In this document: positions 1-64,000 of the stretch, one piece after another
Layout: every line of letters starts with the position of its first letter
Numbering within the stretch: the first letter of the stretch is position 1
Assembly: GCA_032622095.1 (NCBI GenBank)
Contig: CP136061.1
Coordinates: 558,001 to 622,000, forward strand
Source: Siphonodentalium dalli
Lineage: Eukaryota; Mollusca; Scaphopoda; Gadilida; Siphonodentaliidae
DNA length: 64,000 nucleotides
Direction: 5' to 3'
Notes under the pieces: generated by a model
What the model saw: the letters and a program-made list of their open reading frames with translations, nothing else
Databases searched by the model: none
Told to the model about the DNA's origin: nothing
Made by a program: the position numbers and the translations under genes

Positions 1-1
1 A

Positions 2-157
2 TCGGAGTTTGACGACCTACCTTCACCGGATTCACCTGTCATGCAGTTTATCAGCACATCGGGTATCGAAAACATCCAAGCCTTGGTGACTACTTCTACT
101 ATGAATACTATTACTAGCCTACCATCAGCACTGACACAAGTTGGAACTTCACGATAG
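2..157 (+). CDS. Possible 3' end of an upstream coding exon (partial, unidentified)
   Basis: Frame 2 is open from the left edge to a TAG at 155-157 and encodes about 51 residues, acidic and Pro-rich at first and then rich in Ser/Thr, with no cysteines. It has no visible start because it is cut by the window edge. The composition looks more coding-like than the flanking DNA, so this may be the tail of a gene or of a transposon ORF lying to the left. I recognise no domain. It shares nothing with the cysteine-rich gene to the right. A chance open stretch of this size is quite possible. Confidence 0.25.
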   Translation, partial: SEFDDLPSPDSPVMQFISTSGIENIQALVTTSTMNTITSLPSALTQVGTSR

Positions 158-430
158 TACAGATAACAATGACCCAATAACTGTGACTGCAGTTAATAGT
201 AGTTTTGGACAGATTTCACAGAATTATGTGGACAAATTTATTAATGATTGCGATGCTCTTGTTCATTCTAGAGTTATTTATTTATTAATGATCAGGAATA
301 TGCAAGAAAAAAAATATAGAAAGTGACATGAGATTGTTCCTGATATTCTGCTCAGAACAGGGGGTGACTGATGTCCCTATAAAGGATGAACCAGGCCGGC
401 TGGATCTTCAGTATGGATATTTTTTGGCGG
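158..430. other. No gene recognised
   Basis: This is AT-rich DNA between the open frame at the left edge and the 45-bp minisatellite. A 61-codon frame from 141 overlaps it but shows no domain, and I treat it as chance. Confidence 0.5.
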
Positions 431-698
431 TTGTTAAGAAAGCGAATGGGGATGATTATGAGCGGATACGATTATGGTAAGAAAGCGAATGGGGACGATT
501 ATGAGCCGGGTACGATTAGGGTAAGAAAGCTAAAATAGGGATGATTATGAGCCGGGTACGATGTGGGTAAGAATGTGAATGGGGACGATTATGAGCCGGG
601 CATAATTAGGGTAAGAAAGCGAATGGGGACAATTATGAGCCGGGCCTAATTAGGGTAAGAAAGCGAATCGGGACAATTATGAGCTGAGTACGATTAGG
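431..698. repeat. 45-bp minisatellite, left part
   Basis: About six imperfect copies of a 45-bp unit containing GTAAGAAAGCGAATGGGGAC and GATTATGAGCCGGG. The same array continues at 2019-2205 and is split by the inserted element at 699-2018. The left breakpoint of the 7.35-kb tandem duplication (about 538) also lies inside this array. Confidence 0.85.
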
Positions 699-2018
699 CA
701 GGGTTTACGCCAAGGGGAAATTAATGAGTCCGTATTGGGGAAACACATAACGTGACGGGACGACCATGGTTCTTCCTGTCGGGCGAAAATTTTGTTATTT
801 GACACTGAAAAGTAGCCATTTCCTTGCACCTGAGTGTCCCATAAAGCAATCCAAAGCTACGTATATTACGCAAGTCGATCATTTTCCGTGGGTGCATTAA
901 TTATGTTGATGGTATCCAAATAATTAATCATGTAATTACGCACGTAAGACTGCCTTCTGATTGAATACTATATCAAGCTACAAGTTACAGTGTTTAAAAA
1001 TTTATAACTTACAATAAGATTCCGTATAATGAAACTAAACACTAAAAAGCATCTATGCATTGTCCAATACTACCTAGCTGGGAGAATTAAGTATTTCCTA
1101 AAATTTCAAGTAGCTTCCGTGAAAATGAAACTGATATATTCCATGTATTCTGTCAATCGTAAAACTATTTGTGCACTGTGACGTCATATATACTGCAGGG
1201 TTTGTCTGCAGGAGATATTTATAGCGGCGAAATACGAATGGTAGCCAAATCTTTCAAACTCGGAACGCATAGCTTGTCAATAGTCTGTATTAGTCCAACA
1301 ACTGACGACCGCTGCTATAGAGTTTTAGCCAACGTGTTATAAAATATAATTGAGTTTTGGCGGGAAATGGGAACATGTGCGCCGTTGTTTGTGTTTGGGG
1401 ACCCAGGCGGGACAACGAAACTATTATTGACTGTACTTTGACTTGATCTCCATATTGGGGGGGGGGGGCATGGTTTTTGTGTTTATCCTCCATGCATGTA
1501 ATATGGGTCAAATGAATGATTAGGTCACTATGATTTGGGACAGGTTCCGTATTATAACAGTACGATAGCACGGGATCTCTTGGTAGGAGTACCGGGGCCG
1601 CCTGTTGGCGTATGTTGATCCCTACTCTGCCTAACTCAGCAATTCGGCATTCTTTGATCAAATTATGTAATCGTACGATAGCACGGGATCTCCGAGCGTG
1701 AGTAGTTTCAACCACAGAAATCCCGTGCAAAATAATATCCGTACTCAGCAGTCCGACATTCTTTGATGTTACCGCGACATTTATTACGCTGTATATAACG
1801 TCGTTATTTCAATGCACACCAAACATTACGTTGTAGTTTTGGCGCTTTGATTTCAATTGACCCGCTTTTTCACCAGTATTCTGTTTAACCCCCCCAACTC
1901 CCGTTGCAGCTGGATTTTTGATGACATATTGCTACTGACTTTTGGTACATGTATGAATCAAACAGATCATCTGCGAGGGGAATGGGTCCGTGGGACGGAC
2001 CCGCTGGCGGAAACCCTG
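699..2018. mobile_element. hAT-like non-autonomous DNA transposon (1320 bp)
   Basis: The termini are CAGGGTTTACGCCA (699-712) and TGGCGGAAACCCTG (2005-2018), an inverted repeat with 13 of 14 matches. GATTAGG sits immediately outside both ends (692-698 and 2019-2025), a 7-bp target duplication inside the 45-bp minisatellite. CAGGG termini and a 7-8 bp duplication fit the hAT superfamily. A perfect 8-bp hairpin, GGGTCCGT...ACGGACCC, lies next to the right end. Internally GTACGATAGCACGGGATCTC occurs twice. The 146-codon minus-strand frame at 1290-1730 shows no transposase motif, so the element is non-autonomous. Confidence 0.75.
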
Positions 2019-2205
2019 GATTAGGGTACGAAATCTAAAATAGGGATGATTATGAGCCGGGTACGATGAGGGTAAGAATGCGAATGGGGATGATTATGAG
2101 CCGGGCATAATTAGGGTATGAAAGCGAATGGGGACAATTATGAGCCGGGCATAATTAGGGTAAGAAAGCGAATCAGGACGATTATGAGCCGGGCATAATT
2201 AGGGG
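2019..2205. repeat. 45-bp minisatellite, right part
   Basis: About four more copies of the 45-bp unit, resuming directly after the right TIR of the inserted element with the duplicated GATTAGG. Confidence 0.85.
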
Positions 2206-3340
2206 ACTATCTCAAGCCTTGAAAGATATTTGAGATTCAAAGGATACAAAGACGGTGTGAACCGAATTCCTCTCTTTTGTCATTCAAATAAAGTTGATGC
2301 AGTAAAAATGAAGTAACTAATACATGGTAACAAGCTGCAGGAAAGTGACGAGTTAACGGACAATGATATTCAGGCAACTATTTGATTGTGGTCTACATGG
2401 CACCAGGAATGGTTCCAAAATTTTGGACGGTTTATTCTGATCGCAAACAGTTTCTATTCCAGAATTAACATGAACTGAATTTACTGTTCAGAATTTCTAA
2501 TTATTTTTAATCGATTCATTAAATACATGAAAAAGAAAAATGTTATCAACCATATAACAGTATACCGATTATAATCTGTAAGATTTTCAATACTGTTACT
2601 GTTAACGTCATTTTTTTCTATAATCGGTAAACCTTGAAGACGGCATTATCGTGGTTACAGGTCATATTGGCCTGTTCACACATTGTGGTTTACTTTTATT
2701 GGAATAAAAAGAAACTCTTTGGTTTCTTTACACCACAGTTATCTTTCAGTTTCAAGAAACTGCTCATTCTTCACTTACTGGTATGTCACTTCTTTCCTGA
2801 TGTCATTTGCCAAAAATTTCATTAAATCGCTACCTGGGACAAAATACAGCCCAAAATTATATTGCAAGTTATAATTGCATCATTCTGTGCTATTTTTAAA
2901 CCACTGAATGCGTGGGACAGCTCATTATTTCCCGGGGTGTTATCGAGTGGGAATGATTGATCACATTCCTAAAGGTTGATTCAAATGTACATGATTTATA
3001 ATAATTCTTCCAGGAAGTGAATAATATTTTTATAAGTTAAATACTTTGAAAGCAATACACCTTATTTCCTGGCATATAATAAAAGCATTATGCATCACAC
3101 CTGGCAGAACATTCCAACTTAACAACACATGATCTGCGCGAGTCAGTAGGGGTTGTTTCAAGCTCATGGATGTATCCACTAAATGATGCTTCCATAACTA
3201 TCACAATTATTACCTGCATTTGAGATCATCATACCTTGTTACGAATCCATGCATGATGCATGCAAACAAATGATTCATTGCCACTGTTTGTTAATATATA
3301 ATTGTATAAAATGGAGCATTGGGTGTGTTTCCTTATTTAT
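2206..3340. other. No gene recognised (unique AT-rich DNA)
   Basis: Short frames at 2634-2825 and 2683-2874 overlap each other and look like chance. I see no splice-bordered cysteine-rich exon here and no repeat other than the copy at plus 7350. Confidence 0.5.
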
Positions 3341-4540
3341 TATACCCCCTTTAAAAAAAAAAGGGTGGTATACTGTTTTGCACCCGTCCGTCCGTCCGTG
3401 CGTCCGCCTGATGTCTGTTCATGTCATAACTTGAACAGTAGTGCTCGGATCTCAATGAAATTAGGTATGGATGTTCACTACCATGAGGACATTAAATAGA
3501 GGTTTCCATCGTTTTGTTCGGATTTTCCATTCTAGAGTTATTCATCTTTGTTTATCTGGAAATAGTGGCTTTTTGGTCTGTCTGGTGTCTGTTCATGTCG
3601 TAACTTCAACAGTTGGGCTGGGATCTCAACCAAATTTGGTGTGGATGTTCACAACTATAAGGACATTAAATAGAGGGTTACATCGTTTTGTTCGGATTTT
3701 CCATTCTAGAGTTATTTATCTTTGTTTATCTTGAAATGTTGGTTTTTCGGTCCGTCCGATGTCTGTTCATGTCATAACTTGAACAGTAGTGCTCGTATCG
3801 CAATGAAATTTGGTACGGATGTTGACTACTATGAGAGTATTCAATAGTGGGTTCCATCGTTTTGTTTTGATTTTCCATTCTAGAGTTATTGATCTTTGTT
3901 TATCTGGAAATGTTGGCTTTTTGGTCTGTCTGGTGTCTGTTCATGTTGTAACTTCAACAATTGTGCTGGGATCTCAATGGAATTTGGTATGGATGTTCAC
4001 TGCTATGAGGACATTCAATAGGGGGTTCTATTGTTTTGCACCGCTCTTTCTTTCTAGAGTTATTCATCTTTGTTTATCTGGAAATGTTGGCTTTTTAGTC
4101 CGTCTGGTGTCTGTTCATGTTGTAACTTCAACAATTGTGCTGGGATCTCAATGGAATTTGTTATGGATATTCACTGCTATGAGAACATTCAATAGGGGGT
4201 TCCATTGTTCTGTTCCGCTTTTCCATTCTAGAGTTATTCATCTTTATTTATCTGGAAATGTTGGTTGTTTGGTCCATCCGATGTCTGTTCAGCTCATAAC
4301 TTGAAAAGTAATGCTCGGAACTCAATTAAATTTTGTATGGATGTTCACCACTATGAGGACATTTAATGGCACACTTAAAAGTTTGTTTTGGTTTTTTTTT
4401 CTATAGTTATCTTTGTTTATATGAAAATGCTGATTTCTGGGGCCATATGTCTGAGTATAGCCGTCATAAGTTATAGATGTGCCCACACTAGGCGGTATGG
4501 CACGAGGGGGTATGCGCCGGACGACAGTTCATCTCTTGTT
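3341..4540. repeat. Tandem-core element with six 174-bp units
   Basis: The left end is a hairpin at 3341-3372 (TATACCCCCTTT, A-run, AAAGGGTGGTATA) followed by a GTCC microsatellite. The phrase RTGTCTGTTC then starts at 3411, 3585, 3759, 3933, 4107 and 4281, exactly 174 bp apart each time. The right end reads GGGGGTATGCGCCGGACGAC; a related end occurs at about 57391. Because 174 is 58 codons, a frame stays open across units (3471-3734, 3810-4304) and gives a 58-residue periodic peptide that I regard as non-coding. The architecture resembles the Pearl/HINE tandem-core elements of bivalves (inference). Confidence 0.8.
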
Positions 4541-5350
4541 GTAAGCTGTGTAGCTATTTGATTTCCTAAAAAAACAGTCGACTTGTGTACCAAACGATCA
4601 CTACTCAGCGCGGCTTTTAAGAGATTAGATGAAATAATCGGTGTTACGGTATACCATATTTTGGTATGGTTTTAGGATTACCACTGTATTTTTATGCTTG
4701 AATTCCACCCAGAACTATATCTTTGTATTTCTAATTTCTGTACCCCCCCCCCCCCCCACCACCAAATGGCCCAGCAGAAACTCTGCATAATGACCAACAT
4801 CATTTAATTATCTTTATAAAACTCAAAACTAAATAAACTCCTCAAAAGACATTGTATTAAATAGACTTTAAATAAACTTTAAAAAAACATTTTTAGTTCC
4901 AAATTCACAATAAAGTGTTTAGGGTCAGCAGTTCAAAATAGGGTTGGTCGGGTTATCCGAACAAAGATCTCATTTTTTAGGCTTCAACAACTCAGTATCG
5001 ATAAATATAATGATAGATATGGATGTTCTCATAAATTTTCAGTTGTAAACCCCTGTGAAAAATTGCTTTCAAAACACTTTGAAATCAGATCCTTGATATG
5101 GTTGACTAGTCGACCATTAGTCAACTAGGGGCTGTTGACTTGTATGATCTGTTTAATATTAGCGATGGGATGAATGGATACATGCTACATGTTTTGTTCA
5201 GTCATCACAGGAGATTAAGACATCTTTCAAATTAAATCAGAAAATTCAGAAATCTCAGTGTTAAGCGACCCTTGCTGGGTATACTGGGTGCGGTGCACTT
5301 GTTATGAATGTTTTATACCGTAACTCTGGGTATGACAAGGGTATTAGGGA
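4541..5350. other. No gene; C-run and small palindromes
   Basis: Contains a run of about 16 C near 4742 (length differs by one or two in copy 2) and a small inverted repeat near 5100 (GTTGACTA...TAGTCAAC). No coding exon is visible. Confidence 0.5.
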
Positions 5351-5644
5351 TTAACTCTTTCAGTGCCAGGGGCCGATCTCATCGGACCTAATTTACGGTC
5401 TGTAAAATCGACCCTAAAAAAATAAAAAATGAGTTTGTTTTTTTTAGATTTTTTTTTTTTGGGGTTGAATTTTTTTGGGGTATGCTTAGCATGCTATAGC
5501 GAATTTAACTGGATAAAACCTTAGGGGCATGTTATAACTCAAAACTATCACCCAGTATTCATAGTATTAATTTTGATGTCCATGAAAAACGTAAGATTCC
5601 ATGGCACTAAACCTACAAAATAAGTCTGGCACTGAAAGAGTTAA
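5351..5644. mobile_element. piggyBac-type MITE 1 (TTAA target)
   Basis: Starts TTAACTCTTTCAGTGCCA and ends TGGCACTGAAAGAGTTAA, an inverted repeat of 18 bp including the TTAA. TTAA target duplications with a CYCTTTCAGTGCCA terminus are typical of piggyBac-derived MITEs. There is no ORF. Confidence 0.75.
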
Positions 5645-5721
5645 TAAACCATTTAATATTTGAACAGAATAAGCTAACTGGTATTGGTCAATGAGTATAG
5701 CAGAATATGAACTCTATGACT

Positions 5722-5996
5722 TTAACCCTCTCAGTGCCAGGGGCCGATCTCATCGGCCCTAATTTACGGTCTGTAAAATCAGCCCTAAATTTTTATTATT
5801 TTTTTTAGATTTTAAAAAAATTATTAAAATTGTAAAAAATTGTCAAAAATAATAACAAATGATGAAAAATTGTTAGGACAATGCATTCTCTTATATATGC
5901 GAGGCGACCTACGGTCGACTCGAATATATAAGAGAATGCATTGGCACATGGTATCTGGGTTGATACAAAAATCGGACCTGGCACTCAAAGGGTTAA
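5722..5996. mobile_element. piggyBac-type MITE 2 with internal hairpin
   Basis: Starts TTAACCCTCTCAGTGCCA and ends TGGCACTCAAAGGGTTAA, and shares about 50 bp of left-end sequence with the MITE at 5351. A long internal hairpin spans 5879-5943 with arms CAATGCATTCTCTTATATA and TATATAAGAGAATGCATTG. The same hairpin stem occurs in the MITE at 61038. The 68-codon frame at 5840-6046 falls across it and is chance. Confidence 0.75.
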
Positions 5997-6917
5997 ATCG
6001 TCATTTACATCATTTCGATGGCTTGGTTGTTAGTATATCAGACTAGCAGCAAGTGGCTTTTTTCTTTTGATTTTAACCGATCTACCTTGATAATCAACAT
6101 TCAAAAAGTCTAATAAAGTACTGTGTATGCCACTCTGAGGCCTCAAAAGCAGTCATCATCTCCTGGTCTGTGATCATCTCATGTTCAGTGATTATATTGA
6201 AGTATGTATTGATTGAAAGCATAATTTACTGTAGAACACACACTTAAGCTTGTAGTACATGTATGTACATGTATATAGTGTACCGGTATATAAATGTAAT
6301 ATATGTTGTGGTGGTGTTATTCAAAATTATTTCAAATCTGTGCTTTTATGTAAATATACCTGTAGTTTATTTGTGCATAAAGTGTTAAAATAACAGCATG
6401 AGAGGAAAACCTCTATGCACTTAAACATTTAGTATAAATACACAGTTTACCATTGTGATCAAGATAAACAAGTAACAAGTAACACGTCTGAGTTTGTTCG
6501 ATATCAACCATTACTAGCACATTTATTTTGTATTAGGTATATAATTTTGTCAACTAACATGTCGCAGTTTCATTGCATCACAACTATGTTTTGCATCCGA
6601 AATTTCTATTGAAATTCCCAAACTTTATTCACAATGGTACTATATATAAAACCTGAAATTCCCAAACAACCAAGTTCCCTTTTTGGGAGCCACATGATAT
6701 ATGTTAACTTTAATCACATATTTAGCATCATTTGATTGCGGTTTTGTTGCATGTTTTTGGTAAATTGAAGCCCCATGATGATCAGTTTATGATTCACCCA
6801 CTGACAGAAGGTCACAAAAGTTTCTACAAAAAATTATTGAGGTCACAGTTTCAAAGGTTTTGGAAAGTAAATTTTTGGAAAGTGAAAGTGACTTGCTTGC
6901 ACATGTACATTTTTCAG
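5997..6917. other. Upstream intron of the first visible cassette exon
   Basis: Unique AT-rich DNA. From about 6620 to the splice acceptor at 6916-6917 it is clearly homologous to 55800-56100, which precedes the exon at 56101. The exons at 6918, 14266 and 56101 therefore share an intron lineage distinct from the U1-U4 exons. The acceptor context is ACATGTACATTTTTCAG. Confidence 0.6.
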
Positions 6918-7070
6918 GACAAACTTTTGATGCTGTTTGTTACAAAATCCCAGAGAACTCGTGTGGCATTGACTTGACCTGTACAACTCTCTCTGGAGGT
7001 GGAGGAGATAAATGTAGATGCACAGAGAGCACTAAATACTGGAATTCAGTCAGCGGTTCCTGTGTTAATC
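6918..7070 (+). CDS. Cassette exon 1: six-cysteine EGF/EB-like module
   Basis: The acceptor AG is at 6916-6917 and the donor GTAAGT at 7071; length 153 bp, phase 1-1, no stop. It encodes QTFDAVC, then C-x7-C-x5-C-x10-C-x-C-x13-C with SGGGGDKCRC in the middle and YWNSVSGSC at the end. It differs from the majority module at several sites (KIPENS for KTPDES, TESTKY for TDSNKY, SVSGS for SGSGS). There is only one donor, with no amplified array. Read-through past the donor gives Arg-Lys then TAA. Confidence 0.8.
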
Positions 7071-7882
7071 GTAAGTAAACCGTACAAATGATTTAAACTA
7101 GTCATTCAAATCTCCATTCTAATTGATTCCATTAACTAATAGCAGATAGATGTGTCAGTAGATATCCAAATATTTATGCCATTAATTGACTACTATTGTA
7201 ACTAGAGATTTAACTTTCCACGTGTGGAACTCAGATACATTCATGGGACTCAAGTAATAATCATTGTTTTATAGGTAACCAATAAGTGGTAAGACAGTAA
7301 AAAGTCATAATAAATAATCTATCATGTATTGTTCAAATCTTTCAACAGGGCATTTAACACTCGAACATCCACCACTTCACTAGAACATATTTGGCAAACT
7401 TGAAAAGTGTTTTTTGAAAGAACCACCAGGTCTATTTAGCTCATATTTAATATTGAGGCTCCTTTGATGATGTGTGATTCAGATTTGTTCAATCAGGGTC
7501 ACCAGGTCAAGTAGGTGCAAGGCCAGCTACATTACTCTTTCTCTCTATAGTAGTTCATAATATGTCTTCTATGCAAGAATCAAATGGCCTATTTGGTTAT
7601 ATTTGGTATGAAACTACCTTGGGTTACAGATTTGTGAAAATGGGATCACAAAGTCAAATAAGGGCAGAGCATAACTATTTCACCACATAGTAATTCTTAA
7701 AATATGTTTGAAAGAACTAGTTGGCTTACTTAGCATGGAATTTTCTTGTTTGACTGCAATTCAGATTTTTAAAAATGGGGTCACCTGGTCAAATAGGAGC
7801 CAAACGAAGGACAGTTGTGATCCTTCGCAAGGACCATCAGGTCTGTTTTACGGATATTTAGTATTATTATGAAGTGTTTATT
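7071..7882. other. Intron with degenerate ~145-bp repeats
   Basis: After a short unique part, the phrase GGGTCACCWGGTCAAATAGG recurs at about 7497, 7650 and 7784, roughly 135-155 bp apart, separated by similar AT-rich spacers. In copy 2 the series continues to about 15264. This is another degenerate tandem-core family. No exon is recognised. Confidence 0.55.
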
Positions 7883-8043
7883 GGGATGATTATGAGCCGG
7901 GTACGATGTGGGTAAGAATGTGAATGGGGACGATTATGAGCCGGGCATAATTAGGGTAAGAAAGCGAATGGGGACAATTATGAGCCGGGCCTAATTAGGG
8001 TAAGAAAGCGAATCGGGACAATTATGAGCTGAGTACGATTAGG
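7883..8043. repeat. 45-bp minisatellite, copy 2 left part
   Basis: Array remnant right of the duplication joint. It has fewer units than 431-698 because the joint cut the array. Confidence 0.8.
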
Positions 8044-9368
8044 CAGGGTTTACGCCAAGGGGAAATTAATGAGTCCGTATTGGGGAAACACATAACGTGA
8101 CGGGACGACCATGGTTCTTCCTGTCGGGCGAAAATTTTGTTATTTGACACTGAAAAGTAGCCATTTCCTTGCACCTGAGTGTCCCATAAAGCAATCCAAA
8201 GCTACGTATATTACGCAAGTCGATCATTTTCCGTGGGTGCATTAATTATGTTGATGGTATCCAAATAATTAATCATGTAATTACGCACGTAAGACTGCCT
8301 TCTGATTGAATACTATATCAAGCTACAAGTTACAGTGTTTAAAAATTTATAACTTACAATAAGATTCCGTATAATGAAACTAAACACTAAAAAGCATCTA
8401 TGCATTGTCCAATACTACCTAGCTGGGAGAATTAAGTATTTCCTAAAATTTCAAGTAGCTTCCGTGAAAATGAAACTGATATATTCCATGTATTCTGTCA
8501 ATCGTAAAACTATTTGTGCACTGTGACATCATATATACTGCAGGGTTTGTCTGCAGGAGATATTTATAGCGGCGAAATACGAATGGTAGCCAAATCTTTC
8601 AAACTCGGAACGCATAGCTTGTCAATAGTCTGTATTAGTCCAACAACTGACGACCGCTGCTATAGAGTTTTAGCCAACGTGTTATAAAATATAATTGAGT
8701 TTTGGCGGGAAATGGGAACATGTGCGCCGTTGTTTGTGTTTGGGGACCCAGGCGGGACAACGAAACTATTATTGACTGTACTTTGACTTGATCTCCATAT
8801 TGGGGGGGGGGGGGGGGGCATGGTTTTTGTGTTTATCCTCCATGCATGTAATATGGGTCAAATGAATGATTAGGTCACTATGATTTGGGACAGGTTCCGT
8901 ATTATAACAGTACGATAGCACGGGATCTCTTGGTAGGAGTACCGGGGCCGCCTGTTGGCGTATGTTGATCCCTACTCTGCCTAACTCAGCAATTCGGCAT
9001 TCTTTGATCAAATTATGTAATCGTACGATAGCACGGGATCTCCGAGCGTGAGTAGTTTCAACCACAGAAATCCCGTGCAAAATAATATCCGTACTCAGCA
9101 GTCCGACATTCTTTGATGTTACCGCGACATTTATTACGCTGTATATAACGTCGTTATTTCAATGCACACCAAACATTACGTTGTAGTTTTGGCGCTTTGA
9201 TTTCAATTGACCCGCTTTTTCACCAGTATTCTGTTTAACCCCCCCAACTCCCGTTGCAGCTGGATTTTTGATGACATATTGCTACTGACTATTGGTACAT
9301 GTATGAATCAAACAGATCATCTGCGAGGGGAATGGGTCCGTGGGACGGACCCGCTGGCGGAAACCCTG
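8044..9368. mobile_element. hAT-like element, duplicated copy
   Basis: Copy of the element at 699, carried by the tandem duplication, with the same TIRs and the same flanking GATTAGG. It is 5 bp longer, mainly because of a longer G-run near 8802. That run shortens the accompanying minus-strand frame, showing the frame is not conserved. Confidence 0.75.
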
Positions 9369-9555
9369 GATTAGGGTACGAAATCTAAAATAGGGATGAT
9401 TATGAGCCGGGTACGATGAGGGTAAGAATGCGAATGGGGATGATTATGAGCCGGGCATAATTAGGGTATGAAAGCGAATGGGGACAATTATGAGCCGGGC
9501 ATAATTAGGGTAAGAAAGCGAATCAGGACGATTATGAGCCGGGCATAATTAGGGG
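9369..9555. repeat. 45-bp minisatellite, copy 2 right part
   Basis: Duplicate of 2019-2205, following the second hAT-like element. Confidence 0.8.
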
Positions 9556-10690
9556 ACTATCTCAAGCCTTGAAAGATATTTGAGATTCAAAGGATACAAA
9601 GACGGTGTGAACCGAATTCCTCTCTTTTGTCATTCAAATAAAGTTGATGCAGTAAAAATGAAGTAACTAATACATGGTAACAAGCTGCAGGAAAGTGACG
9701 AGTTAACGGACAATGATATTCAGGCAACTATTTGATTGTGGTCTACATGGCACCAGGAATGGTTCCAAAATTTTGGACGGTTTATTCTGATCGCAAACAG
9801 TTTCTATTCCAGAATTAACATGAACTGAATTTACTGTTCAGAATTTCTAATTATTTTTAATCGATTCATTAAATACATGAAAAAGAAAAATGTTATCAAC
9901 CATATAACAGTATACCGATTATAATCTGTAAGATTTTCAATACTGTTACTGTTAACGTCATTTTTTTCTATAATCGGTAAACCTTGAAGACGGCATTATC
10001 GTGGTTACAGGTCATATTGGCCTGTTCACACATTGTGGTTTACTTTTATTGGAATAAAAAGAAACTCTTTGGTTTCTTTACACCACAGTTATCTTTCAGT
10101 TTCAAGAAACTGCTCATTCTTCACTTACTGGTATGTCACTTCTTTCCTGATGTCATTTGCCAAAAATTTCATTAAATCGCTACCTGGGACAAAATACAGC
10201 CCAAAATTATATTGCAAGTTATAATTGCATCATTCTGTGCTATTTTTAAACCACTGAATGCGTGGGACAGCTCATTATTTCCCGGGGTGTTATCGAGTGG
10301 GAATGATTGATCACATTCCTAAAGGTTGATTCAAATGTACATGATTTATAATAATTCTTCCAGGAAGTGAATAATATTTTTATAAGTTAAATACTTTGAA
10401 AGCAATACACCTTATTTCCTGGCATATAATAAAAGCATTATGCATCACACCTGGCAGAACATTCCAACTTAACAACACATGATCTGCGCGAGTCAGTAGG
10501 GGTTGTTTCAAGCTCTTGGATGTATCCACTAAATGATGCTTCCATAACTATCACAATTATTACCTGCATTTGAGATCATCATACCTTGTTACGAATCCAT
10601 GCATGATGCATGCAAACAAATGATTCATTGCCACTGTTTGTTAATATATAATTGTATAAAATGGAGCATTGGGTGTGTTTCCTTATTTAT

Positions 10691-11886
10691 TATACCCCCT
10701 TTAAAAAAAAAAGGGTGGTATACTGTTTTGCACCCGTCCGTCCGTGCGTCCGCCTGATGTCTGTTCATGTCATAACTTGAACAGTAGTGCTCGGATCTCA
10801 ATGAAATTAGGTATGGATGTTCACTACCATGAGGACATTAAATAGAGGTTTCCATCGTTTTGTTCGGATTTTCCATTCTAGAGTTATTCATCTTTGTTTA
10901 TCTGGAAATAGTGGCTTTTTGGTCTGTCTGGTGTCTGTTCATGTCGTAACTTCAACAGTTGGGCTGGGATCTCAACCAAATTTGGTGTGGATGTTCACAA
11001 CTATAAGGACATTAAATAGAGGGTTACATCGTTTTGTTCGGATTTTCCATTCTAGAGTTATTTATCTTTGTTTATCTTGAAATGTTGGTTTTTCGGTCCG
11101 TCCGATGTCTGTTCATGTCATAACTTGAACAGTAGTGCTCGTATCGCAATGAAATTTGGTACGGATGTTGACTACTATGAGAGTATTCAATAGTGGGTTC
11201 CATCGTTTTGTTTTGATTTTCCATTCTAGAGTTATTGATCTTTGTTTATCTGGAAATGTTGGCTTTTTGGTCTGTCTGGTGTCTGTTCATGTTGTAACTT
11301 CAACAATTGTGCTGGGATCTCAATGGAATTTGGTATGGATGTTCACTGCTATGAGGACATTCAATAGGGGGTTCTATTGTTTTGCACCGCTCTTTCTTTC
11401 TAGAGTTATTCATCTTTGTTTATCTGGAAATGTTGGCTTTTTAGTCCGTCTGGTGTCTGTTCATGTTGTAACTTCAACAATTGTGCTGGGATCTCAATGG
11501 AATTTGTTATGGATATTCACTGCTATGAGAACATTCAATAGGGGGTTCCATTGTTCTGTTCCGCTTTTCCATTCTAGAGTTATTCATCTTTATTTATCTG
11601 GAAATGTTGGTTGTTTGGTCCATCCGATGTCTGTTCAGCTCATAACTTGAAAAGTAATGCTCGGAACTCAATTAAATTTTGTATGGATGTTCACCACTAT
11701 GAGGACATTTAATGGCACACTTAAAAGTTTGTTTTGGTTTTTTTTTCTATAGTTATCTTTGTTTATATGAAAATGCTGATTTCTGGGGCCATATGTCTGA
11801 GTATAGCCGTCATAAGTTATAGATGTGCCCACACTAGGCGGTATGGCACGAGGGGGTATGCGCCGGACGACAGTTCATCTCTTGTT
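10691..11886. repeat. 174-bp tandem-core element, copy 2
   Basis: Duplicate of 3341-4540 with one GTCC step fewer in the microsatellite. The 174-bp period is unchanged. Confidence 0.8.
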
Positions 11887-12697
11887 GTAAGCTGTGTAGC
11901 TATTTGATTTCCTAAAAAAACAGTCGACTTGTGTACCAAACGATCACTACTCAGCGCGGCTTTTAAGAGATTAGATGAAATAATCGGTGTTACGGTATAC
12001 CATATTTTGGTATGGTTTTAGGATTACCACTGTATTTTTATGCTTGAATTCCACCCAGAACTATATCTTTGTATTTCTAATTTCTGTACCCCCCCCCCCC
12101 CCCCACCACCAAATGGCCCAGCAGAAACTCTGCATAATGACCAACATCATTTAATTATCTTTATAAAACTCAAAACTAAATAAACTCCTCAAAAGACATT
12201 GTATTAAATAGACTTTAAATAAACTTTAAAAAAACATTTTTAGTTCCAAATTCACAATAAAGTGTTTAGGGTCAGCAGTTCAAAATAGGGTTGGTCGGGT
12301 TATCCGAACAAAGATCTCATTTTTTAGGCTTCAACAACTCAGTATCGATAAATATAATGATAGATATGGATGTTCTCATAAATTTTCAGTTGTAAACCCC
12401 TGTGAAAAATTGCTTTCAAAACACTTTGAAATCAGATCCTTGATATGGTTGACTAGTCGACCATTAGTCAACTAGGGGCTGTTGACTTGTATGATCTGTT
12501 TAATATTAGCGATGGGATGAATGGATACATGCTACATGTTTTGTTCAGTCATCACAGGAGATTAAGACATCTTTCAAATTAAATCAGAAAATTCAGAAAT
12601 CTCAGTGTTAAGCGACCCTTGCTGGGTATACTGGGTGCGGTGCACTTGTTATGAATGTTTTATACCGTAACTCTGGGTATGACAAGGGTATTAGGGA

Positions 12698-12991
12698 TTA
12701 ACTCTTTCAGTGCCAGGGGCCGATCTCATCGGACCTAATTTACGGTCTGTAAAATCGACCCTAAAAAAATAAAAAATGAGTTTGTTTTTTTTAGATTTTT
12801 TTTTTTTGGGGTTGAATTTTTTTGGGGTATGCTTAGCATGCTATAGCGAATTTAACTGGATAAAACCTTAGGGGCATGTTATAACTCAAAACTATCACCC
12901 AGTATTCATAGTATTAATTTTGATGTCCATGAAAAACGTAAGATTCCATGGCACTAAACCTACAAAATAAGTCTGGCACTGAAAGAGTTAA
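12698..12991. mobile_element. piggyBac-type MITE 1, copy 2
   Basis: Duplicate of the MITE at 5351, with identical TTAA-bordered termini. Confidence 0.75.
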
Positions 12992-13068
12992 TAAACCATT
13001 TAATATTTGAACAGAATAAGCTAACTGGTATTGGTCAATGAGTATAGCAGAATATGAACTCTATGACT

Positions 13069-13343
13069 TTAACCCTCTCAGTGCCAGGGGCCGATCTCAT
13101 CGGCCCTAATTTACGGTCTGTAAAATCAGCCCTAAATTTTTATTATTTTTTTTAGATTTTAAAAAAATTATTAAAATTGTAAAAAATTGTCAAAAATAAT
13201 AACAAATGATGAAAAATTGTTAGGACAATGCATTCTCTTATATATGCGAGGCGACCTACGGTCGACTCGAATATATAAGAGAATGCATTGGCACATGGTA
13301 TCTGGGTTGATACAAAAATCGGACCTGGCACTCAAAGGGTTAA
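13069..13343. mobile_element. piggyBac-type MITE 2, copy 2
   Basis: Duplicate of the MITE at 5722, including the internal hairpin. Confidence 0.75.
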
Positions 13344-14265
13344 ATCGTCATTTACATCATTTCGATGGCTTGGTTGTTAGTATATCAGACTAGCAGCAAG
13401 TGGCTTTTTTTCTTTTGATTTTAACCGATCTACCTTGATAATCAACATTCAAAAAGTCTAATAAAGTACTGTGTATGCCACTCTGAGGCCTCAAAAGCAG
13501 TCATCATCTCCTGGTCTGTGATCATCTCATGTTCAGTGATTATATTGAAGTATGTATTGATTGAAAGCATAATTTACTGTAGAACACACACTTAAGCTTG
13601 TAGTACATGTATGTACATGTATATAGTGTACCGGTATATAAATGTAATATATGTTGTGGTGGTGTTATTCAAAATTATTTCAAATCTGTGCTTTTATGTA
13701 AATATACCTGTAGTTTATTTGTGCATAAAGTGTTAAAATAACAGCATGAGAGGAAAACCTCTATGCACTTAAACATTTAGTATAAATACACAGTTTACCA
13801 TTGTGATCAAGATAAACAAGTAACAAGTAACACGTCTGAGTTTGTTCGATATCAACCATTACTAGCACATTTATTTTGTATTAGGTATATAATTTTGTCA
13901 ACTAACATGTCGCAGTTTCATTGCATCACAACTATGTTTTGCATCCGAAATTTCTATTGAAATTCCCAAACTTTATTCACAATGGTACTATATATAAAAC
14001 CTGAAATTCCCAAACAACCAAGTTCCCTTTTTGGGAGCCACATGATATATGTTAACTTTAATCACATATTTAGCATCATTTGATTGCGGTTTTGTTGCAT
14101 GTTTTTGGTAAATTGAAGCCCCATGATGATCAGTTTATGATTCACCCACTGACAGAAGGTCACAAAAGTTTCTACAAAAAATTATTGAGGTCACAGTTTC
14201 AAAGGTTTTGGAAAGTAAATTTTTGGAAAGTGAAAGTGACTTGCTTGCACATGTACATTTTTCAG

Positions 14266-14418
14266 GACAAACTTTTGATGCTGTTTGTTACAAAATCCCA
14301 GAGAACTCGTGTGGCATTGACTTGACCTGTACAACTCTCTCTGGAGGTGGAGGAGATAAATGTAGATGCACAGAGAGCACTAAATACTGGAATTCAGTCA
14401 GCGGTTCCTGTGTTAATC
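14266..14418 (+). CDS. Cassette exon 2: six-cysteine module
   Basis: Copy of the exon at 6918 inside the 7.35-kb duplicate; I see no difference between them over the 153 bp. The acceptor TTTTTCAG, donor GTAAGT and 1-1 phase are kept, so transcription through both copies would add two identical modules. If the duplication is an assembly artefact, this exon is not a separate locus. Confidence 0.75.
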
Positions 14419-15898
14419 GTAAGTAAACCGTACAAATGATTTAAACTAGTCATTCAAATCTCCATTCTAATTGATTCCATTAACTAATAGCAGATAGATG
14501 TGTCAGTAGATATCCAAATATTTATGCCATTAATTGACTACTATTGTAACTAGAGATTTAACTTTCCACGTGTGGAACTCAGATACATTCATGGGACTCA
14601 AGTAATAATCATTGTTTTATAGGTAACCAATAAGTGGTAAGACAGTAAAAAGTCATAATAAATAATCTATCATGTATTGTTCAAATCTTTCAACAGGGCA
14701 TTTAACACTCGAACATCCACCACTTCACTAGAACATATTTGGCAAACTTGAAAAGTGTTTTTTGAAAGAACCACCAGGTCTATTTAGCTCATATTTAATA
14801 TTGAGGCTCCTTTGATGATGTGTGATTCAGATTTGTTCAATCAGGGTCACCAGGTCAAGTAGGTGCAAGGCCAGCTACATTACTCTTTCTCTCTATAGTA
14901 GTTCATAATATGTCTTCTATGCAAGAATCAAATGGCCTATTTGGTTATATTTGGTATGAAACTACCTTGGGTTACAGATTTGTGAAAATGGGATCACAAA
15001 GTCAAATAAGGGCAGAGCATAACTATTTCACCACATAGTAATTCTTAAAATATGTTTGAAAGAACTAGTTGGCTTACTTAGCATGGAATTTTCTTGTTTG
15101 ACTGCAATTCAGATTTTTAAAAATGGGGTCACCTGGTCAAATAGGAGCCAAACGAAGGACAGTTGTGATCCTTCGCAAGGACCATCAGGTCTGTTTTACG
15201 GATATTTAGTATTATTATGAAGTGTTTATTGGTGTCTGGGATTCAAATTTATTCAGGTGGGGTCACCAGGTTAAATAGGGTGGGACCAGGGACTTAACTA
15301 TATGTCTCTATAGTAATTCTTAAAATGTCTTCTCAAGAGAGGTTGGACTATTTAGCTTACATATAGTATGGAGGATCCTTTAGTGACTGAGATTCAGATG
15401 GGTACCAGAATCAGTGAGCCTCATATATCCCAGAAACAAATTCAGCATGTGTATGCATCAATTCCTAATCATCCATTCTGATGAAATTTAGGTAATCGTG
15501 CATACTCATTTAAATCAGGTACATCCACATGTATCACATATGAATATAAATAATCATTCATTCTGATTAAAATAGATCACAAAGATTCTATTAATTTGTT
15601 AGCCAAGATATACCAAAATTATGCCAATAGTGAACAATGGGGTTCTTGATTTTCTTATTTAAAGTGATCCAACCATTTTATTTATTCAAATCCTTCAATT
15701 TGGGAGAATAAACTTTGGGAGTTGCATTTCCTATATACAACTGGAATTAATAACAACCATCTCTTAAAGCAGATAGTTTGTATTCTTGTTGTCTAGTCAC
15801 ATTTTTCAAATTCCATCTAGACCCTTTTTAGTAAAGATTTACTCCTCCGATTTAGTATATAAAACGGTTTGAGGATCACTGACACAGTCTCTTATATA
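14419..15898. other. Intron with ~145-bp repeats, then unique DNA
   Basis: The GGGTCACC-type degenerate repeats run to about 15440. The rest to 15898 is AT-rich with no recognised feature. The sequence beyond 15231 exists only once and lies right of the duplication. Confidence 0.5.
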
Positions 15899-16256
15899 TG
15901 GCCAATTTTCAGAAGCCTTTGGCCAAATTGGAAAACAAAATATTGGATCATCGTGAAAATCAAAACTAAAACAAAAATATAAAGAGACCCGCATAACCGA
16001 TAATTTTATAAAAGTTATAATGGATATGTGATAGCCGCAAAAAATGAAATAGGTCAAGCCGGCAACGTATATCTAAATAAACGAGCACTGATATGCCTTG
16101 CTGGCAAAGTATATAAACATAAATGAGCACCGATTCGCCTGAAATTGTTTTAATTCCTGACATGCCACCATAATTATTCTATTACACATCCAAGCCTACA
16201 GAATGCCCTTAATCAAGTTTAATAGTGAAAATGACTCTTGCTTCCACATTTTACAG

Positions 16257-16409
16257 TACAAACCTTTGGTGAGACTTGTTACAAAACCCCAGATGAATCG
16301 TGTGGCATAGACTTGACCTGTACAACTCTCTCTGGAGGTGGAGGAGATAAATGTAGATGCACAGACAGCAATACATACTGGAATTCAGGCAGCGGTTCCT
16401 GTGTTAACC
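16257..16409 (+). CDS. Cassette exon 3: six-cysteine module
   Basis: The acceptor is TTCCACATTTTACAG, the donor GTAAGT at 16410; 153 bp, phase 1-1, open. It encodes QTFGETC, KTPDES, SGGGGDKCRC, TDSNTYW and SGSGSC, the majority form of the module. It is followed immediately by the longest perfectly regular donor array, of 20 more 62-bp units. Confidence 0.85.
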
Positions 16410-17649
16410 GTAAGTAAACCGTACATACACCAATAAATACTGGAATTCAGGCAGCGGTTCCTGTGTTAACCGTAAGTAAACCGTACATACACCAATAAAT
16501 ACTGGAATTCAGGCAGCGATTCCTGTGTTAATCGTAAGTAAACCGTACATACACCAATAAATACTGGAATTCAGGCAGCGGTTCCTGTGTTAATCGTAAG
16601 TTAACCGTACATACACCAATAAATACTGGAATTCAGGCAGCGGTTCCTGTGTTAACCGTAAGTAAACCGTACATACACCAATAAATACTGGAATTCAGGC
16701 AGCGGTTCCTGTGTTAATCGTAAGTAAACCGTACATACACCAATAAATACTGGAATTCAGGCAGCGGTTCCTGTGTTAATCGTAAGTAAACCGTACATAC
16801 ACCAATAAATACTGGAATTCAGGCAGCGGTTCCTGTGTTAATCGTAAGTAAACCGTACATACACCAATAAATACTGGAATTCAGGCAGCGGTTCCTGTGT
16901 TAATCGTAAGTAAACCGTACATACACCAATAAATACTGGAATTCAGGCAGCGGTTCCTGTGTTAACCGTAAGTAAACCGTACATACACCAATACATACTG
17001 GAATTCAGGCAGCGGTTCCTGTGTTAATCGTAAGTAAACCGTACATACACCAATAAATACTGGAATTCAGGCAGCGGTTCCTGTGTTAACCGTAAGTAAA
17101 CCGTACATACACAAATAAATACTGGAATTCAGGCAGCGGTTCCTGTGTTAATCGTAAGTAAACCGTACAGACACCAATAAATACTGGAATTCAGGCAGCG
17201 GTTCCTGTGTTAATCGTAAGTAAACTGTACATACACCAATAAATACTGGAATTCAGGCAGCGGTTCCTGTGTTAATCGTAAGTAAACCGTACATACACCA
17301 ATAAATACTGGAATTCAGGCAGCGGTTCCTGTGTTAATCGTAAGTAAACCATACATACACCAATACATACTGGAATTCAGGCAGCGGTTCCTGTGTTAAT
17401 CGTAAGTAAACCGTACAGACACCAATACATACTGGAATTCAGGCAGCGGTTCCTGTGTTAATCGTAAGTAAACCGTACATACACCAATAAATACTGGAAT
17501 TCAGGCAGCGGTTCCTGTGTTAATCGTAAGTAAACCATACATACACCAATACATACTGGAATTCAGGCAGCGGTTCCTGTGTTAATCGTAAGTAAACCAT
17601 ACATACACCAATAAATACTGGAATTCAGGCAGCGGTTCCTGTGTTAATC
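16410..17649. repeat. Donor-site minisatellite A1 (20 x 62 bp)
   Basis: Exactly 1240 bp, 20 units of 62 bp with no indel. GTAAGT recurs every 62 bp from 16410 to 17650, giving 21 donors including the exon's own. Each unit holds the last 41 bp of the exon (from ATACTGGAATTCAGGCAGCG), the donor and 21 bp of intron (to ACATACACCAAT). Variation is limited to a few substitutions, such as AAC/AAT before the donor and CATACA/CAGACA. All three + frames contain stops in the unit. Confidence 0.95.
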
Positions 17650-18389
17650 GTAAGTAAACCATACAAATGATTTGAACTAGTTATTTAAATCTACATTCTA
17701 ATTGATTCCATTAACTAATAGCAGATAGATGTGTCGGTAGATATACAAATATTTATGCCATTAATTGACTACTATTGTAACTAGAGATTTAACTTTCCAT
17801 GTGTGGATGTGGAGCTCAGATACATTCATGGGACTCAAATAAAAATCATTGTTTTATAGGTAACCAATAAGTGGTAAGACAGTAAAAAGTCATCATTATC
17901 ACAATTAAATGCTGGCTAACGACTCAAAAGCTTTTTGATATATTCTTGAGGAAATTATCATAATTTGATAATGTTATTTATCACATGATTAGCACTATTT
18001 TCCTATGTAATATTCGAGCATAATAGACACGTGCAATATCATTGCGTGCAATGACTTCACGCTGCCCTTTGCGCCAAAGTTTGCAGTTCGCTGGCTGCAG
18101 TTAATTATTGTACTTTTTGATAAAAATATAGCGATTATATGATCATGTGATAAAAAGTATCTCAAACTCGTTCTATTTTATACGTAATTTATCAAACTTG
18201 TCCACTAAATTCTATTTGAGCCTCGTTAAACCTCGGCTCAAATCGAATTTAGTGAACTCGGTTGATAAATGCCGTATAAAATTGTAACTCGTTTGAGATC
18301 CTCTATTTATAAATTATAACCTACAATGAAGGTCCGTCCCTTTAAACAATTTCAATAGTGAAAATGACTCTTGCTTCCACATTTTTCAG
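17650..18389. other. Short intron between exons 3 and 4
   Basis: The intron proper: after the array it runs through a conserved segment (AACCAATAAGTGGTAAGACA, then GCTGGCTAACGACTC) that recurs in every unit, then the MITE at 17980, then the acceptor TTCCACATTTTTCAG. It is homologous to 36174-36907 and, without the MITE, to 49781-49960 and 50190-50405. Confidence 0.7.
17980..18306. mobile_element. Foldback MITE in intron (filled site)
   Basis: Present between GATAATGTTATTT and ATAAATTATAACC, where the paralogous introns at 45640, 49880 and 50310 read straight through. It starts ATCACATGATTAGCAC. The right half (18159-18299) is a long hairpin whose arms begin ATCTCAAACTCG and end CGTTTGAGAT. 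The same element occurs in inverse orientation at 45131. There is no ORF. Confidence 0.75.
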
Positions 18390-18542
18390 TACAAACCTTT
18401 GGTGAGACTTGTTACAAAACCCCAGATGAATCGTGTGGCATTGACTTGACCTGTACAACTCTCTCTGGAGGTGGAGGAGATAAATGTAGATGCACAGACA
18501 TCAATACATACTGGAATTCAGGCAGCGGTTCCTGTGTTAACC
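18390..18542 (+). CDS. Cassette exon 4: six-cysteine module
   Basis: 153 bp, phase 1-1, open, with acceptor TTCCACATTTTTCAG and donor GTAAGT. It has TDINTYW instead of TDSNTYW, an Ile also found in the exons at 29848 and 36908, which marks these second-position exons as one lineage. It is followed by donor array A2. Confidence 0.85.
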
Positions 18543-19620
18543 GTAAGTAAACCGTACAGACAGCAATAAATACTGGAATTCAGGCAGCGGTTCCTGTGTT
18601 AATCGTAAGTAAACCGTACATACACCAATACATACTGGAATTCAGGCAGCGGTTCCTGTGTTAACCGTAAGTAAACCGTACATACACCAATAAATACTGG
18701 AATTCAGGCAGCGGTTCCTGTGTTAACCGTAAGTAAACCGTACATACACCAATAAATACTGGAATTCAGGCAGCGGTTCCTGTGTTAATCGTAAGTAAAC
18801 CGTACAGACATCAATAAATACTGGAATTCAGGCAGCGGTTCCTGTGTTAATCGTAAGTAAACCGTACATACACCAATACATACTGGAATTCAGGCAGCGG
18901 TTCCTGTGTTAATCGTAAGTAAACCGTACATACACCAATACATACTGGAATTCAGGCAGCGGTTCCTGTGTTAACCGTAAGTAAACCGTACATACACCAA
19001 TAAATACTGGAATTCAGGCAGCGGTTCCTGTGTTAACCGTAAGTAAACCGTACATACACCAATACATACTGGAATTCAGGCAGCGGTTCCTGTGTTAATC
19101 GTAAGTAAACCGTACATACAACAATAAATACTGTAATTCAGGCAGCGGTTAATTCCTGTGTTAATCGTAAGTAAACCGTACAGACAGCAATAAATACTGG
19201 AATTCAGTCAGCGGTTCCTGTGTTAACCGTAAGTAAACCGTACATACACCAATAAATACTGGAATTCAGGCAGCGATTAATTCCTGTGTTAATCGTAAGT
19301 AAACCGTACATACACCAATAAATACTGGAATTCAGGCAGCGGTTCCTGTGTTAATCGTAAGTAAACCGTACATACACCAATAAATACTGGAATTCAGGCA
19401 GCGGTTAATTCCTGTGTTAACCGTAAGTAAACCGTACATACACCAATAAATACTGGAATTCAGGCAGCGGTTAATTCCTGTGTTAACCGTAAGTAAACCG
19501 TACATACACCAATAAATACTGGAATTCAGGCAGCGGTTAATTCCTGTGTTAATCGTAAGTAAACCGTACAGACACCAATAAATACTGGAATTCAGGCAGC
19601 GGTTAATTCCTGTGTTAATC
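18543..19620. repeat. Donor-site minisatellite A2 (17 units, 62 and 66 bp)
   Basis: Eighteen GTAAGT donors from 18543 to 19621. The first nine intervals are 62 bp; later ones include six of 66 bp, which carry an extra AATT in GCGGTTAATTCCTG. The 66-bp form clusters at the 3' end. Because 66 bp is 22 codons, a minus-strand frame (19332-19637) stays open with a 22-residue period. I treat that as an artefact. Confidence 0.95.
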
Positions 19621-21307
19621 GTAAGTAAACCGTACAAATGATTTGAACTAGTTATTTAAATCTACATTCTAATTGATTCCATTAACTAATAGCAGATAGA
19701 TGTGTTGGTAGATATCCAAATATTTATGCCATTAATTAATTACTATTGTAATTAGAGATTTAAAGTTCCAAGTGTGGAACTTAGATACATTCATGGGACT
19801 CAAGTAATAATCTTTTTCCGATTTTAAACCGTTCTTCTTTTTGTAATCAGTTTGTCCTGAATATTTGTTTCTAAATTTCTAGATGTATTTTTATTTCTTT
19901 TTTGCATGCCATTTAGTAGCACAATCACTAACAAAACATCAACTGAAAACATATACTGTTGACACTCTATGTATTCTTAAACCTAACTGTTTAACACTGT
20001 AATTGTAGGGGTATAACAATATTACACATATATATGACCATAATTATGAGTCTAGAGTTAATCATAACAAACATAGTTCATTGACATCAATACAAATATA
20101 ACAAAATTCTATCCCTAATCATGATTGGAGTCCTAATAAAAATTCTAGCAATAATACTAACTCTAATCATATCAACAACCCATACCATGAATATATCAAC
20201 ACTCATTACCTAAAAATATCACTGTCCATAAGGCCAACAGTTGAATGAAATCATTGAAAAAAAAGTTTGACATGACATAGTCAAAGAAGAGTGATTTTTG
20301 CGTTTTTGTTTGGAGTTTTCTTGTTTATGTATCATATGTAACAATCATTTGGACTATATTGTTGAACCTTGTCCTAATGTCCTATCATTTCTGATGGAGC
20401 TCTGAGAGTGATAACAGCGGAAAGCTGTTGGGCAGATGATAGTGCCGTGGGCCCACCGATGGTTATGAAACAAACCAATCGTAAATAATAATATAAAACT
20501 CGATATCTACATTTCATCAGAAGTAGCGGCTACTAACACAAGCAAAGCAATTATCCATTTACTCCAGAAGACAATGTGTGAGTCTCTCCTGTGTTTTATC
20601 GGTGAAAACTCACGAAGATTGCAATGTTTCAATATTTTGAAATATTTGATTCAATTTCATACATAGATGATATTTTCGCCACAATGGATTTATATCTGGC
20701 ATGATATATAGTTACATGAAAGAGATATGGATAGTTGAAAATGGTTGCTATAGTATGCCTATGGGAATGACCATCATTCGTGTATAAATACACACTGTTT
20801 TTGCCATAAGGGTAGTTGTCAAACAAGATATATCTTTGCTATATTTTACGTAGAAACAGTGCCATATATTCACCATTTCATAAACCAGCTAGCCTATATC
20901 GAACTCACTCCATGACTGATGAAGTATATATAATCTATGAACTTATAGGTATCATTCTATTTGAGTTCATAAGGTCAAAGGTCAGGGACATGTATAGAGG
21001 GTTTCCTTTGGGGTGGGGGCTGTGTTCACTTTGGGAATTCCAACTGCACCCCCCCTCATTGAATTCCTTTCGCATTGCCCCTTGCACTCCAACTGCTCCC
21101 ATACAGGCCTGATAGCTTTTTCTGAATGGCTCTTGTGGTCACTATAGCCAGATGGAAGACAGAACCATGGTTCTTTATACCCGGTATGAGAAAATTTAGA
21201 GATCTGATCCAGAAAATTGCATAATCCTAACAGCTAGTGGTCTAACTCCTGACAAATTAACATGGCCATTGGAGTACGTGAGACAAGGACACACCAGGTC
21301 AACCATG

Positions 21308-22168
21308 CATGGACCAGCCTAGGCCTGATTTTCAGGGCGAAGTGACTTCTCCCTGTCACAAAATAGGGCGAATTCAGAGATTTCCAGGGCGAAATGCGTT
21401 GGCAAAATTGAAATCCGACCGCACTGTAGTCGCCTATAAAAGGCTATATAAAGAAATTAGGAGATATGTAATATTTAAATTAAAATGGTGAAACAATGGT
21501 TCAAATGTGGAAGCTTTATGTTCAAATCATCACTCTAATAACTATGAATAATGTCCAAATAGAATTGTGAGAGAATGGTTTTGAAAGAACGGCATTTTCA
21601 CAACCGCTTATGAATACAAAAAGAAATAAGAAACGACGCTTGTGAATACAAAAAGAAATAAATATTAGACAATGCTTATGAATACGAAAAAAATGCTAAA
21701 ATACAAAAGAAATCTTGAACATTTTCACTCATTAAAAGTCACTAACATGGGATTTAATTTGTTTTCAAAGCTAATCTGGCCTTTACATAATTTAACAAAG
21801 GGGTGATGATCTGATGTAAGGTGTAGAGTTGTAATCTTCAGGTGTGATAATCTCAAAATCACAAGTCACTGGACACCTGACGATGTATTCACAGCTGTCT
21901 GCAATCAACACTCAGGTGTGAATGTGCTCCCAAATCGGATTAATACAGCTGTTAATAGTAACTATGGTGTTATCTACGACAGTGTCAATGGATAACTGGG
22001 TTCTATCAATGTTGGCAGTAAATATAGTGGGTGAATATTTTGCCGATTTTCTTAGGTAAACTTCGAAAATTTCAGGGCGACTTAAACTTTGCCGGCTGCA
22101 AAATTAGGGCGAAGTGAGCAAGAATAGGGAGACTACTTTGCCCACGTCGCCCTCTCGGCTGGTCCCTG
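21308..22168. mobile_element. hAT-type non-autonomous element, U1 copy (861 bp)
   Basis: Bounded by CAACCATG at 21300-21307 and 22169-22176, a perfect 8-bp target duplication. The right end is GGCTGGTCCCTG; the left end here is CATGGACCAGCC, one G mutated relative to the CAGGGACCAGCC of the U2 and U3 copies. Near both ends GGGCGAAGTG-type motifs repeat. There is no transposase frame. It inserted before the units were duplicated, since U2 and U3 carry it at the same site. Confidence 0.8.
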
Positions 22169-22390
22169 CAACCATGTATGGTTCAGCCCAGGATGAGAAA
22201 ATTTTGAAACATGAACAAGACAATTACAAAATCCTAGCATCTATAGATTGGCGTCAAACTTTCCTAGTGTTGGAAATTTTAAATGTCATACCCCCCCCTT
22301 ATGTTGGAAATTTTTCAACTGATTACCATTTCCATCCACAATTTTGATCAGATGTAGTAAAATATTATTTTCTGAAACTATTTAGCAGTT

Positions 22391-23216
22391 TTTAGCTCTA
22401 CTTGTAAAGTTTGAGCTATTGCCATTGTTTGGTATCCGTTGTCCGTGTGTGCATGGAGACGTCCATCAACAATTTCCATCAGCATGGGTTACAAGTCGTA
22501 CCTTTTGTTGGATCATTATCAAATTTGTCGTGGCTGTTGACATTGACATGTAGATGGGAATGAGTCATTTTGGGGTCGTTTGGCAACAAAACATGGCCAC
22601 CAGCAGCCATCTTGGATTTCAAAATTCAATCAATTAGCAAGGGCTGCGACAGGCCTGAGTGTTCCTCTGATCATCTTGAAATTTGTTGTGTATTTTAATA
22701 TGGAAATGTAGATGGGAACGAGTCATTTTGGGGTCATTCAACCATAAAACATGACTGCCTGCAGCCATCTTGGATTTTACTCTTTGCATGACTAAATCCT
22801 TTGGCACGGGCTACAGGTCGTACCTTTGGTCAGATCATCATGAAATTTGTCATGGTGTTAATATAGACATGGAGATGGGAAACAGGTCATTTTGGGTCAT
22901 TCAACCATAAAACATGACCACTGGCAACCATTTTGGATTTTACTCTTTGCATGACTAAATCCTTTGGCATGAGTGAGCTACAGGTCATACTTTTGGTCAG
23001 ATCATTATGAAATTTGTCATAGCTCTTGACATTGACATGTAGATGTGAATGATTAATTTTGGGGTCATTCAGCAAAAAACATGACCAACAGTAGCCATCT
23101 TGGATTTCAAAATTCAAACTATTAGCACAGGCTACAAGCCAGAGTGTTTGTCTTATCATGAAATTTGCCATGGATGTTAATATTGACATGTAGATAGGGT
23201 TCAATAGTAGTTTTAC
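22391..23216. repeat. Tandem-core element (155-168 bp units), U1 copy
   Basis: The left end is an imperfect hairpin (AGCTCTACTT...AAGTTTGAGCT), followed by about five units, each with ATGAAATTTGTCATGG, TGACATGTAGATGGGA, GTCATTTTGGGGTCATTC and GCCATCTTGGATTT. Same family as 53580-55200 and 45997-46710. The minus-strand frame 22887-23204 across it is chance. Confidence 0.75.
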
Positions 23217-23787
23217 TACATGTGTATATGTTTTCAGAATATATCATCTCCAAAGCAACCTTTACAACTTACACTGGCAATACATGTAATTCACTGCGTG
23301 ATGACATTTCGCTACGTGATTAGTGGCCTATCAAAGCACTCTAGTGATCTATTCAATATCCAGGCCATCAGGATTCACTCTGATCGTAAAATGTTTTGGC
23401 TGTTATTTTAACATTTCTGAATTTTTTTATGGCCAATTTTCAGAAACCTTTGGCCAAATTGAAAAACAAAATATTGGATCATCATGAAAACCGAAACTAA
23501 AACAAAAATATAAAGAGACCCGCATAACCGATAATTTTATAAAAGTTATAATGGATATGTGATAGCCGCAAAAAATGAAATAGGTCTAGCCGGCAACATA
23601 TATCTAAATAAACGAGCACTGATATGCCTTGCTGGCAAAGTATATAAACATAAATGAGCACCGATTCGCCTGAAATTGTTTTAATTCCTGACATGCCACC
23701 ATAATTATTCTATTACACATGCAAGCCTACAGAATGCCCTTAATCAAGTTTAATAGTGAAAATGACTCTTGCTTCCACATTTTACAG

Positions 23788-23891
23788 TACAAACCTTTGG
23801 TGAGACTTGTTACAAAACCCCAGATGAATCGTGTGGCATTGACTTGACCTGTACAACTCTCTCTGGAGGTGGAGGAGATAAATGTAGATGC
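23788..23891 (+). pseudogene. Truncated cassette exon (U2, first position)
   Basis: The acceptor TTTTACAG and the first 104 bp of the module are intact, through the fourth cysteine to ...AAATGTAGATGC. The sequence then jumps to intron (TGGCTAACGACTC). The missing part is the last 49 bp, the splice donor, the array and the intron start. ATGC is present at both original breakpoints, so the joint is a 4-bp microhomology deletion. No donor lies at the edge, so the exon should be skipped or read into intron. Confidence 0.85.
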
Positions 23892-23958
23892 TGGCTAACG
23901 ACTCAAAAGCTTTTTTATATATTCTTGAGGAAATTATCATAATATGATAATGTTATTT

Positions 23959-24284
23959 ATCACATGATTAGCACTATTTTCCTATGTAATATTCGAGCGT
24001 AATAGACACGTGCAATATCGTCGCGTGCAATGACGTCACGCTGCCCTTTGCGCCAAAGTTTGCAGTTCGCTGGCTGCAGTTAATTATTACTTTTTGATAA
24101 AAATTTAGCGATTATATGATCATGTTATAAAAAGTATCTCAAACTCGTTCTATTTTATACGTAATTTATCAAACTTGTCCACTAAATTCTATTTGAGCCT
24201 CGTTAAACCTCGGCTCAAATCGAATTTAGTGAACTCGGTTGATAAATGCCGTATAAAATTGTAACTCGTTTGAGATCCTCTATT
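23959..24284. mobile_element. Foldback MITE, U2 copy
   Basis: Orthologous to the MITE at 17980, same insertion site and same hairpin. Confidence 0.7.
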
Positions 24285-24366
24285 TCTAAATTATAACCTA
24301 CAATGAAGGTCCGTCCCTTTAAACAATTTCAATAGTGAAAATGACTCTTGCTTCCACATTTTTCAG

Positions 24367-24519
24367 TACAAACCTTTGGTGAGACTTGTTACAAAACCCC
24401 AGATGAATCGTGTGGCATTGACTTGACCTGTACAACTCTCTCTGGAGGTGGAGGAGATAAATGTAGATGCACAGACAGCAATACATACTGGAATTCAGGC
24501 AGCGGTTCCTGTGTTAACC
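24367..24519 (+). CDS. Cassette exon 5 (intact): six-cysteine module
   Basis: 153 bp, phase 1-1, acceptor TTTTTCAG, donor GTAAGT, open throughout. Majority sequence with TDSNTYW. It is the only usable cassette exon of U2 and is followed by donor array A3. Confidence 0.85.
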
Positions 24520-25093
24520 GTAAGTAAACCGTACAGACAGCAATAAATACTGGAATTCAGGCAGCGGTTAATTCCTGTGTTAATCGTAAGTAAACCGTAC
24601 AGACACCAATAAATACTGGAATTCAGGCAGCGGTTCCTGTGTTAATCGTAAGTAAACCGTACATACATCAATAAATACTGGAATTCAGGCAGCGTTTCCT
24701 GTGTTAACCGTAAGTAAACCGTACATACACCAATAAATACTGGAATTCAGGCAGCGGTTCCTGTGTTAACCGTAAGTAAACCGTACAGACACCAATAAAT
24801 ACTGGAATTCAGGCAGCGGTTAATTCCTGTGTTAATCGTAAGTAAACCGTACAGACACCAATAAATACTGGAATTCAGGCAGCGGTTAATTCCTGTGTTA
24901 ATTGTAAGTAAACCGTACATACACCAATAAATACTGGAATTCAGGCAGCGGTTAATTCCTGTGTTAATCGTAAGTAAACCGTACATACACCAATAAATAC
25001 TGGAATTCAGGCAGCGGTTCCTGTGTTAATCGTAAGTAAACCGTACAGACACCAATACATACTGGAATTCAGGCAGCGGTTCCTGTGTTAATC
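24520..25093. repeat. Donor-site minisatellite A3 (9 units)
   Basis: Ten GTAAGT donors at 24520, 24586, 24648, 24710, 24772, 24838, 24904, 24970, 25032 and 25094. The intervals mix 62 and 66 bp. Confidence 0.95.
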
Positions 25094-26792
25094 GTAAGTA
25101 AACCGTACAAATGATTTGAACTAGTTATTTAAATCTACATTCTAATTGATTCCATTAACTAATAGCAGATAGATGTGTTGGTAGATATCCAAATATTTAT
25201 GCCATTAATTGACTACTATTGTAATTAGAGATTTAAAGTTCCAAGTGTGGAACTTAGATACATTCATGGGACTCAAGTAATAATCTTTTTTTTTTCTAAG
25301 AGTTTCCGATTTTAAACCGTTCTTCTTTTTGTAATCAGTTTGTCCTGAATATTTGTTTCTAAATTTCTAGATGTATTTTTATTTCTTTTTTGCATGCCAT
25401 TTAGTAGCACAATCACTAACAAAACATCAACTGAAAACATATACTGTTGACACTCTATGTATTCTTAAACCTAACTGTTTAACACTGTAATTGTAGGGGT
25501 ATAACAATATTACACATATATATGACCATAATTATGAGTCTAGAGTTAATCATAACAAACATAGTTCATTGACATCAATACAAATATAACAAAATTCTAG
25601 CCCTAATCTTGATTGGAGTCCTAATAAAAATTCTAGCAATAATACTAACTCTAATCATATCAACAACCCATACCATGAATATATCAACACTCATTACCTA
25701 AAAATATCACTGTCCATAAGGCCAACAGTTGAATGAAATCATTGAAAAAAAAGTTTGACATGACATAGTCAAAGAAGAGTGATTTTTGCGTTTTTGTTTG
25801 GAGTTTTCTTGTTTATGTATCATATGTAACAATCATTTGGACTATATTGTTGAACCTTGTCCTAATGTCCTATCATTTCTGATGGAGCTCTGAGAGTGAT
25901 AACAGCGGAAAGCTGTTGGGCAGATGATAGTGCCGTGGGCCCACCGATGGTTATGAAACAAACCAATCGTGAATAATAATATAAAACTCGATATCTACAT
26001 TTCATCAGAAGTAGCGGCTACTAACACAAGCAAAGCAATTATCCATTTACTCCAGAAGACAATGTGTGAGTCTCTCCTGTGTTTTATCGGTGAAAACTCA
26101 CGAAGATTGCAATGTTTCAATATTTTGAAATATTTGATTCAATTTCATACATAGATGATATTTTCGCCACAATGGATTTATATCTGGCATGATATATAGT
26201 TACATGAAAGAGATATGGATAGTTGAAAATGGTTGCTATAGTATGCCTATGGGAATGACCATCATTCGTGTATAAATACACACTGTTTTTGCCATAAGGG
26301 TAGTTGTCAAACAAGATATATCTTTGCTATATTTTACGTAGAAACAGTGCCATATATTCACCATTTCATAAACCAGCTAGCCTATATCGAACTCACTCCA
26401 TGACTGATGAAGTATATAAAATCTATGCACTTATAGGTATCATTCTATTTGAGTTCATAAGGTCAAAGGTCAGGGACATGTATAGAGGGTTTCCTTTGGG
26501 GTGGGGGCTGTGTTCACTTTGGGAATTCCAACTGCACCCCCCCCTCATTGAATTCCTTTCGCATTGCCCCTTGCACTCCAACTGCTCCCATACAGGCCTG
26601 ATAGCTTTTTCTGAATGGCTCTTGTGGTCACTATAGCCAGATGGAAGACAGAACCATGGTTCTTTATACCCGGTATGAGAAAATTTAGAGATCTGAACCA
26701 GAAAATTGCATAATCCTAACAGCTAGTGGTCTAACTCCTGACAAATTAACATGGCCATTGGAGTGAGACAAGGACACACCAGGTCAACCATG

Positions 26793-27648
26793 CAGGGACC
26801 AGCCTAGGCCTGATTTTCAGGGCGAAGTGACTTCGAATTCTCCCTGTCACAAAATAGGGCGAATTCGGAGATTTCCAGGGCGAAATGCGTTGGCAAAATT
26901 GAAATCCGACCGCACTGTAGTCGCCTATAAAAGGCTATATAAAGAAATTAGGAGATATGTAATATTTAAATTAAAATGGTGAAACAATGGTTCAAATGTG
27001 GAAGCTTTATGTTCAAATCATCACTCTAATAACTATGAATAATGTCCAAATAGAATTGTGAGAGAATGGTTTTGAAAGAACGGCATTTTCACAACCGCTT
27101 ATGAATACAAAAAGAAATAAGAAACGACGCTTGTGAATACAAAAAGAAATAAAAATTAGACAATGCTTATGAATACGAAAAAAATCCTAAAATACGAAAG
27201 AAATCTTGAACATTTTCACTCATTAAAAGTCCCTAACATGGGATTTAATTTGTTTTCAAAGCTAATCTGGCCTTTACATTATTTAACAAAGGGGTGATGA
27301 TCTGATGTAAGGTGTAGAGTTGTAATCTTCAGGTGTGATAATCTCAAAATCACAAGTCACTGGACACCTGACGATGTATTCACAGCTGTCTGCAATCAAC
27401 ACTCAGGTGTGAATGTGCTCCCAAATCGGATTAATACAGCTGTTAATAGTAACTATGGTGTTATCTACGACAGTGTCAATGGATAACTGGGTTCAATCAA
27501 TGTTGGCAGTAAATAGTGGGTGAATATTTTGCCGATTTTCTTAGGTAAACTTCGGAAATTTCAGGGCGACTTAAACTTCGCCGGCTGCAAAATTAGGGCG
27601 AAGTGAGCAAGAATAGGGAGAATACTTTGCCCTCTCGGCTGGTCCCTG
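26793..27648. mobile_element. hAT-type element, U2 copy (856 bp)
   Basis: Perfect 12-bp TIRs CAGGGACCAGCC / GGCTGGTCCCTG and perfect 8-bp duplication CAACCATG (26785-26792, 27649-27656). Best-preserved termini together with the U3 copy. Confidence 0.85.
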
Positions 27649-27871
27649 CAACCATGTATGGTTCAGCCCAGGATGAGAAAATTTTGAAACATGAACAAGA
27701 CAATTACAAAATCCTAGCATCTATAGATTGGCGTCAAACTTTCCTAGTGTTGGAAATTTTAAATGTCATACCCCCCCCCCCCTTATGTTGGAAATTTTTC
27801 AACTGATTACCATTTCCATCCACAATTTTGATCAGATGTAGTAAAATATTATTTTCTGAAACTATTTAGCA

Positions 27872-28700
27872 GTTTTTAGCTCTACTTGTAAAGTTTGAGC
27901 TATGTTTGGTATCCGTTGTCCGTGTGTGCATGGAGACGTCCATCAACAATTTCCATCAGCATGGGTTACAAGTCGTACCTTTTGTCGGATCATTATCAAA
28001 TTTGTCGTGGCTGTTGACATTGACATGTAGATGGGAATGATCGAGTCATTTTGGGGTCGTTTGGCAAAAAAACATGGCCACCAGCAGCCATCTTGGATTT
28101 CAAAATTCAATCAATTAGCAAGGGCTGCGACAGGCCTGAGTGTTCCTCTGATCATCTTGAAATTTGTTGTGTATTTTAATATGGAAATGTAGATGGGAAC
28201 GAGTCATTTTGGGGTCATTCAACCATAAAACATGACTGCCTGCAGCCATCTTGGATTTTACTCTTTGCATGACTAAATCCTTTGGCACGGGCTACAGGTC
28301 GTACCTTTGGTCAGATCATCATGAAATTTGTCATGGTGTTAATATAGACATGGAGATGGGAAACAGGTCATTTTGGGTCATTCAACCATAAAACATGACC
28401 ACTGGCAACCATTTTGGATTTTACTCTTTGCATGACTAAATCCTTTGGCATGAGTGAGCTACAGGTCATACTTTTGGTCAGATCATTATGAAATTTGTCA
28501 TAGCTCTTGACATTGACATGTAGATGTGAATGATTAATTTTGGGGTCATTCAGCAAAAAACATGACCAACAGTAGCCATCTTGGATTTCAAAATTCAAAC
28601 TATTAGCACAGGCTACAAGCCAGAGTGTTTGTCTTATCATGAAATTTGCCATGGATGTTAATATTGACATGTAGATAGGGTTCAATAGTAGTTTTACTAC
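27872..28700. repeat. Tandem-core element, U2 copy
   Basis: Copy of 22391-23216, with an 11-bp gap near its left end and small indels. Confidence 0.7.
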
Positions 28701-29268
28701 ATGTGTATATGTTTTCAGAATATATCATCTCCAAAGCAACCTTTACAACTTACACTGGCAATACATGTAATTCACTGCGTGATGACATTTCGCTACGTGA
28801 TTAGTGGCCTATCAAAGCACTCTAGTGATCTATTCAATATCCAGGCCATCAGGATTCACTCTGATCGGAAAATGTTTTGGCTGTTATTTTAACATTTCTG
28901 AATTTTTTTATGGCCAATTTTCAGAAACCTTTGGCCAAATTGAAAAACAAAATATTGGATCATCATGAAAACCGAAACTAAAACAAAAATATAAAGAGAC
29001 CCGCATAACCGATAATTTTATAAAAGTTATAATGGATATGTGATAGCCGCAAAAAATGAAATAGGTCTAGCCGGCAACATATATCTAAATAAACGAGCAC
29101 TGATATGCCTTGCTGGCAAAGTATATAAACATAAATGAGCACCGATTCGCCTGAAATTGTTTTAATTCCTGACATGCCACCATAATTATTCTATTACACA
29201 TGCAAGCCTACAGAATGCCCTTAATCAAGTTTAATAGTGAAAATGACTCTTGCTTCCACATTTTACAG

Positions 29269-29372
29269 TACAAACCTTTGGTGAGACTTGTTACAAAACC
29301 CCAGATGAATCGTGTGGCATTGACTTGACCTGTACAACTCTCTCTGGAGGTGGAGGAGATAAATGTAGATGC
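29269..29372 (+). pseudogene. Truncated cassette exon (U3, first position)
   Basis: Same 104-bp remnant and same joint as at 23788, offset 5481 bp. A shared derived deletion. Confidence 0.85.
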
Positions 29373-29439
29373 TGGCTAACGACTCAAAAGCTTTTTTATA
29401 TATTCTTGAGGAAATTATCATAATTTGATAATGTTATTT

Positions 29440-29765
29440 ATCACATGATTAGCACTATTTTCCTATATAATATTCGAGCGTAATAGACACGTGCAATATC
29501 GTCGCGTGCAATGACGTCACGCTGCCCTTTGCGCCAAAGTTTGCAGTTCGCTGGCTGCAGTTAATTATTACTTTTGGATAAAAATTTAGCGATTATATGA
29601 TCATGTTATAAAAAGTATCTCAAACTCGTTCTATTTTATACGTAATTTATCAAACTTGTCCACTAAATTCTATTTGAGCCTCGTTAAACCTCGGCTCAAA
29701 TCGAATTTAGTGAACTCGGTTGATAAATGCCGTATAAAATTGTAACTCGTTTGAGATCCTCTATT
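29440..29765. mobile_element. Foldback MITE, U3 copy
   Basis: Same site and structure as at 17980 and 23959. Confidence 0.7.
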
Positions 29766-29847
29766 TATAAATTATAACCTACAATGAAGGTCCGTCCCTT
29801 TAAACAATTTCAATAGTGAAAATGACTCTTGCTTCCACATTTTTCAG

Positions 29848-30000
29848 TACAAACCTTTGGTGAGACTTGTTACAAAACCCCAGATGAATCGTGTGGCATT
29901 GACTTGACCTGTACAACTCTCTCTGGAGGTGGAGGAGATAAATGTAGATGCACAGACATCAATACATACTGGAATTCAGGCAGCGGTTCCTGTGTTAACC
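29848..30000 (+). CDS. Cassette exon 6: six-cysteine module
   Basis: 153 bp, phase 1-1, open, acceptor TTTTTCAG, donor GTAAGT. It has TDINTYW like the exons at 18390 and 36908. The following array A4 has eight extra units, two of them with a destroyed donor. Confidence 0.85.
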
Positions 30001-30512
30001 GTAAGTAAACCGTACATACACCAATAAATACTGGAATTCAGGCAGCGGTTCCTGTGTTAATCGTAAGTAAACCGTACATACACCAATAAATACTGGAATT
30101 CAGGCAGCGGTTCCTGTGTTAACCATAAGTAAACCGTACAGACACCAATAAATACTGGAATTCAGGCAGCGGTTAATTCCTGTGTTAATCGTAAGTAAAC
30201 CGTACATACACCAATAAATACTGGAATTCAGGCAGCGGTTAATTCCTGTGTTAATCGTAAGTAAACCGTACAGACACCAATAAATACTGGAATTCAGGCA
30301 GCGGTTAATTCCTGTGTTAACCATAAGTAAACCGTACAGACACCAATAAATACTGGAATTCAGGCAGCGGTTAATTCCTGTGTTAATCGTAAGTAAACCG
30401 TACATACACCAATAAATACTGGAATTCAGGCAGCGGTTCCTGTGTTAATCGTAAGTAAACCGTACAGACACCAATACATACTGGAATTCAGGCAGCGGTT
30501 CCTGTGTTAATC
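30001..30512. repeat. Donor-site minisatellite A4 (8 units, two donors lost)
   Basis: Donor positions are 30001, 30063, 30125, 30191, 30257, 30323, 30389, 30451 and 30513. At 30125 and 30323 the site reads ATAAGT after AACC, so GT is lost. The other seven remain GTAAGT. Both 62- and 66-bp intervals occur. Confidence 0.95.
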
Positions 30513-32202
30513 GTAAGTAAACCGTACAAATGATTTGAACTAGTTATTTAAATCTACATTCTAATTGATTCCATTAACTAATAGCAGATAGATGTGTTGG
30601 TAGATATCCAAATATTTATGCCATTAATTGACTACTATTGTAATTAGAGATTTAAAGTTCCAAGTGTGGAACTTAGATACATTCATGGGACTCAAGTAAT
30701 AATCATTTTTTTTTCTAAGAGTTTCAGATTTTAAACCGTTCTTCTTTTTGTAATCAGTTTGTCCTGAATATTTGTTTCTAAATTTCTAGATGTATTTTTA
30801 TTTCTTTTTTGCATGCCATTTAGTAGCACAATCACTAACAAAACATCAACTGAAAACATATACTGTTGACACTCTATGTATTCTTAAACCTAACTGTTTA
30901 ACACTGTAATTGTAGGGGTATAACAATATTACACATATATATGACCATAATTATGAGTCTAGAGTTAATCATAACAAACATAGTTCATTGACATCAATAC
31001 AAATATAACAAAATTCTAGCCCTAATCATGATTGGAGTCCTAATAAAAATTCTAGCAATAATACTAACTCTAATCATATCAACAACCCATACCATGAATA
31101 TATCAACACTCATTACCTAAAAATATCACTGTCCATAAGGCCAACAGTTGAATGAAATCATTGAAAAAAAAGTTTGACATGACATAGTCAAAGAAGAGTG
31201 ATTTTTGTTTGGAGTTTTCTTGTTTATGTATCATATGTAACAATCATTTGGACTATATTGTTGAACCTTGTCCTAATGTCCTATCATTTCTGATGGAGCT
31301 CTGAGAGTGATAACAGCGGAAAGCTGTTGGGCAGATGATAGTGCCGTGGGCCCACCGATGGTTATGAAACAAACCAATCGTAAATAATAATATAAAACTC
31401 GATATCTACATTTCATCAGAAGTAGCGGCTACTAACACAAGCAAAGCAATTATCCATTTACTCCAGAAGACAATGTGTGAGTCTCTCCTGTGTTTTATCG
31501 GTGAAAACTCACGAAGATTGCAATGTTTCAATATTTTGAAATATTTGATTCAATTTCATACATAGATGATATTTTCGCCACAATGGATTTATATCTGGCA
31601 TGATATATAGTTACATGAAAGAGATATGGATAGTTGAAAATGGTTGCTATAGTATGCCTATGGGAATGACCATCATTCGTGTATAAATACACACTGTTTT
31701 TGCCATAAGGGTAGTTGTCAAACAAGATATATCTTTGCTATATTTTACGTAGAAACAGTGCCATATATTCACCATTTCATAAACCAGCTAGCCTATATCG
31801 AACTCACTCCATGACTGATGAAGTATATATAATCTATGCACTTATAGGTATCATTCTATTTGAGTTCATAAGGTCAAAGGTCAGGGACATGTATATAGGG
31901 TTTCCTTTGGGGTGGGGGCTGTGTTCACTTTGGGAATTCCAACTGCACCCCCCCTCATTGAATTCCTTTCGCATTGCCCCTTGCACTCCAACTGCTCCCA
32001 TACAGGCCTGATAGCTTTTTCTGAATGGCTCTTGTGGTCACTATAGCCAGATGGAAGACAGAACCATGGTTCTTTATACCCGGTATGAGAAAATTTAGAG
32101 ATCTGAACCAGAAAATTGCATAATCCTAACAGCTAGTGGTCTAACTCCTGACAAATTAACATGGCCATTGGAGTGAGACAAGGACACACCAGGTCAACCA
32201 TG

Positions 32203-33054
32203 CAGGGACCAGCCTAGGCCTGATTTTCAGGGCGAAGTGACTTCTCCCTGTCACAAAATAGGGCGAATTCGGAGATTTCCAGGGCGAAATGCGTTGGCAA
32301 AATTGAAATCCGACCGCACTGTAGTCGCCTATAAAAGGCTATATAAAGAAATTAGGAGATATGTAATATTTAAATTAAAATGGTGAAACAATGGTTCAAA
32401 TGTGGAAGCTTTATGTTCAAATCATCACTCTAATAACTATGAATAATGTCCAAATAGAATTGTGAGAGAATGGTTTTGAAAGAACGGCATTTTCACAACC
32501 GCTTATGAATACAAAAAGAAATAAGAAACGACGCTTGTGAATACAAAAAGAAATAAAAATTAGACAATGCTTATGAATACGAAAAAAAAATCCTAAAATA
32601 CGAAAGAAATCTTGAACATTTTCACTCATTAAAAGTCCCTAACATGGGATTTAATTTGTTTTCAAAGCTAATCTGGCCTTTACATTATTTAACAAAGGGG
32701 TGATGATCTGATGTAAGGTGTAGAGTTGTAATCTTCAGGTGTGATAATCTCAAAATCACAAGTCACTGGACACCTGACGATGTATTCACAGCTGTCTGCA
32801 ATCAACACTCAGGTGTGAATGTGCTCCCAAATCGGATTAATACAGCTGTTAATAGTAACTATGGTGTTATCTACGACAGTGTCAATGGATAACTGGGTTC
32901 AATCAATGTTGGCAGTAAATAGTGGGTGAATATTTTGCCGATTTTCTTAGGTAAACTTCGGAAATTTCAGGGCGACTTAAACTTCGCCGGCTGCAAAATT
33001 AGGGCGAAGTGAGCAAGAATAGGGAGAATACTTTGCCCTCTCGGCTGGTCCCTG
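32203..33054. mobile_element. hAT-type element, U3 copy (852 bp)
   Basis: TIRs CAGGGACCAGCC / GGCTGGTCCCTG, flanked by CAACCATG at 32195-32202 and 33055-33062. Confidence 0.85.
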
Positions 33055-33273
33055 CAACCATGTATGGTTCAGCCCAGGATGAGAAAATTTTGAAACATGA
33101 ACAAGACAATTACAAAATCCTAGCATCTATAGATTGGCGTCAAACTTTCCTAGTGTTGGAAATTTTAAATGTCATACCCCCCCCTTATGTTGGAAATTTT
33201 TCAACTGATTACCATTTCCATCCACAATTTTGATCAGATGTAGTAAAATATTATTTTCTGAAACTATTTAGCA

Positions 33274-34097
33274 GTTTTTAGCTCTACTTGTAAAGTTTGA
33301 GCTATGTTTGGTATCCGTTGTCCGTGTGTGCATGGAGACGTCCATCAACAATTTCCATCAGCATGGGTTACAAGTCGTACCTTTTGTCGGATCATTATCA
33401 AATTTGTCGTGGCTGTTGACATTGACATGTAGATGGGAATGAGTCATTTTGGGGTCGTTTGGCAAAAAAACATGGCCACCAGCAGCCATCTTGGATTTCA
33501 AAATTCAATCAATTAGCAAGGGCTGCGACAGGCCTGAGTGTTCCTCTGATCATCTTGAAATTTGTTGTGTATTTTAATATGGAAATGTAGATGGGAACGA
33601 GTCATTTTGGGGTCATTCAACCATAAAACATGACTGCCTGCAGCCATCTTGGATTTTACTCTTTGCATGACTAAATCCTTTGGCACGGGCTACAGGTCGT
33701 ACCTTTGGTCAGATCATCATGAAATTTGTCATGGTGTTAATATAGACATGGAGATGGGAAACAGGTCATTTTGGGTCATTCAACCATAAAACATGACCAC
33801 TGGCAACCATTTTGGATTTTACTCTTTGCATGACTAAATCCTTTGGCATGAGTGAGCTACAGGTCATACTTTTGGTCAGATCATTATGAAATTTGTCATA
33901 GCTCTTGACATTGACATGTAGATGTGAATGATTAATTTTGGGGTCATTCAGCAAAAAACATGACCAACAGTAGCCATCTTGGATTTCAAAATTCAAACTA
34001 TTAGCACAGGCTACAAGCCAGAGTGTTTGTCTTATCATGAAATTTGCCATGGATGTTAATATTGACATGTAGATAGGGTTCAATAGTAGTTTTACTA
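33274..34097. repeat. Tandem-core element, U3 copy
   Basis: Copy of 22391-23216. Confidence 0.7.
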
Positions 34098-34666
34098 CAT
34101 GTGTATATGTTTTCAGAATATATCATCTCCAAAGCAACCTTTACAACTTACACTGGCAATACATGTAATTCACTGCGTGATGACATTTCGCTACGTGATT
34201 AGTGGCCTATCAAAGCACTCTAGTGATCTATTCAATATCCAGGCCATCAGGATTCACTCTGATCGGAAAATGTTTTGGCTGTTATTTTAACATTTCTGAA
34301 TTTTTTTATGGCCAATTTTCAGAAACCTTTGGCCAAATTGAAAAACAAAATATTGGATCATCATGAAAACCGAAACTAAAACAAAAATATAAAGAGACCC
34401 GCATAACCGATAATTTTATAAAAGTTATAATGGATATGTGATAGCCGCAAAAAATGAAATAGGTCTAGCCGGCAACATATATCTAAATAAACGAGCACTG
34501 ATATGCCTTGCTGGCAAAGTATATAAACATAAATGAGCACCGATTCGCCTGAAATTGTTTTAATTCCTGACATGCCACCATAATTATTCTATTACACATG
34601 CAAGCCTACAGAATGCCCTTAATCAAGTTTAATAGTGAAAATGACTCTTGCTTCCACATTTTACAG

Positions 34667-34819
34667 TACAAACCTTTGGTGAGACTTGTTACAAAACCCC
34701 AGATGAATCGTGTGGCATTGACTTGACCTGTACAACTCTCTCTGGAGGTGGAGGAGATAAATGTAGATGCACAGACAGCAATAAATACTGGAATTCAGGC
34801 AGCGGTTCCTGTGTTAACC
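34667..34819 (+). CDS. Cassette exon 7: six-cysteine module
   Basis: First-position exon, complete here, unlike in U2 and U3. 153 bp, phase 1-1, acceptor TTTTACAG, donor GTAAGT, with TDSNKYW. It is followed by array A5, the one with most donors. Confidence 0.85.
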
Positions 34820-36173
34820 GTAAGTAAACCGTACATACACCAATAAATACTGGAATTCAGGCAGCGGTTCCTGTGTTAACCGTAAGTAAATCGTACATAC
34901 ACCAATAAATACTGGAATTCAGGCAGCGGTTCCTGTGTTAACCGTAAGTAAACCGTACATACACCAATAAATACTGGAATTCAGGCAGCGGTTCCTGTGT
35001 TAACCGTAAGTAAACCGTACAGACAGCAATAAATACTGGAATTCAGGCAGCGGTTCCTGTGTTAACCGTAAGTAAACCGTACAGACAGCAATAAATACTG
35101 GAATTCAGGCAGCGGTTCCTGTGTTAACCGTAAGTAAACCGTACAGACAGCAATAAATACTGGAATTCAGGCAGCGGTTAATTCCTGTGTTAACCGTAAG
35201 TAAAACGTACATACACCAATAAATACTGGAATTCAGGCAGCGGTTAATTCCTGTGTTAATCGTAAGTAAACCGTACATACACCAATAAATACTGGAATTC
35301 AGGCAGCGGTTAATTCCTGTGTTAATCGTAAGTAAACCGTACATACACCAATAAATACTGGAATTCAGGCAGCGGTTAATTCCTGTGTTAATCGTAAGTA
35401 AACCGTACATACACCAATAAATACTGGAATTCAGGCAGCGGTTAATTCCTGTGTTAATCGTAAGTAAACCGTACATACACCAATAAATACTGGAATTCAG
35501 GCAGCGGTTAATTCCTGTGTTAACCGTAAGTAAACCGTACAGACACCAATAAATACTGGAATTCAGGCAGCGGTTCCTGTGTTAACCGTAAGTAAACCGT
35601 ACAGACAGCAATAAATACTGGAATTCAGGCAGCGGTTCCTGTGTTAACCGTAAGTAAACCGTACAGACAGCAATAAATACTGGAATTCAGGCAGCGGTTA
35701 ATTCCTGTGTTAACCGTAAGTAAACCGTACATACACCAATAAATACTGGAATTCAGGCAGCGGTTAATTCCTGTGTTAATCGTAAGTAAACCGTACATAC
35801 ACCAATAAATACTGGAATTCAGGCAGCGGTTAATTCCTGTGTTAATCGTAAGTAAACCGTACTTACACCAATAAATACTGGAATTCAGGCAGCGGTTAAT
35901 TCCTGTGTTAATCGTAAGTAAACCGTACATACACCAATAAATACTGGAATTCAGGCAGCGGTTAATTCCTGTGTTAATCGTAAGTAAACCGTACATACAC
36001 CAATAAATACTGGAATTCAGGCAGCGGTTAATTCCTGTGTTAATCGTAAGTAAACCGTACATACACCAATAAATACTGGAATTCAGGCAGCGGTTAATTC
36101 CTGTGTTAACCGTAAGTAAACCGTACATACACCAATAAATACTGGAATTGAGGCAGCGGTTCCTGTGTTAATC
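34820..36173. repeat. Donor-site minisatellite A5 (21 units, higher-order repeat)
   Basis: Twenty-two GTAAGT donors from 34820 to 36174. The order of 62- and 66-bp intervals and of CATACACC/CAGACAGC variants shows a higher-order duplication: a block of two CAGACAGC units followed by a run of 66-bp units occurs at about 35068-35526 and again at about 35588-36112. The minus-strand frames 35105-35476 and 35625-36128 are by-products of the 66-bp period. Confidence 0.95.
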
Positions 36174-36907
36174 GTAAGTAAACCGTACAAATGATTTGAA
36201 CTAGTTATTTAAATCTACATTCTAATTGATTCCATTAACTAATAGCAGATAGATGTGTTGGTAGATATCCAAATATTTATGCCATTAATTGACTACTATT
36301 GTAATTAGAGATTTAAAGTTCCAAGTGTGGAACTTAGATACATTCATGGGACTCAAATAAAAATCATTGTTTTATAGGTAACCAATAAGTGGTAAGACAG
36401 TAAAAAGTCATCATAATCACAATTAAATGCTGGCTAACGACTCAAAAGCTTTTTGATATATTCTTGAGGAAATTATCATAATTTGATAATGTTATTTATC
36501 ACATGATTAGCACTATTTTCCTATGTAATATTCGAGCGTAATAGACACGTGCAATATCGTCGCGTGCAATGACGTCACGCTGCCCTTTGCGCCAATGTTT
36601 GCAGTTTGCTGGCTGCAGTTAATTATTGTACTTTTTGATAAAAATTTATCGATTATATGATCATTTGATAAAAAGTATCTCAAACTCGTTCTATTTTATA
36701 CGTAATTTATCAAACTTGTCCACTAAATTCTATTTGAGCCTCGTTAAACCTCGGCTCAAATCGAATTTAGTGAACTCGGTTGATAAATGCCGTATAAAAT
36801 TGTAACTCGTTTGAGATCCTCTATTTATAAATTATAACCTACAATGAAGGTCCGTCCCTTTAAACAATTTCAATAGTGAAAATGACTCTTGCTTCCACAT
36901 TTTTCAG
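36174..36907. other. Short intron between exons 7 and 8
   Basis: Homologous to 17650-18389, including the MITE at 36498. Acceptor TTCCACATTTTTCAG. Confidence 0.7.
36498..36825. mobile_element. Foldback MITE, U4 copy
   Basis: Same site as in U1-U3, same hairpin. Confidence 0.7.
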
Positions 36908-37060
36908 TACAAACCTTTGGTGAGACTTGTTACAAAACCCCAGATGAATCGTGTGGCATTGACTTGACCTGTACAACTCTCTCTGGAGGTGGAGGAGATA
37001 AATGTAGATGCACAGACATCAATACATACTGGAATTCAGGCAGCGGTTCCTGTGTTAACC
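36908..37060 (+). CDS. Cassette exon 8: six-cysteine module
   Basis: 153 bp, phase 1-1, open, TDINTYW. Its array A6 begins with the same three-step order as A4, including the lost donor at the third position, so this exon and its array derive from the same template as U3. Confidence 0.85.
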
Positions 37061-37316
37061 GTAAGTAAACCGTACATACACCAATAAATACTGGAATTCA
37101 GGCAGCGGTTCCTGTGTTAATCGTAAGTAAACCGTACATACACCAATAAATACTGGAATTCAGGCAGCGGTTCCTGTGTTAACCATAAGTAAACCGTACA
37201 GACACCAATAAATACTGGAATTCAGGCAGCGGTTAATTCCTGTGTTAATCGTAAGTAAACCGTACAGACACCAATAAATACTGGAATTCAGGCAGCGGTT
37301 AATTCCTGTGTTAATC
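37061..37316. repeat. Donor-site minisatellite A6 (4 units, one donor lost)
   Basis: Positions 37061, 37123, 37185, 37251 and 37317. At 37185 the site reads ATAAGT; the others are GTAAGT. Confidence 0.95.
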
Positions 37317-37562
37317 GTAAGTAAACCGTACAAATGATTTGAACTAGTTATTTAAATCTACATTCTAATTGATTCCATTAACTAATAGCAGATAGATGTG
37401 TCGGTAGATATACAAATATTTATGCCATTAATTGACTACTATTGTAATTAGAGATTTGAAGTTCCAAGCTAAAAGTCAGAGTGTTTGTTTGATCATCATG
37501 AAATTTGCCATGTAGATTGACATGTAAATAGGGTTCAATAGTAGTTTTTCTACATGTGTATA

Positions 37563-40500
37563 TATATCTCCGTCAAATATATCTTGGACACTGAATAAAC
37601 TAATGGTTATATATTTCTTGCTTGCAAGATCTAGAAGATGCAGTTTTAAAAATCGGTACGAAGTACCTACAGTATGTCGCGCACTGTCAAACCTAAACAA
37701 CTTTACCTCTGGACCAATCGTATGAGTCCTTTCGCTATAGAAGCGAGTGACAAGTAAGTTTACGATCCTTTTTATTTCTTCTAGTCCCAAGATAAGTCGC
37801 ATCTTTCATCTGTTCATTTTTAATGAACGTTCTCTTTACGATATTGCGAATGACACCGCGCAGTTTCCTAATTTCGTGCACTAAGCACGTGTTTTCCAAT
37901 TTTCGGAATTCCGTTTCACAATTGTTCAACAATCTTTTATTCTACAATACTGTCTTATTAATGACTGCGGTCCGTGGGTGGATAATTTCATTAACAAATA
38001 TTTCAAGTTTGTTTTGTTTACGAGAATCACTTAAAACAAATATAGTTTTTTGCATAAAACAACCGATGCTCTTTCGAGTCATTCGGGTTCTCGTCAGGAT
38101 TTTTTAACACTGCACCAGGTGCAATATGGTGTTGGCATCTACACTAAGCTCCAGTTTGGACCCTGACAAAATCCTATCCAAACATATTGGAATTAATAAT
38201 TTACAATATTTTACATTACAATATTTTACAATAATTTTCCTCACGGAATGCTAGATAAAATAGCCACAGTGTGGCTTACCTCTTCCCTCTACATTGAACA
38301 TTAGTCTCAATGCTTTTCCGATGAAAACTTTGTAATGTTTTTTCCCTTTGACAGGTAGGGGTGCCACGATTAATCGTATATTCGAACCGTTGATACAGCC
38401 GATATTCAATTACCATCTGAGTTCTTTATTTCGGATGTCGGAAAGTACCGGACATATTTGGATACCCTGTTTGACAGTTTAATCTCCAATGGACAGGTTA
38501 ACGATCGTTGATCGTGCAAAGATATTTGTAACGCATTGTGCTCATTACTGATTACTGACATTTCTTCCCATGAGACAGGAGCGATTGCTCTCGCACCCGT
38601 ATGCACTCGCAATTTTCTATTCACGGGTGCTAAACATTTGCACTCGTCCACCTTGTCACAATGTTGGTGGTCACTGTAATTGTTGGATCAATATTGAAAT
38701 ATTTGAAGATATATTTAGAACATTTCCCATCTCAGTTAATTTATGGGCATGTGAAAGTGTCACTGGTATATCCCACATTGACCTTTGATTTGAGATAACC
38801 CCAACTTACAATTATATTACCGGTGCAATTACACCCGTCTTCTGCATTGCGAGAGAAATTAGTGCTTGCACGGTATTTTTGTCATGGGAAGGACTGTCGT
38901 GGTTGTTTCTGATACAAATTATTCACATGCAAATATTATGCACTACTTCCACTGTCCTTGCTATTAGATACGCTTCATCGATTCTAATCTCTTATTGACT
39001 ATCGATTATCAAGATCAATAATCGTGGTACCTCTACTGACGTGGCACCTTCTCTTACTTCCTCCATTAACTTGGACCCTCCGCTGGAGTCCGTTGCTGGA
39101 CATGCCTCCTCCCTCTGGGTCGCAGCCTCCTGAGCCTCAGCAGAGAAGGGCAGTGATGGTCGTCCAAGCCCAGCTACCACTGGTCCTGCCTCTGGTGCGT
39201 ACGGGTTCATTCCATCGTTGCACAAGCCGGCCACTTGCCGTAGCTACAACAAAATCGGTGGTCTGTAAAAGCTCGCAAGCCCCAGTGCTTTCGACACATT
39301 GCCTGCCTAGCAATTCAATGTGTCACCTGCCACTGCTTCCACTCCAGGGGATTTTACCGCACAGGTTCCGACCTGTCCTCCAATCGTCAAGTCTTTTCCG
39401 ACATCCGTCCCTCCCGGTTTGGGGTGGGCATGTATCCCTATTATTCACTTGTGTTCTTTCCTCCACCAGTGTGGCCTTGCTTTGTACGGTTTCTGGCCTC
39501 TTTTGGGCTCCTAGGCCAGAACTTAGACTTAGTTTCCTTTCTGAGGCTCCGGAACTTTTGCCTCGTCAAACCAGATGACCTGGTCGGGATACTTGCCCCT
39601 TTCCTCCCATCTCCTGGACGGACGGTGCTGTTCGGAGACGAGGACATGCTGTCACAACATCCCCTGCATTTGGCAGCTTTTGATGCGTGTCCGAGTTCGC
39701 CATGCCCATCCGAGAGTGCCTTCCATGAGGGTTATTTCGGATGGGTCAGTCCTTCGGTCTTAGGATAACAATTGCGCACAATTTTGCATACATTACCAGC
39801 ACAATACCAACAGCACAGAAAAAGGAAGAGAAAACGTGGCCCTTCTCCTGCTTCCTCCATATAAAAGGAGTTGAGTTGGTTGCTGGACATGCCTCCTCCT
39901 TATTGGTCACGGCCTCCTGAGCCATCTACAGAGAAGTACGCCTGTTTTCCACAAACGAAGGACTGGATGGGGCCCACATATCAAGAACAAACACCAACAA
40001 CCAGGCTCAGAGTCTGTTGGTGGTCATGCCTCCTCTAATTGTAGTCGCGGCTTCACCAACCTTCGCAGAGACAGGCAACAATGGATTTTGCTCTGCCACC
40101 TCGGTACAGTCTGTGCTGCAGGCTCAGAGTCTGTTGGTGGTCATGCCTCCTCTATTTGTAGTCGCGGCTTCCACAACCTTCGCAGAGACGAGCAGCAATG
40201 GATGTTCTGCAGCAGCTACCACTGGTCCTGCCTCAGTCCATCTAGGTTCATGCTGTCACGGCACATACCAGTTTTTCAGAACCCTTTCTTGCCTTGGTTT
40301 CCTCATTGTTCCTTGTCGCCGACAAGTGGCAATCATTCGACTGAGTGTTCTGTACAATATTACCTCCGTTCTTTGTACTTTGAGGTTTCCTCTGTCAGTC
40401 TGTTTGTCGGCCATATCCCATTGCTCTGGCCATGTGCCATAATCTGGAACTGCTCCTGAATAAGTTTATTTCGCCTCCATTCTCACCTCCCTTCTTATCC

Positions 40501-41738
40501 CGTCGGGGTATTCCAGGTGTTGTTGAGACCAGTCTTTATAGTTTCGGGCCTTCAAATCTGTTCGATTTTTATTCAACGATTAGGCCGCTTTTATGAGACA
40601 AACCTAGACATATTATGGACTTGATCGTGTGTGTGAACCTGATAAGTTAGTATGCGGGTGCTATATCTCACAGGGGACTTTAGCGTTCTACTCACTTAGC
40701 CGAACATATCATGAATATCGACCGTTCTGCTCCATAGACACTATCATCTGAACTACGCTCATTTTCAATTTTTACTTCTAGATTCGGGACGCATCTTTCA
40801 GTGACCACCTAACACAATAGGATTTCATCATAAAGCGTCTCTGCATTTCGTTGGTGGCTATGCGTCCTGTATGTAGTCCATTTTGTTATAGTATTTGTCA
40901 CAGTACCGACTTTGATCACGATTATTTTCCAATTCTATGTTATCACTCTGATCGAGTGTTTCACATCACTTGACAGGCGTGATTCTAATTTGATTTAGCG
41001 ATCACCGATTCTCACTTTATTTGCGACATTTAACAATTATTGCTGCATGCCCATCGGTGCTTGATAATACCAGTTGTCGTGTTATCACAGTTTGTGTAAC
41101 TTTTCTGCTAACCTACGGTATGGGTTCCCTATACACCCACCTGAAGAACAATAACTAAGTTCCACATCATTTTGAAACCATGCAGGCCTGTTCATTGCAT
41201 CACAGATTGGCCGTATGATCAGACAGTGTTCCATTAGCTGTATCAGTTCCTCTCCTTGGTTGACCGTACACTTCAATTTCCAGTTACTTGGCTTTGTGTA
41301 CCGGAGGCAGGCACTCTTTCAGTCTTGGTCCTATTCCGTCTGTATGCTTTTTCTTTCCATGGACATTATTCCCAGTGCTCTGGCCATAATTAGCTCAACT
41401 CCATGAACAAATGAGTTATCTCCCTTACCGATGACCAATATTTATCCTGGACACCTTCACCCTGTGATCATTAGGGCACATGAAGTACGTGTTGTTTCCT
41501 TTTAGGAGGCTTAGTTGTTTTTGGGTTTATCTGAGCTACTGCATATGGGACACAATGATCTATTTTTTGGCACATGTCTACCAAGAAATCTTTTTGGTAC
41601 AGGATGCAGGTCTTTTCTGCTTCAGCAGGTGGGTTTCATGGACATAGTCGGATTATCTGCCTCGTGGCCTCCTCTTCAAGAATTTTAATTATAACCATTA
41701 GTTCATTCAGTGTCCAAGATATATTTGACGGAGATATA
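37563..41738. mobile_element. Large TIR element A (4.2 kb, unclassified)
   Basis: 49-bp terminal inverted repeats at 37563-37611 and 41690-41738 with one mismatch, outermost TATATCTCCG and CGGAGATATA and including ATCTTGGACACTGAA. The element lies inside intron sequence that is continuous in U1-U3. The interior includes a GC-rich, repeat-bearing stretch (38990-40520). I recognise no transposase; minus-strand frames at 37735-37932 and 39441-39647 are basic but match nothing I know. A sister MITE with related ends sits at 44005. Confidence 0.6.
38990..40520. repeat. GC-rich segment with degenerate internal repeats
   Basis: Composition differs sharply from the AT-rich surroundings. Motifs such as GTTGSTGGWCATGCCTCCTC, GCGGCTTC and CTACCACTGGTCCTGCCTC recur near 39090, 39880, 40015 and 40130 in the same orientation. 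Frames exist on both strands (+39024-39578, +40017-40442, -38992-39234) but each covers only part and none shows a known domain. It may be a decayed coding region of the host element or captured host DNA. Confidence 0.45.
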
Positions 41739-44198
41739 ATATTTTTTTACCCAAAATATGTAACAGTCAATTTCGCTTTATTGCATAGCGTCGGTGCATG
41801 GCTTTTGTTATGCAGTTAACCGAATATGCATAAAGCCGAAATCACGATAAAAAGAAGCATAAGCCGTTTTTCTATCACCAGCATCAGTCTAGAAATACAG
41901 TGAATTGTTTATGTTTCGTTCATTCAATTTCATCATCAATTTAGTTTAATTTTATGTTATTCCATATTATATTATCATCTATGATTGTAAAATGTTCAAG
42001 AATAAAACGATGTTCTTGTCAGGAACGGCAACCCCCATTGATAATAAACTCACTATATACATGTTTATATTTAGAATATATCCAATCAATCAGTTAGAAA
42101 TGCATTACACACATGTAATATTAAACAAATAATCATTAACTACCCACCAAATATCAGTTAATAGCCACCAAGAACTGGTAAGAAAAACGCCAACGTTTCC
42201 CGATAAAATTATAAAAATACTATTTTTGTTTGTTTCACGTTATGAGAAGGGGGATAAAATTCTATGTACGGTAGTTGCCGTTTATTTTCGGTAATTTTGT
42301 TTGTTTCAAAATAAATAGGTATATGAAGAACCATCTATCCATGTAGCCAACTGGAAAAACTAACAAAAATCAAATTGATTTCCCAATATATCATGCATAT
42401 TTGTGAGCGCAATTTACGAAACTATATTGAACTATGGGAAGAGGCATAACTCTATTCATTAAATGAAACATTAATTTTTGGGAAACAAAGTGTCTTCAAA
42501 AATTAAATAAAATCTGATCTGATAATTAATCAGTGCACATCACACCAAAACAATTGAGTAGCCACTGTCAAACGTAAATGTTTGCTGAATTGAGCCCCAA
42601 TATAGTTTTAATTAAACACTGAAGCCCAACAGTGTATGACACCTTCTTTAATTGGTACGCTCACAAATGACTCCAAGCAACATGACAGTTCAACAAAGGT
42701 TATTGTTTTGATAGCACGTGCTCCTAGCATTTCTTTAGTGACCTCATTGACATTGCTATGATTTCATTTTGTGCTGCGGCTGCAGTTAATGGAATTAGGT
42801 CAAATTCACACCTCAATGCATGCATATTTGCAGCGACTTGATTAATCTTTTGTTATTGCCACAGAAGCTGTTTTGTTTCCCAGAAGCCGGCGATTTCTAA
42901 GAAGTTGGAGCATGAATAAATATTGAAGACCTGTTAAATACAGGTTATTTAAATTTGTGTTGCGAAGACAATAATTTGATGATTTATTTCTGAACTATTT
43001 TCCGTAACATCGCGTAATTAGAGCTACCCATGTCATTCGCGGAAAATCTTAGTTTCACTTTCGGTTTCAACACAAACTGACCGGGAAACTGGAATAATTG
43101 CGCAGGTGTTTACAAACTTGCATTTTCTGAAGCTGACACAATTCAACAGATTCTGTTAATCTGATAGAATTCCAGTGAGAATTCCTGGAAATATTATTTG
43201 ATCTTTCAATAGGATTATCTGAATCTGACATAAATTCCAGGAATCAATTGCGCCGGTGATAACAAATGCCATGTGTTTAGTCGGCGTCTTGATACTTCAT
43301 TGATGGAATTCCCGGAAACTTCCTTCCTTTCACTTATCGGCATTGCAACTGGAACTGCATGTGTTTACATACGTTTTTTAAAGGAAATAAGGAAGCATAC
43401 AGGAAATGTTTGTGAACAGAAGCATGTTAGAAGAAATAGAAAGCACTTTCGGTTTAGTTGGCTTCCTTGTTGGGGAATTCCCGGAAATCTTCCTTTCACA
43501 TTGAATTCTCAGAATTGCAACTGGAACTTCAGGTGTTTACAAACGTTTACAAACTCAACAAACAACCAAATAAATATACAAATTTTAATAAATCATGCAA
43601 TTCACAAATAAATATGGAAACATACAGGAAATGTGTGTCAACAGAAGCATGTTACTGAGAAGAGATAGAAAACCACGTGTGTTATGAAATTGAAAATTGC
43701 CATCTTCGCTCTCGCGATGGTCATCTTCAACAACTTTGTATTAAGTTTTCCCATAAAATACGTTTTTCAAGGTAAATATTTTTACAAATTGCTATAATTT
43801 CGACATCATGAGGTGACTTTTTACCCCTTCTCATCAACATTTTTGGCGATTTTCGTATGCATAAAAACGGAATAGAGTCCGACCCTTATGCAAATAAACG
43901 ATTAGAAAATAGTCTTTTTATGAGAAAATGGTTTGGTGCATGCATATTTTATGCAAATGACCGAAATATGCATTTAAACGATATGCAATTAACTGAAATT
44001 GACTGTATCTCCTATAATAAATATCTTGGACACTGAACACAGTAAGGGCCCTCCCAGTTGGGATCAACATTCCCGCCCCGTGCACTCGGTCAAACGCATC
44101 AAACACACAGGAGGAAGAAATTAAAAGGATCGTAAACTTACATCAGTGTCCAAGATATTTATTATAGGAGATACATATTTTGGGTAAAAAAATATTAT
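41739..44198. mobile_element. TIR element B with nested MITE (about 2.46 kb)
   Basis: The left end ATATTTTTTTACCCAAAATA, followed by CAGTCAATTTC and ATTGCATA, is mirrored at the right end once the nested MITE at 44005-44174 is removed, giving terminal inverted repeats of roughly 50 bp. The interior is AT-rich with a direct repeat near 43300-43660 (GGAATTCCCGGAAA and CAGAAGCATGTTA phrases). There is no transposase frame. Host intron resumes at TTTTCAGAATATAGC. Confidence 0.5.
44005..44174. mobile_element. MITE of family A nested in element B
   Basis: 32-bp perfect inverted repeats, starting GTATCTCCTATAATAAATAT and ending with its reverse complement GGAGATAC. It shares ATCTTGGACACTGA with the 49-bp TIR of the large element at 37563. 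It interrupts the right TIR of element B. Confidence 0.75.
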
Positions 44199-44199
44199 T

Positions 44200-44756
44200 T
44201 TTCAGAATATAGCATCTCCAAAGCATCCTTTACAACTTACTCTGGCAATACATGTAATTCACTGCGTGATGACATTTCGCTACGTGATTAGTGGCCTATC
44301 AAAGTGCTCTAGTGATCTATTCAATATCCTGGTCATCAGGATTCATGCTGATCGGAAAATGTTTTGACCGTTATTTTAACATTTCTGAAATTTTTTATGG
44401 CTAATTTTCAGAAACCTTTGGCCAAATTGAAAAACAAAATATTGGATCATCATGAAAACCGAAACTAAAACAAAAATAAAAAGAGACCCGCATAACCGAT
44501 AATTTTATAAAAAGTGATAATGGATATGTGATAGCCGCAAAAAATGAAATAGGTCAAGCCGGCAACGTATATCTAAATAAACGAGCACTGATATGCCTTG
44601 CTGGCAAAGTATATAAACATAAATGAGCACCGATTCGCCTGAAATTGTTTTAGTTCCTGACATGCCACCATAATTATTCTATTACACATCCAAGCCTACA
44701 GAATGCCCTTAATCAAGTTTAATAGTGAAAATGACTCTTGCTTCCACATTTTACAG
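44200..44756. other. Resumed U4/U5 intron and acceptor-side segment
   Basis: Matches 23236-23787 and 34115-34666, so the two sides of the 6.6-kb insertion are one former continuous intron. Ends in acceptor TTCCACATTTTACAG. Confidence 0.7.
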
Positions 44757-44909
44757 TACAAACCTTTGGTGAGATTTGTTACAAAACCCCAGATGAATCG
44801 TGTGGCATTGACTTGACCTGTACAACTCTCTCTGGAGGTGGAGGAGATAAATGTAGATGCACAGACAGCAATAAATACTGGAATTCAGGCAGCGGTTCCT
44901 GTGTTAACC
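44757..44909 (+). CDS. Cassette exon 9: six-cysteine module
   Basis: 153 bp, phase 1-1, open, with EIC instead of ETC before the first module cysteine and TDSNKYW. First-position exon type; donor GTAAGT with a short array. Confidence 0.85.
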
Positions 44910-45033
44910 GTAAGTAAACCGTACAGACACCAATAAATACTGGAATTCAGGCAGCGGTTCCTGTGTTAACTGTAAGTAAATCGTACATACACCAATAAAT
45001 ACTGGAATTGAGGCAGCGGTTCCTGTGTTAACC
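44910..45033. repeat. Donor-site minisatellite A7 (2 units)
   Basis: Donors at 44910, 44972 and 45034, 62 bp apart. Confidence 0.9.
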
Positions 45034-45130
45034 GTAAGTAAACCGTACAAATGATTTAAACTAGTTATTTAAATCTCCATTCTAATTGATTCCATTAACT
45101 AATAGCAGATAGATGTGTCGGTAGATATAC

Positions 45131-45432
45131 ATAGAGGATCTCAAACGAGTTACTATTTTATACAGAATTTATCAACCGAGTTCACTAAATTCAAATAGAA
45201 TTTAGTGGACAAGGTTGATAAATTACGTATAAAATAGAACGAGTTTGAGATACTTTTTATCACATTATCATATAATCGCTAAATTTTTATCGAAAATAAC
45301 AATAATTAACTGCAGCCATCGAACTGCAAACTTTGGCCCAAAGGGCAGCGTGACGTCATTGCACGCAACGATATTACACATGTCTATTACGCTCGAATAT
45401 TACATAGGAAAATAGTGCTAATCATGTGATAA
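45131..45432. mobile_element. Foldback MITE in inverse orientation
   Basis: Reverse complement of the intron MITE at 17980, starting ATAGAGGATCTCAAAC and ending ATCATGTGATAAA. It interrupts GTAGATATAC / AATATTTATGCC, which is continuous in the other introns. The hairpin loop is shorter than in the U1-U4 copies. Confidence 0.8.
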
Positions 45433-45739
45433 AAATATTTATGCCATTAATTGACTAGAATTGTAACTAGAGATTTAACGTTCCAAATGTAGAACTTAGA
45501 TACATTCATGGGACTCAAGTAATAATCATTGTTTTATAGGTAACCAATAAGTGGTAAGACAGTAAAAAATCATAATCATTATGAAATGCTGGCTAACGAC
45601 TCAAAAGCTTTTTGATATATTCTTGAGGAAATTATCATAATTTGATAATGTTGTTCTAAATTATAACCTATAATGAAGGCTGCACGTCTCTTTAATCAAT
45701 TTCAATAGTGAAAATGACTCTTGCTTCCACATTTTTCAG

Positions 45740-45892
45740 TACAAACCTTTGGTGAGACTTGTTACAAAACCCCAGATGAATCATGTGGCATTGACTTGAC
45801 CTGCACAACTCTCTCTGGAGGTGGAGGAGATAAATGTAGATGCTCAGACAGCAATACATACTGGAATTCAGGCAGCGGTTCCTGTGTTAATT
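45740..45892 (+). CDS. Cassette exon 10: six-cysteine module
   Basis: 153 bp, phase 1-1, open, acceptor TTTTTCAG. It has CSDSNTYW (Ser for Thr) and ends GTTAATT before GTAAGT. No array follows: the donor is single. The upstream intron lacks the MITE (empty site near 45650). Confidence 0.85.
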
Positions 45893-45996
45893 GTAAGTAA
45901 ACCGTACAAATGATTTAAACTAGTTATTTAAATCTACATTCTAATTGATTCCATTAACTAATAGCAGATAGATGTGTCGGTAGATATACAAATATT
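45893..45996. other. Intron start, then broken by insertion
   Basis: Usual post-exon intron sequence up to GATATACAAATATTTT, where tandem-core repeats take over. Confidence 0.6.
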
Positions 45997-46710
45997 TTCA
46001 TCATTGGGGTGGCCCCTAGTTGGGCAAGAATCATTTTGTGGTAATTCAGCCAAAAAAAACATGGCCGCTGGTGGCCATCTTGGATTTCAAATTTGAATCT
46101 ATTGCCGCAGGCTACAGGCCATACTGTTTGTCTGATCATCATAAAATTTCTCAAGAATGTTGACATTTACATGTAGATGGGAAACCAGTCATTTTAGGAT
46201 TAATCGGCCAAAAAACATGGCCGTTGGCGGCCAACTTCAAATTTTACTCTTTGCATCACTAAATCCTTTGACACAGACCACATCCCTGATCAGATCATCA
46301 CCAAACTTCATATGGATCATCGGGGTGGCCTCTTGATGGGTATGAGTCATTTTGGGGTCATTCAGCAAAAATATATGGCCACCAATGGCCATTTGGGATT
46401 TTACTCTTTGTATGACTGAATTTTTCTACAAATTCCATTAGCATGGGTTATAGACTGATCTGTTTGTTTGATCTTCATGAAATTTGTCACGGATGTTGAC
46501 ATTGACATGTAGATGTAGTCATTTTGGGGTCATTCGACAAAAAAACATGGCTGCCGGTGGCCATTTTAAAATGTATTATTTGCATCACTAAATCTTTTGG
46601 CACCCCCTACAGACCACATCCCTGATCCGATTATTATGAAACTTGTCAACCATTAAATTATTCCCCACCTAAGTTGAGCTACAGTGTCATTGACACTTTC
46701 ATTTTGTGAT
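45997..46710. repeat. Tandem-core element, diverged copy
   Basis: About four degenerate units with GCCATCTTGGATTT, GACATGTAGATG and TTTTGGGGTCATTC. Ends in AAGTTGAGCTACAGTGTCAT, a right end shared with the array at 53580-55240. Confidence 0.75.
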
Positions 46711-49700
46711 ATATACAGGTACAATGTGCAAGTATCAGTGTATCGCACGGAGCGGTCGTGTGGTTGTGTTTCCCAATGTATGGAGTAAAACACTATGCAT
46801 GAATATATTGCCATATTAAATGTCCTCTACAGAACCGTTGGAGAGTGAATATATGTACATGTCATTGCAAACGGAACGAAGAATACATCTAATAGGCTTA
46901 GTGGCAGTAAATAAGCCACAACTAACTAACTTTCTGGTTTCGTAGTTGACAAAACCAGAATAACTTTGTCAACTATAATAGATTTAAAATGCGCAGTATA
47001 AGCATGATGTCTGTCGTTTCTCTGCATCAGTATGTCAGTCTCCATTCAGGATGTGAATCTGACCAATTAGATCAATTTTTAAATATGGCCGGAGTTACAA
47101 AATAATTATCTGGTGGTGGTGTGTGTTTTTTTAGTGGGACATTGAATAATCGTATTTATTTTGTCGGGCATCGGCGTTTGAAATCAAATGGGTACGCCAT
47201 TATGTGTAGACTTGTGTTTGATTTGAATTGTTGCTATTTTACAATGTACTTGTCAGCAGAAATGATAATGAATTTCTGAGAATATTGTAAATGTGCGAAA
47301 GGTATAATACACAGGGGTCTGGGAACTTTTTATTTTATTATATTATTTTTTAAATTAATATCATAAAATGATTTTAAAAAATGTTCCCGGACCCCTGTGT
47401 AAAAGATATCATTGCATGTTTATCTTGATGTGGTTATTATGCACAACGTGTGACGTTTAATTCCTACTGTAACTATCATACCATAAACTAAAGGTTTCTA
47501 TAATTGACATATATGAGGTTTTGATGACCAGATATCGGCTTTCAAGAGAATATGTTTAACTCATTGGTTGTCAGTCTTGCAAAAATTCCAATTATCGCAT
47601 CTAATAAAGAGCGTCCATACTTCCACCGAAACGTGGTAGGTAATAAAGAGCGTTTTAATTATGATAGATTGTACTCGTTTTCAATGTAAAACCATCAACG
47701 TATGTAAATATAAATCGATGGTAAAACGGGTGGAAACTTTTCTGTGTTTACGTGATGTCTGTGACATAATAATTGATGGTGACTATTTAACGTTTATTTT
47801 TAACCACGGAATGCTAGAAAAATACAATTTTGTCTAATTTAGTATCGACTTTATGTACCGCGCTTGGATCTTCAAATTTATGTTTTGTTTTTAAATTTGA
47901 TGAGGACAAATAAATAATTGATTTGCAGTGATTTAATTATGGTAAGAAAATCAGAAGTTAACTGAATTATTAAACTTATATATACTACGGTAAAAAGTAT
48001 GTTAATATTTATCATATGCTTGTCTATACAATAGCGGACAATAACTGAAACGTATCTCTTCAAAGACACGTTGAGTAAGATTATTTCATCATCATGAAAG
48101 TAACACAACCTCATTGAGTGAACATTGCGGTGCACGCTGTCCACTATCCAATCAAAAATGACGAAGTTATGACGCACATGTTCAATCGAGAATTCTGTGT
48201 TTGAATCACAGCGTATCAATTTCAACTTTGGGCTCAGGTTAATTCTTTTTTTGTAAATACTGACACGTGGATTCTTTTATTAAGTAGAATAAACATTTAT
48301 TTAATTAAGAGTTAACTTGATAACTTTGAGTATAAATAAGGCACATATGATAACAAAGATTTATTGCAACAAACATATTAGCATCACCGCCCTATTAATT
48401 AAATATCTGGCCACTATCAAAGGAAGACACACCCATGCAATGTTTGGAAAAAAATTCGGAATGTCAATCTACTTGAGAAACGCCCACGTGTGACAATAAA
48501 CTTATATTCTTGTGCGGTTACGTACATTTATGTGTTTCATATGGCGAAAACACTAATCTGAGACACCTGCAGCTCTGTTAATCGATTTGTGTATTCTACC
48601 CCCATCGCCCCCAGAATGTTAGTTATATACATGAAGACGAAGGTAGCTTGATGTGCACTATTTTAATTGACGTGTATTTTTGCGTGGGTGAAAACTATTG
48701 ACAATTTTCGATTTCTACAAGAATATTTCCTTTCTGAATATTTCATGCAGCCTTTGACTCCGTGATAATGATCTCATGCTTGTCGCTTGATCATATACAA
48801 GTGCCGGGGGCTCTCGATGGGATGTTTCTTGAAACACGTACAATACAGAAGAACAACGTTGTCAGGATATAAGTAGGGAACATTATGTTTTTTATGTTAC
48901 ATATACATGCACTAGTTTAATCACAGATAATATAACATAAGATAAGGCAAATTAAATAACATGTGTTTCCGATTTGTTGACCTAAAAACTCCAGGTAGAT
49001 AAGTACATGTACACATATTCGGCTACATGCCATCATCTCAGCCTTTCCATCATTGTTGAGTTAATTCTTTCATGATAAACATTCATTGCATTTTGGAAGC
49101 TTCAATATTCACCGATAACATGCCCCATATTGTTTTTGAGTTCATTGGCACCACTGTCAATCATTCGCAGCAGGCTTTTGATCTGCAGTCTGTCAGTAAA
49201 TGTGACGAATCATTGGATACCACGTCGATTACACATGTACATGTATGTGTTATCATATCTTCATGAAGATTTCAAATGACAGCGGACCATTTGGCGTACA
49301 GGGGGATACAGGTAATCAACCTTTAATCAGATATGATGCTGAATATTTAATATTAAATATTCAAAGAACCCATGTACATTGCGATGTGACCTCAAAGTTT
49401 TTTGTCTCAATTAATTACATCTCCATTAATTTGTGCAGTGCGATCAACGTGATCTACATTTATTTATTAGTTTTTTTTCCGGAACCAATCATGCATTACT
49501 GTGCCTCCCACATTGCATTATGTTGGCAACGTTCCATTTTGTTGACTGTTATCTCGACTGCGTTTGTTGTGTTGACAGTTACCTCGACCCCGTTATTCCG
49601 ACCGCGTTATTTTGCATTGATGGTTACATCGATTGCATCGGAGTAACGTTACAACCGCGTTGGAGTAACGTTATGACCACGTTGCATTAACGTGAGAACT

Positions 49701-49780
49701 GTGTTGATGGTAAATTCTCAATGCAGTCTCAACTAAGTTCAAACACGGTCAAGAGGGACATTAATTTTGAGAGGATCTGT
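46711..49780. other. Inserted or intronic DNA, no gene recognised
   Basis: Unique AT-rich sequence absent from the other paralogous introns. It includes a hairpin at 47309-47400 and, at about 49540-49720, a degenerate short repeat of GTAACGTTAYRACC / GCGTTG phrases. The frames at 47878-48225 (-) and 49245-49646 (+) show no known domain. Confidence 0.45.
47309..47400. repeat. Hairpin with 18-bp arms
   Basis: Left arm ACACAGGGGTCTGGGAAC, right arm GTTCCCGGACCCCTGTGT, one mismatch, with an AT-rich loop. May be the ends of a small MITE. Confidence 0.7.
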
Positions 49781-49960
49781 AAGTGGTAAGACAGTAAAAA
49801 GTCATAATCACAATGAAATGCTGGCTAACGACTCAAAAGCTTTTTGATATATTCTTGATGAAATTATCATAATTTGATAATGTTATTTCTGAATTATAAC
49901 CTACAATGAAGGTCTGTCCCTTTAATCAATTTCAATAATGAAAATGACTGTTGCTTACAC

Positions 49961-50003
49961 ATCAATAAATACTGGAATTCAGGCAGCGGTTCCTGTGTTA
50001 ATC
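49961..50003 (+). pseudogene. 3' remnant of a cassette exon
   Basis: Only the last 43 bp (ATCAATAAATACTGGAATTC to GTTAATC) with donor GTAAGT remain. Upstream, the pre-acceptor sequence (TTGCTTACAC) is joined directly to it, with acceptor and most of the exon deleted. It cannot be spliced as a module. Confidence 0.8.
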
Positions 50004-50405
50004 GTAAGTAAACCATACAAATGATTTGAAGTAGTTATTTAAATCTCCATTCTAATTTGTTCCATTAACTAATTGCAGATAGATATGGTGGTAGATATAC
50101 AAATATTTATGCCATTAATTGACTGCTATTGTAATTAGAGATTTAAAGTTCCAAGTGTTGAACTTAGATACATTCATGGGACTCAAATAAAAATCATTGT
50201 TTTATAGGTAACCAATAAGGGGTAAGACAGTAAAAAGTCATAATCACAATAAAATGCTGGCTAACGACTGAAAAGCTTTTTGATATATTCTTGATGAAAT
50301 TATCATAATCTGATAATGTTATTTCTAAATTATAACCTACAATGAAGGTCCGTTCCTTTAATCAATTTCAATAGTGAAAATGACTCTTGCTTCCACATTT
50401 TTCAG
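50004..50405. other. Short intron without MITE
   Basis: Homologous to 17650-18389 but with the empty MITE site near 50310. Acceptor TTCCACATTTTTCAG. Confidence 0.7.
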
Positions 50406-50558
50406 TACAAACCTTTGGTGAGACTTGTTACAAAACCCCAGATGAATCGTGTGGCATTGACTTGACCTGTACAACTCTCTCTGGAGGTGGAGGAGATAAA
50501 TGTAGATGCACAGACAGCAATAAATACTGGAATTCAGGCAGCGGCTCCTGTGTTAACC
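50406..50558 (+). CDS. Cassette exon 11: six-cysteine module
   Basis: 153 bp, phase 1-1, open, TDSNKYW, with a GGCTCC variant of GGTTCC near the end. Followed by one extra donor unit. Confidence 0.85.
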
Positions 50559-50620
50559 GTAAGTAAACCGTACAGACACCAATAAATACTGGAATTCAGG
50601 CAGCGGTTCCTGTGTTAATT
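50559..50620. repeat. Donor-site duplication A8 (1 unit)
   Basis: A single extra 62-bp unit, with donors at 50559 and 50621. It shows what a minimal (or reduced) state of the array looks like. Confidence 0.9.
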
Positions 50621-50697
50621 GTAAGTAAACCGTACAAATGATTTGAACTAGTTATTTAAATCTCCATTCTAATTGATTCCATTAACTAATTAATAAA

Positions 50698-50830
50698 TAG
50701 AGCATGGCTTGGAGTGAAATACGCCGATATAGTGCATAGTGAGGTTGTGTAGTTCACGACGCGAAGCGGAGTGAACTACACAACCGCACTATGCACTATA
50801 TCGGCGTATTTCACGACAAGTCATGCTCTA
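50698..50830. mobile_element. Near-perfect palindrome, 60-bp arms (foldback MITE)
   Basis: Arms 50698-50757 and 50771-50830 match at 56 of 60 positions around a 13-bp loop (GACGCGAAGCGGA). The outer ends are TAGAGCATG / CATGCTCTA. GC content is higher than in the surrounding DNA. Confidence 0.85.
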
Positions 50831-51879
50831 ATTATTATATTGTATCGAACAAATGCAGAAACTAGAATGCACTCAGAGAGATGCCAACGTGCGCAAAAAT
50901 GTAATAAACAATAATTTAAAAAATAATTTCACTGTATTTTACTTAATTTATTTAATTTAATTTAATGTTAGCAAAAAAAGACAATTACCATTTCTCATTT
51001 CATCACAGATAAAAGGCAAATTACTATATTAATCATTTAAGTAATTAAAACCAATTCCATGTTGCCGAAAAGATGAGACTTTAATATCGATTACATTTTT
51101 TTCAGCGGCATATTTTCATTTTCATTTTCCGATAGTCAAAGTTGACCAAAGGAGCAATTATAAGAAATAATTAGTACTATTTTTGTAAATATTGATAGCA
51201 GTCAATATGCAACAATACATATCAATAATTAATCAATAACGATCATTGTATGTAATAATAAACTCTTAAAACGGTGTTTGTGTTAACAAATGAGTTTTGT
51301 TTTGTGTTACGTCATTCGTCGTATTTGACCCGGAACTCTGCTGAAGGTTAGGCTATTCAGCATATTGCGTCGAATTACAAAATCGCGTTTTGAATGTCTC
51401 TCTTTTCCCGCACGATAAAAAGAGGTCTTCGCACGAACCAAAAATGATAAAACTTCCCAATTATAAGTGAAAATACCCAAATGAAGGAGTCTATGTAGGT
51501 CCCGAAGGAGTCTATAGACTCTTTGATGTATATTTCTGATGGAGAAAATGTAGGTCGATCTATTTTTGTCATAACTCTGACGAATTTTGACCTGGGAGAA
51601 AAAATCGAAATCGAGGCCAACTACGAGCATGCCAGTTTTAAATATAGAAACAGGGAATCCTGACAAATGGCGATATCGGAGACAAACAAATAAACGAAAA
51701 CAACACATAAAATAAACATAGCAAAAACGCGGCACAGTAAAAATGTCAGAACGCCACGAGGTTTTACGTCGTTTTTGGTGACGTCATGGAGTGTGACACC
51801 AAGCTACCAAGCTACCAAGCTACGAATCTGTCTGATCGCCATACTGTTGCGCGAGCGCACGTAATTAAAGGCAAACCAG

Positions 51880-52540
51880 TGGGCAAACACCATTTTTTTT
51901 AAAAGAAAAAAAAATAATATGTAAAAAAAAAAAAAAAAATTAAAAATTTCTCTTTGTTCAGGTTTGTTTGTTTGTTTTTGTTTAATTAATTCTTTGTAAT
52001 TTTTTTTTTTTTCAATGTTTGTTTTCCTGTTTTAAAAAAAACTTTGGCTGCCTGTTTGTTGTTTTTTTTAATTTTTTTTTTTTATTATTTTTATTTGTTG
52101 TAAATGTTTATTTATTGTTTGTTTATTTTTCATGTTTGTTTTCCTGTTTTAAAAAAAACTTGTTTTTTTTAAATTCCCCTTTGTTCAGGTTTGTTTGTTT
52201 TTTTAAATTAATTTTTTTATTGTAATTTTTTTCTTTTTTCAATTTTTTTTTTAAACTTTGCCTGCCTGTTTGTTGTTTTTTTTATTGTAAATTTGTTATT
52301 TAAAATTTTTTTTTTTTTTTAAATTCCCCTTTGTTCAGGTTTGTTTGTTTGTTTTTGTTAAACTTTTTCACCTGTTTGTTTGTTTGTTTTTAGTTATGCC
52401 TGTGTTTTTTTTTCATTGTTTTTTTTCCTGTTGAACTTTGTTGTTTTTTTTGTTGTAAATCTTTATCTATTTTGTTTATTTTTCATGTTTGTTTTCCTGT
52501 TTTAAAAAAAACTGTTTTTGTAAAAAACTGTGTCAAGAAT
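51880..52540. repeat. T-rich degenerate tandem repeat
   Basis: Low-complexity DNA built of TTTGTTCAGG, TTTGTTTGTTTG, TTTTCCTGTTTTAAAAAAAA and long T runs, repeating about every 100-180 bp. The 68-codon Phe-rich frame at 52019-52225 is an artefact of this. Confidence 0.7.
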
Positions 52541-53362
52541 TGCCCGACCTGTGCCTGTGGTGACCAGTGACCAAAGTCAAGAACATTTAGACCAATGTCA
52601 ACACATTTCAACCACTTACCCACTCTTAATTGGTGCCCGGACGAACGAAGAATGTTTTAAATTTGGTCATTTATTAGTATAAGTCGCTCTTGTACACGGA
52701 ACTATCAGAATAATTGAGCCGCGAAATTATTGATTATTTTCGAACCGAGCGGTCACGTGACTCTGATCGGAAGCAAAGAATTTACGGCTACAAAAAAAAG
52801 TGTACCCAACTCCGGAAACATGAACGTATGATTGGTGTTATTGGGCCATGAAAATCTGCAGTAGCGTGTTTTTTCAACGCTTAGTATACAGCATAGGGGT
52901 ATTATTTATTTACAAGAGACAGCTAAAACAAGCTGTAATCGGCAAATTGTATTCTCGGTTCATTTTATTAGTTGTTCGGGTACGGCAACCGATCACACGT
53001 TTTAGTGTTACCGGTATAGGAATGGGGTATCGCGAACTTAGGAAACGCAACGGGACTCCAGAGAAAACCTTTGTAATTTTGATTTAGCAGTAGGAAACTA
53101 CTATTTTCAACTTTGACTAAGTTCAGACAATTGATGTTCGCCTTACTGAAGCTTTAATTTGGATCAGCGGCGAAATAACAAGTAGTTTCAGAACAAAGTT
53201 TGATGAAGTGTTCGTTACTATTTTTAGTAGTCAAAACTACATATGCATAGTGCACGATGGGAGAGACTTGAAGGCGTAGTATACAACTACGACTAATAGA
53301 GTCGAGTAGCCAACCAATCGGAAAGCTTGATTTCAATAACAAAGTCACGTGAGATACAATAT

Positions 53363-53575
53363 TAGCAGATAGATGTGTTGGTAGATATACAAATATTTAT
53401 GCCATTAATTGACTACTATTGTAATTAGAGATTTAAAGTTCCAAGTGTGGAACTTAGATACATTCATGGGACTCAAATAAATATCATTGTTTTATAGGTA
53501 ACCAATAAGTGGTAAGACAGTAAAAAGTCATAATCACAATGAAATGCTGGCTAACGACTCAAAAGCTTTTTATGT
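53363..53575. other. Resumed paralogous intron fragment
   Basis: Continues the intron interrupted at 50690 (AGCAGATAGATGTG to AACGACTCAAAAGC) and then runs into tandem-core repeats. Confidence 0.7.
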
Positions 53576-55240
53576 GTACCCATAAACACGGCTGTTGACA
53601 TGTAAATGAGAATGAGTCATTTTGGGATCGTTCGGCCAAAAAACATGGTCGCCAGCAGCCATCTTGGATTTTACTCTTTGCATGACTAAATCCTTTGGCA
53701 CGGGCTGCAGGTCATACCTTTTGTCAGATCATTATGAGATTTGTCATGGCTGTTGACATTGACATGTAGCTAGGAACGAGTCATTATGGGGTCATTCGAC
53801 CAAAAAACATGGTCGCTGGCGGCCATCTTGGATTTCAAAATTAAATCCATTGGCGCGGGCTACAGGTCATAGTGTTCGTCTGATCATCATGAAATTTGTC
53901 ATGGATGTTCATATTGACATGTAGATTGGAACGAGTGATTTTGGGGTCGTTCGGCCAAAAAACATGGCCGCCAGCAGCCATCTTGGATTTTACTCTTTGC
54001 ATGACTAAATCCTTTGGCATGGGCTACAGGTCATAGCTTTTGTAAGATTTTCATGAAATTTGTCATGGATGTTAACAGTGACAAGCAGATGGGAACGAGT
54101 CGTTTTGGGGTCATTCGGCCAAAAAACATGGCCGCCAGCAGCCATCTTGGATTTTACTCTTTGCATGTCTAAATCCTTTGGCATAGGCTACAGGTCAGAT
54201 CATTATGAGATTTGTCATGGCTGTTGACAATGACATGTAGATGGGAACGAGTGATTTTGGGGTCGTTCAGCCAAAAAAACATGGCCTCCAGTAGCCATCT
54301 TGGATTTTAAAATTCAATCCATTAGCATGGGCTACAGGTCGTATCTTTTGTCGGATCATCATTAAATTTGTCATGGATGTTAATATTGACATGTAGATGG
54401 GAACGAGTAGTTTTGGGGTAATTCAGCCAAAAAACATGGCCAGCAGCCATCTTGGATTTTACTCTTTGCATGACTAAATCCTTTGGCATGGGCTACAGGT
54501 CGTAGCTTTGGTCTGATCATCATGAAATTTGTCACGGATGTTAATATTGACATGTAGATGGGAACAAGTCATTTTGGGGTCGTTCGGTCAAAAAAATATG
54601 TCCGCCAGCAGCCATCTTTGATTTTACTCTTTGCATGACTAAATCCTTTAGCACGGGCTACAGGTCGTAGCTATGGTCTGATCATCATGAAATTTATTAT
54701 GGATGTTAATATTGACATGTAGATGGGAATGAGTCATTTTGGGGTCGTTCGGCCAAAAGACATATCTGCCAGCAGCCATCTTGGATTTTACTCTTTGCAT
54801 GACTAAATCTTTGGCACGGGCTACAAGTCGTATCTTTGGTCTGATCATCATGAGATTTGTCATGGATGTTAACAATGACTTGTAGATGGGAAACGAGTCA
54901 TTTTTTGAGGACATTCGGCCAAAAAACATGGCCACCCGCAGCCATCTTGTATTTTACTCTTTACATCACTAAATCCTTTGACACAGGCTACAGGTCGTAT
55001 CTTTTGTCGGATCATCATGAAATTTGTGATGGATGTTAACAATGACATGTAAATGGGAACAAGTCTTTTTTTGGTCATTTGGCAAAAAAACATGGCTGCC
55101 AGCGACCATCTTGGATTTTACTCTTTGCATAACTAGACCTTTCAACTTTCCACATTCATAATCACTCCATTGACTGTAAGACATGAAATTATTCCCTTTC
55201 CAAGTTGAGCTACAGTGTCATTGACACTTTCAATTCAGAA
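53576..55240. repeat. Tandem-core array, about 10 units of 155-167 bp
   Basis: GCCATCTTGGATTTTACTCT recurs with variants at about 53665, 53822, 53975, 54141, 54295, 54450, 54612, 54774, 54941 and 55107. Each unit also has CATGAAATTTGTCATGGATG and GACATGTAGATGGGA. The right end is AAGTTGAGCTACAGTGTCAT. Frames such as 54648-54935 (-) are repeat by-products. This is the longest array of the family in the window. Confidence 0.85.
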
Positions 55241-56100
55241 AACTTTGGCCAAATTGAAAAACAAAATATTGGATCATCGTGAAAACCAAAACTAAAACAT
55301 AAATATAAAGAGACACACAACCAATCAATTTTAACAAAAGTGATCATGGATATGTGCACATATGATAACTACAAAAAAATTAAATAAGTCTAGCCGGCAA
55401 CATTTATCTACATAAATGAGCACTGATTCATCTACATTGTCTAACCACAAAGCAGTAACGTATTATCAGTTGATTAAGAAAGTACACCTTTCTAGCAGCT
55501 AATCACAATAGTTTTGACAAGTAGCAAGTGGGACTTTTGATAAATTGTTATTCATAAACAGGCAAGCAAATACTGATTACCTATTAAGGATTGAAGGGTT
55601 TCATGAAGATCTGATAAGGATTTGAGAGGTCATTGCTGACTATAGCCTTGATCAAAATGTTTGAAGAAATGTAATTTTTTATGGCCATTTTCAAAAAAAA
55701 TGGCTACTGACAGCATGAACACTGTTAGTCATAAAACAATATTGGCAATATATTTATTACATTTATTTTAATTTAATTAGTTTTCAATTGAAAACTAATT
55801 ACTTTATTCACAATGGTACTATATATAAAACCTGAAATTCCCAAACAACCAAGTTCCCTTTTTGGGAGCCACATGATATATGTTAACTTTAATCACAATA
55901 GCATCATGTGATTGTGGTTTTGTTGCACAATATATGTTTTTGGTAAATTGAAGCCCCATGATGATCAGTTTATGATTCACCCACTGACAGAAGGTCACAA
56001 CATTTTCTACAAAAATTTATTGAGGTTACGGTTTCAAAGGGTTTGGAAAGTAAATTTTTGGAAAGTGAAAGTGACTTGCTTCCACATGTACATTTTTCAG
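55241..56100. other. Intron before exon 12
   Basis: Begins with a diverged copy of the acceptor-side segment of U1-U4 (TTTGGCCAAATTGAAAAACA), then unique AT-rich DNA. From about 55800 it is homologous to 6620-6917, the intron before exon 1. Acceptor ACATGTACATTTTTCAG. Confidence 0.65.
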
Positions 56101-56253
56101 TACAAACCTTTGATGAGACTTGTTACAAAACCCCAGATGAATCGTGTGGCATTGACTTGATCTGCACAACTCTCTCTGGAGGTGGAGGAGATAAATGTAG
56201 ATGCACAGACAGCAATAAATACTGGAATTCAGGCAGCGGTTCCTGTGTTGACC
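56101..56253 (+). CDS. Cassette exon 12: six-cysteine module
   Basis: 153 bp, phase 1-1, open, with features between exon 1 and the U-type exons: QTFDETC, LIC for LTC, TDSNKYW, and CVDR for CVNR. The donor GTAAGT is followed by TGACC rather than AAACC, so read-through gives Arg-Lys-Leu and continues, unlike the other copies. No array follows. Confidence 0.85.
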
Positions 56254-58084
56254 GTAAGTTGACCGTATATCATCAGATGTCAACAACAACAACATTTTTT
56301 GAAATGCTGCTTCAGTTATTAGAATCGAGAAATTGCCCAAAAATAATGCTAACGACAGTCAACTATAGTATAAAATTGCCCAAAACCTGTTATTTATCAA
56401 CATTTTGTTCAAAGAAATTTTGCCGGTTTGTCAAATATCTGACACAAAAAAGCCAATTGAATTGAGAGTTATCCTTCTTCATACGCAATTTGGCTCGAGA
56501 CCGACTTCTCGTCGACTCTTTACTGGGCCACTTAAAATTATGAGTGGTTAAAAATAATATATTTCAAACATTGATATCTGATCACTCTGAGCTTTGACTC
56601 GAATATAACATTTTTGTTTTTACCTCCGAAGCCAAGGAAATAATAATTTGCGAGCCATAATTCGGATTATGCATCTTTAATTAACTTGTTAACGCCCTAT
56701 TGTATTCTTTTGATGACGCCAGAATGGCCGCTGCCATCAGTCATGCACGGACGGTGAACTCGGTGACCTGAACTGATCTCAAGCGCACTTGTAGGCCAGG
56801 TTTCTTTTATGTGACGTAATTGATCAGTGACAACTTGTATTTATTTATTTTATTGGAAAAACAGTGTAATACTAGAATAGTCTTACAATAAAATGGCTCC
56901 AAGAATATAGAAGTGCTGTTCCCATCAGGAAACGATCAAAGTTTGATCTGAAGTAAGTTCTCGTAGAACAAATATTTTGTAAAAATGGTTTACATACCTT
57001 GCACTTCCATTTTTTATATCAATTTATTATGGTGCCGTTCACCAGCATGTGTACCTATAAATCACTATTGTGGAGATACCTTAATAGGATCATTTGATGG
57101 TATGTTGATGATAGACCCTGGGACAAATATTGACATGTAGTTTAAGCAAATTACCACAGACAATCTCGGCATTTGAACATTCTAAAACGGAAGTTGGATA
57201 CTAAAAAGTTCAAAAACTACAATACACATGGGTTTAGAAACGAGAAATTTCGGAAGGCATCTGAATAATCGACTAGAATTTGATTACCTCTGTTGACTGG
57301 TCCTCCCTAACTGTTTCACTATGATCAAATTGAGTCACTGTCCTGTGACTTCTACTTAGATTATGCCCTCTATAGGCATTATACCTCATGGGGGTATGCA
57401 CCAGGCGACAGCACTGATCTTGTTTGTGTTGGGCAGAACATGGCTATAATAAAACTTGAATATTTATACACAAATTCAACTTTGTTTTTTATCATGGAGC
57501 AAATGCATCTCTTACGGGAGGCCTATCTATCCGGGGCAAACAGAACTTGAAAGCTGCCAATGCTTGACTGCACACCCCATGACTGGCATGAGCAAACTGT
57601 TCATCAGTAGTATCCAGAATAATTTTCTATTAACATTTGAAGTGATAGACATGATCTTATGTTAAAAACTAACTCTTGTTTTGGAAATTTTGCAGTGAAA
57701 ACATCCAGTGTTCAACATATATTTCTATAAAATTGATACATTCATTCCAATAAACAATTATGCATTGGGAACAAACACCTGTCAATCATGCTTACAAATG
57801 AAGAGAAACATAAATTTTAATAATTTTCAGTCAGTCAATAATACTGGCATTGGGCCGAACTGTCCAGTGTGCACCTGTGCTTTATGGAGGATTGACTGAT
57901 GTTGATTAATATTATCAAGAAATAACCTTAATCACTGATTAAGTGACAACCAATTGTTTTACAGTATTTTGTGAATTGACGGCTTAACTATTATTAAATT
58001 AGTTTTACATTCTTTTGTGATTAAAGTGATTTTGTTAAGACGGCCTATTTAGGCCTGTATATATTTACTAATTACTCTGAACAG
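56254..58084. other. Intron; includes right-end fragment of the 174-bp element family
   Basis: Mostly unique AT-rich DNA. At about 57360-57430 the sequence TATACCTCATGGGGGTATGC followed by GGCGACAG resembles the right end of the element at 3341-4540. Frames such as 57456-57665 and 57708-57899 show no module pattern. Acceptor ATTACTCTGAACAG at the right edge. Confidence 0.5.
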
Positions 58085-58213
58085 GATTAACATTCAATGA
58101 TACATGTGAGGCTGCAACAGACGGCATGTGCGGAACTGAGTTTAGTTGCCAGAATGGAACATGCAGATGTTCCAATGAATCAGATTACTGGAACGGAACT
58201 AATTGTAGCATGC
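58085..58213 (+). CDS. Diverged exon 13: six-cysteine module without Gly insert
   Basis: 129 bp, phase 1-1, acceptor CTGAACAG, donor GTATGT. It encodes C-x7-C-x5-C-x4-C-x-C-x11-C with TFNDTC, SCQNGTCRC and YWNGTNC. Relative to the 153-bp exons it lacks eight residues, six of them the Gly-rich stretch between cysteines 3 and 4. The TFN/QTF start, cysteine order and YW motif show it belongs to the same gene family, and the matching phase makes it a natural downstream exon. Two N-x-T/S glycosylation sequons are visible in the module (NDT, NGT). Confidence 0.8.
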
Positions 58214-58488
58214 GTATGTAAATGGTTTTCATGACACAGTATGTTGTTCCTCCTCTTTGCAGTCCTCTCCTCTCTGAACACTCAAGCCACATGCTAGTGA
58301 CTTTGTCTCTCTATCCTTCTTGTGCACTCACACGTATATGTGTATATTATATATCAACGTTTTTACGTCAAAATATAAATTGTATCCCCAGGAGACCGAA
58401 CATGTTATTCCACTCCCAAGGTGTTCTCCTACTCTCAGCACTACGTCTTACATGTATATTTGCGTAATTCGGTATCATTGCAGACTAT

Positions 58489-58697
58489 TTAGCCCTTTCA
58501 GTGCCAAGTCCGATTTTTGTATCAACCCATATTTCTTTGATCATTTTTCAAATTTGTTATTATAATAATCTCAATTCAAACTTAGAGCATAGAGCTCTTT
58601 CCATCAATGTATCACATTATTATAATCAATAAATTTGAAAAATGATCAAAGAAATATGGGTTGAAGCAAAAATCGGACTTGGCACTGAAAGAGTTAA
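58489..58697. mobile_element. piggyBac-type MITE 3, largely palindromic
   Basis: Left TTAG (decayed TTAA) CCCTTTCAGTGCCA, right TGGCACTGAAAGAGTTAA. Inner arms CCCATATTTCTTTGATCATT and its complement continue the inverted repeat for about 65 bp on each side. Confidence 0.8.
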
Positions 58698-59757
58698 ACA
58701 AAAAAGCTGGTGGTGTTGTAGCTTTAAGAACATGTTAGGTCTATATACCCATGTGTTTCATTGTGGTCTGGGTCATAACAAACTGGTGTTGAAAATATAA
58801 TAAACAGAATAGTTAACAGCATCAATTAAAATGTCAAAATCCAGATGTTTTCATGGAATCAGTCTCCACTCCTTCATAAATGATTAACCCTAGCACTCAA
58901 ACGGAATGATTTCAATGTTTTCTCATAAATCCGGTGGAGACCGATAACTTTGATTGAGCGGTTTATTATAATACAGTGTGGAGATATTCTGCTAGTCAAA
59001 TCTGGATATAGTGTGTCTGACATTTGCAGATACTTTGTTTCTCCAAAAATGTTCTCCATTCTTCACGCGCTCTCACATGTACTGTACAATGTTAAGCGCT
59101 GGACCGAAAAATTTATAGCAGTTTACAATTAGTTTCCAAAAAGGTAATGCATTTAAATAAGGTAATTACATTAGGTTGGAATTAACATTAAATGCAGGAG
59201 TTTCGTCACTGAAACACTGAACATGCTGTACATACAATACAGTGTGCATTGTTCATAAAGGGTAGGAGTTTTGAACGTATTCATCGACTAGCTGGTGTCA
59301 AAATGAATTTCAAATATATACGAGTCCAGACCTTTCGTACCGTTGATATGGAGAATAGACTTCACACACAAATGAAGCACATTCCCAGTAGGCTAGCATC
59401 ACCAAATTCACCCCCTTGGGACCTCATTCTGCTTAGGCCTCATCTTCTGGGAAGTATCTATAGTATCAAATTAACATTGTTTTTTAATTACTTTTTCCCT
59501 TCTGGGAAGTTTCTACATCCCCTAATTAGCAGAAGATAAAATACATAATCGAGGTGACTATATAATTGGTGAACATCACCGACTTCAACTAGGGAGCTTC
59601 AATCTTATCCTAGGTATCCCATAGATGATGAGGTATCAGCAGAATGAGGATACCAGAGGGTGAATTTTAAATTTTAAAACATCGGAGCACGTGCTTGTCA
59701 AAAAGTTGGATATGCTTCATCGGAAACATCGAAGCGCTAGCATCAGTTGGCTACGTA

Positions 59758-60043
59758 CATTGTGAGATTGCTATGTCGCGCGCATGCGACTGGCACAATG
59801 ACCTCCTTTCAAGTTGGTGCAGCTTGCTCTATCAACTGTAACCGGTTGCTTGGAGACGGATTACGATGTCAGATTTTATATTGACCACACCAGCTGAAAT
59901 TATCATTGTGAGATTGGTATGTCGCGCGCATGCGACTGGCACAATGACCTCCTTTCAAGTTGGTGCAGCTTGCTCCATCAACTGTAACCGGTTGCTTGGA
60001 GATGGTTTACGATGTCAGATTTTATATTGACCACACTAGCTGA
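59758..60043. repeat. 146-bp tandem duplication
   Basis: Two copies starting CATTGTGAGATTG, 146 bp apart, each with the palindromic GTCGCGCGCATGCGAC and GTAACCGGTTGC. They differ at only a few positions. Confidence 0.85.
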
Positions 60044-61037
60044 TGATCATGTCAATGAGTGTAAATTGCGAGTAAAATCATTTTGTGGACATGTGCTGTG
60101 GCATCATGGCATTGCTATTGCTTCAACGAACATCAAATTCACAAACTAATTGAACATGTCTATATTTATTTTCCTTGGCCAAAAAAATGTCGACACAAAT
60201 TCATTTCACGTCGGCTTTTGCCTCGGCACTGCCCATTGTCAACGCTAATTCCCAGGGCTGCCGTATATGTACATTGAAGTCTCACGGTGTTACCAACTAC
60301 CAATTACCACTAATAAATAGTCTCACAAACAACCAATTCCTCACGAATAAATCAAATGGAAATTTGAAACCGAATGCGGTGCTTAATGTGTGGTGTTGAG
60401 CGCTATGGTCGAAGGGATATAACTCTAAAAATTTAAAATGCAAGTGAGCCTTGTTATATGATTATATCCCTTTGTTTCAAAGTTATTGTTTTCTCCGTCA
60501 GCAAACTGTCAATTGTTGCAGATGAGTGGTTATTATGTATACTGTGATGTTACTGATAATTGTTCAATACACATTTACTCGACCTCGCATGACCCACAAA
60601 TCGTAAATAAAACGTAGGGATGTATTGTGCAAACTTTATTCATGAAACATTGCATATATTATACATTGTACTTACCAATTGTTATATACCAAAATAATAT
60701 CGCGATAATATCGTGTATCGCGATATTGTCACCATAATATTGCGATATTATTTGGGGCCAATATCGCCCAGCCCTAAATTTGATTGAGCGATCAGTAGTT
60801 TATTACAATACAGTGTGGTGATATTCTTCTATGAACTAGTCAAGTCTGAATATAGTGTGTCTGACGTTTGCAGAATGATGTCCCCAGAGGGTGAATTTAG
60901 TGACGCTATCCCACACAGCAGGCTAGCATCACCACTTTCCGGGGACCTTGTTCTGCAATTTTGCCATAAATTTATTGACAAGAAGGAGCAGATTTTTATA
61001 TATATTTTTTTTATAGATCAGAAATCATATCTGGGCA

Positions 61038-61285
61038 TTAACCCTTCCATGATGGGAGTTTCATGAAATTTGCGAAAACTCTGTGCCACTGCATTCTCTT
61101 ACATACGTGAGTCTCCCATGGGAGCCTCGCATACATTAGTGTATAGATTGGCTTAACAATTTTTAAGCCATTGCATTCTCTTATATATGCAAGGCTCCCT
61201 ATGGGTGACTTGCATATATAAGAGAATGCACTGGCACAGGATATTTAGTGCTGCCCCAGCACAGCTCCTGTCATGAAAGGGTTAA
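61038..61285. mobile_element. piggyBac-type MITE 4 with shared hairpin
   Basis: Starts TTAACCCTTCCATGATGGGA and ends TCCTGTCATGAAAGGGTTAA. The internal hairpin (61168-61233) has the stem TGCATTCTCTTATATATGC, the same as in MITE 2 at 5722. A second diverged half (TGCATTCTCTTACATACG) lies at about 61083. Confidence 0.75.
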
Positions 61286-61812
61286 ATATAACACTCCTGT
61301 ATGGAGCCTCACATGGACCCGAGCAGATGACAGTCACCAGTGCATTGTTCTCTCTGTCTGGGGCTCCATAAAGGTTTAAATATCTGAATGGTGGTTATGT
61401 GATGGTGCTACCGATTGTAGTCTCTTGTTAAAGTATAATGATCTGAAGTTGATGATCATATGAACCGTTCACGCCATTTGGGTTAGTTATCTTCTCATTA
61501 ATAATTTTAGTACAGTTTGGTGTTACACGGTATACTGATTTAAACACGTTGATATTTATAGATTGTTCATTTCCACATTGATAAGCATTTTATAATACAT
61601 TTTTTATTCTCTGGCTTTTATGTGAATGAAAAGGACATTCTGCATCTTTGATCTCTATGCATGCTATTACAATATCATCTATATATAGAAAACATGCAAC
61701 GTTACTTGTTCTGCTCTTGTATCGTCTATGCATCTATATTTGAAGCATATTTTGCTGGAGCATGTTACACGCTCTCTCTATCTTTCTCTCGCTTTCTGTC
61801 AATCGCTTCCAG

Positions 61813-61941
61813 TGTTATCATTCAATGGGGACTGTTCCAGCACTGGAGCGAACTCGTGTGCTACACGCCTGAGCTGTCAGAATGGCCTATGTAAATGTGG
61901 TAATGGCTACCAATACTGGGACGGTGCCAGCTGTACAGCTA
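61813..61941 (+). CDS. Diverged exon 14: six-cysteine module without Gly insert
   Basis: 129 bp, phase 1-1, acceptor CGCTTCCAG, donor GTAAGT. It encodes SFNGDC, then C-x7-C-x5-C-x4-C-x-C-x11-C with SCQNGLCKC and YWDGASC. Same length and spacing as the exon at 58085. This is the last module exon seen; the gene presumably continues beyond the window. The frames called across it (61661-61894, 61728-62090) run through intron and do not reflect the transcript. Confidence 0.8.
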
Positions 61942-61969
61942 GTAAGTATCTCGGACCAGACTTTGAAAG

Positions 61970-63060
61970 TTGTTTTTGTCCCCTGAATTTTTTTTTTCGG
62001 GGAACTATTAAAATAGCCGGTGTCCGTCCGTCCGTGCGTGCGTGCGTCCGGAAATGGTTTCCGGATGATAACTTTAGTTTCGGTTATTAGATCAAAAGCA
62101 AATTTCATAGGTGAGTTTATCAGACCAAAATAAAGGTCAAGTTCGAATATGGGTTTGCTCCACCCATTTTTGCGAGAGTTATGGCCCTTTTTTAACTTGG
62201 GGAAAACCCCTGAAAGTTGGTTTCCGGATGATAACTGTAGTAGAGTTAATCGGATTCAAACCAAATTTTGTATATTACTTTCTACCAGCAAAACACAGGT
62301 CACGTTCGAACTTGGGTTCTGCCCGACCATTTTTGGCAGAGTTATGCCCCTTTTTCGACATAGAAAATTCAATTTTCTTCTTTTTTTTGGTTTCCGGATG
62401 ATAACTTGATTTTGGATTGTTTATATGCAAAACCTGTTTTTTTGTGGATTACTTATATCAAAATACAGCTCAAGTTCGAATTTCGGTTTAATCCGATAAT
62501 TTTTGCGAGAGTTATGGCCCTTTTTTGTCCGCCGACCGGACATATAAAACCCCAAAAGTTGGTGTCCGGATGATAACTTTAGTAGAGTTAATCAGATTTA
62601 AATCAAATATGGTATGTCTCTTTCTCCCAGCAAAACACAGGTCAAGTTCGAATTCGGGTTCCGCCTGCCAATTTTCACCAGAGTTATGTCCCTTTTTGAC
62701 TTAGAATTTTTGCTAATTTGAGGTTTCCGGATGAAAACTTTAGTAAATGTGTACTGAATGAAATTAAATTTGGTATATGTAGGTTTACTAGCACAAAAGA
62801 CAGATCAAGTTCGACGAATTTGAGTTTGAACCGATGATTTTGCTCAGAGTTATGGGCTTTTCGACTTAGAAAATTCAATTTTTCTTGTAATTTTCTTCAT
62901 TTTGTGCCAATTTGAGGTTATATTTTGACTTTAAGAGTTTTTTTAAGATTTGGTTATTTGTATGCATGACAGTAATGAGACAATGCACAAGTGTCTTATC
63001 CATATAGTATACTTCTACAAAGCCTCCGCTCCAAATGAAGCCACCGGTTCGGGGGACACT
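61970..63060. repeat. Degenerate tandem-core element, 161-172-bp units
   Basis: The left end has a hairpin (GTCCCCTGAA...TTCGGGGAAC) and a GTCCGTCCGTGCGTGC microsatellite. GGTTTCCGGATGATAAC then recurs at 62056, 62219, 62389, 62561 and 62722, each unit also with CAAGTTCGAA and GAGTTATGGCCC. The right end is near CGGTTCGGGGGACAC. Architecture parallels the elements at 3341 and 22391. Frames across it are by-products. Confidence 0.75.
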
Positions 63061-63078
63061 GTGGCCGAGCGGCCTTTT

Positions 63079-63690
63079 ATTATTTGTGAGTTTTTGGGTA
63101 ACGTCTGCTCATGTATTTAATTATTTGTCTGTTTTTGGCTAACGTCTGCTCATGTATTAACCCTTTGTATGTTTTTGGGTAACGTCTGCTCATGTATTAA
63201 CCCTTTGTGTGTTTTTGGGTAACGTCTGCTCATGTATTAACCCTTTGTGTGTTTTTGGGTAATGTCTGCTCATGTATTAACCCTTTATGTGTATTTGGGT
63301 AACGTCTGCTCATGTATTAACCCTTTGTGTGTTTTTGGGTAACGTCTGCTCATGTATTTAATTATTTGTGAGTTTTTGGGTATTGTCTGCTCATGTATTA
63401 ACCCTTTGTGTGTTTTTGGGTAACGTCTGCTCATGTATTAACCCTTTGTGTGTTTTTGGGTAACGTCTGCTCATGTATTAACCCTTTGTGTGTTTTTGGG
63501 TAACGTCTGCTCATGTATTAACCCTTTGTGTGTTTTTGGGTAACGTCTGCTCATGTATTTAATTATTTGTGAGTTTTTGGGTAACGTCTGCTCATGTATT
63601 TAATTATTTGTGAGTTTTTGGGTAACGTCTGCTCATGTATTTAATTATTTGTGAGTTTTTGGGTAACGTCTGCTCATGTATTAACACTTT
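63079..63690. repeat. 40/41-bp minisatellite, 15 units
   Basis: GTCTGCTCATGTAT occurs 15 times. Two unit types alternate in blocks: one with TTAACCCTTTGTGTG (40 bp) and one with TTTAATTATTTGTGAG (41 bp). It directly follows the tandem-core element. Confidence 0.9.
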
Positions 63691-64000
63691 GTTTACTAAA
63701 TGGATTCTCTCCCGCTCGGTTATAAAAGTATACTTTGGAATGGTCTATTATCATATTGATCAGGAGGGGTGTTCAGGAAATTAAAGCAGACGACAGATAA
63801 CACAGATAAAGTGCAGAAGGATTTCTATTCATTGGTGGGAAATACTCAGATAATAAGTTCAAGGCCTTGACGTTTGTGTTGAACTTATTATCTGAACATT
63901 TTCAATGAGAATTACATGTCAATAGTATTTAGTAAAGAATGGGTTAATTTATTATCTGCACATTTCCAAAGAGAACTACATGCTGGTCAATGTATATGGT
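63691..64000. other. No gene; contains a perfect hairpin
   Basis: A perfect inverted repeat with 16-bp arms (CAGATAATAAGTTCAA, 63847-63862, and its complement at 63879-63894) around a 16-bp loop. A partial third copy, TTTATTATCTGCACATT, follows at about 63948. Confidence 0.6.

Follow-up and report, generated by a model that had tools for sequence, protein, structure and literature searches.

Tandem copies of a 5′ splice site behind eight of twelve related exons in Siphonodentalium dalli

Why should an exon be followed by as many as 21 further copies of its own 5′ splice site, and which of these sites would then be used? The question is raised by a locus of the scaphopod Siphonodentalium dalli, of which we analysed a window of 64,000 nucleotides from one assembly (GCA_032622095.1, contig CP136061.1, positions 558,001-622,000 of the forward strand; coordinates below count from the first letter of the window). 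A 153-bp exon occurs on the + strand of the window in 12 full copies, which start at 6918, 14266, 16257, 18390, 24367, 29848, 34667, 36908, 44757, 45740, 50406 and 56101. All 12 have the acceptor TTTTTCAG or TTTTACAG, the donor GTAAGT and phase 1-1, and each carries an open frame of 50 whole codons with a six-cysteine module. The open frame together with the splice sites suggests that these exons are coding, and because they are of phase 1-1, skipping of a single exon would keep the frame. Most of them are arranged in a way that reads as six A-B exon pairs: A 16257 with B 18390 (pair 1), an A remnant at 23788 with B 24367 (pair 2), an A remnant at 29269 with B 29848 (pair 3), A 34667 with B 36908 (pair 4), A 44757 with B 45740 (pair 5) and an orphan unit at 49959 with B 50406 (pair 6). 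The full and broken copies, and one different exon near the end of the window, are as follows.

6918-7070, + strand: diverged exon copy without array (empty site)
14266-14418, + strand: exon copy without array, within the second copy of a 7.35-kb duplication
16257-16409, + strand: putative coding exon A1, 153 bp, Cys-rich module with six cysteines, phase 1-1, acceptor TTTTACAG
18390-18542, + strand: putative coding exon B1
23788-23891, + strand: broken exon A copy; acceptor and first 104 bp remain, exon end, donor and array missing
24367-24519, + strand: putative coding exon B2
29269-29372, + strand: broken exon A copy, resembling the remnant at 23788
29848-30000, + strand: putative coding exon B3
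34667-34819, + strand: putative coding exon A4
36908-37060, + strand: putative coding exon B4
44757-44909, + strand: putative coding exon A5
45740-45892, + strand: putative coding exon B5, without array
49959-50019, + strand: orphan unit with donor at 50004, no exon front or acceptor 5′ of it
50406-50558, + strand: putative coding exon B6
56101-56253, + strand: exon copy without array, donor GTAAGTTG, 3′ flank differing from the others
61813-61941, + strand: different Cys-rich exon, phase 1-1, candidate next exon of the same gene

Neither Pfam nor the PDB sequences, each searched at E up to 1, gave a match to the 50-residue module encoded by the exon family. The EB module (PF01683) did not reach its cut-off, the open reading frame at 61728 scoring 10.5 bits against 24.3. 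Among viral contigs, in which 11 stretches had matched a pattern, no relatives were confirmed, and Rfam gave no match at the gathering score and the tRNA search none.

Extra units follow 8 of the 12 full exons and amount to 82 units and 5,200 bp, the array-less exons being those at 6918, 14266, 45740 and 56101; copy number at this putative coding-exon boundary thus varies from 0 to 21 across the 12 copies.

16410-16415, + strand: first donor GTAAGT of A1, in frame CGT AAG TAA (Arg-Lys-stop)
16426-17665, + strand: array after A1, 20 extra 62-bp units, GTAAGT in 20/20
18559-19636, + strand: array after B1, 17 extra units, 6 of them 66 bp
24536-25109, + strand: array after B2, 9 extra units, 4 of them 66 bp
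30017-30528, + strand: array after B3, 8 extra units, 4 of them 66 bp; ATAAGT at 30125 and 30323
34836-36189, + strand: array after A4, 21 extra units, 13 of them 66 bp; 22 donors behind the exon
37077-37332, + strand: array after B4, 4 extra units, 2 of them 66 bp; ATAAGT at 37185
44926-45049, + strand: array after A5, 2 extra units
50575-50636, + strand: array after B6, 1 extra unit

Unit length is 62 bp in 53 of the 82 extra units and, by way of a 4-bp insert, 66 bp in the remaining 29. Behind A1, the first donor at 16410 is followed by 20 donors at a spacing of exactly 62 bp, from 16472 to 17650, and all 20 read GTAAGT. The amplification of a donor into a minisatellite, which the first-pass annotation had described for this exon, is therefore real, and its counts of 17, 9, 8, 21, 4, 2 and 1 extra units at seven other exons were reproduced. 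The array does lie where it had been placed, at 16410-17649, with its boundaries shifted, for the extra units occupy 16426-17665. Tandem Repeats Finder reported a single row, 16361-19636 with a score of 2803, that covers the first two arrays and the stretch separating them. Array sequence accounts for 63% of the intron behind 16257 and for 65% of the one behind 34667.

As had been said, the unit straddles the 5′ splice site; it consists of the last 46 bp of the exon and the first 16 bp of the intron, donor included. The earlier division into 41 bp of exon and 21 bp of intron does not agree with the junction, CCGTACA/GACAGC, and was probably taken from units in which GACAGC has mutated to TACACC. 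This junction has a 3-bp microhomology, ACA, common to both sides, and it is the same in all eight arrays. Within the exon the start of the unit reads TGC-ACA-GACAGC. In the introns of the array-less exons 6918, 14266 and 45740 the sequence is GTAAGTAAACCGTACA-AATG, and downstream of the last donor of the arrays it continues in the same way, with CCATACA in one array. Within the arrays themselves, GACAGC comes next after GTAAGTAAACCGTACA, or else a later form such as TACACC or GACACC. Because the junction is identical in 8/8 arrays, the simplest origin would be a single founding duplication that was copied together with the exon, and on the same ground an independent origin at eight exons was set aside. 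Hence, where the first-pass annotation had let the same event happen again at seven other exons, "was copied to" is the better wording. Alternatively, the identity may have come from repeated events at this microhomology or from conversion that spread the junction.

The spacers record how the pairs spread. Those from B to the next A at 19637-23787, 25110-29268 and 30529-34666 (4,151, 4,159 and 4,138 bp) are mutually 98-99% identical, and the arrays 5′ of them have 17, 9 and 8 extra units. Between A and B, the spacers of pairs 1 and 4 are 97% identical, the remnants of pairs 2 and 3 match these two at 98%, and that of pair 6 matches at 90-94% over ∼310 bp; the spacer of pair 5 (45050-45739) is partly inverted relative to the corresponding one at 17666-18389. 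One common deletion removed the exon end, the donor and the array from the A remnants at 23788 and 29269, and exon 45740 may have lost its array or never have had one. When first units are counted, the eight array-bearing loci contain 90 units of 38 types, with runs of identical neighbours and with some types common to several arrays. The array at 29848 has the unit order 11 04 25 20 19 26 20 04 09, which starts (11 04 25 20) as does that of 36908 (11 04 25 20 20) and ends (04 09) as does that of 24367, and the flank 3′ of it agrees at 99% with that of 24367 and at 73% with that of 36908. This map points to exchange inside an array at least once, and arrays may promote such exchange. In another part of the window, a tandem duplication of 7.35 kb (535-7884 and 7880-15232, 99.8% identity) carries one family exon per copy, and is either very recent or an assembly duplicate.

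GTAAGT is present at all 12 first donors and at 79 of the 82 extra donors, the remaining three reading ATAAGT. The window as a whole has 96 GTAAGT on the + strand and 13 on the − strand, and 92 of the 96 come from the exon family, as 12 first donors, 79 in arrays and one in the orphan unit, which excludes a chance origin. The donors had been called consensus, which holds on the intron side; on the exon side most have ACC or ATC in place of CAG. In 75 of the 82 extra units ACC or ATC stands 5′ of GTAAGTAA (50 ATC, 25 ACC), and the other seven comprise three with ATAAGT and four that differ otherwise. There are indeed 22 donor positions behind 34667, as claimed. Judged by sequence, the donors within one array look near-alike to U1. 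Exons of the locus have 1, 2, 3, 5, 9, 10, 18, 21 or 22 donor positions, with three of the donors mutated. An in-frame stop lies within three codons of the first donor in 11/12 exons, and the Arg-Lys-stop noted in the first pass is present in 8/8 array-bearing exons, so that a transcript using any later donor would stop there. The motif AATAAA occurs in 72/82 extra units and in 4/12 exons, and could matter if a polyadenylation site there were used; the idea of an intronic poly(A) array was rejected, since AATAAA codes for Asn-Lys in those four exons and so looks inherited rather than array-specific. Coding on the − strand of the arrays was also rejected, the open frames at 35105-35476 and 35625-36128 being explained by 66 being a multiple of three.

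We then compared variation in units, donors and exons. The frame-breaking 4-bp insert is found in 29/82 extra units and in 0/12 exons (P = 0.016; P = 0.050 against only the eight array-bearing exons), the units not being independent in either comparison, and slow turnover of end units could explain this contrast. A change of G to T at −46 (Asp to Tyr) is carried by 57/82 extra units and 0/12 exons. Array units consequently look free of coding constraint. The donor hexamer of the arrays showed no significant conservation, with one extra allele in six sites against ∼2 expected from the 19 extra alleles in the other 56 unit sites (P = 0.40), and selection on array donors was therefore set aside as a candidate by alleles per site. 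Per cell (unit by site), where cells share descent, 0.6% varied in the donor, compared with 2.3% in the exon-derived part and 1.2% in the intron-derived part outside the donor; because the donor varies least in this count, a weak conservation of array donors could still be present. For the exons the evidence for selection is mixed and weakly supports it. Between 6918 and the array-bearing exons dN is 0.09-0.12 and dS 0.08-0.12, and 6918 shares 95% of the downstream flank of 16257 and only 90% of its exon; 56101, in contrast, is 96% identical to 16257 in the exon, with a downstream flank that aligns at ∼40%.

To explain the locus, we favour a boundary minisatellite that undergoes mutational turnover and is tolerated, since splicing would mostly go to the first donor or else leave out the exon without a change of frame; we give this reading a probability of roughly 0.6. 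As the sequence reads, tandem duplication, most simply in a single event, affected a 62-bp segment made of 46 bp from the exon end and 16 bp from the intron, the donor among them. The array then grew and shrank, and it was copied with its exon as the A-B pairs duplicated, with exchange inside an array at least once. The present arrays would be mostly tolerated products of mutation. Arrays of 17, 9 and 8 extra units despite near-identical spacers, and the loss of 3/82 donors, speak for such turnover. In splicing, the first donor would mostly be used, or the exon would be skipped in frame by its phase 1-1, and the array would be removed with the intron. Occasional use of a later donor is to be expected and would give an exon of 215 to 1,507 nt ending at Arg-Lys-stop, that is, stop-containing transcripts. 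If each array exon had a chance q of using a wrong donor, productive transcripts would fall as (1-q)^8, and hence, if protein is made from these exons, the first donor would have to win often at up to eight consecutive exons, or in-frame skipping would have to step in. Starting from the upstream acceptor, exon definition prefers a 153-nt exon over one of 215 to 1,507 nt and in this way favours the first donor. Of two comparable donors, however, the intron-proximal one is reported to be preferred, for reasons stated as unknown (PMC6002489, citing Roca 2013, in excerpt), which would favour the last donor and counts against use of the first. The two rules pull in opposite directions here. Moreover, the report that array length matters in human CBS (see below) would argue by analogy against full tolerance.

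The explanation that we rank second, and hold to be unlikely, is a donor-dose rheostat. U1 snRNP would sit on many array donors, the surplus sites would compete with or trap the first donor, and array length would set inclusion, intron retention or the stop-containing share exon by exon. The first-pass annotation had suggested that the arrays might buffer U1 binding, slow splicing or set a ratio of productive to unproductive transcripts. It would fit the intactness of 79/82 extra donors and the strong differences in array length among exons, from 0 to 21. U1 is reported to cover 23 + 12 nt (PMC6002489), less than the spacing of 62-66 nt, so several donors could possibly be occupied at once, and an added downstream 5′ splice site was reported to yield more pre-mRNAs with two U1 snRNPs (PMC8724738, in excerpt). 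According to an excerpt of PMC8706089, an extra donor near the boundary led to intron retention, and decoy exons have multiple sites close to their border; for CBS, lower activity was reported with more units (PMC5188458). However, cryptic donors at other positions in the exon gave no retention in that same work (PMC8706089), which suggests that extra donors alone are insufficient. The array donors, moreover, show no significant conservation, and lengths of 17, 9 and 8 before spacers that are 98-99% identical are what turnover would be expected to leave. The more specific proposal of exon-specific rheostats, in which array length would tune inclusion or skipping of the Cys-rich module, or stop-containing transcripts, is decidedly improbable. 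If the rheostat were true, the gene would hold a length-coded, fast-mutating programme of module number.

It is improbable, too, that the locus is decaying or unexpressed, with arrays and broken exons as debris and donor number without consequence. The exon copies at 23788 and 29269 that have lost exon end, donor and array, the unit at 49959 without an exon, dN near dS in the most diverged pairs and a module that Pfam (E up to 1) and PDB sequences leave unmatched are what decay could look like, but the frame, the six cysteines, the acceptor and the donor are kept in 12/12 full exons, the exon at 56101 stays 96% identical to 16257 although its flank aligns at ∼40%, and a different Cys-rich phase 1-1 exon stands at 61813. 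That arrays were wrongly expanded or collapsed in assembly is very unlikely. Repeats are error-prone, and the 7.35-kb duplication with its 99.8% identity adjoins the arrays, but the eight arrays differ in length and comprise 38 unit types in ordered, partly shared blocks, which makes a copy error unlikely, although so similar a duplication nearby means that local errors may be present. A last reading, which would contradict the earlier statement that later donors cannot add residues, takes the units as 21-nt micro-exons of seven in-frame residues per 62-bp unit, and it can practically be dismissed: TTCAG ends 41 nt 3′ of the donor in 80/82 extra units, leaving 21 nt before the next donor in 51 and 25 nt in 29, but no pyrimidine tract lies 5′ of it, the frame is broken in 29/82 units, and 41 nt would be a very short intron in most animals.

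We return to the favoured reading of tolerated turnover and ask how it compares with known systems. The first-pass annotation knew of no described case of this form, yet one exists in human CBS, where a 31-bp VNTR is named c.1444_1467+7(16_21) (PMC2630376), which we take to mean 16-21 copies of a unit with 24 exon and 7 intron bases. Its place is the boundary of exon 13 and intron 13 (PMC5188458, PMC1395315), and its units have a fixed length with single-base differences among them (PMC2630376). More units were reported to go with lower activity and higher homocysteine, in an array termed non-coding (PMC5188458). Going by its name, the CBS array resembles the present ones in that its unit runs from the end of a coding exon across the 5′ splice site into the first bases of the intron. 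CBS has this at one exon of one gene with a 31-bp unit (24 + 7), whereas here units of 62 or 66 bp (46 + 16) stand behind eight paralogous exons in 1 to 21 extra copies, with a stop codon directly after the first donor.

Internal tandem repeats at exon-intron boundaries have also been described in segmentally duplicated human genes (PMC2812944), and, like these in the excerpt, the present arrays are boundary minisatellites in recent paralogs with copy number unequal among them. In those genes the mean unit is 30 bp, transcripts were studied, and introns can arise anew; what the sequence alone shows here is repetition of the donor itself behind the exon. CBS 844ins68, as given in PMC2630376, is a single duplication at the start of an exon, in contrast to a donor array at an exon end. 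The decoy exons of PMC8706089 are similar in having surplus splice sites near a boundary, for which non-productive pairing was proposed there, and differ in being non-coding exons, whereas here copies of the exon's own donor follow it directly. As a candidate acceptor for a decoy exon, 80/82 units offer TTCAG, with no pyrimidine tract. Several donor arrays in one gene were not found among the matches listed when titles and abstract starts of the open-licence literature were searched, which is weak evidence. The form is thus already described, and what is new is the scale, namely eight dosages of near-equal donors behind near-identical exons at one locus. It is a second, larger case beside CBS, in which a boundary minisatellite has travelled with the exons of a tandem-exon gene and served for exchange. 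For the question of how splicing selects one among equal 5′ splice sites, the locus also provides a natural series, since near-identical exons differ in donor count and the effects of donor number and distance would be readable by ordinary RNA-seq without constructs.

Other repeats and one compositional feature accompany the locus. In the long intron after 36908, the stretch 38001-42000 has a G+C of 0.45 and 0.42, compared with 0.33-0.41 in the other 2-kb windows, and is perhaps an insertion; three open reading frames tested in it matched no Pfam entry at the curated cut-off. A 174-bp tandem satellite of 5.6 copies lies at 3402-4367 and again at 10748-11713, each with a 164-residue open frame on the + strand. 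Related blocks of a 158-165-bp tandem repeat are found at 22482-23107, 28150-28588, 33361-33986 and 53595-55142, the last with 9.6 copies. A 44-bp minisatellite occurs in four places of the duplicated region (435-698, 2039-2204, 7889-8029 and 9389-9554), and a 40-bp minisatellite of 15.1 copies, for which a period of 201 bp is also given, occupies 63083-63692.
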